The notes beneath the pieces were generated by a model. It saw only the letters and a list, made by a program, of their open reading frames with translations. It ran no database searches and was not told the DNA's origin. 64,000 bases of DNA from Narthecium ossifragum (taxonomy: Eukaryota; Streptophyta; Magnoliopsida; Dioscoreales; Nartheciaceae): NCBI GenBank assembly GCA_963920575.1, contig OY986964.1, positions 19,449,395 to 19,513,394 of the forward strand, written 5' to 3'. Position 1 is the stretch's first letter. The number at the start of each line of letters is the position of its first letter. Made by a program: the position numbers and the translations under genes. Below, piece after piece: positions 1 through 64,000 of this stretch.

Positions 1-1532
1 ACTGACAAATCTGAACTGAAAGCAAATAAATATTAAATAGAGGAGTATGAAAGGTTTCTAGGATTTGGATTTCATCGATTGAATCTCTTTAATGAATTTA
101 AATCTGGTTGCTGAAAATAGAACTTTGTTAATCATCATGACTGAATTCCCTATTTTTATGTGAAATCCTCTTTCAAGGTATAACTCAAATACCTAAATTA
201 ATTCTATGTCTACTTTCGTGATCACAGGAATTAATTTAGATTCATTGGGCTCTTAGGAATCCTTAAACAAAAGTCACCTTGTCATATATTTATTTCTAAC
301 ATATACTATCAAGGTTTGATGAAACCACGAACTAATGTTAAACTTCAACTTTCGTTACTTCGTTCAACATCTGAAACATACAAGTCATGGCCAGTAACTT
401 GCAAGAAAAAGAAACGATTTCATCAAATTGCAACTAACAAGAATATTTTCAACAACCCAACTCAATTCAAATCAGAAACTCAATGACTTCATCCAAACCC
501 TAGAATAAGAAAACTAGGTATTCATGGTTGAAAGAAAGAAAACCAATGTTTCATTAATACACATCATCAATCAAAACTAGGATGGAGAGAATAGAATGAA
601 AACTCTGATCCTCTTCTCCTGGCCGTCCTCTGCTTTCTCTGCAGCTTTCTCTGGCCTTTTCTGCCTCTTTTTCCTGGCCGTTCTCTGCTTTCTCTGCTGC
701 TTTCTCTGGCCTTTTCTGCTTCTTTTTCCTGGCCGTTCTCCTCTTTTTCTCCTTCTTTCCTCTCTGCCTCCAGCTGTTCTCTGCTCTATTTTCTATCTCC
801 TCTATTCCTCCAGCCGTTCTCTGCTCTATCCTCTATTCCTCCAGCCGTTCTCTGCTCCTTTTCTGGCTTCTCTCCCTTCCTTCTCTGCTTTCTCTGCTCC
901 TTCTATTCAAATTCCAGCCATCTTTCCTAAAGTGTCCACCCTTTCTTCCATTAACCACATACCAATCCCACTAATCAAGGAAAGATCAAATAAACTCCTA
1001 ATATAATTAGGAAATGTGGTGCTCCCAGCTGGGATCTTCATGAATCAAATCTGGACTCCAAGAAAATGAATCTCGTCCAACCCAAGTGCAGGTGCAGCAA
1101 TTCCGAGTCTGATGGCTTCATCAATTTTTCTGTCTTTATTCAGCCTGAATCAGCAAAAACTCCAAACATCAAAGTTGTAGCGCTCTTCCTTAGCTTTCCA
1201 ACGCATCCTGGATCATCCCAATCAGAGTTTGTATGAAGAAGTTATGTTCAAATTACTAACTGCTGTGCAGAATGTCCAGAATTGCTCAATTAACTTCGTT
1301 TTGCACTTTAGGTATTCAATTGCATCCAGGCCTAGCCCGAATTCTGCTTCTTCCCATCAGCCAAAGTTCAAATGATTCAATATCTAAATACCTGCAATTA
1401 TCCAAAAATTCCCAAGAATTAAGTAAATGCAGAAGTCACCTAAAATTCTTGATAAAAGAGCAAGCAATGATGTAAAACACTTGAATCTGACAATCAATCT
1501 TAAGAAGATGTGTGGAAATAATTCCCGCATCA
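1..1532 (-). mobile_element. Terminal part of an unclassified LTR retrotransposon (R1)
   Basis: Read on the minus strand this stretch begins TGATGCGGGAATTATT at 1532, the kind of start seen in some gypsy LTRs, exactly where the Tek-A integrase reading frame and homology stop. The remainder is AT-rich, has no convincing coding region, and carries a pyrimidine-rich repeat at 602-885. I infer an LTR inserted in Tek-A and running off the left edge. The expected target duplication would repeat 1533-1537 (CTTGC) at its far end, outside the window. Lineage is not recognisable. Alternatively it is a deletion junction with unrelated DNA. Confidence 0.45.
602..885. repeat. Pyrimidine-rich imperfect tandem repeat
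   Basis: Repeated blocks built around CTGGCC(G/T)TTCTCTGCT and CAGCCGTTCTCTGCT occur at irregular 40-60 bp spacing. The block can be read as a long Leu/Phe/Ser-rich open frame, but that composition follows from the CT-rich repeat and is not evidence of a gene. Confidence 0.6.
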
Positions 1533-4223
1533 CTTGCCACCTCTGCCAAACCTGACAGAACCTCTGTACGGCGATGCTCGCAAGAACACTCGGTCGCCGA
1601 CTGCAAACTCCAACGGTCGTCGCCTCTGATCTGCATAACTCTTCTGCCGGCTCTGAGCCGTCAGAAGCCTCTGCCTGATCTGTACCAACCGTTCTGACGA
1701 CCGCCTGACGATGTCTGGGCCGGTGAGTGAAGCCTCTCTAACCTCTGTCCAGCACACTGGGGAACGACACGGCCTACCGTACAACGCCTCGAAAGGTGCT
1801 ACTCCAAGACTGGACTGGTAGCTGTTGTTGTAGGCGAACTCCACCAAGGGAACGTGCTCCTCCCAGCTGCCTCCTGCATCGAGGACACATGCTCTCAGCA
1901 TGTCCTCTAAGATCTGGATCGTCCGGTCTGACTGCCCGTCTGTCTGCGGATGGAAGGCTGTACTGAAAGTCAAGAGTGTGCCAACTGCCTCCTGAAAGTC
2001 GCGCAAGAACCTGCTGGTGAACCTGGGGTCACGGTCTGACACGATAGAAACTGGAACTCCGTGCAGTCTGACCACCTCTCTGACGTACAAGCTACCCAAC
2101 CTGTCCTTCGAGTCTGTCACCCGCATAGGCAGAAAGTTCGCCGATTTGGTCAATCGATCAACGATGACCCAAATCGCGTCATTCCCCCTAGGAGATCTCG
2201 GTAGCCCGGTCACGAAGTCCATCGTGATGTGCTCCCACTTCCACTCAGCTAGTGGAAGCGGCTGAAGTAACCCCGGAGTCCGCTGGTGCTCTGCCTTGAC
2301 CTTCTGACAGGTAAGGCAGCGCGATACGAACTCCATCACTGCTCTCTTCATCTCGCGCCACCAGAACTGTCGCTGAAGATCCTGGTACATCTTGGTCCCG
2401 CCGGGGTGAACCGCAAAGCGAGAGTGGTGGAACTCTCGTAGAACGTCGTCTCGAAGAACTGGATCTGATGGAACTGCTACTCTGCCTCTGAACCGTAGCC
2501 CTTCGTCTGGCGATACTGTCCAGTCTCCGTCTGCGCCCTCCGTGCCCGCTGCTGTGCGTAACTCCTCGAGCTCTGGGTCACTGTGCTGTGCCTGCAACAC
2601 TCTGGCTAGAACTGCTGGCATACTCTGCACTGCGTAGAGGAAGCTGCTGGATTCCCGATCCTCAAACTCGAGCCCCAACTGGCCCGCCGTCTCTAGAGCC
2701 TGCCACTGCCAAGCTGACAACCCTGCAACTGCTGCTCTGGTGTCTCTCACCTGTCTGCTCAGCGCGTCTGCTACGACGTTTGCCTTACCAGGATGGTAAT
2801 GCAACGCAAAGTCGTAGTCCTCCAGTAGCTCCATCCAGCGTCGCTGCCTCAGGTTGAGGTCACATTGGGTGAAAACATGCCTCAAACTCTTATGGTCCGA
2901 GAAGACTGAGAACTTCTCGCCATAGAGATAATGCCGCCAGGTCTTCAGGGCGAAGACCACCGCTGCTAGCTCCAAGTCGTGAGTCGGGTAGTTCCTCTCA
3001 TGGTTCTTCAGCTTACGAGAACCATAGGAAACTACGTGGCCCTCCTGCATGAGGACACACCCCAAACCCTCACCGCTGGCGTCACAGTAAACACTATAAC
3101 CAACACCTCGCTCGGGGACGATCAGCACCGGCGCACTGGTCAACCTCATCCTTAGCTCCACGAAGGCTTGCTCACAAGCATCATCCCACACGAACGGGAC
3201 GGCCTTCTGTGTCAGTCTGGTCAACGGTCCGGCAACCTTGGAGAAGTCCCGCACGAACCGCCTGTAGTAACTCGCCAGGCCTAAGAAACTACGGACCTCA
3301 AACACTATTCTCGGTCTCTGCCACTGTACCACTGCCTCGACCTTGGCCGGGTCAACTGAGATCCCTGCTGCCGACACCACGTGTCCAAGGAATCCCACCT
3401 GTGCAAGCCAGAACTCGCACTTGGAAGCCTTGGCATAAAGCCGATGCTCCCGAAGTAGCTGCAACACTGTCGCCAAGTGTCGCTCGTGCTCCGCCTCTGA
3501 CTGGGAGTAGATAAGGATGTCGTCGACGAACACCACTACGAATTCGTCTAGGAAAGGCCGGAAGATCCTCTGCATGAGATCCGTGAATGCTGCTGGTGCG
3601 TTCGTCAGCCCAAACGGCATCACCACGAACTCGTACAGGCCGTACCGAGTCCGAAAAGCCGTCTTCGGGATGTCGCAATTCCGAACCCTCAACTGGTGGT
3701 AGCCGGTGCGGAGGTCGATCTTCGAGAACATTGAAGATCCTCTCAACTGGTCAAACAGGTCGTCGATCCTCGGCATCGGATACCGGTTCTTCACCGTCAC
3801 CCTGTTGAGCCGTCTGTAGTCTATGCAAAGTCGAAGGGTACCGTCCTTCTTCTTTGCGAACAACACTGGCGCCCCCCAGGGAGACATGCTGGGACGGATG
3901 AAGCCTCTACTGGTAAGCTCGTCTAGCTGGATCCTCAACTCACTCTGCTCTGCTGGTGCCATCTTGAAAGCTGGGAGAGAGATCGGTGCGGTACCCGGTA
4001 CCAGGTCGATCTCAAAATCGACCTCTCTGGGCGGTGGAAGCCCTGGCAACACCTCGGGAAACACGTCGGTGTAGTCGCACACGATCCTGGGGAAACTGCT
4101 CAGCTGTACTCCCTCTGACCCAAATAGGGACAGGCTGGCCACCAAGGCTGAGAGCTCGCTGCCACGCCTTCCCACACCACAAGCAAAGGAATCGGCTGAG
4201 AACCGATCCCCCAACAATACAAA
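1533..4223 (-). pseudogene. Tek-A pol: reverse transcriptase, RNase H, integrase (C-terminally truncated)
   Basis: Continuous minus-strand frame of about 895 codons. RT motifs are visible: [19 protein letters not shown], the FVDD catalytic box (FVDDILIYS), and [12 protein letters not shown]. RNase H follows ([27 protein letters not shown]). The integrase has an HHCC-type finger (CLTCQKVK) and DDE core ([28 protein letters not shown]). The frame stops near RFGRGGK, before the GPY/F and chromodomain regions, because R1 replaces the end. It is in the same frame as gag-pro and separated from it only by a TAG at 4224-4226. Compared with Tek-C the coding region is otherwise open, so it was intact until recently. 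Confidence 0.88.
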
Positions 4224-5825
4224 CTATGTCCTATCGGGTGTCCAAGCGACCACCCTCCGGCGACCACAGTCGATGATAGCTCGGTATGCTGCTAACCAGT
4301 CCATACCGAGTATCACATCGAAGCCTGTCATGTCTAGCACCCGCAGGTCTAGACAGACACGGAGGCCTCCAACCTCTAAAGAACAAGATCGGCAGACCCG
4401 GTCTACCCTGACTGTGCCTCCGATCGGTGAATCTACAGATTGTGCCACATCTAGCCAACTCGTCTCTAATCCTAGCGATGCCACACACATGCTAGCAATA
4501 TAGGAATGAGGCGCCCCAGAGTCTATCAGCATATCTACTAAGGAACTAGAAAGCTGAAAGATACCTCTGAGGACGGTTGGCTCTGCCGCTGCCTGCTGAT
4601 ACTGTTGCGGCTGCTGGTACTGTGGTAGCGGCTGATACAGCTGGACGATGTCCTGCCGCTCGCGAACTGGGAGGGCAAACACCTTCCCCCGCTGGCCGCC
4701 TCTGCCTCTGGGACGCCCCGGCCCGCGTCCATCCCCGCTCCCCTGCCAGGCACCGGACCCTCCGCCTCTACTGCCTTGCGGCATAGCGCCCTGCGCTCCT
4801 CGCGAAGTGCAGTCTCTACGGTAGTGCCCCGGCTGCCCGCACAGGTAGCAAGTGACTGACGCGCCCGGCTGTTGTCCCTGGTCGCCCCCTGACGAAGCCT
4901 GCCCAGATGGCCCGGCCATCAGTAGAAACGGGGCTGGTGGGCTCGGTAGTGGCTGCTGGTACTGCGGTGCACGCTGCGGCCGCCGCTGGAAGGGCCGCTG
5001 ACGCCACGGCTGCCCCCTACCGAACCCCCCTCTGCCCTGGGGTCGCTGCTGCTGCGAGCTGGTAGAGACCGCCGATGGAACTGCCCGGCGTCTCTCCTCC
5101 TGCGACTGCGCCTCCACAACTAAGGCGCAGTTCAGAACTGCTGAGTGCGTCTGGAAGCGGTGGGAACACGTCTGGCGCCTGATCTCTGGACGAAGACCCC
5201 ACTCAAACTGCCGTGCCCTGGCCACTGGATCTGCTGCAACTGCCCCCGCAAAACGGACCAAGTGCGTGAACCGGGTGGCATATTGCTGAACAGTGCGAGT
5301 ACCCTGCAAGAGGGACTGGTACTCGCGAGACAGGGCGTCACGCGTACTCTCCGGGAAGTACGCGTCCAAGAACAACGCCGTGAACTCCTCCCACGTCGGC
5401 TCCTCTCCGTCACTGGTGTGCTGGGCAGTGCACCACCAGTCAAGGGCGTCACCATCAAGCTGGAACGCCGCGAGGGTGACCCGGATCCGGTCATCCCCGA
5501 CGAAGAGAGCGTCGAGAACGCGCGTGACTCCTCGGAGCCAGCCGTCTGCCGTGGTCGGATCTCCAGTCTCACCGCCGAACCTAGGCGGGTTCCGCCGCTG
5601 GAAGTCCATCATGACCGCTGTCGCGGCCCGCCCGTCGACCGGAGCGAGGACCCCCTCCTCGGCGAGAGGAGCCTCCACCCGTGGGACCGTAACCGTCGCT
5701 GGTGATGGTCCAGTCCGTCGAGCTCTGACCGTCCTGACAGGTGCTACCTCGTCTGGTCGGGCGGGCCGACCAGGTCGTGCCCCACCTCGACCAACAACCG
5801 TAGGTCGGACTCGAGCTCCCAACAT
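4224..5825 (-). pseudogene. Tek-A gag and protease
   Basis: The start is taken at the ATG at 5825 (MLGARVRPTVVGRGG), which matches the Tek-C start; the frame itself is open up to 5915. The gag core shows WTFT-type helices (DWWCTAQH, LFLDAYFPES, QYATRFTHLVRFA) and an Arg-rich linker. It has a CCHC zinc knuckle (CYLCGQPGHYRRDC), followed by a Gly/Arg-rich stretch. The aspartic protease site reads DSGAP near 4512-4535, where the sister copy has DSGAS. A TAG at 4224-4226 separates this part from RT; in Tek-C the same codon is CGG. Gag assembles the particle and the protease matures Gag-Pol. Confidence 0.85.
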
Positions 5826-6011
5826 CTGTGCAATCACCAACGACAGCGAGCGTTCACTCGTCAGAAACCCAAGACAAAGCAGCACAACGTAAAGCGGAAA
5901 AGCAAAACACATCAAAATGAGTATGCACGGATGTTCTAGACATAGAACTAACCCATTCCACGCTCAATCTCAACCGAATCCTGATCCTAAACCCCGGGAT
6001 CTACAACCTAT

Positions 6012-6023
6012 GCTCTGATACCA
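6012..6023 (-). promoter_or_regulatory. Tek-A primer-binding site (tRNA-iMet)
   Basis: Reverse complement reads TGGTATCAGAGC, the standard plant initiator-Met PBS, three bases inside the LTR edge at 6027. The leader from here to the gag ATG (6011-5826) has no other recognised feature. Confidence 0.92.
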
Positions 6024-6026
6024 AGC

Positions 6027-8447
6027 TGTCGCGCCCCGACCCACGAAAGCCCAATCGGGCCAGGCGACGCGAACCGGAACCTAACCAACGCGGAAAAAGA
6101 ACGACGAGGGTTCCCTCTAACCTATTGGTCTCCCTAACAATCCACCAAAACACCCTCAATTAAAAACAATATAATTAGCAAAACCCCGAACCTCAGATTA
6201 AAAACACATGTGTTAATATACAAATCCTCGGAGAGGGAAAGATTCAAAGTACAACATCACTCCCGTAGGAGACTAACTAACATAAGGGTAAAAGCAGTAA
6301 ATATCGCCACCTCTCAAAAGCCACCAGGCGTCGCCACACAGCCGTCCAACTGCCCGGTAGGGGCCACAGAGGAAGAACTGACGCCTGCACTTGCAAAACG
6401 CAGCCCGGGTAGGAGTGAGCACTAAGCTCAGTAGGGATCTACACTACGACACACAGAAGGAAGAGGGAAGCGCAACAGTGTCGCCCTCAAGTGGAATCTG
6501 GGTGTATACAGGTGTCCCATAACCCCACCGCGTGTCCCTGAGGTCCACGATCATGGTCTTCCAGCCGGGCTGATCACATGTCAGGTCACACTCAGTAGCA
6601 GGAAACGACACTGCTAACTCTCAACAGGACACTGAACACTTTTTGGTGGGAAGAGACACCACTGAGTAGCCAAATCCTCTACTCAAGAGTTTTAAAAAGA
6701 ACCGGACACCGGCTACACCTCAGATCTAACTCGAGGCCGACACGACCTCTACAATCATCAAGAGCAAGTGCGCCAGTCATCTAAGCCTATCATCAAATCG
6801 ACTGGACACCACAATTCAAACCGGGTCCTGACAGCCCAACCCCGGTCCTAGGGCTAAGTCCGAGCTTCCAGCCTCGGGACGGCGACCCAAGGATCACCCA
6901 CGCCCGAACCAATGCAACTAATGCACACAACAACAATGCATGCTATGACATACACAGATAAAAGGAAAGGCATGCAACAGTATGTCAAGCATCATATAAG
7001 TCTACTGGATCGCTGCAGCGGTACCACCAACCGCTGCCAGCCGATTCGCAGCGGATCCCGACATTACGACGGTACCGCCACCGTCAATCGCGGACTCCTG
7101 CAACGGGAAGCAACCCCGAAAACGATGATGAACAAACCACAATATAATATTATATTCCGAAATATAATATTATATTCAAAAACACCCAAAGCCTCTACTT
7201 AGGGGCTAATTGATCCCGTCGATCCTACGCCCAAACGACGTCAGATTCAAGATCCAACTTAGCCACCAGTAGGTGTATAAACCAGGATCATCATATCCAA
7301 AAAATCATAATCATCCAACGGTTGGATTAACGGGAAAACGCTAATCAAAATCGTTAATCAAACTAACTTACCCATTAATTGCTGCAACGCAGCCCTCCAG
7401 CAAACAATTCACAAGAAATCGTACAAAAATCAGAAAAATATGAAATAAGATGGAATGGAAAGCTAACGAGTAGAGCTACAACGTTTATGTTTATGAAAAG
7501 CCAAGATTATGTACTCGTCGGCCGGACAACTCGCCGCAAGCTGGCTGTTTCTCAAGAACAGCAGAAAACCAGAAATCCGAGACTAATCTTGCATAAAAGC
7601 TACTCAAATCTCAACTGATTAACATGAAACCTAAATCAGTTATTCTACAAGGTATAAGGAGTCTAACAAAGCAAGGATCAACAAGATCCAACGGCTAGAT
7701 CTCAACAAAACCCGAAAAGAACACAGTAGGTATAACCCTACCTAGCTGCGCTTTTCTCGGCTGATTCCCCACGATTTGATCACTAACAAGCCTCCAAACC
7801 TCTTCAGGGATCTTCCTCTCGTTGTCACGAATCCAACGAGCCTTAGAACACTGAAAAAGATGGCCGGAGGAGGGAGAACGGAGGAGATGAAGCTCGCCGG
7901 CGGTAAAGGGAAGAAAACAGAGCACCGCGGGAAAGAGAGAAGGAAGGAAGAAGAAGAGAAGAGAAGGGAAGGAAGGAAAAGGAAGGAAAAGCCTGGGGAA
8001 GCCAAGAAAACGGGGGAAAAGCTGGGAGAGGGGAGGGGAAGTCTTCTCTCTCTGACAGGGGAGAGCGACTGTCGACGGCCGTCCTCGCGAAAGAGAAAGA
8101 AAGCACCGACTCGAGCATGATCGATCTCCAAGGCATGTGAGATCGATCTCCTTTGCAATCCAGATCGATCTCCTTGAAATCCAGATCGATCTCCTTTGCA
8201 ATCCAGATCGATCTCCCTAGCCATCCAGATCGATCTCCTTTACTCAGAAAGGCAAACTTGGGCTAAATCACAAGGCCAAGCTCAAATCTTCCGATCTCGG
8301 GTTCACCTAGCCATTCTAAACAAACATGAACACAGACAAGGCCAGTGTGTGCACACGCGGGTGTGAAACAAACCAACAAGGCGCAATTTACCAAATTGCC
8401 CTTGTGGTCTACAACGAGCCACAGGGGTAGAGGGGCAGGTCCTCACA
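6027..8447 (-). repeat. Tek-A 5' LTR (2421 bp)
   Basis: On the minus strand it starts TGTGAGGACCTGCCCCTC at 8447 and ends GGGGCGCGACA at 6027, the same termini as the other Tekay LTRs here. Contents from the U3 end: GATCGATCT-rich array (8130-8230), a long purine-rich tract on the plus strand (about 7858-8103), and AT-rich sequence. It ends with a conserved GC-rich segment adjoining the PBS. I see no clear TATA box next to the array, unlike Tek-B, -C and -D. The LTR resembles the right-edge LTR at 63410, suggesting a separate Tekay subfamily. Confidence 0.88.
8130..8230. repeat. Array of AGATCGATCT palindromes in Tek-A LTR
   Basis: Five to six copies of the palindrome AGATCGATCT (one reads TGATCGATCT), spaced 22-30 bp and separated by variants of CCTTTGCAATCC or CCTTGAAATCC. 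It lies in U3 of Tek-A. It corresponds in position to the TCGA-centred arrays of the other LTRs. Confidence 0.85.
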
Positions 8448-9278
8448 CCGGGGTTACTACAGCCGCTTCCACTAGCTGAGTGGAAGTGGGAGCACATCAC
8501 GATGGACTTCGTGACCGGACTACTGAGGTCACCTAGGGGGAATGACGCGATTTGGGTCATCGTTGATCGATTGACCAAATCGGCGCACTTCCTGCCTATG
8601 CGGGTGACAGACACATCAGACAGGTTGGCCGGTTTGTACGTCCGAGAGGTAGTCAGACTACACGGGGTACCAGTGTCTATCGTGTCAGACCGAGACCCCA
8701 GGTTCACTAGCAGGATCTGGCGAGGCTTTCAGGAGGCTGTCGGCACACTCCTGACGTTCAGTACGGCGTTCCATCCGCAGACCGACGGGCAGTCAGAGCG
8801 GACGATCCAAATCTTGGAGGACATGCTGCGAGCATGTGTCCTCGACGCAGGAGGCAGCTGGGAGGAGCACGTTCCCTTGGTGGAGTTCGCCTACAACAAC
8901 AGCTACCAGTCCAGTCTTGCAGTAGCACCTTTCGAGGCGTTGTACGGTAGGCCGTGTCGTTCCCCAGTTTGCTGGACAGAGGTTGGAGAGGCTTTACTCA
9001 CCGGTCTAGACATCGTCAGGATGTCATCAGAGAGGTTAGTACAGATATGGCAGAGGCTTCTGACGGCTCAGAGTCGGCAGAAGAGCTATGCAGATCGGAG
9101 GCGACGACCGCTTGAGTTCGTAGTTGGCGACAGTGTGTTCCTGCGGGCATCACCGTACAATGGGTCTGTTAGGTTCGGCAGCGGGGGCAAGTTGGCCCCG
9201 AGGTTCGTCGGGCCGTTCGAGATCCTAGAGAGGGTCGGCGAGGTAGCTTACCGCCTTGATCTTCCTCAGCACATGTCA
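8448..9278 (+). pseudogene. Tek-B integrase core fragment
   Basis: Open frame starting in-frame at the Tek-A junction ([16 protein letters not shown]). It covers the DDE core: [43 protein letters not shown]. It then covers the GPY/F region ([25 protein letters not shown]). It is cut at HMS by Tek-C, whose TSD is 9274-9278. No stop or frameshift is present within the fragment, so the two insertions disabled the gene rather than slow decay. Confidence 0.9.
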
Positions 9279-9561
9279 TGTGAGGACCCGTCCCTCCCCT
9301 CCTGTGGCTCGCTGTGGACCGCAAGGGCAATTTGGTAAATTGCACCTTGTCGGCTAGTTCCACACTCGCGCTTGTAGACACACTGACCATGTTTGTGGTA
9401 ATGTTTGCTTAGAATGGTTAGTGGAACCCGGGATCGAAAGATCCGGACTTAGGCTTGAATTCCCGCCTAAGTTTAGCTTTCAGCAAAAAAAGGATCGATC
9501 CTCTCTAGCTAAGAGATCGATCCTCTTGTGCCAGAAAGTCAAGTGAGATCGTCATGAGGTG

Positions 9562-9620
9562 ATCGATCCTTCCTTGGGTAAGGATCGATCCTTCATAGGT
9601 CGGTTCGTTTGCCTATAAAG
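9562..9620 (+). promoter_or_regulatory. Tek-C LTR promoter: hairpin plus TATA box
   Basis: A perfect inverted repeat with 10-nt arms (ATCGATCCTT / AAGGATCGAT, 8-nt loop) spans 9562-9589. The TATA box TATAAAG follows at 9614-9620, 25 bp downstream. The same pair recurs in the 3' LTR (TATA at 16875) and, slightly altered, in Tek-B (TATA at 19457). Transcription would start about 30 bp further on. Promoter identity is inferred from position in U3. Confidence 0.7.
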
Positions 9621-9960
9621 CAGACGAACCTTCTTCCTTGAAATCCTTTTGAAAATCCGGCGATTTGAGCTCGGATCTTGAGATTTTCGAAGGCGTTGAG
9701 GACGATCCAAGGCCTAGCTGCTTAGATCTAAGCAGCGTTTGCTCCGGTAGGGATCCTACCGACATCTCTCTTCGGGGTTTTGAGTTTTCCGGTTTGATCT
9801 GTGGTTTATTGCTTAGATCTGCGTATATAGTTGTTGGTTTTCTGTGTTTTTGTCGGTTTTAGACTCGTGGGGTTCTGATCTATCAGATCCCAGAGTTTCA
9901 TGAAGTTTGGATGAGTTTTCCGGCGGTATTCCTTGTCGGAAGTACGCCGGAGAACCCATC

Positions 9961-10200
9961 GGGATCGATCCTCTTTGAGGAAGGATCGATCCCCTTTGGT
10001 GAGTCATGCCCAGCCCGTGCGGGATCGATCCTCCTGGAGGGAGAGATCGATCCTTTGGTGGCTGGGGGACGACGGGTCTCTGGTTACAAGAGGATCGATC
10101 AACTTGATGAGAAGGATCGATCTCTTTGGTTCACAGAGATGAGTTTTCCCTAAGTACTGAAGGGATCGATCCTCTTGATGAGAAGGATCGATCCTTTAGT
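9961..10200 (+). repeat. GATCGATC paired-hairpin array in Tek-C LTR
   Basis: Eight GATCGATC copies form four pairs about 20-22 bp apart. The sequence between members of a pair is itself partly complementary (for example CCTCTT... with ...GAGGAAGG), so each pair can fold into one hairpin. The array lies downstream of the TATA box and is probably transcribed. It is repeated at 17222-17457 in the 3' LTR. Confidence 0.85.
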
Positions 10201-11511
10201 GGCTGAAGGGTGTTTTAAATGGGTTTTGCCCGCGGGGCTTTGTATGACAGTTTTCCTTACTGTCTTGATATCTTGTACATATGATTAAGCATGTTAGCCC
10301 TATAATAGGGCAGTGGTGAACCGGGAGAGTGATGACTCCCGGGATGTTTAGAATAAACGGGCGGGTAGCCCTACAGCTTTCCATAGCCTTGCATGCCGGC
10401 GTGCGCCGAGGGCCTTATCTGCTATATCTGTATGCTGTTGTTTGCGGGGCTGTTTCCCGGTGCAGGTGTTGTGATGAACTGCTGGCAGCTGGTGGTAGTA
10501 CCACTGCAGCAGTTCCCTAGACCTTACTTTAATCGCTCACCACCCCGGGCCGGCAGGGTGCCGTGCCCAGACCTTGTTTTTATATCATCACATCCTGCTG
10601 CATGCTTACATGTTTCTTTTCTGCGCATGTTCATAGCATGCATTGTGTTGTGCATTAGTTGCATCTGTTTAGGGCGTTGCCGATCCGGGGCTTCCGGGTA
10701 GCCCGGATCTATCTCTTAGGACCGTGCGGGTAGCTTGGTCCAGGACTCGATTTGTAGTATTCAGTCTTTTCGATGATAGGGTTAGTTGGACTTGAATACT
10801 GTTGTGCTTGATGTTTAGAGGTCGTGTCGGCCTCGAGCCAAGTCCAGTTGTAGCCGGTACCCAATCCTTCTAGAACTCTTGGGTGGCAGGTGTGACTGCC
10901 CAGCGGTGCTACCCGCCGACAGTGCCCAGGATCCTGTCGTGAGTTGGCAGTGCCGTTTCCTGTCTGACTGAGTGTGACCCAGTGTGTGACCAGTTCGCTG
11001 GAAGACCACGACTGGGGCACTCAGGGGTATCCGGTGGGGTTATGGGACCCCTGTGATACTCCTAGGCTTTGCTTGGGGACGACACTGTTGTGTTCCCTTC
11101 CTTTGTGAGTGTCGTAGTGTAGTGTCCCTGCTGAGCTTAGTGCTCACTCCTATCCGGGCTGCGTTTTGCAGGTGCTGGCGCTAGCTCTTCTTCGGTCGCC
11201 CCAACCGGGCAGGTGTTCGGTGACGTGGCGACGTCTGGCGGAGCTTGAGGAGCTGTGATCTGTCCGTGTACACCTTGGTTAGATAGTCTCCTACGGGAGC
11301 GATTTTGTATAACATTCCCTGTTTGAGGATTTGTACTATATTCCAGTTTTGTGTGTTGAGCTTTATAACTGTTGTATAATACAGGATGATTATGCTTATT
11401 AGGGTAACCACTACGATTAGAGGGAAACCTCGCCAAATTTCCGCAGTAGGTTAAGTTCCGGTTCGCGTCGCCCGGCCCGGTTGGGCCTACGCGGGTCGGG
11501 GCGCGACAACT

Positions 11512-11523
11512 TGGTATCAGAGT
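11512..11523 (+). promoter_or_regulatory. Tek-C primer-binding site (tRNA-iMet)
   Basis: TGGTATCAGAGT, three bases after the 5' LTR end. It is complementary to the 3' end of plant initiator-Met tRNA apart from the last base. The leader 11524-11709 up to the gag ATG holds nothing else recognised. Confidence 0.92.
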
Positions 11524-11709
11524 ATAGGCTGTAGATCCCAGGGTGTTAGGATCAGGTTTCGGTTGAGCTGAGCGTGGAATGGGATAGTTCTAGGTCTAGA
11601 ACATCCTTGCATGCTCTCTTTGTGATGTGAATGTCTTCCGCTTTATTGAAATGCTGTTTGTTCGTCGTTCTGACGAGTGGTAACTCGTTTGTTGTTGGTG
11701 ATCGTGCAG

Positions 11710-14700
11710 ATGTCGGGAGCTCGCGTCCGACCTCCGGTTGCCGGCCGAGGAGGGGCACGACCTGGTCGACCCGCCCGACCAGACGGGACTGTTCCTGTCA
11801 GGGTGGTCCGGGCTAGACGCACTGTACCATCACCAGCGACGGTTTCGGTTGCGCAGGCGGAGGTCTTCCTCGCCGAGGAGGAGGCCCCCGTTCCTGTCGG
11901 CGGACAGGCCTCGGTGGCTATCTCGATGGCTTTCCAGCGGCTGAACCCTCCCAGGTTCAGTAGTTGGTCTGGAGACCCGACTGCAGCGGACGAGTGGCTT
12001 GACGGAGTCACGTGCGTCCTTGAGGCTCTCTTCGTCGAGGATGACCGGGTTCGGGTCACCCTTGCAGCGTTCTAGTTTGACGGCGAGGCACGCGACTGGT
12101 GGCGCACTGTCCTGCACACCAGTGGCGGAGAGTTGCCGCTGTGGGAGGAGTTCAGGGCGATGTTCCTAGACGTGCACTTTCCAGCTAGTGCGCGTGACGC
12201 CCTGACCTGCGAGTACCAGTCTATTCTGCAGGGTACTCGCACAGTTCAGCAGTACGTCTCCAGGTTTACCCAGCTTGTCCGTTTTGCGGGGGCAGTTGTA
12301 GCAGACCCCGTAGCCAGGGTGCGGCAGTTCGAGTGGGGACTCAGGCCAGAGATCCGGCGGCAGACCTGCTCACACTGCTTCCAGGCGTACCCGGCGATCC
12401 TGAACTGCGCCTTCTCAGTGGAGGCGCAGTTGCGGGATGACAGGTACCGGGCAGTTCCACCGGTACCTCCCACCAGCGCACAGCAGCGACCCCAGGGCAG
12501 GGGTGGGTTCGGCAGGGGACAGCAGCGGCGTCCGCGGCCCTTTCAGCAGCCGCCGCGCGTGCAGTAGTACCAGCAGGCACTACCGAGTCCACCAGCCCCG
12601 TACTTACTGGCAGCCGGGCCATCTGGGCAGGCTTCGTCAGGGGGGAGCCAGGGTCAGTCGCCTGATGGCGCGTCAGGCCCGTGTTTTCTCTGCGGGCAGC
12701 TAGGGCACTTCCGTAGAGACTGTCCCCAGCGAGGAGCGCGAGGCGCAGTGCCGCAGGGCAGTAGAGGCGGAGGGTCCGGTGCTTGGCAGGGGAGCAGTGG
12801 CGGGCGCGGATCAGGGGCGGGACCGGGGCGTCCCAGGGGCGGAGGCGGCAGACGGGGGCAGGTGTTTGCCCTCCCAGTGCGTGAGCAGCGGGACACCGTG
12901 CAGTTGTACCAGCCGCCACCGCAGTACCAGCAGCCGTTGCAGTACCAGCAGCCGTTGCAGTTCCAGCAGCCGTTGCAGGTTCAGCAGCAGTTGCAGTACC
13001 ACCAGCCTCAGCAGTACCAGCAGACCGCAGCAGAGCCGTCCGTCCTCAGAGGTATCTTTCAGCTTTCTAGTTCTTTGGTAGATGTGCTGATAGACTCTGG
13101 TGCGTCTCATTCCTACATTGCTAGCTTGTGCGTGGCATCGTTAGGATTAGAGATGAGTCGGCTAGAGGTGGCACAGTCTGTAGACTCACCGATCGGCGGG
13201 ACGGTCAGGGTGGACCGGGTCTGCCGATCTTGTTCCTTGGAGGTTGGAGGCCTCCGGGTCTGTCTAGACCTGCGGGTGCTAGACATGACCGGCTTTGACG
13301 TGATACTCGGTATGGACTGGTTGGCAGCATACCGGGCCGTCATCGACTGTGGTCGCCGGAGGGTGGTTGCTTGGACACCCGACGGGACACGGTTTGTGCT
13401 GTTGGGGGATCGGTTCTCCACCGATTCCTTTGCTTGTGGTGTGGGAAGGCGTGGCAGCGAGCTTTCAGCCTTGTTGGCCAGCCTGTCCTTGTCCGGTTCT
13501 GATGGAGTGCAGCAGCAGTGCAGTTTTCCGAGGATCGTGTGCGACTTTGCGGACGTGTTCCCCGAGGTGTTGCCAGGGCTTCCACCGTCCAGAGAGGTCG
13601 ACTTCGAGATCGACCTAGTACCAGGTACCGCACCGATCTCTCTTCCAGCTTTCAGGATGGCACCAGCAGAGCAGAGCGAGCTGAGGACCCAGTTAGATGA
13701 GCTGACTAGCAGAGGCTTCATCCGTCCCAGCATGTCTCCCTGGGGGGCGCCAGTGTTGTTCGCAAAGAAGAAGGATGGTACCCTTCGACTTTGGATAGAC
13801 TACAGGCGGCTCAACAGGGTGACGGTGAAGAACAGGTATCCGATGCCGCGGATCGACGACCTGTTTGACCAGCTTCGAGGATCTTCAGTGTTCTCGAAGA
13901 TTGACCTCCGCACTGGCTACCACCAGTTGAGGGTTCGGGATTGCGACATCCCGAAGACGGCATTCCGGACTCGGTATGGCCTGTACGAGTTCGTGGTAAT
14001 GCCGTTTGGGCTGACGAACGCACCAGTAGCGTTCATGGATCTCATGCAGAGGATCTTCTGGCCTTTCCTAGACGAGTTCGTGGTGGTCTTCGTCGACGAC
14101 ATCCTTATCTACTCCCGGTCAGAGGCGGAGCACGAGCGGCACTTGGCGACAGTGTTGCAGCTACTTCGGAGGCATCGGCTCTTTGCCAAGGCCTCCAAGT
14201 GCGAGTTCTGGCTTGCACAGGTGGGATTCCTTGGACACGTGGTGTCGGCAGCAGGGATCTCAGTTGACCCCGCCAAGGTCGAGGCCGTGGTACAGTGGCA
14301 GAGACCGAGGACAGTGTTCGAGGTCCGCAGTTTCCTGGGCTTGGCGGGCTACTACAGGCGGTTCGTGCGGGACTTCTCCAGAGTCGCCGGACCGTTGACC
14401 AGACTGACACAGAAGGCCGTCCCGTTCGTGTGGGATGATGCTTGTGAGCAGGCTTTCGTGCAGCTGAGGACCAGGTTGACCAGTGCACCGGTGCTGATCG
14501 TCCCCGAGCGAGGCGTTGGTTACAGTGTCTACTGCGACGCCAGTGGTGAGGATTTGGGGTGTGTCCTCATGCAGGAGGGGCACGTAGTTTCCTATGGTTC
14601 TCGCCAGCTGAAGAACCATGAGAGGAACTACCCGACCCACGACTTGGAGCTAGCAGCAGTGGTCTTCGCCCTGAAGACCTGGCGGCACTACCTCTATGGC

Positions 14701-16467
14701 GAGAAGTTCTCAGTCTTCTCGGACCATAAGAGTTTTTTGAGGCACGTTTTCACCCAACGTGACCTCAACCTGAGGCAGCGACGCTGGATGGAGCTACTGG
14801 AGGACTACGACTTCGAGTTGCATTACCATCCTGGTAAGGCAAACGTTGTCGCAGACGCGCTGAGAAGGCAGGTGAGAGACACCAGAGCAGCAGTTGCAGG
14901 GTTGTCAGCGCGGCAGTGGCAGGCACTCGAGACAGCAGGCCAGTTGGGGCTAGAGTTCGAGGATCGGGGATCCAGCAGCTTCCTCTATGCAGTGCAGAGC
15001 ATGCCAGCGGTACTGACCAGGGTGGTAGAGGCGCAGCGCAGCGACGCAGAGCTCGAGAAGTTACGCACCTCAGCGGGCACAGAGGGCACAGACGGAGACT
15101 GGGCAGTATCTCCAGACGGAGGGCTACGGTTCCGAGGCAGAGTAGCGGTTCCAGCAGACCCAGTTCTTCGTGACGACGTCCTGCGAGAGTTCCATCACTC
15201 TCACTTTGCAGTTCATCCCGGCGGCACCAAGATGTACCAAGATCTTCGGCGACAGTTCTGGTGGCGCGGGATGAAGAGGGCAGTGACGGAGTTCGTATCG
15301 CGCTGCCTTACCTGTCAGAAGGTCAAGGCAGAGCACCAGCGAACTCCGGGGTTACTACAGCCGCTTCCACTAGCTGAGTGGAAGTGGGAGCACATCACGA
15401 TGGACTTCGTGACCGGACTACCGAGGTCTCCTAGGGGGAATGACGCGATTTGGGTCATCGTTGATCGATTGACCAAATCAGCGCACTTCCTGCCTACGCG
15501 GGTGACAGACACGTCTGACAGGTTGGCCGGTTTGTACGTCAGAGAGGTAGTCAGACTACACGGAGTGCCAGTATCTATCGTGTCAGACCGAGACCCCAGG
15601 TTCACTAGCAGGATCTGGCGAGGTTTTCAGGAGGCTGTCGGCACACTCCTGACGTTCAGTACAGCGTTCCATCCGCAGACCGACGGGCAGTCAGAGCAGA
15701 CGATCCAGATCTTGGAGGACATGCTGCGAGCATGTGTCCTCGACGCAGGAGGCAGCTGGGAGGAGCACGTTCCCTTGGTGGAGTTCGCCTACAACAACAG
15801 CTACCAGTCCAGTCTTGGAGTAGCACCTTTCGAGGCGTTGTACGGTAGGCCGTGTCGTTCCCCAGTTTGCTGGACAGAGGTTGGAGAGGCTTCACTCACG
15901 GGTCCAGACATCGTCAGGAGGTCGTCAGAGAGGTTAGTACAGATCAGGCAGAGGCTTCTGACGGCTCAGAGTCGGCAGAAGAGCTATGCAGATCGGAGGC
16001 GACGACCGCTTGAGTTCGCTGTTGGCGACAGTGTGTTCCTGAGGGCAGCACCGTACAGAGGGTCTGTTAGGTTTGGCAGCGGGGGCAAGTTGGCTCCGAG
16101 GTTCGTCGGACCGTTCGAGATCCTAGTGAGGGTCGGCGAGGTAGCTTACCGCCTTGATCTTCCTCAGCACATGTCAGCTGTGCACCCGACTTTCCACGTG
16201 TCGATGCTGAGGAAGTATCACCCAGACCCGTCTCATGTCATCAGAGTGGATGACATTGAGCTTGAGGCAGACGCGACTTTTGTTGAGCAGCCAGTTTGCG
16301 TACTTGACCAGAGGGATCAGGTCTTGCGGGGCAAGACGATTCCCTTGGTCAAGGTACTGTGGAGGCACAGAGGCGTCGAGGAGATGACTTGGGAGCGCGA
16401 GGCGCGCATGCGGCAGGAGTATCCGCATCTGTTTTCTTCTCAAGGTACATTTTGTCCTGTCTGCTAG
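11710..16467 (+). pseudogene. Tek-C gag-pro-pol polyprotein with two in-frame TAG codons
   Basis: A single frame of 1585 codons starts at ATG 11710 (MSGARVRPPVAGRGG). Order: gag core; CCHC knuckle ([14 protein letters not shown], about 12691-12732); Gln/Tyr repeats (QYQQPLQ, 12900-13020); protease (LIDSGAS, about 13088-13108). RT follows with FVDD at 14089-14100, then RNase H (YCDASGED), HHCC zinc finger (CLTCQKVK), DDE integrase core and GPY/F. A C-terminal Tekay-type chromodomain reads [19 protein letters not shown] and ends PHLF. TAG codons at 12073-12075 and 12565-12567 replace glutamine codons; everything after is open. RT has WIDYRRLN where Tek-A has CIDYRRLN, and one extra codon lies in SDHKSFLRH. 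The two stops break translation of Gag and therefore of Pol. Confidence 0.93.
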
Positions 16468-16525
16468 TGTGGTTTTCCTTTGTTTCGAGCCCTACCTTTA
16501 TCGAATCTCGGGACGAGATTTCTTT

Positions 16526-16539
16526 TAAGGGTAATAGGA
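16526..16539 (+). promoter_or_regulatory. Tek-C polypurine tract (probable)
   Basis: Purine-rich sequence TAAGGGTAATAGGA directly precedes the 3' LTR start. The same string precedes the Tek-B 3' LTR at 19121. Position and conservation suggest the plus-strand primer site, although it is interrupted by thymines. Confidence 0.55.
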
Positions 16540-18750
16540 TGTGAGGACCCGTCCCTCCCCTCCTGTGGCTCGCTGTGGACCGCAAGGGCAATTTGGTAAA
16601 TTGCACCTTGTCGGCTAGTTCCACACTCGCGCTTGTACACACACTGACCATGTTTGTGGTAATGTTTGCTTAGAATGGTTAGTGGAACCCGGGATCGAAA
16701 GATCCGGACTTAGGCTTGAATTCTCGCCTAAGTTTAGCTTTCAGCACAAAAAGGATCGATCCTCTCTAGCTAAGAGATCGATCCTCTTGTGCCAGAAAGT
16801 CAAGTGAGATCGTCATGAGGTGATCGATCCTTCCTTGGGTAAGGATCGATCCTTCATAGGTCGGTTCGTTTGCCTATAAAGCAGACGAACCTTCTTCCTT
16901 GAAATCCTTTTGAAAATCCGACGATTTGAGCTCGGATCTTGGGATTTTTGAAGGCGTTGAGGACGATCCAAGGCCTAGCTGCTTGGATCTAAGCTGCGTT
17001 TGCTCCGGTAGGGATCCTACCGACATCTCTCTTCGGGGTTTTGAGTTTTCCGGTTTGATCTGTGGTTTATTGCTTAGATCTGCGTATATAGTTGTTGGTT
17101 TTCTGTGTTTTTGCCGGTTTTAGACTCGTAGGGTTCTGATCTATCAGATCCCAGAGTTTCATGAAGTTTGGATGAGTTTTCCGGCGGTATTCCTCGTCGG
17201 AAGTACGCCGGAGAACCCATCGGGATCGATCCTCTTTGAGGAAGGATCGATCCCCTTTGGTGAGTCATGCCCAGCCCGTGCGGGATCGATCCTCCTGGAG
17301 GGAGAGATCGATCCTTTGGTGGCTGGGGGACGACGGGTCTCTGGTTACAAGAGGATCGATCCTCTTGATGAGAAGGATCGATCTCTTTGGTTCACAGAGA
17401 CGAGTTTTCCCTAAGTACTGAAGGGATCGATCCTCTTGATGAGAAGGATCGATCCTTTAGTGGCTGAAGGGTGTTTTAAATGGGTTTTGCCCGCGGGGCT
17501 TTGTATGACAGTTTTCCTTACTGTCTTGATATCTTGTACATATGATTAAGCATGTTAGCCCTATAATGGGGCAGTGGTGAACCGGGAGAGTGATGACTCC
17601 CGGGATGTTTAGAATAAACGGGCGGGTAGCCCTACAGCTTTCCATAGCCTTGCATGCCGGCGTGCGCCGAGGGCCTTATCTGCTATATCTGTAAGCTGTT
17701 GTTTGCGGGGCTGTTTCCCGCTGCAGGTGTTGTGATGAACTGCTGGCAGCTGGTGGTAGTACCACTGCAGCAATTCCCTAGACCTTACTTTAATCGCTCA
17801 CCACCCCGGGCCGGCAGGGTGCCGTGCCCAGACCTTGTTTTTATATCATCACATCCTGCTGCATGCTTACATGTTTCTTTTCTGTGCATGTTCATAGCAT
17901 GCATTGTGTTGTGCATTAGTTGCATCTGTTTAGGGCGTTGCCGATCCGGGGCTTCCGGGTAGCCCGGATCTATCTCTTAGGACCGTGCGGGTAGCTTGGT
18001 CCAGGACTCGATTTGTAGTATTCAGTCTTTTCGATGATAGGGTTAGTTGGACTTGAATACTGTTGTGCTTGATGTTTAGAGGTCATGTCGGCCTCGAGCC
18101 AAGTCCAGTTGTAGCCGGTACCCAATCCTTCTAGAACTCTTGGGTGGCAGGTGTGACTGCCCAGCGGTGCTACCCGCCGACAGTGCCCAGGATCCTGTCA
18201 TGAGTTGGCAGTGCCGTTTCCTGTCTGACTGAGTGTGACCCAGTGTGTGACCAGTTCGCTGGAAGACCACGACTGGGGCACTCAGGGGTATCCGGTGGGG
18301 TTATGGGACCCCTGTGATACACCTAGGCTTTGCTTGGGGACGACACTGTTGTGTTCCCTTCCTTTGTGAGTGTCGTAGTGTAGTGTCCCTGCTGAGCTTA
18401 GTGCTCACTCCTATCCGGGCTGCGTTTTGCAGGTGCTGTCGCTAGCTCTTCTTCGATCGCCCCTACCGGGCAGGTGTTCAGTGACGTGGCGGTGTCTGGC
18501 GGAGCTTGAGGAGCTGTGATCTGTCCGTGTACACCTTGGTTAGATAGTCTCCTACGGGAGCGATTTTGTATAACATTCCCTGTTTGAGGATTTGTACTAT
18601 ATTCCAGCTTTGTGTGTTGAGCTTTATAACTGTTGTATAATACAGGATGATTATGCTTATTAGGGTAACCACTACGATTAGAGGGAAACCTCGCCAAATT
18701 TCCGCAGTAGGTTAAGTTCCGGTTGGGCCTACGCGGGTCGGGGCGCGACA
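16540..18750 (+). repeat. Tek-C 3' LTR (2211 bp)
   Basis: Near-identical to the 5' LTR, with the same hairpin arrays (16752-16861, 17222-17457) and TATA box (16875). It lacks 19 bp (5' copy about 11464-11482) between two CCGGTT repeats just before the end. Followed by TSD TGTCA. Confidence 0.95.
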
Positions 18751-18755
18751 TGTCA

Positions 18756-19046
18756 GCTGTGCACCCGACTTTCCACGTGTCGATGCTGAGGAAGTATCAC
18801 CCAGACCCGTCTCAAGTCGTCAGAGTGGATGACATTGAGCTTGAGACAGACGGGACTTTTGTTGAGCAGCCAGTTTGCGTACTTGACCAGAGGGATCAGG
18901 TCTTGCGGGGCAAGACGATTCCCTTAGTCAAGGTACTGTGGAGGCACAGAGGCGTCGAGGAGATGACCTGGGAGCGCGAGGCGCGCATGCGGCAGGAGTA
19001 TCCGCACTTGTTTCCTTCTCGAGGTACCTTTTGTCCTGTCTACTAG
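18756..19046 (+). pseudogene. Tek-B integrase C-terminus with chromodomain
   Basis: Continues the frame broken at 9278 directly after the [22 protein letters not shown], then the acidic VDDIELE linker. It then has the chromodomain-like [19 protein letters not shown] and ends PHLF...CPVY before a TAG at 19044-19046. The domain is thought to guide integration to heterochromatin in chromoviruses. No internal stops. Confidence 0.9.
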
Positions 19047-19120
19047 TGTAGCTTTTCCTGTTGTTCCGAGCCCTACCTTTATCGAATCTCGAGACGAGAT
19101 TTCCTTTAAGGGTAATAGGA

Positions 19121-21365
19121 TGTGAGGACTCGCCCCTCTCCTCCTGTGGCTTGCTGTGGGCCACAAGGGCAATTTGGTAAATTGCACCTTGTCGGTTAGT
19201 TCCACATTCGCGCCTGTACAGAAACTGACCATGTTTGTGGTAATGTTTGCTTAGAATGGTTAGTGGAACCCAGGATCGAAAGATCCGGACTTAGGCTTGA
19301 ATTCTCGCCTAAGTTTAGGTTTCAGCACAAAAAGGATCGATCCTCTGAGGCTAAGAGATCGATCCTCTTCGTGCCAGAAAGTCATTGTGAGATCGCCATG
19401 AAGGATCGATCTTTCCTCGAGGAAGGATCGATCATTCATAAGTCAGTTCGTTTGTCTATAAAGCAGACGAGACTTTCTTCCTTGAATCCCTTTTGAAATC
19501 CGGCGATTTGAGCTCAGATCTCGCGATTTTTGAAGGCTTCTGAGGACGATCCAAGGCCTAGCTGCTTGGATCAAAGCTGCTCTTGCTCCGGTAGGGATCC
19601 TACCGACATCTCTCTTCGGGGTTTTGAGTTTTCCGGTTTGATTTGTCTTCTTTTGCTTAGATCTGATTATATAGTTGTTGGTTTTCAGTGATTTTACCGG
19701 TTTTGGACTCGTGGGATCTAGATCTACCAGATCCCAGAGTTTCGTCATGTTTGGATGTGTCTTCCGGCGGTATTCCTAGCCGGAAGCACGCCGGAGAACC
19801 CATCGGGATTGATCCTTCTTGAGGAAGGATCGATCCTTCTGGTTGGTCATGCCCTGCACGATGAAGGATCGATCTTTTGCTTGGAAAAGATCGATACTGG
19901 TTCTTGGGTGGCATGGTTACCCTTCGTCGCGAAGAAGATCGATCTTCCTGGGAGGAAGGATCGATCATTCTTGGTGCGACGCGAAGGGTGCCCTCTGTCT
20001 CAAGCAAGATCGATCTTCCTGGGAGGAAGGATCGATCTTCCTTGCCTCGACAGCGAGGGAAGCTCACAGCTGCTTAAAAGATCGATCCTTCCCTTGGTGA
20101 GGATCGATCCTTTAGTAGCAGAGAGGGTTTTCATGGTTTTTGCCCGCGGGGCTTGGTATGCCGGTTCTACTTATCGCTTTATACCTTGTATATACGATTA
20201 AGCATGTTAGCCCTATAATAGGGCAGTGGTGAACCAGGGGAGTGATGACCCCAGGGATTGTGTAGAATAAATGGGCGGGTAGCCCTTCAGCTTTCCATAG
20301 CCTTGCATGCCGGCGTGCGCCGAGGGCTTTCACCTGCTATATTGTAGCTGTTGTTTGCGGGCTTGTTTCCCGGTGTAGGTGTTGTGGTGGACTGCTGGCA
20401 GTTAGTGGTGGTACCACTGCAGCAGTCCCTAAACCTTAAATTATTGCTCACCACCCCGGGCCGGCAGGGTGCCATGCCCAGACCTTGTATTTATATCATC
20501 ACATCCTGCTGTATGCTTACATGTATCTATTCTGCGCATGTTCATAGCATGCATTGTGTTGTGCACTAGTTGCATCTGTTTAGGGCGTTGCCGATCCGGA
20601 GCTTCCGGGTAGCCCGGATCTATCTCTTAGGACCGTGCGGGTAGCTTGGTCCAGGACTCGATTTGTAGTATTCAGTCTTTTGAATGATAGGGTTAGTTGG
20701 ACTTGAATACTGTTGTGTTTGATGTTTAGAGGTCGTGTCGGCCTCGAGCCAAGTCCTGAGGTGTAGCCGGCATCCGGCAGTCTTTGACTCTTGAGTGGGG
20801 CCACTCAGCGGTGTTCTTTCCGCCAGTAGTGTTCACGATCCTGCTGTGAGTTCGCAGTGCTGGGAGCCTGCGTTCTGGGACGTCCGGTGGGGTTATGGAA
20901 CCCCTGTGATACACCTAGGCTTTGCTTGGGGGCGACACTGTTGTGTTCCCTTCCTTGTGAGTGTCGTAGTGTAGTGTCCCTGCTGAGCTTAGTGCTCACT
21001 CCTACCCGGGCTGCGTTTTGCAGGTGCTGGCGTGAGCTCTTCTTCGGTCGCCCCTATCGGGCAGGTGTTTGGTGACGTGGCGGCGTCTGGCGGTGCTTGA
21101 GAGGTGGCGATCTTACTGTTTTACCCTTTTTGTATTAGATAGTCTCCTACGGGAGTGATAAATGTATAATTTCCCTGTTTTGAGGTTTTGTATCTATTTC
21201 AGTTCCGGTGTTCTAGATTTGTAATTGTACTTAATACAGGATGACTATGACTTGTTAGGGTAACCACTACGATTAGAGGAAAACCTCGCCAAAATTTCTG
21301 CAGTAGGTTAGGTTCCGGTTCGCGTCGCCCGGCCCGGTTGGGCCTACGCGGGTCGGGACGCGACA
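19121..21365 (+). repeat. Tek-B 3' LTR (2245 bp), abutting the host gene
   Basis: Starts TGTGAGGACTCG and ends GGACGCGACA at 21365. It contains GATCGATC hairpins at 19334-19436, TATAAAG at 19457-19463, and a strong downstream array (19805-20112). That array includes arms ATCGATCTTTT / AAAAGATCGAT and GATCGATCTTCCT / AGGAAGGATCGATC. It is in the same orientation as the downstream gene, so its promoter could read into it. Confidence 0.92.
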
Positions 21366-21366
21366 T

Positions 21367-24300
21367 ATGCAACCAGCGGAGCAACTTAAAGATGATGCAG
21401 AGACAGCAATGCACCAATTGATGAATTTGGCTCAGATTACATCTGTGAGTAAATTCAGCAAGAAAGTGTTAGTCAGAGATTGTGTTTTCTTCTGATCATA
21501 TTGACTATAAGCTGCTTTGCTTCTCACCGTTCAGTCAGTATCACAACTCCGGGTACCACAAAAAATGTCAATTTAATTATCTGAGATAAATCTTTTATTT
21601 CAACACGAAGAAAATTTTTAACTCTTATGTTGCAGTTGGTTGCTTACATTGTTCTTAGATGTATGCATTCTATTGTCTAAGATTTATCCCATCATTAAAA
21701 GATTTCTTGATCATGTGCAAGATAACTTAAGCTAATGCTTTTAGATTTGGTGGATCAAGTATATGCTTAGCTATATATTAAATCGGTCATGATTGTGAAG
21801 TGAAAATTTGTGGAAATGAATCGAGTGGAGGAAATTTTCTCAAAAATAAACTAGTTCCAAGGTCAATGCAAAAGTTTGGAAGAATTTTTCTGGGTTTTGT
21901 TTCTGTTTCAACTTGTAGGAAGTGCTGGAAGCTATGTCGTTGAGGGTGAATTGGTAGAGTAAATTTAGCCTTGGACATATGGCATGATGCAGTGCGCTTT
22001 GGTGTTGCTAGGAAATGAAATGCTTCAGATGCAGGACACCGTGTCTCCTCACGTAATCTTATTGTAGACATGGGTTAATATCAGATTTCATCCTAAAGCA
22101 GAGCTAAATCATACACCCTATGAACATTGAAATATCATATATCCCCCTACAATCTTAGGGGTCATTTCATATTTGCCCTTCTGGCTACCACCATTCGTTT
22201 AATCAGATTTCACTCTAAAATAGAGCTAAATCATACACCCTGCGAACATTGAAATATCATATTCCCCCTACAATCTTAGGGGTCATTTCATACCTGCCTG
22301 GCTGTCTACCACCATTTATTTAATAGACTTAACCCTGATAAAACCCAACAAAAGGTTGTGAAATGTCTAAAATGTCTTTCAGACATTATGACTGAGTTTC
22401 TTGTTTGCCACCAAGATGTACTAAAACACTTGTCTCCATATATTGAGGATATAATCTATATGAGTTATAATCGTTACATAATGGGGTAGTAATACCATGC
22501 ATTGCCGTCCCGGTGGCACGCGCTGTGCATGCAGCCTACTGGCATAGGATGTGCCGCCGGCATGGATGCGTGCCGGACCGGCACGGAAATCCATGAGGAA
22601 TACAACTTATCATAACTTGCTACAAACTGTGTCATTAGGAATATTCTGGCTATATTTCGTTTAACTAACCACAAGGGCAATATGGAATGGCCCCTAAGAT
22701 AGGGGGGAATATGATATTTCAAAGATTGTAGGGCGAGGTGTGATATTTAGCTCTTTTTGAGGGTGAAATATGATTTTTAACCCTTTAGATATTCAACCAT
22801 GACAAACATGGTGATGGAACTCTCGACCATGACAAAACATGGTGATGGAACATTATATAGCACATGCCAAACATTGTTGCATTCGACATATTGGGACTGT
22901 TCTATTCGGCGGGGTAGAACATTACAGACTAAAATACGTATTCCATGCACATAATGTTCTGTTGCCATAACAGATTGAGCTTTCCTACTGTCTTGTCCTT
23001 TCCAAGGGTAGAGAAACCGATATCAAATTTCACATTATCTTTTGTCTGAATAGTTTTCAGATTACTACTAAGATGATGTGTTATTCATTAAGAGCACACT
23101 TTGATTTGATCTATAATTTATTTGTCTATTTGAAATATTGGGAACTTGTTTGCTACTTATCCAATGGGTAACAAGTCGAGGTATTGCCAGTTGCTTTAAA
23201 AAAATTTATGGAGTAACAATATGATTAGGAATATATTTTCCTTTGAAGTCAAGCTGATCTTGTGGAATTAACTTGTTCACAATGTATAGGAGCTTTACCA
23301 CGAATTAAATTCGTTAGACAGATTTAAACATGATTATCGGCAGAAGTTTCAAGAAGAAGAGTCTCTACCTGCTGGACGAGGTAACTCGAAACATATTGTT
23401 GGCTTGCCTTTTCTATTACTTTGTCAACTAATCTGTTGTAGGGTTTTTGGCAATGGCCCTTCAATGTAATTGCTTGATAACGAAGTAGAAAATTGCTGTA
23501 GTTGAATATGATGCTTTTCTATTATCATGCTCAGTTGAATCTTTTGGTCACATCTAATGCATTTTTTGACAGTGTAAATATGCGAAATGCACCACAGCAT
23601 CACATGGTAATAAAAGGCACCTTATATTGTTGCTATGTGTTTTTGGCAGATGTTAAAATGATCTTACACCGCGAACTTGAACACCAGGAAAAAACTATCA
23701 AGATTTTGAAAAAGAAATCACTTTGGTCGAGAGGTTTGGAGGAGGTAAGCTGATGAACATTTCAACTATTTCAATGAGGTTACTCTTCAGAATATAAGAT
23801 TGCAAAACGATATTAGTTTCCATTAATTGATCATGTTCCTTAAGGCTCTTAGAAACTGCTCATTGGTCAAGCACTGAAATAATTGTAGCATTATGAAAAC
23901 TTTAGTTTGAAAATCACAACTTTATGCCTTTAAGTATCTGTCATGTGATAACTGAATACTTTCCAATGTCCTTAGAAAAAATAGCTTCAGTTGTAGTGAG
24001 AGCATATGCTTATTTGTAGGTTGTGGAGAAACTTGTCGACATCGTTGTCTTCCTACAGAATGCGATTGTTGAGGCATTTGGAACTAATGGTATGTCTTAA
24101 TGTTTTATTGCTACACCTGTTGAACTATGGAAAGTCTACATCTCTTCAGATTTCATTATCTGTTGTTTCTCCTGGGATAGTTTCTTTGCTTTTCTTAGCT
24201 TATCTTGTGCTGAAAAATATGTAATATGCCTTTAGTCGAATGATCCTCAGGTTCCAAGATGCTTGACAATACGTCAGTCCAAAGCCCAAAATTGGGTGCT

Positions 24301-25655
24301 TCTGGTCTTGCTTTGCATTATGCTAACATCATCAACCAAATTGATAATATTGTAAGTCCAAGGATTCTTCTTTTATAATGCTTATGAATTTAGTTGACTG
24401 TTTTTTTTTCCTCTATTTGTTATAATGATCTTGATATGGGACGATAACAGTTATTTTCTTTTGCTTCTAACATGTAAAATTGCTCTTAAATTGTTCATCT
24501 CGAATTCTTGTTTTCTTTCCTTGGGAATTTACATCAATGTATGTTACACACTTTCCTATATAGTGACTGTTGGTTTTATCCTTTTCTTAGCCTGCACAAT
24601 AGCCAATCAAATGTAAAAACTGCTAGCTATATCGTTTACACTTTTTTTTAATCTTACTTGCCATCAGGAATTCTAATAATTTCTACCCTCAGAAAAGCAA
24701 AAGTTCTAATAGTGTGATGTTTAACCTCTTTAGAAATGTTTGCACCCAGGTGTCCAGACCGCTTACCCTTCCCCCAAATATGAGGGATGCACTATATCAG
24801 GGATTGCCAGCAGGTATAAAGGCATCACTACGTTCTCGATTACAGTTGTTTCATGCCAAAGAAGAGGTATACTCTTGTGAAGTAGCCGCCTTCTTCTTGA
24901 CTGCATAAACACTGCCCGTCGTTTCCTCAGTTTCTCATATCCATAAACTGCACCCACAGCATTATGTAGTGCATTAACTTAACAAATGGTTTCCAGGATT
25001 CTTTATATTAGTAAATATCCCTAAACTGTACCCACAACAATATGTAGTGCATTAACTTAACAAATGGTTTCTACGATTCTTTATGTTAGTAACCAGAAAC
25101 TATCAGTTTTAACTGCTAGTGATATTTTTCTCTTCTTGATGGCTGGCTTAATGCACCTATTTAAACTTAATAAAATGACAGCATAATGGATCTTTGGTGT
25201 CATCAACCAAAAGCATGTCTCTCCCATAACTTGTCGTATAGCGCAAACCAAGGAGAACCTTCTTCATTGCTTCTTTTATATGGGATATTTGTTACTGAAG
25301 TCTTGTTAATCCAAAGAATTATCAGAAATTAGGAGCATGCCTCTTGCTCAATCTTTTGCTTCGGAGGACTATTGTATTTTATGTCCGATGTTGCATTTTT
25401 GTTATGGATTGCAGTGTCCCTACTGTTATTCAATTTCATTATCTTTCCAGTATACAGTTGCTCATATCAAGGGCGAGATGCAGAAAACACTCAGATGGAT
25501 CGTTCCATTAGCAGAAAATACAATTAGGTAGGTTTCAACCTGTCTTTGAGAAATTATTTGGAGACAATGAGGGAGGCCCCTATTTCACATTTTTAATGGT
25601 CTAATCCTTTAATTTTTTCTATTTATTTTTGTCATCTCAATAATGTTTTTATTGA

Positions 25656-25705
<50 letters not shown>

Positions 25706-26533
25706 GACTTCATCAGAGTACATCAAGGTTTTGGATGGGTTGGAGAGTGGGCAAACCTCAGGTTAGTTAATCACTTTTCTTTACGTGCTTGTTTCCGTTG
25801 CAACTTAAGAGTCCTCTTTCGGTTCATAGTGGTTCCAACTTTTTGCAAATCTGGAACGTCAAATGTTATAGCTTGTTGCCGGAAGTTTGATGATTGAAAC
25901 TCTCGGCCGTTCGACTGACTGTAGCATCCTTGATCTGCAATATTGCATCTATTCTATGGTTATAAAGTATTGTTCCTGCAATTCTAACATTGCGTTGTGC
26001 TGTTCCACAGAACTGAGTTGAGCAAGAAGCCCTCCTCGCCACATCACAGTCTTATCCGAATCCAGACACTTTTTCACGCTGATAAGAAAGAGACTGAGAA
26101 ATGCATACTTGAACTCGTGGTACTTCTTCACCATCTGGTTGTCCAGGTGAAGAACAGGGGCTATGGATTCAAAGCACAAAAACCAATTCGAATTGGGTCT
26201 CAGGGGGCTACATCTTCATTTGAAATAAGTAGACAGGAGTCGTCCCATGTTAACAATGGTGAACGTGGCAATGCCCTTCAAATCTCTAGAGAGGAGAGAG
26301 AGCTGCTGGAAAATGCGAGCTCACAGAGTCCGGTATTAGGCAGAAGCGAAAGCGCGGAGATTGTACGTAGCAGTGAGTGGAGAGGCAAAAATGGCGGCAA
26401 GGTCTCTAGGAGTTGCAACACTTCTCCAACCAGGGAGTTGAGTGAGGTCTTCTCTTTGCATCTTAAAAGGACAAATGTTCTGGACGTATTAGATGGGCTG
26501 GATACTCTACCTTCCGTTTCATTCTATGCATAG
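21367..26533 (+). CDS. DUF668 / PSI (PSK-simulator)-like protein, 5'-truncated host gene
   Basis: Nine exons give one 398-codon frame: 21367-21444, 23290-23380, 23650-23744, 24020-24089, 24251-24351, 24750-24866, 25451-25527, 25717-25761, 26011-26533. All introns are GT-AG. The DUF668 signature lies at about residues 128-220: GLALHYANIINQIDNI, SRPLTLPPNMRDALYQGLP, KTLRWIVPLAENT, HQGFGWVGEW. It is preceded by ELYHELNSLDRF and LKKKSLWSRGLEEV, both typical of the family, and followed by LFHADKKETEKCILELVV. Members are plant growth-related proteins tied to phytosulfokine responses. They also carry an N-terminal DUF3475 part, which is missing here because Tek-B interrupts the gene at 21366. The first visible codons (MQPAEQLKDDAE) start with an ATG at the LTR junction. 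Whether that ATG is used is unknown; it may be internal methionine of a disrupted exon. Confidence 0.88.
22072..22783. mobile_element. TIR element (MITE-like) in intron 1
   Basis: Ends are inverted repeats: left GGGTTAATATCAGATTTCA, right ATATGATTTTTAACCC. Inverted similarity extends inward for about 80 bp (GAGCTAAATCA, GAAATATCATAT). The flanks TGTAGACAT and TTTAGATAT agree at 7 of 9 positions, as expected of an old Mutator-type target duplication. The left arm is tandemly duplicated (22080 and 22202). A GC-rich insert lies at about 22497-22600. No coding capacity. Confidence 0.65.
24937..25092. repeat. 78-bp tandem duplication in intron 6
   Basis: Two copies of a segment containing TAAACTG.ACCCACA, TATGTAGTGCATTAACTTAA and CAAATGGTTTC lie head to tail with few mismatches, inside the intron between 24867 and 25450. 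Confidence 0.85.
25659..25702 (+). repeat. (CT)22 microsatellite at a splice acceptor
   Basis: Forty-four bases of CT dinucleotide end 14 bp before the exon-8 acceptor (CATCAG at 25711-25716). It makes up most of the polypyrimidine tract of that intron. Confidence 0.95.
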
Positions 26534-27002
26534 CTCCTTGATTCCTTTTGTCTTCATAGTCTTTGAGCAAATATTTTGGGGATCCTCTTCTTTCTCATGT
26601 ACATGTTTGGAGGTTCCCCACTATTTTTTCACTTGTATATAACTCCATTTGTTTATCATTGCGTAATTTGCGTATATAACTGTATATGGTATAAAGTTAT
26701 TTTGTTCTTCTCATTCTTTCAATGACTTGCTGGCAGAAGCGGCGATCGCAAGCAAACTTGGTATTTTACCCTTCGATTCTGACATTGTTCAAGATAGAGT
26801 TATGAGCACCATCAAATATGTATATCTTTAAGGTTAGCCACTACTGGAGAACTAGGTTTTCGAGTCATTGGGCATTTTAGGATCCAAAACTGTCTTGCTA
26901 GAGATATGCAAAGGCAGCAAAGCCTTGGTAAGTCAGATTGCTGTCACTGTTTAATGCATGTAATATTCATTAGATTGTGACTATTTTCATCCATTCATAT
27001 AT
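26534..27002 (+). other. 3' flank of the DUF668 gene, no gene seen
   Basis: AT-rich sequence after the stop codon, presumably 3' UTR and beyond. No clear polyadenylation signal stands out and no reading frame can be supported. Confidence 0.5.
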
Positions 27003-28107
27003 GGGTAAATTACCATTTATTACCCTCAAGTTTTACAAAAATAACGATTAAGGTCATATACTTCCAATTTTAACAATTAAGGCCCTGCACTTTCTAAACC
27101 GTTTCAATTCGGGACACCATCGTGACGCCGTCCATATACCTGACGGAGAAGCCGTCACGTGCGGTCACGTGACATCAAGCCTTAGGACGATGTGGTGGTG
27201 GTGGTGGATCTGGAAGCCCTTGTGAAGGCCGCTTCGAAAGGATCCGGGTGAGTCACGGGGGAGCACATGCAGGTCCGTCGCTGGGAAGCACCCGTTGCGG
27301 CGACCGACTTCTTAGAGGTGATGGAGCGGCTAGGCGAGGTGGCGCGGTTGTGGTCGATTGAGAGAATCAAACGGATCACAACGGGGAAATGGATCCGATG
27401 CTGACGCGGGTCGGGGAGGCGGACCATTGGAAGAAAGAAGGCGCGGGACACGAAGCTGGAGGACGACGACGAGGCGAAGACGGAGTCGGAGGCCGAGCCA
27501 CCGCCGCCATCGGAGAACCGGCCAGAGGGGGATAGGGATCGCTGGAAGGGGGACAACATGGGGAGCACGGGGCTGCTCCTTGATCTGGTGGCGCGGCTGT
27601 GGTCGATGGAGTATCGAACGGATTGCGACGGGGAAACAGATCCGATGCTAACGTGGGTCGGGGAGGCGGACCGCTGGAAGAAAGAAGGCGCGTAGGATGC
27701 AAAGTTGGAGGACGACGGCGAGGCGAAGGCAGAGCCAGAGGTCGCATCGCCTTCGCCGGAGAACCGGCCAAAGGGGGGATAAGGATCGCTGGAAGGGGGA
27801 TGACATGGGGAGTACGGGGCCGCTCCTTGATCTGGTGGCCCTCGAGGTGGTCACCGCCATTGCAGGAGCTTTAAAGGGAGAAATCATCTAGAAGAAAGAG
27901 GAGAGAGAGAGAGAGAGAGACAGAAAGTGGCTTGGTGTCATGTGACCGCACGTGACGGCTTCTCCGTCGGATATATGGACGGCGTCACGGCGGTGTCCCG
28001 AATTGAAACGGTTTAGAAAGTGCAGGGCCTTAATTGTTAAAATTGGAAGTATATGGCCTTAATCGTTATTTTTGTAAAACTTGAGGGTAGTAAATGGTAA
28101 TTTACCC
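27003..28107. mobile_element. Mutator-like non-autonomous element with 179-bp TIRs
   Basis: Long terminal inverted repeats at 27003-27181 and 27929-28107 begin and end with GGGTAAATTACCATTTA and its complement. Few mismatches are visible. Flanks TTCATATAT and TTCATATAC form a 9-bp target duplication with one mismatch, the size typical of MULEs. The interior is GC-rich, unlike its AT-rich surroundings, and contains a 249-bp tandem duplication and a GA microsatellite (27896-27920). There is no transposase. Confidence 0.8.
27351..27840. repeat. 249-bp GC-rich tandem duplication inside the MULE
   Basis: Copies at about 27351-27599 and 27600-27840 share blocks such as GATCCGATGCTAACG-like, GGTCGGGGAGGCGGACC and GGAGAACCGGCCA. 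Open frames run through both copies on either strand, but with no recognised protein family. Confidence 0.8.
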
Positions 28108-28128
28108 TTCATATACATACTGGCGTTA

Positions 28129-28383
28129 GAATTTGACTCTAAGATGGCAATGGATTTAGTTCATGGTGCTATGATCTGCCCTCCATTCAGCGAGGTCATT
28201 TTGCATGATATTTGGGCGGCTATTTTGGTTTCCATACTTGTGTATTCGTTCATATTCCTTGAGATGTAATTGTAAAGCGGATGGTATAGCCCATTGGTGT
28301 CGTTGCTCATAAGTGCCTTTGTACTGGGCCCTTAGAGGACGACATATAACTTAGCCAGCAGGCTCATCTAATAAAATAAAAAA
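28129..28383 (+). mobile_element. 5'-truncated LINE tail (RNase H end)
   Basis: Matches the 3' end of the larger LINE (58927-59213): a degenerate FDSKM...DLVHGAM, HDIWAA and, after a frameshift, KADGIAHWCR. It then has the same tail region (AGCAGGCTCATCTAAT) and an A-rich end. It is flanked by imperfect 18-bp direct repeats starting ATATACATACTG (28111-28128 and 28384-28401), with two differences. Confidence 0.8.
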
Positions 28384-28401
28384 TATATACATACTGATGT
28401 T

Positions 28402-29204
28402 ATGTTATCTATGGATATTGATCAGTCACGGTGATTTTTCTTATGCAGATATAACATGCTTGACAGGGGGGTGGAGAACCAAACACGAAAATGTAGTTTG
28501 TGTAGAAATTCAATATCAGGTAAATAAGTAATAATTTGTCATTCAAAATCATCGTATCGTCGTCTTCATATGATGGTTGAGATCAACTGCATTTAGTTAT
28601 TAGTATATATTTGAAATGAAATTCAAACGTTATTTCTTTGAAAATTTTGAAAGCACACAGTTTTAAACGAAACTCGGCTCAAAACTCAGACACAAAACTG
28701 TAATTCACCCTTGTTTCAACTTTAAGACGAGGAGTTTGCTACTTCAAGTAGTCAACGGTTCTCTCAATAAGAAAAACTCTTTTCATATTGGTACTTGCAT
28801 TTTGTGCATTTAATTATTAGTATATATTGCAAAAGGCCCCCTAAGTGAATTACGTAAATTTTTTCCACCCATCAAAAAGATTTTTTAAGTTTTCTATTTA
28901 ATAAAAGAGTAAAAGACATAAATGCCATAATTGGAATCTTCCGAATCTTAATTCTACCTGAAATAAATTAATCGACCAAATAAGAACAAATTAATCAATC
29001 CTGCTATAAAAAAAGAAAATTGATCAATTAGAGTTATTTGGTCATTGTTTCTTGAGTGAGTAGGAATAATTATAAAAGCTCAAAAGACATAAGTGTCCTT
29101 ATTGCACTCTCACTCTCGTATTGAATACTAATTCAACCAATGTAAAAAAATTGGTCAAACAAGAGCAACTTGGTCATTTTTTCTCCAGAATATCCAGCTT
29201 AATA
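28402..29204. other. AT-rich region without a supported gene
   Basis: No recognised repeat or coding region. One short stretch, 28449-28519, is open in two frames and bounded by TTCTTATGCAG and GTAAATAAG, so it could be an exon. Nothing ties it to a known protein. Confidence 0.4.
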
Positions 29205-29407
29205 TCAAAAGTACCTTTTATTACCCTCAACTTTGGGCAATGTGCAATCTGCTACCCTATATGTTAAAAATGTACCTTTTCAGACCCCAATGTTTGAATA
29301 AGGTGTGTTTTTATTCTCGTCGTTAGGAAAAAGTGACGGAAACCGCTCATGTGCGATCACGTGAGCGGTATTTGCCATCTTCTCGCACTCTGAAGCTGAT
29401 TGGGCAA
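29205..29407. mobile_element. Possible half of a second Mutator-like element
   Basis: TTTTATTACCCTCAACTTT, a phased series of 'ACCC' phrases, and the GTGACGGAAACCGCTCATGTG / CACGTGAGCGG segment resemble in layout the TIR of the MULE at 27003. The stretch ends at the start of Ath-F (29408), which would have cut it. No partner TIR is visible. Confidence 0.35.
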
Positions 29408-31117
29408 TGATGAGTCACTAAATATTCGTAATTAAACCCCTTAAATTATCTTTGTTAGGCCTAAAGTGTTTGTATTTAATAGTTTGTTAGTTGATTTCAG
29501 ATTTAATTATGATCTGAGAAGAAATACAATAAATTCGGCTAAAAAGATCAATTTATGTGATAAAAACTGCTTCGTCGTCTTTCAAGAGAATACTCTCCAG
29601 AAATTCTGTATAATTTCAAATATTCTGGAAATTTAGAACGTGATAGAAGACTTCAAAACCTACAACTTTAATGTTGGAAACTTTATGAGACTCTTGATTG
29701 ATTGATACCAGTTTTGAAGAAGATAAAGATATATAGCTGCTGAAAAACTGGTCAGTCGACGTTTAGATGAATATTCATAAACTATTTCCAAGAAGTCCAA
29801 ATATTATGAAATATTCAGGATATGGCAGAGGACTTCCTAATATACAACTTTTATGCTGGACAAGGTTTAAGATTCCGAACTGACTGGGCTCAGTTGCGCT
29901 TGGAATAAGACTGCCAGAATTAATTCAGGAAATCCGAGTTGTAATTGAAGTCCAAGCCAACTCAAACTCTAACTTCGGGAGTTTTCCTATAAATAGGGTT
30001 ATTCAATTAGAATTTGTCATATTTTCATCTATCTTTGGAGAAGCAAAAAGAAGACGACGAGGATGCGAATAGTGACAACTTCCTATTCCAAGCTGATGGT
30101 GTTCATCCAAAAGATAGGTTGTTAATTATTGTACTTAGGATTATTCATGAAACCCTAGCGTTGTACTCTATCTTCTTTTGTTTGACTCTGATAATATTCT
30201 CAATACATGATCCTATGAATATGGTTTAATTGTTAATAGAGTTGAGGTAACAGAGTTCCTTGACGTACTTTCAGTCCTACATGATTTCTGTGATTGATTG
30301 TAGAGATTCATAAGATGGTTTTCATGTGATTTATGGTTGACTATTGAGATAGGCTATGCTATCCTAAGATAGGTTGTGCCAAGGTCATTAGGAGTAGTAT
30401 AACTTAAAGTAATTGTAGGTCTGAAGACAATCTATGCCAAGAAAGATAGGCTATGCCGTTAGAAACATAAATCTTATTTTAGGGATTCATGTGAGCTTGT
30501 AGCCATATGATCCATAATGTTTAGAGAATAGAACAAGAGGAAAACTAGAAAAGATTGAAGGCGATACTAGGGCGGATTGAGTAATTCCTAAGTCACCTAT
30601 CCATTGATTCGAATTGATTATCTTTAATTGCTTTTCTTAGATGGTTTTAGGTTAATTCAAACTAATCATTGCTCTTTTTGCTTAGGTTTAGAGTTTTGAG
30701 AATTGATTTTGATTTCCAACGTTTTCCATGTGGATCGACTATGAACTTCACCGCTATTCTAAGATAGGTTGCGCCAAGGTCATTAGGAGCGGTATAACTT
30801 AAAGTAATTATGGGAATGAAGACAATCTATGCCAAGAAAGATAGGCTATGCCGTTAGGAACATAAATCTTATTTTAGGGATTCATGTGAGCTTGTAGCCA
30901 TATAATCCATAATGTTTAGAGAAGAGAATAAGAGGAAAATAAGAGAATAACAAGAGAATTGATTTTGAGTTTTGAGAATTGATTTTGATTTTCAATGTTT
31001 TCCCTGTGGATCGACTCCGAACTTCACCGCTATTCTACCAAGTAGTTTAGTGATTGAATAAGGATTATAAATTTAATATTTGATTGAGTTTATAACGTTC
31101 TAATGACACACTTTACG
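29408..31117 (+). repeat. Ath-F 5' LTR, main part
   Basis: AT-rich, starting TGATGAG like Ath-G and Ath-H. TATAAATAG at 29988-29996 is a good TATA box. The sequence before the LINE includes the phrase CCTGTGGATCGACTCCGA, equivalent to the CTCTGTAGGTACGATAC / CTCTGTGGGTTCGACC phrase near the LTR end in Ath-G and Ath-H. Short open frames occur but none is convincing. Confidence 0.65.
30363..31040 (+). repeat. About 396-bp direct duplication in Ath-F LTR
   Basis: The block 30363-30546 (CTAAGATAGGTTG ... GAACAAGAGGAAAA) recurs at 30759-30940. The following GAGTTTTGAGAATTGATTTTGA and GTGGATCGACT phrases are also repeated (about 30690 and 30967). The duplicates differ at about 5-8% of positions by eye. 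Confidence 0.85.
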
Positions 31118-31159
31118 GAGAAAAGTAAACAGTTCGCTGCATCGTACGACTGTTTAGTG

Positions 31160-31410
31160 ATGGAAGAGCCTGGAGAGAGGGAGCCAGGGTTGCAGCCCGG
31201 TCAATTGCCGCCAGCCTTGCCGCTGGACAAAGGGAAGGGATCGTGTAGAGAGGAAGTAAAGGAGATTGGAAGAGATGGCTCTCGGGCTATCCCTGCGGGG
31301 GAACATGTCTCCCCCACAGAGGTGGGAAGGATGATGGGTACTGGTGAGAAAGGAAGCGTGTTCTCTTATGCTGCTGCGATGGCGGCGGACCTCAGGCCAA
31401 AGACAGGTAG
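31160..31410 (+). pseudogene. LINE ORF1, N-terminal part
   Basis: Starts MEEPGEREPGLQPGQ and runs open for 84 codons to AAAMAADLRPKTG, where Tek-D enters. The frame resumes at 49163 (VTPEEAARIGPLYADVVY) once the duplicated 5 bp is removed. The N-terminus is a low-complexity leader as usual in plant L1 ORF1. Confidence 0.75.
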
Positions 31411-33600
31411 TGTCGCGCCCCGACCAGCGTAGGCCCAACCGGGCCGGGCGACGCGAACCAGAACCTAACCTACTGCGGAAATTTTGGCGAGGTTTCCCTC
31501 TAATCATAGTGGTCTCCCTAGCAATTCATAATCATCCTGTATTAACATACAATTACAAACCTCAAAGACTGAAACTGAAATATATACAAATCCTCAACAG
31601 GGTAAAAGTTATACAAAATCTCTCCCGTAGGAGGCTAACTAAACAAAGGGTAGAACTGACGATCACCGCACCTCAAGCACCGCCAGACGCCGCCACGTCA
31701 CCAAACACCGGCCCGGTAGGAGCGACCGAAGAAGAGCTAGCGCCAGCACCTGCAAAACGCAACCCGGGTAGGAGTGAGCACTAAGCTCAGCAGGGACACT
31801 ACACTACGACACTCATAAGGGAGGGAATACAACAGTGTCGCCCTCAAGCAAAGGCTGGGTGTACACAGGGGTCCCATAACCCCACCGCGTGTCCCTGAAA
31901 GGTGGCCTCAGTCATGGTCCCCAGCCAAACTGGTCACATGCTGGGTCGCCCTTAGCGAGGCAGGAAACCGGCACTGCCATCTCACTAGCAGGAAACCAAC
32001 ACTGCTAGGCGGGCAACCAACACCGCTGAGTAGGCACAGCCTCTACCAAAGAGACAGTGAACCGGACACCGGCTACACCTCAACACTCGGCTCGAGGCCG
32101 ACACGACCTCTAAACATCAAACCACATGTATTCAGGTCATCTAGCCCTATCATCGAAATCGACTGAATACTACAAATCGAGTCCTGGACCAAGCTACCAG
32201 CAACGGTCCTAGAGGTAGATCCGGACTACCCGAAAGCCCCGGATCGGCGATCAACCCATCGCTAACGTCCTACACAGATGCAACTAATGCACAAAGCAAT
32301 GCATGTTATGAGCACACGCAGGAATATACAGATAAGCATGCAACAGTATGTGATTATATATCAGACAAGGTTTGGGCACGGCACCCTGCCGGCCCGGGGT
32401 GGTGAACAGGTAAATAAGGTCTAGGAGCTGCAACAGTGGTACTACCACCAACTGTCAGTAGTCCACCACAACACCTGCATCGGGAAGCAGCCCCGCAAAC
32501 AACAGCTCACAGATATCACAGATAAAGCCCTCGGCGCACGCCGGCATGCAATGCTAGGGAAAGCTGTAGGGCTACCCGCCCGTTTATCCTAAACATCACG
32601 GGAGTCATTAATCCCCCGGTTCACCACTGCCCCTATTATAGGGCTAACATGCTTAAACATATGTACCAGATATAAAACAGTAGAGAAAACCATCATAAAA
32701 AGCCCCGCGGGCAAAAGCCACTTGAAAACACTCCTCATCCACTAAGAGATCGATCTCCCTTCCCAAGGGGATCGATCTTCTTAGCACTTGGGAGAAACTC
32801 GTCTCTGTCAATCGAAGGAGATCGATCTTCCTCCACCAGAAGGATCGATCTTCTTCGTGACATGGAACCCGCCACCTAAACCCAGGCAAGGATCGATCCT
32901 GCTCGGGCTGGGCGTGACGACCCAGAAGAGATCGATCTTCCCTCAAGGGAGATCGATTCGAATGGGTTCTCCGGCGACCGGACGGCGTGAAATACCGCCG
33001 GAAAATACAACCAAATCCCCCAAATCTCTGGGATCTGGTAGATTAAGAACCCACGAGTCCAAAACCAGTGAAATCATGGAAAACAAACATGTATTTTAAC
33101 AGATCTAAGCAAAAGAACATAATCAAACCAGAAAAACTCCAAAAACCCGGAAGATTGTAGGTAGGATCCCTACCTATGCAATAGCAGCTTCTATCCCAGC
33201 TACTCGGCCTTAGATCTTCCTCAAACGAACTCAAATCCAGCAAGAACGCGGGTGAAATCTCGGATTTTCAAAAAAAACTCAAAAGAAAAGGTTTCGTTCG
33301 TTTTATAGACGAACGAACCGACTCAAGAGAGATCGATCTCTCTTGAGAAAGAGATCGATCTTCCTTGCCAAATCGGGTTTGACTTTCTGGCACTAAGAGA
33401 TCGATCCTCTAGCTAGGGAGATCGATCCCTTAGGTGCAGAAAGTTAGACTTGGGCTAAAACATAAGCCCAAGCCAAACATTTACACAACCATAGTCAGTG
33501 TGTGCACACAAGGGTGTGAAACTAGCCGACAAAGCGCAATTTACGAAATTGCCCTTGCGGTGCACGACGAGCCACAGGAGCAGAGGGACGGGTCCTCACA
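31411..33600 (-). repeat. Tek-D 3' LTR (2190 bp)
   Basis: Minus-strand start TGTGAGGACC at 33600, end GGGGCGCGACA at 31411. The TATA box (TATAAAA on the minus strand) is at about 33300-33306. A perfect 26-nt palindrome centred on ATCGAT spans 33322-33347, immediately upstream of it. Further GATCGATC hairpins lie at 33350-33432, and the transcribed-side array at 32745-32960. Relative to the 5' LTR it lacks one array module and a 37-bp segment near 33469. Confidence 0.92.
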
Positions 33601-33699
33601 TCCTAATACCCTAAAAGGAAATCTCGTCCCGAGATTCGATAAAGGTACGGCTCGGAAACAAAAGAAACAGCTACACTAGAAGACAGGACAAAAGTTATC

Positions 33700-33980
33700 T
33701 CAAGAAGGGAATAAGTGCGGATACCCCTGCCGCATGCGCGCCTCACGCTCCCAGGTCATCTCCTCGACGCCTCTGTGCCTCCACAATACCTTGACCAACG
33801 GAATCGTCTTGCCCCGCAAGACCTGATCCCTCCTGTCAAGTACTCGAACAGGCTACTCAACGAACGTCGCGTCTGACTCAAGCTCGATGTTATCCACTCT
33901 GATGACATGCGATGGGTCGGGGTGGTACTTCCTCAGCATCCACACGTGAAAAGTCGGGTACACAGCTGACATGTTCTGAG
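33700..33980 (-). pseudogene. Tek-D integrase C-terminus and chromodomain remnant
   Basis: Reverse strand reads [20 protein letters not shown], the VDNIELESDATFVE linker and a chromodomain-like end. An in-frame TAG replaces a glutamine codon after FVE, and a TGA comes near the end. It connects to 40540 across Ath-G. Confidence 0.8.
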
Positions 33981-33985
33981 GAAGG

Positions 33986-35450
33986 TGATGAGTGGATGAA
34001 AGTGCACTCTGAATAGTTTTATAACCATCTCAATTGCTAGATTATTATCCTTAATCAACATCTTTATTACTATTTTTATATCTATATGTTGCTTCACATA
34101 GTTGTGTGGAAAATGCAGGAAAAAGGAGCAAAGAAGCTGAAAAGATTACATGCATCAACTTGAACGATTAAACTATACCTGCTCATAAAGAACCCGATGA
34201 TGTGCCATATATGGTTGATAAGCTCTTTAAGTCTTGATTCTGGAGAATTTTACGGTTCGTGATTCCGAGTTTTTTACGGAAAGTTACAACATTTTTCGTA
34301 ACAGTGCGCAGGCTGAATGAATAGTGACGGTCGACCGTCAGATCTCACGGTCGACCGTCGCGCTAAAAAATTCCCCCGAACGACCGTCGCATCGACCGTC
34401 ACATGCAAAACTTCTCACGGTCGACCGTGGTATCATCCGTGGCATCGACCGTCAGCCTCTGTTGAAGAAAATTCTTCGCAGGGTCGATGCGAAGATCGAC
34501 CGTCGCTCTTCCGAATTATTTTGTACAGTTGACGGTCGACCGTGAGATCTCACGGTCGACCGCCAGATCAGCAGGGAGTGTATAATGAGCCGGATCTAAC
34601 CCGAGTTTAGGCCTATAAATAGGATACTTAGGGTTATCAAAAGGGGGGCTTTTCGAGGACTTTTCTGGAGCATATGGAGGAGAGGAAGCCGCGTTAGGGT
34701 TTTGTTTTTTTCGTCTTTCTTTCTTTATTTTTCTTTGAACACTTTTGTCGTCTTCATGATGAACATGAGTGACTAGTTTCTTTTCTAAGGTACCGATGTA
34801 GCCCTAATTGAATCATTCTATGTTATTGGATCATATTTATTTAATCAGTTTATATTTCTTGTTTCATTCATTATTATAACTGAGATCTTAAATACCTTTA
34901 TCTGGCCAATAGAAGTATTATAGATTGTGTTATGTGAGATTGGACGAGGGTTCATTCCCTAATCTTGCATGATCTATGAATGAATGAGATTTAGTCGAGG
35001 CCGGGTTCAAGCTAAGACACTTCTTGGTTCTTAATTGTTCTTCAGAGGGTAATGGATTCTTGGTTAACACTTAGTTATGGGTTCATTAACTAGGGTTAAT
35101 TAGGGGTACTTGGTGAAGACCGCGATCGAACGGATTATCATATCGGAAGAACGAGCCCTTGGAATTAAACTGAAATCTTGTCGGATTCAATGCATAGAAT
35201 GAGGATGTTATGGTGAAATCGGAACCTTAGTATTCATCTATCATATTTCCATCGTTTTCTTGTTTCGTTATTAGATTATCTATTCTCAACATTTCATATT
35301 CTTATTTTCCCTTCGTTATTTTCTTTCTTTTCTGCTCTTTAGCTATTCACACTAATAATCTTTACAAATCTCTGTAGGTACGATACTCGTCTTGCTACTA
35401 TACTGATTGCACCGATTCGTATACTTGCGAGATATAAAATTTATTCATCA
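33986..35450 (+). repeat. Ath-G 5' LTR (1465 bp)
   Basis: TGATGAGTGGATGAAAGTGC to TTATTCATCA. Contains the GGTCGACC palindrome array (34326-34566), TATAAATAG (34614) and the CTCTGTAGGTACGATAC phrase near the end. The terminal repeat matches 39087-40534. Confidence 0.93.
34326..34620 (+). promoter_or_regulatory. Ath-G LTR promoter: ACGGTCGACCGT hairpin array and TATA box
   Basis: The 14-nt palindrome GACGGTCGACCGTC opens the array, followed by a second ACGGTCGACCGT at an 8-nt interval. A hairpin with arms GGTCGAT/ATCGACC and a 6-nt loop lies at 34482-34501. A perfect 30-nt palindrome spans 34533-34562. TATAAATAG follows at 34614, about 50 bp downstream. In the 3' LTR the array (39426-39655) has lost 16 bp and several arm bases, so it changes quickly. 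The regulatory role is inferred from position. Confidence 0.65.
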
Positions 35451-35456
35451 AGTTTT

Positions 35457-35474
35457 TGGCGCCATTGCCGGGGA
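35457..35474 (+). promoter_or_regulatory. Ath-G primer-binding site (tRNA-Asp type)
   Basis: TGGCGCCATTGCCGGGGA, six bases after the LTR. This is the form known from Athila-type elements, with one base changed (A for G). Confidence 0.85.
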
Positions 35475-35499
35475 TTTGATTAGAGTTTGTTAGTAGTGA

Positions 35500-37896
35500 A
35501 TGCAAGGTCGCCGATCACGGAAAGGAAAGTTGTTGCCCTTGAACGATAAGGTAGATCAAATTGGTTGGAAGAAGAGATCTAACAAAGACAGCCTATCCAC
35601 ATCAGATCTAGGAGTTCAAGAGGAGGAACAAGAGGAGATGGCGCTTAATAACAATTTACGTCCTTTGGAGGAGTACGCGAGGCCTACTATTTCTACCTCA
35701 CCTTCGTGCATTGCATTACCTGATGAGGCTAGAAATTATGAACTTAAAAATCTACATTTTTCTATGCTTCCTGAATTTCAAGGTTTACCTTCTGAAGATG
35801 CACTAACGTTTGTGAAAGATTATTATGCTATTATTCAGACTTTTCCTTTAGGTGGCATTACTGAAGATCACTTGAGGATGCGATGTTTTCCTTATACCCT
35901 GAAGGATAAAGCGAAGAGATGATTGATGTCGTTGCCTCCTGGATCACTCACTACTTGGGATACAATTTATAACAAGTTTGTTAGTAAATTTTATTCTCAT
36001 GCCATGACTACTAACTTGAGAAGGCAAATTCCAAATTTTCAGCAAGCTGATGGAGAACCATTCCATGAAGCATGGGATAGATTTAAGATGCTTTTGATGC
36101 AATGTCCACATCATAATTATTCTTTAGAAAATCAGATGCAATATTTTTATGATGGACTAAATCTTTCTCGTCAGACTATGGCAGATAATGCTACAGGTGG
36201 AGCGATGTTCAAAAGGACACCACCAGAGGCATATGAAATCTATGAGATGCTAGGATTGAACTCGCAGCAGAGGGACACAAGGAATAAGGCGAGAGGCATC
36301 TATGAGCTGAACCAAAACGATGACACGGCAAGGCAGATTGCAGCCCTTAACAAGAAGATAGACGCTATGATGTCCATACAAGCAAAATCGGTTGAGGTTT
36401 GTTCAATTTGCAATGTTGTTGGTCATAGGTTTGACTCATGTCCTTCTGGTAGTGAATTTCCTGAATATGTGCAAGAATAAGCTAATTTGATGAGTGCTTA
36501 TAACTCGAGACCTAGATTTGACCCTTATGCAAATACTTACAATCCTGGTTGGAGGGAGCATCCGAATTTTTCATGGAAAAATACTGCTAATGCTAGTATG
36601 CCTACTGTTAATTAGTCTAACCCACCTGTTAAGTCGTCTTTGAAAGCGACTATGTTAGCTTTTATGCAGAAAATAGACTCAAGGATGGAACAGCAAGATT
36701 CAGCCATTGCTCGACATGATGTAGAATTGAAGAATGTTGCAGCCTCCATTGGAAAGTTGGAAGTTCAAGTGGGACAGCTTTCAGATGCTGTACGAGCCCA
36801 TGTTCCAGGCAGATTTCCAAGCCAACCTGAGCAAGCCAACACAGTTACTGTTCTTCGTTCAGGTTAAATAATTAATAATAATATGAATGCTGACGTTACT
36901 GATATGTGTAGTAATGATAAAATTGAGGAAGTCAAAAAGGAGGAACGCTCGAAGAGGCCACCGCTGGCCACATCTTCTTCTGAGCATGGAAAGAGAGCAA
37001 GTTCAGATCCGGAGGTTCGTCACAACGATCCTCCACCATATGTGCCGCCAATTCCTTTTCCAGGCCGCCTGAATAAAGCCCAAATGGATAAGTCTTATTC
37101 TGAAATTTATGATATTCTATCTAAGGTTAATGTGAACTTACCATTGCTTGATGTGATTAGGAAAATGCCAGCCTTTCCAAAGTTCTTCAAGGAACTACGT
37201 ACTTCTAAACGTAAGTATGAACCTCATGAAAAGGTGATGGTTTCAGAGACGGCAAGCGCGGTTCTACAAAGGAAGCTTCCACCAAAGCTTAAGGATCCAG
37301 GGAGTTTTAATATTAATATTACTGTTGGTGATACAAAAATAGGGGAGGCAATGCTTGACTTAGGAGCTAGTGTTAATTTGATGTCTTACTCTGTTTTCCT
37401 TCAGCTAGGTGTTGGTAAATTAAAACCTACTACTATGTCTCTACAACTTGCAGATCGTTCAATTAAATATCCATTAGGCATTGTAGAGGACATCTTAGTA
37501 TAAGTTGATAAGTTAATTATCCCTGCTGATTTTGTGATATTGGATATGGATGATGAATCATTGAATGATAGAAAATTGCCTATTTTGTTGGGACGCCCAT
37601 TTATGGCTGCAGCTGATACTATGATTAATGTAAAGGATGGTAAGCTCAGCATGACAGTTTTAGGTGAAACTGTTGAATTTAAAGTGTTTGAGTCTGTGTC
37701 ATGTCCTTCAAACTCTTTTGATTGCTTCTCAATAAATGTTGTAGATTCATTGGTGTTCTCAAATTTCAAGCAGGAGCAAGTGAAGACTACATTGAAAGCG
37801 GATTTGAAGATGGTGCAGGATGACTTACACGGTTATGGGAGAGCAAAGGAGGTCGTCGCACCGCTTAAAGCATTACAGCCATGCGAACCTGGCTGA
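35500..37896 (+). pseudogene. Ath-G gag-protease with five in-frame stops
   Basis: One uninterrupted reading register of 798 codons plus a terminal stop. Gag core: FPYTLKDKAKR, FYSHAMTTNLRRQI, FHEAWDRFKMLLMQCPHH. CCHC knuckle CSICNVVGHRFDSC at 36400-36441, then YNPGWREHPNFSW and a coiled segment (VELKNVAASIGKLEVQVGQL). Aspartic protease LDLGASVNLM at about 37354-37383 and a LLGRPFMA tail. Internal stops: TGA 35920, TAA 36478, TAG 36613, TAA 36865, TAA 37501. There is no frameshift, which is striking for so many stops. The frame then ends CEPG before an AGGCAA hairpin, with no RT. Confidence 0.88.
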
Positions 37897-39086
37897 ATCT
37901 TAAGGCTTTGCAGTACGTCTTGCCTAGACGTTAAATAAAGCGCTGGGTGGGAGGCAACCCACCAAGGTAACCTGTTTTTTTTTTAAGTTTCAATTTTTAG
38001 TTTTATGTTTTCTCTTTTGTTTTTCTTTTAGGATTTCAGCCACCTCGAGGATCCTTGAGGAGATGTTCGCTACTCTATCAAGTGGCCTCTTTCTTATTTA
38101 CATTATCTTGTCTCCTCTTTCTCTGGAAATTTTTGGATAGCCACCTCCTACATATTTTAGTGGATAAATGCACACATTGAGGACAATGTTGATGTCAGGT
38201 TGGGGGGTGCAGACATTCATGACCTTATTCATACTACCTTGTGGGTATAATAGTGTTAAATTGTACATGAGTTGAAATTTTTATGCGTATTATACATGCT
38301 GTATTCATATGGATTGGCCTATACATTGATTGCATGTGTGATAACTTAAAGGTAGAACATTATGTGAGTCACACACGAACACGTTATGTGCAGTGGTAAT
38401 TATACCCACCAAAGGAATGAGCATGCTATTGTCAATCTAGACCATGATTTCAGCATTAGTTAGTGTTGAGTATTGCATGCAGAAAAAAAAGAAGAAAAAG
38501 TTCTAGAGCTTGATTAAGCTGTGCCTAAACACCTATTAGGTGATCTACTGAGTAACCTGGTGTTCTTGCCTCAGGAAGCGAAGAGCTCGCGTAAAAAGGT
38601 AGAATCACTAATAGCTAAAAAAAACTACTCAGTGTTTTGTTAAGTAACGGGGTCTCTGCGCCTCATGAAGTGGAGAGTGCTCGTGTAAAAAGGCAAAATG
38701 TCTGATAGTTGAAAAAAAAAGAAAAAGAAAAGAAGAGTATGTTGTAATTTAAGTGCTAGGGTTGGATGATTGGTTGTGAAGATAGTAGTGTGTTTGGACT
38801 AATGATGGGTAGAAGTTGCTTCTGTACGTAACATTTATTTCTCACGTCACATGTGTTCTTCTGGATGGTGGTTAGCACGTTTGAAGTGTAGAAGTTGATT
38901 TCATATGTTGGTAGTATGTGTATGAGTATAAGAAGTTTTCGTGCTCTGTACTGTGTAAAACACTATTGACTTGATAAGGTAGAATTTTTATCATGCATGT
39001 CTACATCCTTGAACCGTTAGTGTGCTTAATTATATTCTATACGCTTTGAATTGCTAGAGACTAGCAATAAGCTGGTTGGGGGAGTG
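37897..39086 (+). other. Ath-G noncoding 3' internal region
   Basis: About 1.2 kb between gag-pro and the 3' LTR. It holds the hairpin at 37946, two similar segments each ending in an A-rich tract (around 38480-38640 and 38640-38730), and a G-rich polypurine tract (TTGGGGGAGTG) just before 39087. No coding frame is supported. Confidence 0.7.
37946..37963 (+). other. GGTGGG-AGGCAA-CCCACC hairpin
   Basis: A perfect 6-bp stem with loop AGGCAA. A hairpin with the same loop occurs in Ath-F at 60830, also just after the gag-related frame. 'TGGGAGGCAACCCA' is a phrase I associate with Athila-group elements; its role is not known to me. Confidence 0.7.
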
Positions 39087-40534
39087 TGATGAGTGCATGA
39101 AAGTGCACTCTGAACAACCTTAAAACCATCTCAATTGCTATATCTTCACCCTTAATCAACTTCTTTATTACTATTTTTTATATCTATATGTTGCTTCACA
39201 TAGTTGTGTGAAAAATGCAGGAAAAAGGACCAAAGAAGCTGAAAAGATTACATGCATCAACTTGAACGATTAAATTGTACCTGTTCATGAAAAACCAGAT
39301 GATGTGCCATATATGGTTGGAAAGCTCTTGAAGTCTAAATTCTGGAGAATTTTACGGTTCGTGATTCCGAGTTTTCCACGGAAAGTTACAACATTTTTCG
39401 TAACAGTGCGCAGGCTGAATGAATAGTGACGGACGACCGTCAGATCTCACGGTCGACCGTCGCGCTCAAAAATTCCCCCGAACGTCACATGCAAAACTTC
39501 CCACGGTCGACCGTGGCATCATCCATGGCATCGACTGTCAGCCTCTGTTGAAGAAAATTCTTCGCAGGGTCGATGCGAGATCTATCGTCGCTCTTCCGAA
39601 TTATTTTGTACAGTTGACGATCGACTGTGAGATCTCACGGTCGACCGCCAGATCAGCAGGGAGCGTATAATGAGCCGGATCTAACCCGAGTTTAGGCCTA
39701 TAAATAGGATTCTTAGGGTTATCAAAAGGGGGGCTTTTGGAGGACTTTTCTAGAGCATCTGGAGGAGAGGAAGCCGCGTTAGGGTTTTGTTTTCTTCGTC
39801 TTTCTTTATTTATTTTTCTTTGAACACTTTTGTCGTCTTCATGATGAACATGAGTGGCTAGTTTCTTTTCTAAGGTACCGATGTAGCCCTAATTGAATCA
39901 TTTTATGTTATTGGATCATATTTATTTAATCAGTTTATATTTCTTGTTTCATTCATTATTATAACTGAGATCTTAAATACCTTTATCTGGCCAATAGAAG
40001 TATTATAGATAGTGTTATGTGAGATTGGGCGAGGGTTCATTCCCTAATCTTGCAGGATCTATGAATGAATGAGATTTAGTCGAGGCCGGGTTCAAGCTAA
40101 GACACTTCTTGGTTCTTAATTGTTCTTCAGAGCGTAATGGATTCTTAGTTAACACTTAGTTATGGGTTATTAACTAGGGTTAATTGGGGGTACTTGGTGA
40201 AGACCGCGATCGAACAGATCATAATATCGGAAGAACGAGCCCTTGGAATTAAACTGAAATCTTGTCGGATTCAATGCATAGAATGAGGATGTTATGGTGA
40301 AATCGGAACCTTAGTATTCATCTATCATATTTCCATCGTTTTCTTGTTTCGTTATTAGATTATCTATTCTCAACATTTCATATTCTTATTTTCCCTTCGT
40401 TATTTTCTTTCTTTTCTGCTCTTTAGCGGTTCACTCTAATAATCTTTACAAATCTCTGTGGGTATGATACTCGTCTTGTTACTATATTGATTGCACCGAT
40501 TCGTATACTTGCGAGATATAAAATTTATTCATCA
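39087..40534 (+). repeat. Ath-G 3' LTR (1448 bp)
   Basis: TGATGAGTGCATGAAAGTGC to TTATTCATCA, followed by [17 protein letters not shown] at 39699. It differs from the 5' copy mainly in the palindrome array and scattered substitutions. Confidence 0.93.
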
Positions 40535-40539
40535 GAAGG

Positions 40540-42222
40540 TCCAAGCGGTAGGCTACCTCGCCGACCCCTCGCCGACCCTCTCTAGGATCTCAAACGGTCC
40601 GACGAACCTCGGAGCCAACTTGCCCCCGCTGCGAAACCTGACGGACCCTCTGTACAATGCTGCCCGCAGGAACACAAGCAGTCGTCGCCTCTGATCTGCA
40701 TAACTCTTTTACCGGCTCTGAGCCGTCAGAAGCCTTTGCCTGATCTGCACTAACCTCTCTGACAACCTCCTGACGATGTCTGGACCGGTGAGTGATACCT
40801 CTCCAACCTCTGTCCAGCAAACTGGGGAACGACACAACCTATCATACAACGCCTCGAAAGGTGCTACTCCAAGACTGGACTGATAGCTGTTGTTGTAGGC
40901 GAACTCCACAAAGGGAACGTGCTCCTCCCAGCTGCCTCCAGCGTCGAGGATACATGCTCTCAGCATGTCCTCCAAGATCTGACTGGCCGTCTGTCTGCGG
41001 ATGAAACGCCGTGCTGAATGTCAGAAGTGTGCTAACTGCTTCCCGGAAGCCCCACTAGAACCTGCTGGTGAACCTGGGGTCACGATCTGACACGATAGAA
41101 ACTGGAACCCTGTGTAGTCTGACTACCTCTCTGACGTACAAACTGCCCAACCTGTCAGTCGAGTCTGTCGTCCACATAGGCAGGAAGTGCGCCGATTTGG
41201 TCAATCGATCAACGATGACCCAAATCGTGTCATTCCCCCTAGGAGATCTCGGTAGCACAGTTACGAAGTCCATCGTGATGTGCTCCTACTTCCACTCAGC
41301 TGGTGGAAGCGGCTGAAGTAACCCCGAAGTCCGCTGGTGCTCTGCCTTGACCTTCTGACAGGTAAGGCAGTGCGATACGAACTCCGTCACTGCTCTCTTC
41401 ATCCCGCGCCACCAGAACTATCGCCAAAGATCCAGGTACATCTTGGTGCCGCCGGGATGAACTGCAAAGCGAGAGTGGTGGAACTCTCGTAGGACGTCGT
41501 CTCGGAGAACCGGATCTGCTGGAACTGCTACTTTGCCTTGGAACCGTAGCCCTCCATCTAGCGATACTGCCCAGTCTCCGTCTGCGCCGTCTGTGCCCGC
41601 TGCTGTGCGTAACTCCTCGAGCTCTGGGTCACTGTGCTGTGCCTCTAACACTATGGCTAGGACTGCTGGCATACTCTGCACTGCGTAGAGGAAGCTAGTT
41701 GATCCCTGATCCTCAAACTCGAGCCCCAACTGGCCCGCCGTCTCTAGAGCCTGCCACTGCCGCACTGACAACCCTGCAACTGCTGCTCTGGTGCCTCTCA
41801 CTTGTCTACTCAGCGCGTCTACAACGACGTTTGCCTTACCAGGATGGTAATGCAACTCGAAGTCGTAGTCCTCCAGTAGCACCATCCAGCGTCGCTGCCT
41901 CAGGTTGAGGTCACGTTGGGTGAAAACGTGCCTCAAGCTCTTATGGTCCGAGAAGACAGAAAACTTCTCGCCATAGAGGTAGTGCCGCCAGGTCTTCAGG
42001 GCGAAGACCATCGCTGCTAGCTCCAAGTCGTGAGTCGGGTAGTTTCTCTCATGGTTCTTTAGCTGGCGAGAACCATAGGAAACTGCGTGGCCCTCCTGCA
42101 TGAGGACACACCTCAAACCCTCACCGCTGGCGTTGCAGTAGACACTGTAGCCAACACCTAGCTCGGGGATGATCAACACCGGTGCACTGGTCAACCTGGT
42201 CCTCAGCTCTACGAAGGCTCGC
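40540..42222 (-). pseudogene. Tek-D RNase H and integrase, decayed
   Basis: Reverse strand from 42222: [20 protein letters not shown], RNase H ([37 protein letters not shown]). Integrase follows: [57 protein letters not shown]. Several frameshifts and a short loss near 40980 break the frame. RT is missing because sequence ends at 42222 where Ath-H begins. Confidence 0.88.
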
Positions 42223-43792
42223 TGATGAGTGCATGAAAGTGCACTCTGAACAACCTGGTAACAACCTCAATTGCTAGATTATTATCCTTAATCAACATCT
42301 TCACATAGTTGTTTGGAAAATGCAAGAAATCGGAGCTAAAAGAAGCTGAAAAGAGTATATGGATCAACTTCAAAAATTAAACTGTACCTGTTCATGAAGT
42401 ACCAGATGATGTACCATATATGGTTGGAAAGCTCTTGAAGTCTAGTTTCTGGAGAATTTTACGGTTCATGATTCCGAGTTTCCTACAGAAAGTTATGGCA
42501 ATTTTAGTACCAATGGCGCAGTCTGGATGGCAAAACAGTAAATACGCTGGAAAGTCCGATCGATCCGACAACTAGAGTAGGATCGATCCGACTATGCAGA
42601 AACCTGACAGAACGCATACTTTTCAGCTGTAGATAGTCAGATCGATCCCTCCATCCATCCTACTGAGTCCGATCGATCCGTCTCGGGCGTAGCCAAAAAT
42701 TGAAGATTTTGATGAGTGGGATCGATCCTACACCTATAGAGGGATCGATCCTACTTTCCCAATGAAGAAAATCAACGGTTTAGATTTAATCCGAGGATGG
42801 AGAGACTTTGGGGCCATAAATAGGAAACTTAGGGTTAATCAAAGGGGAGTTCTTGGACGTTTTTGGAGGCTCTTTTGTGGACGTTTTCCAAAGGAAGAAG
42901 ATGAAGGAATCTCCATCCATGGCCGAGTAATCAGTGGGCATGGTGGACGGATGATCTAGCGAGGACTAGGGCTTCTTCTCCAACGATGGTTTATAGTTTT
43001 AATCTTTATTGTTAAACTCTTTTCTATGTATTGGATCTTCAAAGATTATTTTCAGATTATAGATTTCTATGTGGATGATTAATATTATGAATCCAGTCAT
43101 GCTTCTTTCATGATCTTATAATCCCATAGTTATCTCTTTTGATTCTCCTACCGAGTCTCGCGAGACCTTTGCTATGCATTGCCCGTAGTGACAACTGGTA
43201 TTGTGTATTCTTAGGGATATGATAAGACAAGGTTAGGGCTCTATCCCGAGGAATCTTTGCTATGCATTGCCGATTGTGAGAGTTGGTATTGTGTATTCTT
43301 AGAGATCCGGTTAGATAGAGTTAGGGCTTTGTCCCGATGAACTTTTTACTGCGCGTTGCCTGTAGTGACAACCGGTATCGTGTATTCTTAGGTTTGGGTT
43401 GGATGAAGTTAGAACTATAATAAGGAAGAATCAATTGTAGGAAGAGATACTTTTGTATTTTGTTAGGTTTATAGTTCCATATCTTTCGGTTAAGGTGATT
43501 GGGATGTGAACCCCTTAACTGAGTATTATATAAACCATTGAGAAGACAAGAACCTAAATCCGAGTGAAGTGATTCCTGAAGCCTAGCCTCATTCAAATCT
43601 TGATTTCTTTCGTTAACTTTATCTTATCATTACATCTTCGATCTATTTTCTTAACTTTTATCGCACTTGATTGTTTTCGATATATTGTTATCTGTGTTTC
43701 TGAATCTTTCCTGCTTGTCTCTCTGTGGGTTCGACCTATCTTATGCTGTACTGCACCGCGACCGCTGTTCGTGACACATTTGAGCGACATCA
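42223..43792 (+). repeat. Ath-H 5' LTR (1570 bp)
   Basis: Starts TGATGAGTGCATGAAAGTGC like Ath-G and ends GAGCGACATCA. It carries GATCGATCC palindromes at about 42555-42756 and a TATA-like CATAAATAGG at 42815. It also has a threefold imperfect repeat (TGTGTATTCTTAG with GTGACAAC) at 43170-43400. The U3 start is shared with Ath-G but the palindrome sequence is not. Confidence 0.82.
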
Positions 43793-43797
43793 AAAAT

Positions 43798-43815
43798 TGG
43801 CGCCGTTGCCGGGGA
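43798..43815 (+). promoter_or_regulatory. Ath-H primer-binding site (tRNA-Asp type)
   Basis: TGGCGCCGTTGCCGGGGA, five bases after the LTR end. Confidence 0.9.
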
Positions 43816-44042
43816 GACGTTTCAGAAAAGCGCCAGAATTAGATTACAGTGATTGTAGACATCGAAAGCGGTAACTTCGTTCATTTTCTTTAGTCTTTAC
43901 TTCTTTATTTCGGCTTTGATTTTTCTGTTTATTAGGATTGTTTTCTTTATTCGGTTTTAGTTAGTAAGCTTAGTTTCAATTATTGTTTTTGCTTATTTTC
44001 TTTAGTTGGTTTGCCTCTTTTGGATTGCGTGTTTGTTGATGT

Positions 44043-46104
44043 ATGCCTCGGTATAGAGACGAACTAGGCGCCCCGAGGGTGATTCGGAAAGTTCTGATAG
44101 TGAGACATATATTGCTGATCTTTTTGACGCACAGTCACAAACTTCACATCATATTTTCATTATGGCTGAGCACGAGGAAGAACAACCTCCTAGGAGTTTG
44201 TAAGAATATTTGCATCCCACACGCACTACTACACCTTCATGTATCATGTTTCCACCTAATGCAACACATGTTGACTTTAAACCTGGCATGATTCAGTTGC
44301 TCCCTACCTTTCATGGGTTGGAAAATGAAAATCCATATGTGCATATTAGGGAGTTTGTATTAGGGAGTTTGAGGAAGTAGTAGCGACCTTCCATAGCCAA
44401 CCAAGTGCACTAGATTTGATCCGACTTAAGTTCTTTCCCTTCTCACTGAAGGATAGAGCGAAGAGTTGGTTATATTCTTTCAGGCCACGATCTATAGGAT
44501 CTTGGGCTGAAATGACACACATATTTTTCAACAAGTATTTCCCACAGCACAAAATCAATGCACTTAAGAGACAGATTTGGATCTTCACACAAAAGGATAG
44601 TGAAACTTTGTATCAGGCGTGGGAACGATTTAAAGACATGTTGAATTTATGTCCTCATCATGGATATGAAAGTTGGTGTCTTGTTAGTTATTTCTATGAC
44701 GGTTTTACTGTTAGAGAACGTCAATTTGTTGAGATGATGTGCAATGGTGAATTTTTAGAAAAAGGTCCTGATGCAGCAATTGAATACTTGACTGAGCTTG
44801 CTGAGAAAGCTCATACATGGACTGGACCGAATGCAACAGAAAGTACAAACAGGGCTAGACCACCACTGCAGCAACCAGGTGGAGGAATTTATCAGCTACG
44901 GGAGGAGGATGCACTCAAGGCTAAAGTGGAGAGTCTAACAAGGGAACTGGAGCTATTAAAGACCAAAGATATGATGGCAGCCCGGACCTCTCCATATAAT
45001 GAACCTACAAGGCCGGTTGGGTCGTGTGCGATATGTCAAGGCGTGGACCACCAGATTGACAGTTGCCCTACTTATGTTGAGATGAGAGGTGTGTATGACG
45101 AGCATTGCAACGCTGTAGGCGGATTCAAGAGGCCGTACACTCCTTACTCGGAAACGTATAGCCCAGGATGGCGAGAGCATCCGAACTTTAGCTGAAAGTT
45201 GAATGCTCCACAAAGCAACGAGCATCATCAACCACCACCTAATAAGCCTTTTTCTAACTCTCCTTATAATACATATGGTTTTCCTAGGCCTACATTTAAT
45301 GACAGTTTAAAGGAATTGAAATCCATGATTGTGCAGGAATCCAAGGAAAGAAAGGAGGATGTTCAAGAGATCAAGAGCCAGATCACAAAGCTGATCAATT
45401 CTTTGAGCGTGCATGAACGAGGAAAGTTCCCAGCTCAACCTCAACAAACGCAGGTATCTAGTGCCGAGCAAAATAATGTGAAGGAGATGAACGCTGTAAT
45501 TACAAGAAGCGGGAAAACAACAAAAAGCCCTTCACAAGAGCCCACAGAACCTCCTATTGTTGTTGTAGAAGAGTACTAGATTAAGGAGAACCATGCAGAG
45601 GCTGATCATCCAGATGGCCTACTCCAGGTGACTTTAAGGTACGTGTCCCTTTCCCACAGGCATTGAAATCCACTAAATTTACTATGGAGCCCAACAACGA
45701 GATTTTGGAGCATCTTCGACAGGTTAAGGTAAACCTTCCTCTTTTGCATGTTATTAGCAAATTCCTACATATGCTAAAGTGATTAAAGATTTATGCACTA
45801 TGAAGAGACGACATCATGTAAAGAAAACTGCATTTTTAACAGAACAGGTTAGTGCACTGCTTCAGCATAGGATTCCCCCTAAATATAAGGATCATGGTTG
45901 TCCTACTGTGTCTTATTTCATTGGAGAGCATGAAGTAGGACAAGCTTTATTAGATCTTGGTGCGAGTGTTAATTTGATGCCATATTCTGTTTACTTACAA
46001 CTTGGTTTAGGACAGATTAAATCGACATCTGTGATTTTGCAATTAGCGGATAGATCCACGAAAACTTCACGAGAAGTAGTAGAGGATGTGCTTGTTCAAA
46101 TAGA
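44043..46104 (+). pseudogene. Ath-H gag and partial protease, decayed
   Basis: Gag begins MPRYRDELGAPR and continues, after a frameshift, through DSESSDSETYIADLF. A 14-bp tandem duplication near 44350 (TTAGGGAGTTTGTA) shifts the frame again. Clear gag core: KFFPFSLKDRAKSWLYS, QAWERFKDMLNLCPHHGY. CCHC knuckle CAICQGVDHQIDSC at 45025-45066, then YSPGWREHPNFS and a charged coiled segment. Protease LLDLGASVNLMPYSVY with DLGAS at 45953-45967. Stops at 45193 (TGA) and 45577 (TAG). The frame ends in the protease flap region at the Tek-D junction. Confidence 0.86.
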
Positions 46105-47161
46105 CCCGGTCTACCCTAACTGCCCCGCCGATCGGTGAGTCTACAGACTGTGCCACCTCGAGCCAACTCATCTCTAATCCTAGCGATGGCACACACATGC
46201 TAGCAACATAGGAAAGAGACGCCCCAGAATCTATCAGCATATCTACTAAGGACTAGAAAGCTGAAAGATTACCTCTGGGTACGGATGGCTCTGTTGCTGC
46301 CTGCTGGTACTGATGCACGCTGTCCAGCTGCTCATGCTCTGGGAGAGCAACCACACGCCCTCGTTGGCTGCCTCCACCCTTGGAGCAGCTCGGTCCAGCC
46401 CCTGACCCGCGCCCACCACTGCTCCCCTGCCAAGCACTGGGCCTTCCGCCTCTACTGCCCTGCGGCACAGCGCTCCGCACTCCTCGCAAGGAACAGTCTC
46501 TACGGTAGTGCCCCAGCTGCCCGCACAGGAAGCACGTGACTGACGCACCGCCAGGCTGCTGACCATGGCCTCCCCCTGACGAAGCCTGCCCAGATGGCCC
46601 GACCGTCCGGAGAAACTGGCCTGCTGAACTCGGCAACTGCTGCTGGGACTGCTGCTGGAAGTGTCGCTGACGCCGCCGCTGGCCTTTGCCGAATTCCCCT
46701 CTGAACTGGGGCCTCTGTGGCGCGCTGGTAGAGGATACCGATGGAACTGTCCGGCACCTCTCGTCCCACAACTGTGCCTCCACTGCTAAGACGCAGTTCA
46801 GAACTGCCGTGTATGTCTGGAAACGAAGAGAACTGGTCTGTCGCCTGATCCCTAACTGAAGCCCCTGCTCAAACTGCCGTGCTCTGGCTATCGGATCTCC
46901 AGTCACACCACTGAACCTAGGCGGGTCCAGCCGCAGGAAGTCCAACAAGACCGCCGCAGCGGTTCGCCTGTCGACTGGAGGGAGAACCCTCTCCTCGATG
47001 AGAAAGGCCTCCTCCTGTGCGACCGCAACCGTCACTGGTGATGGCGTAGCCCATCTCGCTCGGGCCGCTCTGATAGGTGCCACTCTGTCCGGTCAGGCGG
47101 GTCGACCAGGTTGTGCCCCACCCCGACTAACCACAGAAGGTCGGCCTCGAGCTCCCGACAT
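46105..47161 (-). pseudogene. Tek-D gag with an in-frame core deletion
   Basis: Start ATG at 47161 (MSGARGRPSVVSRGG). A TGA replaces an arginine codon soon after, then the frame is open. Relative to Tek-A about 110 codons are missing between SGVTGDP and IARARQFEQG, removing most of the Retrotrans_gag core without shifting the frame. The CCHC knuckle [14 protein letters not shown] and a Gly/Arg-rich tail remain, and the protease is cut off. It could not encode a normal capsid protein. Confidence 0.87.
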
Positions 47162-47349
47162 CTGTTCAATCACCAACGACAAACGAGCGTCCACTCGTCA
47201 GAAACGGGAGAATAAGCAGCACAACAATAAAGCGGAAGACATTCACAACACAAGGAGAGCATGCACGAATGTTCTAGACATAGAACTAACCCATTCCACG
47301 CTCAATCTCAACTGAAACCTGATCCTACTCCATGGTATCTACAGCCTAT

Positions 47350-47361
47350 GCTCTGATACCA
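47350..47361 (-). promoter_or_regulatory. Tek-D primer-binding site (tRNA-iMet)
   Basis: Reverse complement TGGTATCAGAGC, three bases from the LTR edge at 47365. Confidence 0.92.
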
Positions 47362-47364
47362 AGT

Positions 47365-49157
47365 TGTCGCGCTCCGACTCGCGTAGGCCCAACCGGGCCG
47401 GGCGACGCAAACCGGAACCTAACCTACTACAGAAATTTTGGCGATGTTTTCCTCTAATCATAGTGATCTCCCTAGCAATTCAAAATCATCTTGTATTAAC
47501 ATATAATTACAAACCTCAAAAACTGAAACTGAAATATATACAAATCCTCAACAGGGTAAAAGTTATACAAAATCTCTCCCGTAGGAGGCTAACTAAACAA
47601 AGGGTAGAACTGACGATCGCCGCACCTCAAGCACCGCCAGACGCCGCCACGTCACCAAACGAGTGAATACTACAAATCGAGTCCCGGACCAAGCTACCCG
47701 CAACGGTCCTAGAGGTAGATCCGGACTACCCGAAAGCCCGGGATCGGCGATCAACCCATCACCAACGTCCTACACAGATGCAACTAATGCATAAAGCAAT
47801 GCATGTTATGAGCACACGCAGGAATATACATATAAACATGCAACAGTATGTGATTATATATCAGACAAGGTCTGGGCACGGTACCCTACCGGCCCGGGGT
47901 GGTGAACAGGTAAATAAGGTCTAGGAGCTGCTACAGTGGTACCACCACCAACTGTGAGCAGTCCACTACAACACCTGCATCGGGAAGCAGCCCCACAAAC
48001 AACAGCTCACAGATATCACAGATAAAGCCCTCGGTGCACGCCGGCATGCAAGGCTAGGGAAAGCTGTAGGGCTATCCGCCCATTTATTCTAAACATCCCG
48101 GGAGTCATCACTCCCCCGGTTCACCACTGCCCCTATTATAAGGCTAACATGTTTAAAAATATGTACCAGATATAAAACAGTAGAGAAAACCATCATACAA
48201 AGCCCCGCGGGCAAAAGCCACTTGAAAACACTCGTCAACCACTAAGAGATCGATCTCCCTTCCCAAGGGGATCGATCTTCTTAGCACTTGGGAGAAACTC
48301 ATCCCTGTCAACCGAAGGAGATCGATCTTCCTCCACCAGAAGGATCGATTTTCTTCGTGACATGGAACCCGCCACCTCAACCCAGGCAAGGATCGATCTC
48401 TCTCCAGCCGGAGGATCGATCCTGCTCGGGCTGGGCGTGACGACCCAGAAGGGATCGATCTTCCCTTAAGGGAGATCGATCCAAATTGGTTCTCCGGCGA
48501 CCGGACGGCATGAAATACCGCCGGAAAATACAACCAAATCCCCCAAAACTCTGGGATCTGGTAGATCAAGAACCCACTAGTCCAAAACCGGTGAAATCAT
48601 GGAAAACAAAATTTTAACAGATCTAAGCAAAAGAACATAATCAAACCGGAAAAACTCCAAAAACCCGAATGATTGTAGGTAGGATCCCTACCTATGCAAT
48701 AGCAGCTTCAATCCAAGCTACTAGGCCTTAGATCTTCCTCAAACGAACTCAAATCCAGCAAGAACACGGCTGAAATATCAGATTTTTCAAAAAAAATCAA
48801 AAGAAAAGGTTTCGTTCATTTTATAGACGAACGAACCGACTCAAGAGAGATCGATCTCTTTTGAGAAAGAGATCGATCTTCCTTGCCAAATCGGGTTTGA
48901 CTTTCTAGCACTAAGAGATCGATCCTCTAGCTAGGGAGATCGATCCCTTAGGTGCAAAAAGCTTGACTTGGGCTAAAACTTAAGCCCAAGCCTGGATCTT
49001 TCGATCCTGGGTCCCACTAATCATTCTAGCCAAACATTTACACAACCATGGTCAGTGTGTGCACACACGGGTGTGAAACTAGCCGACAAGGCGCAATTTA
49101 CCAAATTGCCCTTGCAGTCCACGACAAGCCACAGGAGTAGAGGGACGGGTCCTCACA
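47365..49157 (-). repeat. Tek-D 5' LTR (1793 bp, internally deleted)
   Basis: Same termini as the 3' LTR, but about 450 bp matching roughly 31710-32157 are missing at the join CACCAAAC/GAGTGAATAC (about 47660). It has one more array module than the 3' copy (48396-48424). Palindrome arrays at 48245-48481 and 48840-48950. Confidence 0.9.
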
Positions 49158-49162
49158 AGTAG

Positions 49163-49868
49163 AGTTACGCCAGAGGAGGCGGCACGGATTGGCCCCCTCT
49201 ATGCTGATGTGGTCTATCTAGATGATGACCAGATGGATCGTTGCTGTAAGAAATGGGAGAACTCCTTGTTTGGGAGGTTTTTAGGAGGTAGGTTGCATCT
49301 GGAAACTTGGAAGCATCGCTTGTCATTGATGTGGAGGACAACCAGAGGTTTCCATGTGGCGGATATGGCGCATGGGATCTATGTCTTCAAGTTCTGAAGC
49401 CAAGAAGATCTTCACTATGTTCTAACCAGAGGCCCTTGCTTTGTGAACGGTATGGCTCTATCATTGGTGCGTTGGAGGGAGGACTTTTGTCCGGTGCCGG
49501 AGGATTTCTAGGTGATCCGAGTATGGGTGAGGATACCTGGGATCCCGTTGGAGCAATTCAACAGGGAGGCGGTCATGCACATTGTGGCTTCAATCGGCTT
49601 GCCTCTGGAGGTGGACATCATCACTAATGATGTAGCCAGAGGTCACTATGGTAGGGTGTGTGTGGAGGTGGATCTCACTCGCCGGATTAAGCTTGGAACC
49701 ACTGTGATAACGAGGAAAGGAGCAAGATATGTCCCCTTTATCTACGAGGATGTGCTATTGTGTCGTCGTTGTGCGTCTATAGGACACTCGACTGGGAGTT
49801 GTAAGAATAAGTCGGTCACTCCGACAGATCCAGCCAGGGGGGGGGGGGGTCTCGACGGAGGCACATGA
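49163..49868 (+). pseudogene. LINE ORF1, DUF4283 and zinc-knuckle region
   Basis: In frame with 31160-31410. The DUF4283-like part reads NSLFGRFLGGRLHLETW, LSLMWRTTRGFHVADM, then LTRGPCFVNGMALSLVRW after a TGA (49395). After a TAG (49509) it continues VIRVWVRIPGIPLEQFN and IGLPLEVDIIT. The knuckle CRRCASIGHSTGSC lies at 49761-49802. A run of nine or ten G's follows. This is the RNA-binding protein of plant L1 elements. Confidence 0.83.
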
Positions 49869-50171
49869 GACAGGAGTAGGAGGAGATGTGGGCTCAATGG
49901 ATGTTCAGGAGACAGGGAGTGAAGAAATAGAAGAAAAGGAAAAAGGGGATGCAGAGATGCACGCACCTGACCCGAGGCTCGCCGGAAAAGGGACCGATGA
50001 AGATGGATATTCCTGGGAAGATGGCGAAGCTGGACATTAGCTCGCCGGTTCGCTGGAGGTGATCGCAGCGACGACGTACGAATGGCACGTGGTACGGAGA
50101 CAGTTGCGCACGTATCGAGGTGTCAGATCTGGCACTGGAGGCGGCGAGTATGGTGTCAGGGGTGGTCGCAC

Positions 50172-50841
50172 AACTCAGGAGAGGACGCGTGGAGGCGAGG
50201 ACCAAAGAGTTCCGTTGCAGCCAAGGAACACCGCCTGCCATGGGAGCAACACCAGCCAAGGACATCAGGTGGGAGGAGGAAGGGGAGGCGTTGTTGTCTC
50301 CCAGGTATGGAAAAGGACAAATGAGGTGAGGGAGGAGAAGAATAAGAAGGAGATGTTTTGCTTTACAGCTGGCGGGAACCAAGAGAAGACCCCAATGAAG
50401 GATCAAATGCCACGTAGAGGTTCACAAGCAGCTGGAAGCAGTAAAGATAAAAGTAAGAATAAGTTTAATATTTTAGCTAATGTTGCTACAGATTGGGCTG
50501 TTGGAGAACTCAGGAGAGGACGCGTGGAGGCGAGGACCAAAGAGTTCCGTTGCAGCCAAGGAACACCGCCTGCCATGGGAGCAACGCCAGCCAAGGACGT
50601 CAGGTGGGAGGAGGAAGGGGAGACGCTGTTGTCTCCCAGGTATGGAAAAGGACAAATGAGGTGAGGGAGGAGAAGAATAAGAAGGAGATGTTTTGCTTTA
50701 TAGCTGGCTGGAACCAAGAGAAGACCCCAATGAAGGATCAAATGCCACGTAGAGGTTCACAAGCAGTTGGAAGCAGTAAAGATAAAAGTAAGAATAAGTT
50801 TAATATTTTAGCTAATGTTGCTACAGATTGGGCTGTTGGAG
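50172..50841 (+). repeat. 335-bp perfect-period tandem duplication between LINE ORF1 and ORF2
   Basis: Copies 50172-50506 and 50507-50841 both start AACTCAGGAGAGGACGCG and end GGGCTGTTGGAG, with only a handful of differences. The surrounding stretch 49869-51273 is the low-complexity ORF1 C-terminal and inter-ORF region. I see no other domain there. Confidence 0.93.
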
Positions 50842-51273
50842 ATGGACTGTTTGGGTATAATGAAGTTGGGCCCCCGGTTTTGTGCCGAGCAAGGGTGAGA
50901 GGACCCTGTGAAGGGTTGGGTCTGGAAAGAAGCTTATAAATCCTATTCTTTTACCTAGATCCCCCTCTAATATTTCTCAAAGGGACCCGGTGTTAAATGA
51001 TGAAGAGGTGGAGAAGTTGCACTCGGAAGGCGAAGCCAAGATGAAGGAAGCTTTTAGTCTGGCGTCACCAGTCTTCATCCGACCATCAACAGAGAACGAG
51101 AGGGCAATTGGGGAGGCCTGGGATCCTGGACAAGGGTTGGAGGTCGTTCCCATAAGAGACTGCTTGATGGGAGAGGAGCAGGGTTGCAATCACAGAAAGA
51201 GACACTGCGTTTCCTCACCTGAAGAGCAAACCAAGCTAGATGAGCAACTGGCTTCCCCTCAGCCAGGTTCATC

Positions 51274-52888
51274 ATGAAGCTTCTCTTTTGGAATTGTAGT
51301 GGGGCGGCCCGAGACAGAGTAGTGAGTAGTTGCTTTAGAATAATGGGAAAGTACAATCCTTCTTTTATTTTCCTCCTAGATACGCTAGTTGGGGAGAGTC
51401 AGTTGGAGTGGATCCAAAAGAAGCTAGGGCCTTCGTGGGGATGCTATATGATACCTGCCCAAGGAAGGAAAGGAGGCATGATAGCTGTATGGAGGCTTGA
51501 AGCTGCTCGGGTCACAATGATGCACTGGACTAATCAGGCGATCCATGCTCTCATTACATCCAAAGAATTGGGACAAATAGCAGTTTCAGCTGTGTATGAG
51601 GCTAGGCAAGTGGTGGAACGCAAATTGCTATGGGAGGCTTTGACTCGTATGAATTCTTTGGGGCTAATACACCTTATGGGTGGTGATTTCAATGCCATCA
51701 TTGCAGCTGAGGAGAAGAGGGGAGGCCTACCTTTCTCTTTTGGCGTAGCAGAACAGGAGTTTTTTGGGTTCATTTGCGAAAATGAACTAGTTGACATGGA
51801 GTTTAGTGGCAACAAGTTCACTTGGTCTAATAACCGACCAGGCCAAAAGTTCTTGAGAGTTTGGACCGTGCAATCTGCAACTCTCTTTGGAGGAGGAAGT
51901 TTCTAAACACCAAGGTTAGCAATTTGCCACGGGTTTTTTCTGATCATGCACCCATCCTAGTTTCTACTAAAGATCAAACGCGGAGAACAGGGCCCTCTGT
52001 TTTTAGGATGGAACATTACTAGTTAAAGCTAGGAGTGTTTAAGCCGGCTCTGAAAGGCATATGGAAGACACCATATCATGGCTCTCGGCAATATATCATG
52101 AATTCCAAGATTAGAGCTGTTAAAAAGATGGTTAAGGGCTGGGATAGGAGGGCCTCAAGCTCTGATATTTTTGGTATGGGAAAGCAAATGGAGCAATGCC
52201 TGGAGGCGTGGTACTCCTTGGAAGCAGAGAGAGAACTGCTTGATGAGGAGGAGAAACAGTTGAAAGAATTAGAGAAACAATGGTCTTTAATTGTAACCAA
52301 GCCGGAGTCAAGGGCTGCACAGAGATCCAGGAAAGTATGGCTACAAGCTGGTGACAGGAATTCTGCATTTTTTTCACTCAGTTGTCTCTAGTCGCAGACA
52401 TAAATCAAAAGTTTTGACTGTGATCAAGGAAGATGGGGAGGTTGTACATGAACAAGACGTGATTGGTAAGGAGTTCTTGAAGTTTTACTCTAACCTTTAG
52501 AAGGCCCAGAGTACTCAGATCAATCTGCAACTACCAGAATTGCCGCAAGTTAAGGAAGATTGGCATCCTTGCTTGCTAGATGAGGTTTCACCACTGGAAA
52601 TCAAGGAAGCTATCTTTGGGATGGGCAGCAATAAATGCCCGGGACCAGATGGTATACCGGTTGAATTTTACACCAACCACTGGGATGTGGTAGGCACTGA
52701 ATTTTCTAGATTGGGGTTGGACTTTTTTAAATCAGGAAGGGTACCAACAAATTGGAATGAAACATTTCTATCGTTCATTCCTAAGTGCAGGCTGTCGGAA
52801 AAGGTGAAGGATTTTAGGCCAATTAGCCTATGTAATGTAGGTTATAAGGTAATCACTACTATCCTGGTTCGTCGTATGAGGTCGGTTC
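51274..52888 (+). pseudogene. LINE ORF2, endonuclease and start of reverse transcriptase
   Basis: Begins MKLLFWNCSGAARDRVV. APE-type endonuclease motifs: WNCSG, MGGDFNAII, and after a frameshift SDHAPILV. A linker of helices follows, with RKVWLQAGDRNSAFF. RT starts with NKCPGPDGIPVEFY, WNETFLSFIPKC, and DFRPISLCNVGYKVI. Stops and frameshifts occur at about 51900, 52019, 52389 and 52499. Cop-I interrupts at RRMRSV; the frame resumes LDDLIECEQSTF at 56746. Confidence 0.86.
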
Positions 52889-53947
52889 TGAAGCTCTAAG
52901 AGGGGGGGGCTTATCTTAGGCGTTAAACAATAAAATCAATTAAGGAAAACTGAGTAGGAGGAGTCTAATCAAGAAATATGCTTGCAATGATAAGAGCAGA
53001 TAATTAAGCATATAAATAGAAGGATAGATGAGAGTTAGAGAGATTGCACCAGAATTTTTATAGTGGTTCGGCCAACCATGCCTACGTCCACTTCTCCCAA
53101 GGACCTCCTTGGGGTTCCACTACTTGCAAGACCTCTTACAAGCTTCCACCAAGCTTACGGGTGCTTGGCAACCTTACAATCTCTCCAAGCTCTCTCTTGG
53201 ATATTTCTCTCAATGTCTACTTCACACTTGAAGTAGTTTTACAAAGGTTTAGCTCACTAATAAGAGATAGAAACTTGCTAGAATATTATTACAATAATCC
53301 CTTAGCTCCCTCTAAGTCCCTGGCAAGTTAGCTGGACTTTCTCTTATATAGCTGAGACTCCAACCCCTCCAAATAGCCTCCCAACGGCTATTTCTTTCTC
53401 CTACAACGGCTCTTTAACGGCTAGTTTATGGGCTCACGGTCGACCGTCGCATCGTCCGTGACATCGTCCGCCAGCCTTTCTTGAGCCACGGTCGATCCAC
53501 CAATCGACCGTCGCACCGCACGGTGGATCCGCCTATCGACCGTCACTCCTCACGGTCGACTGTCCCATCGACCGTGACATCGTCCGTCAGGCTCTCTTGC
53601 GAAAACCTCTTCCTAGGGTCGATGCACCGATCGACCGTCGCTCCTTCGAGCCAAGTCACATAGGCCACGGTCGATCGGTCCATCGACCGTCACACCTCAC
53701 GGTCGACCGTCCGGTCGACCGTGAAATCGACCGTCGCCTATATTCCCATTGTCAGCTTCCGCGGTCGATCCTTCCATCAACCGCCATATCCCACGGTCGA
53801 TCCATGCATCGTTCGTCGCATCGACCGTCAGTACAAAACTCAATAAATATGATTTAAATGCTTTCCAAATTAAGAGATAATAATATTAAATCATTATTTT
53901 ATCATCAAATATATATTGACATCATCAAAACAATATATGGGCTAACA
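52889..53947 (-). repeat. Cop-I 3' LTR (1059 bp)
   Basis: Minus-strand TGTTAGCCC start at 53947, ...GAGCTTCA end at 52889. U3 carries the GGTCGA hairpin array (53430-53830). A TATATAAG box on the minus strand lies at about 53345-53352. The opposite strand holds open frames in the R-U5 part that are identical in both LTRs; these are not taken as genes. Confidence 0.93.
53430..53830. repeat. 24-nt hairpin array in Cop-I LTR
   Basis: Tandem inverted repeats of the form ACGGTCGAT - 6 nt - ATCGACCGT. A perfect one lies at 53488-53511. Others have loops CGGTCC, GCACCG, CCTTCC and CCATGC. One longer form has 12-nt arms (CACGGTCGACCG / CGGTCGACCGTG) and a 2-nt loop near 53698-53723. The other LTR (56228-56624) repeats them and keeps two perfect copies at 56281-56304 and 56313-56336. 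Confidence 0.93.
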
Positions 53948-54565
53948 ATCTCCCTCTTTTTGATGATGGCAACCCTTTAAATTGTGATGATAAATCCTTG
54001 AAAGCTCCCTCTTAATTTGTGCATCCATTTACCTCATAAAATATGTTCTAAAGTTAATTTCACTGAGGCATGCAAGTCATATGTCACTAAAAGGATATAT
54101 TAGGCTTGATTATAGGTCAAAAGATGTGAAAGTGCAAAATATGACATATGTACCTCTTTTTGTAGAACCATGATATTTGAACATTGATTAAATCATCAGT
54201 AAATCCTTAAAAGATTTCAGATATTGGAATATAAGGTTTTAAGAGCTTTCAAAAACTGATATCACAATATCACAATATTTCTCCCTCTTTGACATTATCA
54301 AAAAGATTTGGTAGAGGGGGAGAGAAGAATCAAACAAAGGCTTTTCTTAATAGAAAGTTTTAAAATCATCTCAAAACAATATACCAAATGAAGATAATAA
54401 AAAACGGTCATTTGTAAAAAGTAATCAAATCTTCACATAAAGGACTTTCTTAAACCATTTTTAAACATGAAATTTCTTTTAAAAAAAAATGGAATAAGAA
54501 GATGTAATGGAGGAGACATATATCGAAAATTAAGACATACCTCCATTACCTTTTAAACCAAAATG

Positions 54566-55618
54566 TTATCCTCCTTTAAATACCTTGTGCCTCCACTTGT
54601 CAATTTTGTTTTCTTTTATTTCGAAGGCAGTTAGACAACGATTTGCAGTTTCTTTTTCTTCTTCTTCTTCGGAGGTAGAGGTCGAGTCACTTTCTTCCTT
54701 GGCCTTTTTCTTCTTCTTTGAAGATTTGAGCTTTGGACAATCCGGCATGTAATGTCCGGGCTTCCCACACTCATAACAAGTAACTTTATTTAAGTAAGAA
54801 GAGGGCTTTCCTTTTTCACCTTTGGAATTTTTCTTTCCTTGATTCTTGATGATTCGTTGGATTCTCCTTGTGATCTTTTGCATCTCCTCATCATCATCTT
54901 CATCGCTTGAGTCGGATGAATCCTTGTATGTTGACTTGAAAGCAATGATTTTCTTTTTCTTCTTTTCTCCATCATTGCTCCTCTCCATGTTCATCTCATA
55001 TGTCATGAGAGAACCCATTAGCTCATCAAGGGACAGCTTGGTTAAATCTTTAGCCTCTTCGATTGCTGTCACCTTGGGATCCCATGACTTAGGTAGACAC
55101 CTAAGAACCTTTCTCACTTTCTCATCATTAGTATAGCTCTTACCAAGAGAATCAAGAACATTTATAATATTGGTAAAGCGAGTAAACATTTCATTTATAT
55201 TTTCATCATCCTTCATAGAGAATAACTCATAGTCATTAACAAGCATGCTAATCTTAGACTCCTTTACTCGGCTAGTTCCTTCACGAGTTATCTCAAGCTT
55301 CTCCCATATTTCCTTAGCCGATTTACAAGCTGAAATTCTATTAAATTCATCAGGGCTAACAACACAAAATAATAAATTTTTGGCTTTGGCATTGACTTGG
55401 AGATTTTTCAAATCAGTACGGGTGAGCTCACTTCTAGCCTTAGGCACTTCCTTTCCTTCATGAATTTTGGTAGGAATAGTTGGGCCATCCTCAATAGTCA
55501 TCCATGCTTCATAATCCCTGGATTTTACAAATATTTCCATTCTATTTTTCCAATATGTATAATTTGAACCATTGAAGTATGGTGGCCTATTTGTGGATTG
55601 TCCTTCTATGTTTTCCAT
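54566..55618 (-). CDS. Cop-I Copia-type Gag
   Basis: Intact 350-codon frame starting MENIEGQSTNRPPYFNGSNY. Residues 10-200 form a Copia gag (UBN2/DUF4219-like) domain: YFNGSNYTYWKNRMEIF, AKEIWEKLEITREGTSRV, INEMFTRFTNIINVL, VRKVLRCLPKSWDPKVTAI. A Lys/Asp/Glu-rich region follows. CCHC zinc knuckle CYECGKPGHYMPDC at about 281-294, then an acidic SESDSTSTSEEEEE-type stretch. It ends WRHKVFKGG, where a full element would continue into protease. This is the only retrotransposon frame in the window with no disabling mutation. It may be maintained for packaging the element's own RNA; SIRE-like affinity is a guess from the gag and LTR. Confidence 0.9.
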   Translation of the reverse strand: MENIEGQSTNRPPYFNGSNYTYWKNRMEIFVKSRDYEAWMTIEDGPTIPTKIHEGKEVPKARSELTRTDLKNLQVNAKAKNLLFCVVSPDEFNRISACKSAKEIWEKLEITREGTSRVKESKISMLVNDYELFSMKDDENINEMFTRFTNIINVLDSLGKSYTNDEKVRKVLRCLPKSWDPKVTAIEEAKDLTKLSLDELMGSLMTYEMNMERSNDGEKKKKKIIAFKSTYKDSSDSSDEDDDEEMQKITRRIQRIIKNQGKKNSKGEKGKPSSYLNKVTCYECGKPGHYMPDCPKLKSSKKKKKAKEESDSTSTSEEEEEKETANRCLTAFEIKENKIDKWRHKVFKGG

Positions 55619-55668
55619 ATTGATTTAGGATCCTCTAAGGGCTGTTACACCACAAAATTAGAGACCTA

Positions 55669-55680
55669 GCTCTGATACCA
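55669..55680 (-). promoter_or_regulatory. Cop-I primer-binding site (tRNA-iMet)
   Basis: Reverse complement TGGTATCAGAGC, two bases inside the 5' LTR edge at 55683. Confidence 0.93.
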
Positions 55681-55682
55681 AT

Positions 55683-56740
55683 TGAAGCTCTAAGAGGGGG
55701 GGCTTATCTTAGGCTTTAAACAATAAAATCAATTAAGGAAAACTGAGTAGGAGGAGTCTAATCAAGTAATATGCTTGCAATGATAAGAGCAGATAATTAA
55801 GCATATAAATAGAAGGATAGATGAGAGTTAGAGAGATTGCACCAGAATTTTTATAGTGGTTCGGCCAACCATGCCTACGTCCACTTCTCCCAAGGGCCTC
55901 CTTGGGGTTCCACTACTTGCAAGACCTCTTACAAGCTTCCACCAAGCTTACGGGTGCTTGGCAACCTTACAATCTCTCCAAACTCTCTCTTGGATATTTC
56001 TCTCAATGTCTACTTCACACTTGAAGTAGTTTTACAAAGGTTTAGCTCACTAATAAGAGATAGAAACTTGCTAGAATATTATTACAATAATCCCTTAGCT
56101 CCCTCTAAGTCCCTGGCAAGTTAGCTGGACTTTCTCTTATATAGCTGAGCCTCCAACCCCTCCAAATAGACTCCCAACGGCTATTTCTTTCTCCTGCAAC
56201 GGCTCTTTAACGGCTAGTTTCTGGGCTCACGGTCGACCGTCGCATCGTCCGTGACATCGTCCGCCAGCCTTTCTTGAGCCACGGTCGATCCACCAATCGA
56301 CCGTCGCACCACACGGTCGATCAGCATATCGACCGTCACTCCTCACGGTCGACCGTCCCATCGACCGTGACATCGTCCGTCAGGCTCTGTTGCGAAAACC
56401 TCTTCCCAGGGTCGATGCACCGATCGACCGTCGCTCCTTCGAGCCAAGTCACATAGGCCACGGTCGATCGGTCCATCGACCGTCACACCTCACGGTCGAC
56501 CGTCCGGTCGACCGTGAAATCGACCGTCGCCTATATTCCCATTGTCAGCTTCCGCGGTCGATCCTTCCATCAACCGCCATATCCCACGGTCGATCCATGC
56601 ATCGTCCGTCGCATCGACCGTCAGTACAAAACTCAATAAATATGATTTAAATGCTTTCCAAATTAATGGATAATAATATTAAATCATTGTTTTATCATCA
56701 AATATATATTGACATCATCAAAACAATATCTGGGCTAACA
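55683..56740 (-). repeat. Cop-I 5' LTR (1058 bp)
   Basis: Partner of 52889-53947, with the same TATA box and hairpin array (56228-56624). Confidence 0.93.
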
Positions 56741-56745
56741 GGTTC

Positions 56746-59107
56746 TTGATGATTTGATAGAGTGTGAGCAATCGACTTTCTTATCTGGTCGAAGCATTCA
56801 TGATAATATTGACTCAACTATTGAAATTATCAATTCCATGAAGCATGCACCTAAATCTCGGAGTTTGATGGTTGCTAAGATCGATTTGAAATCAGCCTAT
56901 GACAAGGTCAGCTGGCAGTTTATGGAATTGGTGCTTAGAAAGATGAATTTTTTAGCCAAGTGGATCGATTGGGTTATGGCATGTGTCACAGGTCCTCGCT
57001 TCTCCCTAATTATCAATGGCCAGTTACATGGTAGAATTGCCTCAAAATGTGGATTACAGCAGGGAGATCCCCTTTCTCCTTGTTTTTGTTAGTTCAAGAA
57101 GTTTTGTCAAAGATTTTGAAGAATCCTACAGATGCCCTGATAGGATTGAAGGTGCCAAGGTCTGACTTCATCATCTCTCATCTCCTCTATGCCGATGATT
57201 GTTTGTTTGTGACTTGAGCCACATGTCTAGAAGGAAGGAAATTAAAGCAGAAACTTCTCTTCTTCAAGGAACTTTACGGGTTGGAAATGAATCCCCTTAA
57301 GTCCAGTATCCACTTCTCTAAAGTTTTGGATGTGGATAGAAGGCGTACTACATGTTACATCCTTGGCATTCCAGCTGCTAGAGGTGTTTGGAATTACTTG
57401 GGAGTTCCTGTTAGTGACAAGAGGATCTCCAATGCAGATTATTCAGGGCTTATTGATAAGATGACAGAGAGAGTTTTGGGGTGGCAAGGTAGATTAATCT
57501 CGGAAGCCGGAAGGGTAACTTTAATTCAATCTGTTCTACAATCCATTCCAGGCTATGTCATGGCAACTTCAAAGCTACCTGCGAAGGTGATTCAAAGATT
57601 GGAAAGCATATGCAGACCCTTTCTTTGGAGAGGGAGGAGATCAAGTCTTTGCAATGTGGCTTGGAAAGAGGTTTGTACTCCTAAAGAGGTGGGAGGGCTA
57701 GGGCTGAGAGATCTAGGCCTTTGGCAAAAAGCGTTGAAAATGAACAGAATGGCTTTGTTCCTTGATAAGAGTCAAAGTATTTGGAAGCAGTTGAGTAGAG
57801 CCAAGTACAAATGGAAAGAGATTCTCCCGTCTAAGAGGACTCTTCGGGGTGGATCACCGCATTGGAAAGCTTTATGCGAAGCTGCAAACATGACCAGGAA
57901 AGGATTAATTTGTAAACCAGGCAAGAATAGTGCAATCAGTCTGATTCATGATAACTGGCTAGGCGTTGGTGCTATGGCAGATTCTCCCCTTCTCTTCAAT
58001 GGTGATGGACGTTTTCATTCTGCGGTGGTGGGGGATTTGTTGAATGAGTCAGAATGGAACTATGATTGTGTGGTAGAGTTTGGTCATGAAGCCTTGGCAG
58101 AAGAGATCTTCAAAGTTCCAATTAGAGCAGAGGAAAATAGGGATTGCTGCCGTTGGTCCCTAAATAAGAATGGTTTCATCACTACATCATCTTCTTATGA
58201 TATTTTAGTGAAGGAGAAAGTTAATCCCAAACGTTATGATGAGATGGAGGTTTGGATAAACCTTTGGAGTTTGCCTATTGGGCCAAGAGTCAAGCAGTTT
58301 CTTTGGCATGTCCTTCATGGTAAAGTGGCTGTGAAAGAAGCATTGTGGAGGTGCATGATGGTCTCAGACAGGTTATGCCCGAGGTGTGGAAGTGATACTG
58401 AAAGTATTCCTCATGCATTGTTGGAGTGTGGATTCACCAAAGAAGTCCTAGAGGCTATCCTGCGTGAACAAAATTGGGATGGAAAAGAATGGGGAACAGA
58501 AGATTATTTGAATTTATTACTCAGATCCTCGAACGAAGAGGGCATAAGAAACCTCAAGGTTCATGTTGCCTATGCCATATGGTTAATATGGAAGGATCGA
58601 AATCGAGTGGTATTCGATGGGGGTGGGGATTCAGCGAGAAGCCTTGTGTTCAAAGCATGTTGAGCAGCCAAGGAGTGTCTACAGATGCGAGGGCTCCATT
58701 CAGATGTAAGGAGGAGAGGGGAGGGGATGGTTTTGTAGGTAGATGCTTCATGGGTGCCAGACACAAATCAAGCAGCGGCGATTGGCGTGGTGGAGATCAA
58801 AGACACAGAGGTGGTCTAGGCCATGGGAAGACCCGTTGATGTTGGATCGTGTATTGAGGCGGAACTACGTGCAATTTTTTATGAGATTACTTGGGCTAGG
58901 GAGAAGGGCTATGTGGAGTTGGTGGTGGAATCTGACTCAAAAATGATAGTTGACATGTTGCAGAGCAGGATGCTTTGGACTCATCAGGTTGAGTCGGTTT
59001 TGAAGGATATTTGGGAGGTGGGGATGCACTTCCAGGTTCTTGTTTTTACTCATATCCCCAGAGATCAAAATTGTATAGCAGATGGGATAGCATGGTGGTG
59101 CCGTTGA
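56746..59107 (+). pseudogene. LINE ORF2, reverse transcriptase core, zf-RVT and RNase H
   Basis: RT continues from 52888: EQSTFLSGRSIHDNIDSTIE, KIDLKSAYDKVSW, CGLQQGDPLSP, then the catalytic YADD (LLYADDCLF, about 57189). Frame breaks lie at about 57088 and 57218. 57281-58663 is a long open stretch (LGVPVSDKRISNADYSGL, FLWRGRRSSLCNVAWKE). It ends in the zf-RVT segment LWRCMMVSDRLCPRCGSDTE. RNase H ends the protein with VDASWVPDT, SCIEAELRAIFYEI, ESDSKMIVDML, DQNCIADGIAWW. A TAG interrupts it before AMGRPVDVG. The 3' tail ends in an A-rich run at 59213. Confidence 0.87.
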
Positions 59108-59239
59108 GCTCAAGTGTCTCTTTATTGGGCCTTGACGGATGGCATTACGTCGATAGACAGGTTCTTGTAGTTGTTGTTAGCCAATAGGCTCATCTAATCA
59201 AACAAAAAAAAACGACACACTTTACGAACGATCGATTTT

Positions 59240-59257
59240 TGGCGCCGTTGCCGGGGA
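59240..59257 (+). promoter_or_regulatory. Ath-F primer-binding site (tRNA-Asp type)
   Basis: TGGCGCCGTTGCCGGGGA, identical to Ath-H, after the LTR remnant ACGAACGATCGATTTT. Confidence 0.87.
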
Positions 59258-59442
59258 ATTCGATGGTTAAGTGATTGATTTTTCTCTTTGCGCTATTTCT
59301 TGGCCTAGTTAGGTTTTTATCTTTCTTATTTTTCGCTTTCTTTATTTTACACTTACTAGGATTTTTTTTGACAATTTTCTAGAATTTTTGCAACATTGGA
59401 ACGGATTTTTCTTGAAGGAAGCATGTCACCCACGGCCTGGAG

Positions 59443-59472
59443 CGATCGGTCGGACCCCAAACCGACCGATCG
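59443..59472 (+). other. Perfect 11-bp inverted repeat in Ath-F leader
   Basis: Arms CGATCGGTCGG and CCGACCGATCG, 8-nt loop. Located between PBS and the first gag-related frame, so in the untranslated leader. Same design as the LTR arrays of the other elements but a different arm sequence. Confidence 0.85.
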
Positions 59473-59599
59473 AAACTACGCAGTCAAGTAAGTCGTCTTG
59501 CTTCAAAACTTTTCATTTCAATTGTTGTTTTCCTGGTTTTGTTCTCACCTTCGAATCTTCTGTTTTCTTTTTCTCTTTGTGGTCTATGATTTTGCATGC

Positions 59600-60765
59600 A
59601 TGGCCAAATATAATATGCCACCGGGTGATACATCGTGGGATTATCTCATGCCCTCGACATATGCATCTGCTTATATTAATGACACATATGGTTTCCAAAC
59701 CCGGCATATGATTCATATTCCTATCCTTATAATCCGGATTTTAGAGACCATACATACCCTAATTGGCAATTTGAAGGTTATCAACCTCCTAACGTTCGAC
59801 CATGGAATATAGAAGCACCGGCCCAAAATTTTGAATCTAGTTTTGAACAACAATATCCTCCACAAGCACCAACTGACCCAACATTGGGCACAATCATGGG
59901 TGCACTTGCAAAAATGAATGCAAACATTAACGCTAACATGACTGAATTTACGACTGAGTTTAAGAGCGAAATTGCTTTGATAAGGAAAGATATTAATTCT
60001 AATGCTCAATCAATTAAGAATTTAGAGACACAAATAGAACAAGCAGCCCACATGGTTGATTTATATTATGAGAATGAGGATTATGCAAATAATTATGTTC
60101 CTGTTGTTTGTGATGACAATGTTGGTGAAGTTTATCTTTCTAATGATGTTGATGCATGCTATAATGGTTGCGCTGCTTTGCCAGTTCATGATGCTATTGA
60201 TAATGTTTTGTTGCCTGCTGAAAATAAAATTGATGAATGCTACCCGATTTTACATTCTGGGCCTTATATGTATTTCGGTCATTCTTATGAAGCAAGTCTT
60301 TTTGATGATAGTGATGATGAGGGTTGTTATGCTAAATTGTCAGTTGTTGATGATGAGTTGAATGCTGATAATATGTCTATTTACAATGATCATAATGAGG
60401 ATGAGCATATTAGTGTGACCCCCTGTTAGGAACCTCAAGTTGAACCTCTACATGATGTGTTGAATGATGATGATATGCCTATTTGTAATGAACACAATGA
60501 GGATGAGTATGTTAGCAAGATTCCCTATTTAATGCCTCAGTGTGAGAGTCTACTTTTACCATCATCCTCATTAGTTGAGTGTTGTGAGCAGAAAAGCCTT
60601 GTTGTGAGTGAAGACCATGCCAATTTCTATCGTACATTCATCAAAGATCATATCAAATCTTCTCGCCCCGTATACACTTTGTTTGTTATGCGCATTTCTG
60701 TCTTCTTTGATGAAGCATGCCTGCATACCTTCACCATTTTATGGGCCATGTATTTCTTCACATGA
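59600..60765 (+). pseudogene. Ath-F gag-related orphan frame
   Basis: Starts MAKYNMPPGDTSWDYLMP. After one frameshift near 59725 it reads YPYNPDFRDHTYPNWQFEG, the counterpart of the YNPGWREHPNFSW segment of Ath-G. A coiled segment follows (MTEFTTEFKSEIALIRKDI, IKNLETQIEQAAHMV), as in Athila gag. The rest is Asp/Asn-rich with a roughly 30-residue repeat (NADNMSIYNDHNEDEHIS and DDDMPICNEHNEDEYVS). There is no zinc knuckle, protease or RT. One TAG at 60427. I do not recognise the acidic part. Confidence 0.6.
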
Positions 60766-60829
60766 AATCATCGGCCTCCTAAATCAGGTTTTGGGAGTGT
60801 CTAGCGAAAGACGTAAAATTGCACGCTTG

Positions 60830-60845
60830 CTGGGAGGCAACCCAG
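60830..60845 (+). other. CTGGG-AGGCAA-CCCAG hairpin in Ath-F
   Basis: A 5-bp stem with the same AGGCAA loop as Ath-G's hairpin. The stem sequence differs, so pairing is kept while bases change. The T-rich stretch to 61000 holds nothing else recognised. Confidence 0.7.
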
Positions 60846-61000
60846 TAGTTTTAGATTTTTCCCTAGTTTTAGGATTTTCCTTATTTTTTAGGATTTTTTC
60901 CAAATTATTTTTCATATTTTTACTGAATTTCCTTATTTTTCCTCGTTTTCCTATCTCCTCCGCTCTATTCCTTGATCACGGCTCGTCCCCAAGCTGTTAC

Positions 61001-63238
61001 TGTTGCGCTCGACCCACGAAAGCCCAATTGGACCGGGCGACGCGAACCGGAACCTAACAAACTATGGAAAATTTTTGCGAGGGTTCCCTCCAACCTAAAG
61101 GTCTCCATAAACAATTCATCAAAAACTCTCAATTACAAATTAAAGATTTTAGAAACCTTAAGCTGAAGATATCAAATCCCAAAGTAATACTATACAAAAC
61201 CTCGAAGAGGGAAAGATCAAGTACACATATTTATACTCTCCCGTAGGAGGCTAACTATACAAGGGTTCTGGGAAAGACAGATCACCACTCCTCAAACTCC
61301 GCCAGGCGCCGCCGCACCGCCGACCAACTGCCCGGTAGGGGCCACCGAAGAGGAGTTAACGCATGCACCTGCAAAACGCAGCTCGGGTAGGAATGAGCAC
61401 TAAGCTCAGTAGAGAAACTACACTACGACACATAAAAGGAAGAGGGAAACACAACAGTGTCGCCTTCTAGTAAGGCCTGGGTGTATACATGGGTCCCATA
61501 ACTCCATCGTGTGTTCCTGAGATCCACGGTCATGATCTTCCAGAATAACTGGTCACATGACGGGTTACGCTCAGTAGGCAGGAGACCAACACTGCTGCCT
61601 CACAAGTAGGAAACCAGCACTGCTGGAAGAAAATGATACCGCTGAGTAGGCAGTCCCTCTACTCAAGAGTCGTCACAACTGGATACTGGCTACACCTCAG
61701 AACCCAACTCGAGGCCGACATGACCTCTACAATCATGAATCAACAGGTGTTCGAGTCATCTAGGCCTATCATTGAAATCGACTGAACACCACCATTCAAA
61801 CTTGAACCAAGCTACCCAACCCCGGTCCTAGGGCTAAATCCAAGCTTCCAAGCCTCGGGACGGCGACCGACAGATCGCCCACGCCCTAACCTTATGCAAC
61901 TAATGCACAACCAGATGCATGCTTTGCACAAACGCATGGAAACAAATAAGCATGCAACATATATGATGATTAAATAAATAAGGTCTGGGCTCGGTACCCT
62001 GTCGGCCCGAGGTGGTGAACAGTAAAACAGGCCAAGGAGCTACTACAGTGGTAACCCCACCAACTACAGCAAGTCCACCAAAAGACAGCATGTTACTGGA
62101 AGCAACCTCGACAAATAAGACTAACAATACAACATGCTATCTAAACATCCCGGGAGTCGTCACTCTCCCGGTTCACCACTATCCCTCATTATGGGGCTAA
62201 CATGCTAAATGATATGTACCAGTTTATAAAGCGGTAAAGAAAACCGCATATGCGAAGCCCCGTGGGAAAACCCATTGAAAATGCCTCTCAGCCACCAAAG
62301 AGATCGATCTCTCTATCAGAGAAGATCGATCTTCTTAGTACTTGGGAAGCCTCATCCCAGTCAACAGAAAGAGATCGATCTTCTCCACCAGAAGGATCGA
62401 TCTTCTTCGTGACTCGGACCCCGCCCATGCCAGCTAAGCAAGGATCGATCTTCTCCATCAGAAGGATCGATCCCGCTCGGGTTGGGCATGACGTCCCACA
62501 AATGATCGATCTTTCCTTAAGAAAGATCGATCCGAATGGGTTCCCCGGCGGAACGCCGGCGAGAAATACCGTCGAAAAACTCCACCAAATCTCACAAAAC
62601 CTTGGGATATGGTAGTACGAAGGACCACGAGTACAAAACCAAAGATATCATTGAAAATAAATGTGTATATAATCAGATCTCAGCAAAACAATCCACAATT
62701 AAACTTAAAGCTCACAAATCCAGAAAAACAAGTAGATAGGATCCCTACCTAGATTAGAGCAGCTTCAATCCCAGCTGCTAAGCCTTGGATCGTCCTCAAT
62801 CTCCTTCAAATCTAACCGGATCTCAACTCAAGAACACGGATTTGAAAAAAAGTCAAAGAAGAGGGTTTCGATCGTTCTATAAACGGACGAACCGCCTTAT
62901 AAGAGATCGATCTCTTCTCAAAAAGAGATTGATCTTTCATGACGAACCGACTTAACATTCTGGCACAAAAAGATCAATCTCCTTAGCAAGGGAAGATCGA
63001 TCCCCTTTTCCCGGAAAGTTCAACTTGGGCTAAAACATAAGCCCAAGTCAGGATCGTTCGATCTCGGGTCCATGTAATCATTCTAATCAAGCATTTACAA
63101 AAACACGGTCAGTGTGTGCACACGCGAGTGTGAAACAAACCGACAAGACACAATTTACTAAATTGCCCTTGCGGTCCACAACGAGCCACGGGCCCGACCC
63201 AGACGGTTGACTCAGGAGTGGAGGGGTAGGTTCTCATT
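61001..63238 (-). mobile_element. Solo Tekay LTR
   Basis: A single LTR of about 2.24 kb, with no internal sequence, bounded by TSD GTTAC (60996-61000 and 63239-63243). On the minus strand it starts AATGAGAACC (a degraded TGTGAGGACC) and ends GAGCGCAACA. It keeps the GATCGATCT arrays (62301-62532, 62903-63004) and a TTTATAGAA box near 62876. A small insertion (GGGCCCGACCCAGACGG) lies near 63189. It was formed by recombination between the two LTRs of an older insertion. Confidence 0.9.
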
Positions 63239-63243
63239 GTTAC

Positions 63244-63409
63244 CCATCACCGCCTGTCGCCACCTCTCCGGCCGCCCTCATCCCTCCAAACCAACACCCT
63301 AACCTCTGTGAACCTTCCACCTCTTCATTCCCGTCCTCTTCCATCGAAACCTTCTCCTCCGACGCCGGTGAACCCCTCGGCCATCGTCGACACCTTCATC
63401 CACGGCCGC
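63244..63409. other. C-rich stretch between two Tekay LTRs
   Basis: Pro/Ser-coding-like C-rich sequence (for example TCTCCGGCCGCCCTC). It may be continued Ath-F internal sequence or older host DNA. No protein family recognised. Confidence 0.35.
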
Positions 63410-64000
63410 TGTGAGGACCTGTCCCTCTACCCCTGTGGCTCGTTGTAGACCGCAAGGGCAATTTGGTAAATTGCGCCTTATTGGTTTGTTTCAGACCCGC
63501 GTGTGCACACACTGGCCTTGTATGTATTAGTGTTTGTTTAGAACGGCTAGGTCGACCCGGGATCGGAAGATCCCAGCTCGGGGGCGCGGAAGCTTGCCTT
63601 TGGGCAGCTAACGACCCTTGAGCGATCGATCGCTCCTTGGGACGATCGATCGGACTCGATCCGACTTGGTGTTGGGATCGAGCCAGGGCGCGAGCGATCG
63701 ATCGCTCCTTGGAGCGACCGATCGGAATCGCGTCGGTGGCTTTTCTGCTTCGCGAGGACGGCCACCGCTGGCCGTCGTTCTCCTCTGTCAGAGGGGGGGG
63801 AGGACTTTCCCTCCCCTCCCCTCACTTTTCCCCCTTTTTCCCGGCTTTCCCCTCCCCCTTTCCCCTCTTTTCTTCCCCTCCTCTTCCTCCTTCTCCTCTC
63901 TTTCTTCTTCCTTCTTTCTTTCTCTCCCGAAGCTCTGCTTCTTCCCCTGTTCCGGCAGCCAAGCTTCATCTCCTCCATTCTCCCTTCTCCGGCCATCTTT
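63410..64000 (+). mobile_element. Start of a Tek-A-like LTR (Tek-K), cut by the window edge
   Basis: Begins TGTGAGGACCTGTCCCTCTA and follows the Tek-A LTR closely: GGCAATTTGGTAAATTGCGCC, then GTGTGCACACACTGGCC. It carries GAGCGATCGATCGCTC palindromes (63621-63636 and about 63691-63706) and ends in a long CT-rich tract matching Tek-A's purine tract on the other strand. A target duplication starting at 63405-63409 (GCCGC) is predicted beyond the edge. Confidence 0.85.

Follow-up and report, generated by a model that had tools for sequence, protein, structure and literature searches.

The closest described systems are the repeated motifs (RM) of Sireviruses. In the excerpts of Bousios et al. 2010 (PMC2829016) used here, palindromic motifs with a CGG-CCG signature lie upstream of the TATA box in 13 Sireviruses, and the consensus of the Vitis Sirevirus box is CGGTCGACCG. 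Martin et al. 2023 (PMC10760457, likewise in excerpt) also report hairpins in maize Copia LTRs, along with one palindrome that Copia elements share with Helitrons. The original prediction for the locus studied here was that unrelated LTR families share promoter-proximal arrays of short inverted repeats, and that no such module had been described. The second part has to be withdrawn, as the Copia part of the observation is already known from the Sirevirus repeated motifs (excerpts of PMC2829016), and hairpins with a shared palindrome appear in the excerpted maize study (PMC10760457).

Results

Retrotransposons of the window

Elements were delimited by self-comparison, Pfam and PBS patterns in the window, that is, the whole 64,000-nt stretch of DNA analysed. 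Its DNA is plant-like and contains nested LTR retrotransposons:

6026-8447, minus strand, Tek-A LTR
9278-11508, plus strand, Tek-B LTR
16539-18750, plus strand, Tek-C LTR
19120-21365, plus strand, Tek-D LTR
31411-33601, minus strand, Tek-E LTR
33985-40534, plus strand, Ath-G element with Retrotrans_gag and an Asp-type PBS
33985-35450 and 39086-40534, plus strand, 5′ and 3′ LTRs of Ath-G
from 42224, plus strand, Ath-H element with Retrotrans_gag and an Asp-type PBS
47365-49157, minus strand, Tek-F LTR
52889-56740, minus strand, Cop-I element with a copia-type gag
52889-53947 and 55683-56740, minus strand, 3′ and 5′ LTRs of Cop-I
54569-55624, minus strand, Cop-I gag (Retrotran_gag_2, zf-CCHC)
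59443-59472, plus strand, lone hairpin CGATCGGTCGG-8-CCGACCGATCG in the leader of a third element, about 200 bp past its Asp-type PBS at 59241
61001-63192, minus strand, Tek-J LTR
63409-64000, plus strand, Tek-K LTR, cut by the window end

Ty3/gypsy pol domains were found near the Tek LTRs (Pfam), and a search for a Tek chromodomain returned Chromo PF00385 at 14.0 bits (E 0.05), below the cut-off of 25.1. The gag region of Ath-G matches the Ath-H gag (tblastn 7.6e-46). The PBS GGCGCCATTGCCGGGG/GGCGCCGTTGCCGGGG is present in Ath-G/Ath-H, and we take it to be tied to tRNA-Asp and to Athila. With gag or pol domains of Ty3/gypsy type, the hosts of the Ath-G, Ath-H and Tek arrays are not Sireviruses. 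Ath-G, Ath-H and Cop-I are each known as a single element, the one in this window. Tek-B, C and D (8445-21365) are three LTRs in a row, separated by internal pieces, an arrangement like that left by unequal recombination. The third element with an Asp-type PBS (59241) begins directly behind a LINE-like stretch (zf-RVT ORF 57218-58660); the hairpin in its leader resembles those of the arrays, but lies outside an LTR, just inside the element.

Arrays of symmetric boxes

Arrays were found in both Cop-I LTRs, both Ath-G LTRs, Ath-H and all eight Tek LTR copies:

8110-8245, minus strand, Tek-A array of 6 GATCGATC cores at a spacing of 21-22 bp
9485-9600, plus strand, Tek-B upstream array of 4 cores, the last 22 bp from the TATA at 9613-9620
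9955-10205, plus strand, Tek-B downstream array, 8 cores, beginning 350 bp past the TATA
16746-17466, plus strand, Tek-C upstream and downstream arrays
19326-20115, plus strand, Tek-D upstream and downstream arrays, with one extra pair downstream
32740-33440, minus strand, Tek-E upstream and downstream arrays
34320-34575, plus strand, Ath-G 5′ LTR array, homologous by alignment to the Cop-I arrays (plus strand); TATA 34613-34623
39410-39660, plus strand, Ath-G 3′ LTR array, decayed; TATA 39698-39708
42540-42760, plus strand, Ath-H 5′ LTR GATCGATC array, in the position that the array has in Ath-G; TATA-like sequence 42815-42824
48240-48955, minus strand, Tek-F upstream and downstream arrays
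53430-53835, minus strand, Cop-I 3′ LTR array, 18 CGGTCGA/TCGACCG half-boxes and 3 full CGGTCGACCG; TATA 53343-53351
56223-56630, minus strand, Cop-I 5′ LTR array, 20 half-boxes and 4 full; TATA 56136-56144
62295-63010, minus strand, Tek-J upstream and downstream arrays
63615-63730, plus strand, Tek-K array of GAGCGATCGATCGCTC-type boxes, in the LTR cut by the window end

Inverted repeats (arms of at least 8, loops of 0-16) were counted in 13 LTR copies, which are not mutually independent, and in six control stretches, each compared with 60 dinucleotide shuffles. Every shuffle was exceeded in 11 of the 13 LTR copies versus one of the six controls, which bears out the predicted non-chance nature of the arrays. 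Tek A-F and J held 7-12 inverted repeats (shuffle means 0.28-0.43), Tek K held 5 (0.23), the Cop-I LTRs 9 and 9 (0.25 and 0.17) and the Ath-G 5′ LTR 4 (0.48); the Ath-G 3′ LTR (1) and Ath-H (2) were not above their 60 shuffles. The sole control above its shuffles was Tek pol, and that slightly (4 versus a maximum of 3).

There are two main core types, CGGTCGACCG in Cop-I and Ath-G and GATCGATC in Tek and Ath-H. The families had been described as differing in arm sequence; the two types do differ, but each occurs in two groups. Boxes of the CGGTCGACCG type often lie 12 or 20 bp apart, those of the GATCGATC type 20-23 bp apart within pairs. In the Cop-I LTRs, neighboring TCGA centers are 12 bp apart in 6 of 16 and 7 of 17 intervals and 20 bp apart two and three times. 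This recurrent 12-bp spacing is a better description than the constant 6-nt loop originally proposed, since the perfect-arm loops in one LTR measure 6, 8, 6 and 2. The Tek units are pairs of a self-palindromic box at a distance of 21-23 bp, so the hairpin partly follows from repeating a palindrome. Observed/expected CpG is 1.60 in the Cop-I array versus 0.31 in the rest of the LTR, 1.74 and 1.43 in the Ath-G arrays and 0.86 and 0.77 in those of Tek-B.

The distance from the last core to the TATA is 22 bp in Tek B, C, D, E, F and J, 50 bp in Ath-G, 64 bp in Ath-H and 85 bp in Cop-I, in line with the expected placement roughly 15-80 bp upstream. As judged by eye, Tek A and K have no TATA at the corresponding place of the alignment. 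Tek B-F and J carry a second array of 6-8 exact cores that begins 345-372 bp downstream of the TATA, so a location upstream of the promoter is not universal for these arrays. In Tek-E, a 9-bp inverted repeat (33293-33317) holds the TATA in its loop of 7 nt, and the same is seen at the corresponding place in Tek-B, C, D, F and J; in five distinct Tek copies 95.6% of 45 pair cells are standard and two pairs have changed on both sides, while 87 of 500 shuffles are equally good and slid versions pair at 33-56%.

Cop-I resembles a Sirevirus

The LTRs of Cop-I are 98% identical, and its internal region of 1735 bp contains gag without pol, being too short for a full pol. Judging from its sequence, Cop-I is a young, apparently non-autonomous Sirevirus-like element that displays most of the Sirevirus signatures tested. 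Among the best 120 of 734 gag relatives, the matches with a named organism are plants. No relative of the gag was found among viral contigs; the split palindrome pattern matched one viral contig (L001). The junction of 5′ LTR and PBS, CA/ATTGG/TATCAGAGC, has the exact Sirevirus form. The exact PPT octamer AGGGGGAG is absent from Cop-I, and AGAGGGAG, one base off this published sequence, lies at -10 (10 bp before the 3′ LTR). PPT-like copies of the form AG(A/G)GGGAG, a variant of the published octamer, occur at -341, -65 and -10. Full CGGTCGACCG boxes number 3 and 4 versus the at least eight that define an RM cluster in the excerpts of PMC2829016, where degenerate copies are counted; in its CpG density and in the 85 bp between its last box and the TATA (Sirevirus average 37 bp), the array agrees with such a cluster. 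A polyC signal is represented by seven consecutive C, 14 bp short of the end of the 5′ LTR, and the TATA CTATATAAG of both LTRs fits the Sirevirus cTATA(A/T)A(T/A)Ag-like form. Three AACGGC repeats (53383, 53405, 53416) were also noticed between the Cop-I array and its TATA (53380-53425), AACGG being presumably a MYB-type site.

An array common to Ath-G and Cop-I

On the plus strand, 152 bp of the Ath-G 5′ array align with the Cop-I arrays at 81-83% identity; for the decayed 3′ array the figures are 103 bases and 78-81%. Since Cop-I is transcribed from the minus strand, the shared cassette is inverted relative to transcription. Alignment scores for the 5′ array were 99 and 114, compared with maxima of 56 and 69 for motif-keeping shuffles; none of 754 tile-strand tests elsewhere exceeded 25. 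The opposite orientation scored 43, below its shuffle maxima of 50-51, and the two LTRs outside their arrays scored 16-25, which equals background. When the motifs were masked, the spacers showed weaker similarity (27 of 1000 shuffles as high), so the case for homology depends on the array in its order. By these alignments, one array is common to the LTRs of Athila-like (gypsy) Ath-G and Sirevirus-like (Copia) Cop-I, and it seems to have crossed between superfamilies. Based on the spread of CGG-CCG boxes among Sireviruses only, as given in the excerpts of PMC2829016, we infer that Ath-G gained the array from a Sirevirus and not the reverse.

The Ath-H LTR matches that of Ath-G at its start and around the TATA; between these two parts it has GATCGATC boxes instead. 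A relationship between the Ath-H array and the Tek arrays beyond the motif was not supported by 12 comparisons with six Tek copies, none of which rose above motif-keeping shuffles (lowest 14 of 200, Tek-D, minus strand). Ath-H and Tek thus share the core and nothing detectable beyond it, and the sharing may be convergent. Against the leader hairpin at 59443, the Ath-H array gave scores that 27 and 3 of 200 shuffles reached.

Conservation of the cores

Pairwise identity of the cores in five Tek copies is 97.4%, versus 66.2% within 15 bp of them and 75.6% elsewhere, and CpG is kept in 56 of 59 cells in cores versus 109 of 141. When sites were set from one copy at a time, a fraction of 0.80-0.88 was exactly conserved versus 0.14-0.30 of the remaining 8-mers with a CG (in each of five tests, none of 5000 samples reached the observed value), with the caveats that the aligner may favour cores and that overlapping 8-mers are not independent. 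These tests omitted Tek C, which is near-identical to B, as well as Tek A and K. The base beside the GATCGATC core is symmetric and lineage-specific: T in 11 of 12 cases in Tek-A (8119-8228), C in 19 of 24 in B (9485-10205), T in 14 of 20 in E, G in all six in Tek-K (63615-63730) and C in 9 of 12 in Ath-H; Tek-D is mixed (C in 13 of 24).

A low mutation rate as the cause of this conservation is not supported by LTR pairs, in which arrays diverge like the rest, although the counts are small. Differences number 8/406 in the array and 12/652 outside it for Cop-I, 10/239 and 52/1209 for Ath-G, and 1/116 and 3/251 in the arrays versus 28/2096 and 26/1961 for Tek B/C. Gaps between the Ath-G LTRs comprise two events of 17 bases in the array and two events of 2 bases outside. 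Because arrays decay like the rest after insertion, core conservation seems to arise during transposition, the pattern expected of a function for the element.

Pairing within array transcripts

We consider it unlikely, though worth serious attention, that the arrays act as hairpins in transcripts, whether in the 3′ LTR's U3 or in the leader of Tek, either for the element or as templates for host small RNAs. In maize, Sirevirus palindromes have been linked to small RNAs, according to the excerpts of PMC10760457, which refers to a 2016 paper. On each strand, the 110-nt segments with the lowest folding energies overlap arrays (Cop-I -64.9 and -64.0, Tek C -63.2, Tek B -62.5), and Tek K reaches about -62 to -63, but roughly one-tenth of 3195 folding windows pass -40 kcal/mol, many of them coding, and the array of Ath-H does not reach this value. 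In an energy test that omitted Tek A and K, the self-complementarity of spacers exceeded that of their own shuffles (none of 200 equally low) but was barely above that obtained when halves were exchanged between hairpins (27 of 300 equally low). Permutation tests, from which Tek C and E were omitted, also indicated that spacer-half pairing is not hairpin-specific (ranks 264-400 of 720 for Tek B, D and F; 10 of 24 for J). Outer flanks favour their own partner in two of the four copies tested (Tek F 2/720, J 1/24), and show no clear preference in Tek B (255/720) and D (92/720). None of five core changes in 240 cells is compensated and four break the pair, a count that dropped six of 36 hairpin copies for gaps, one of which (Tek J) also has a core change. 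It is the core sequence that is kept, and not pairing alone. Taken together, core conservation, the lineage-specific symmetric flanking base and the uncompensated changes are more consistent with a dimer that reads double-stranded DNA than with an RNA stem. Given the spacer shuffles and the outer-flank preference, pairing may still be under some selection.

Discussion

Our analysis suggests that the arrays are probably clusters of palindromic cis-regulatory boxes, putative sites of dimeric proteins that drive the LTR promoter or prevent its silencing. Among the functions originally proposed, a dimeric-factor site and a spreading cassette fit best, while RNA structure is weakly supported, given the swap and compensation counts. 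We predict that the arrays are of the same kind as the repeated motifs of Sirevirus LTRs, and that dimeric DNA-binding proteins would bind the boxes and either drive the LTR promoter or keep it unsilenced. The binding protein would be a host factor usable by unrelated elements, and its binding would increase transcription. The boxes would be kept during transposition and exchangeable between elements, whereas the arrays' transcripts would fold, and any small RNAs would arise, as a side effect. Against this explanation, the downstream array of Tek sits in the presumed transcribed leader. No known factor was matched to the boxes; type-B ARR and MYB (AACGG) proteins are the candidates that we would presume.

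It is improbable that slippage and template switching during reverse transcription simply built and homogenised functionless arrays, by neutral tandem expansion or as self-correcting palindromes. The tandem structure, the extra pair in Tek D and the arm lost in Tek E are all consistent with such a process, but the cores are kept amid diverged flanks, the 22 bp to the TATA are fixed, the position is alike in unrelated LTRs and such arrays are absent from the control stretches. Least probable of all is that the arrays are anti-silencing targets from which a VANC-like transposon-encoded protein removes DNA methylation, some families borrowing the protein of another: the motif arrays are dense and change fast between related elements as VANC targets do, and those of Cop-I and Ath-G are CpG-dense, but in the excerpts of PMC5735166 VANC motifs are non-palindromic and of single orientation, the Tek-B arrays are not CpG-dense, and no VANC-like gene was noticed.

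Building on palindromic cis-regulatory boxes as the preferred explanation, we tentatively propose, as something that may well prove otherwise, that the arrays form an exchangeable promoter module: an Athila-like LTR would have taken up an inverted Sirevirus array, related Athila-like LTRs would exchange one box type for another at a constant position, and shared cores in Copia, Athila-like and Tekay-like elements would be read by the same host factors. If boxes do move between superfamilies, retrotransposon regulation would evolve in part by modules passed horizontally within a genome, and boxes held in common would indicate host factors that many elements need. An array that passes between superfamilies hints at a tradable regulatory switch.

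Among the open-access papers listed as matches, we recognised no description of such arrays in Ty3/gypsy LTRs, and the terms "palindrom" and "inverted repeat" are absent from PMC4963935 (attachment sites) and PMC2832683 (LORE1). Relative to the excerpts of PMC2829016, the arrays in Ty3/gypsy LTRs, the cross-superfamily array, the replacement in Ath-H, the strong core conservation among Tek copies alongside decay after insertion, and the downstream array of Tek go further.

Among the known systems, again as far as the excerpts describe them, the VANC targets of Arabidopsis VANDAL elements (PMC5735166) are likewise dense, fast-changing, noncoding tandem arrays of short motifs, but they are non-palindromic, run in one orientation and belong to DNA transposons that encode their own binding protein. 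The tandem U3 repeats of Tnt1 and retroviruses (PMC3601003) are similar in that U3 repeats can regulate transcription; palindromic box arrays and sharing between superfamilies are not described in that excerpt. The maize hairpins (PMC10760457) offer a precedent both for palindromes in Copia LTRs and for sharing across classes of transposable elements, yet maize Ty3 elements generally lack an obvious hairpin peak, whereas here the Tek and Athila-like LTRs have arrays. The RM boxes of Sireviruses (PMC2829016) are the closest match: they too are numerous, palindromic, CpG-dense and upstream of the TATA, their Vitis consensus CGGTCGACCG is the core of Cop-I and Ath-G, and the Tnd-1 box ACAATCGATTGT shares ATCGAT with the Tek core. 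Unlike those boxes, the present arrays consist partly of half-boxes 12 or 20 bp apart, and in Tek they also lie downstream of the TATA. The RM boxes were reported as Sirevirus-specific within Ty1/copia; here such arrays occur in Ty3/gypsy LTRs too, and one array is common to two superfamilies.
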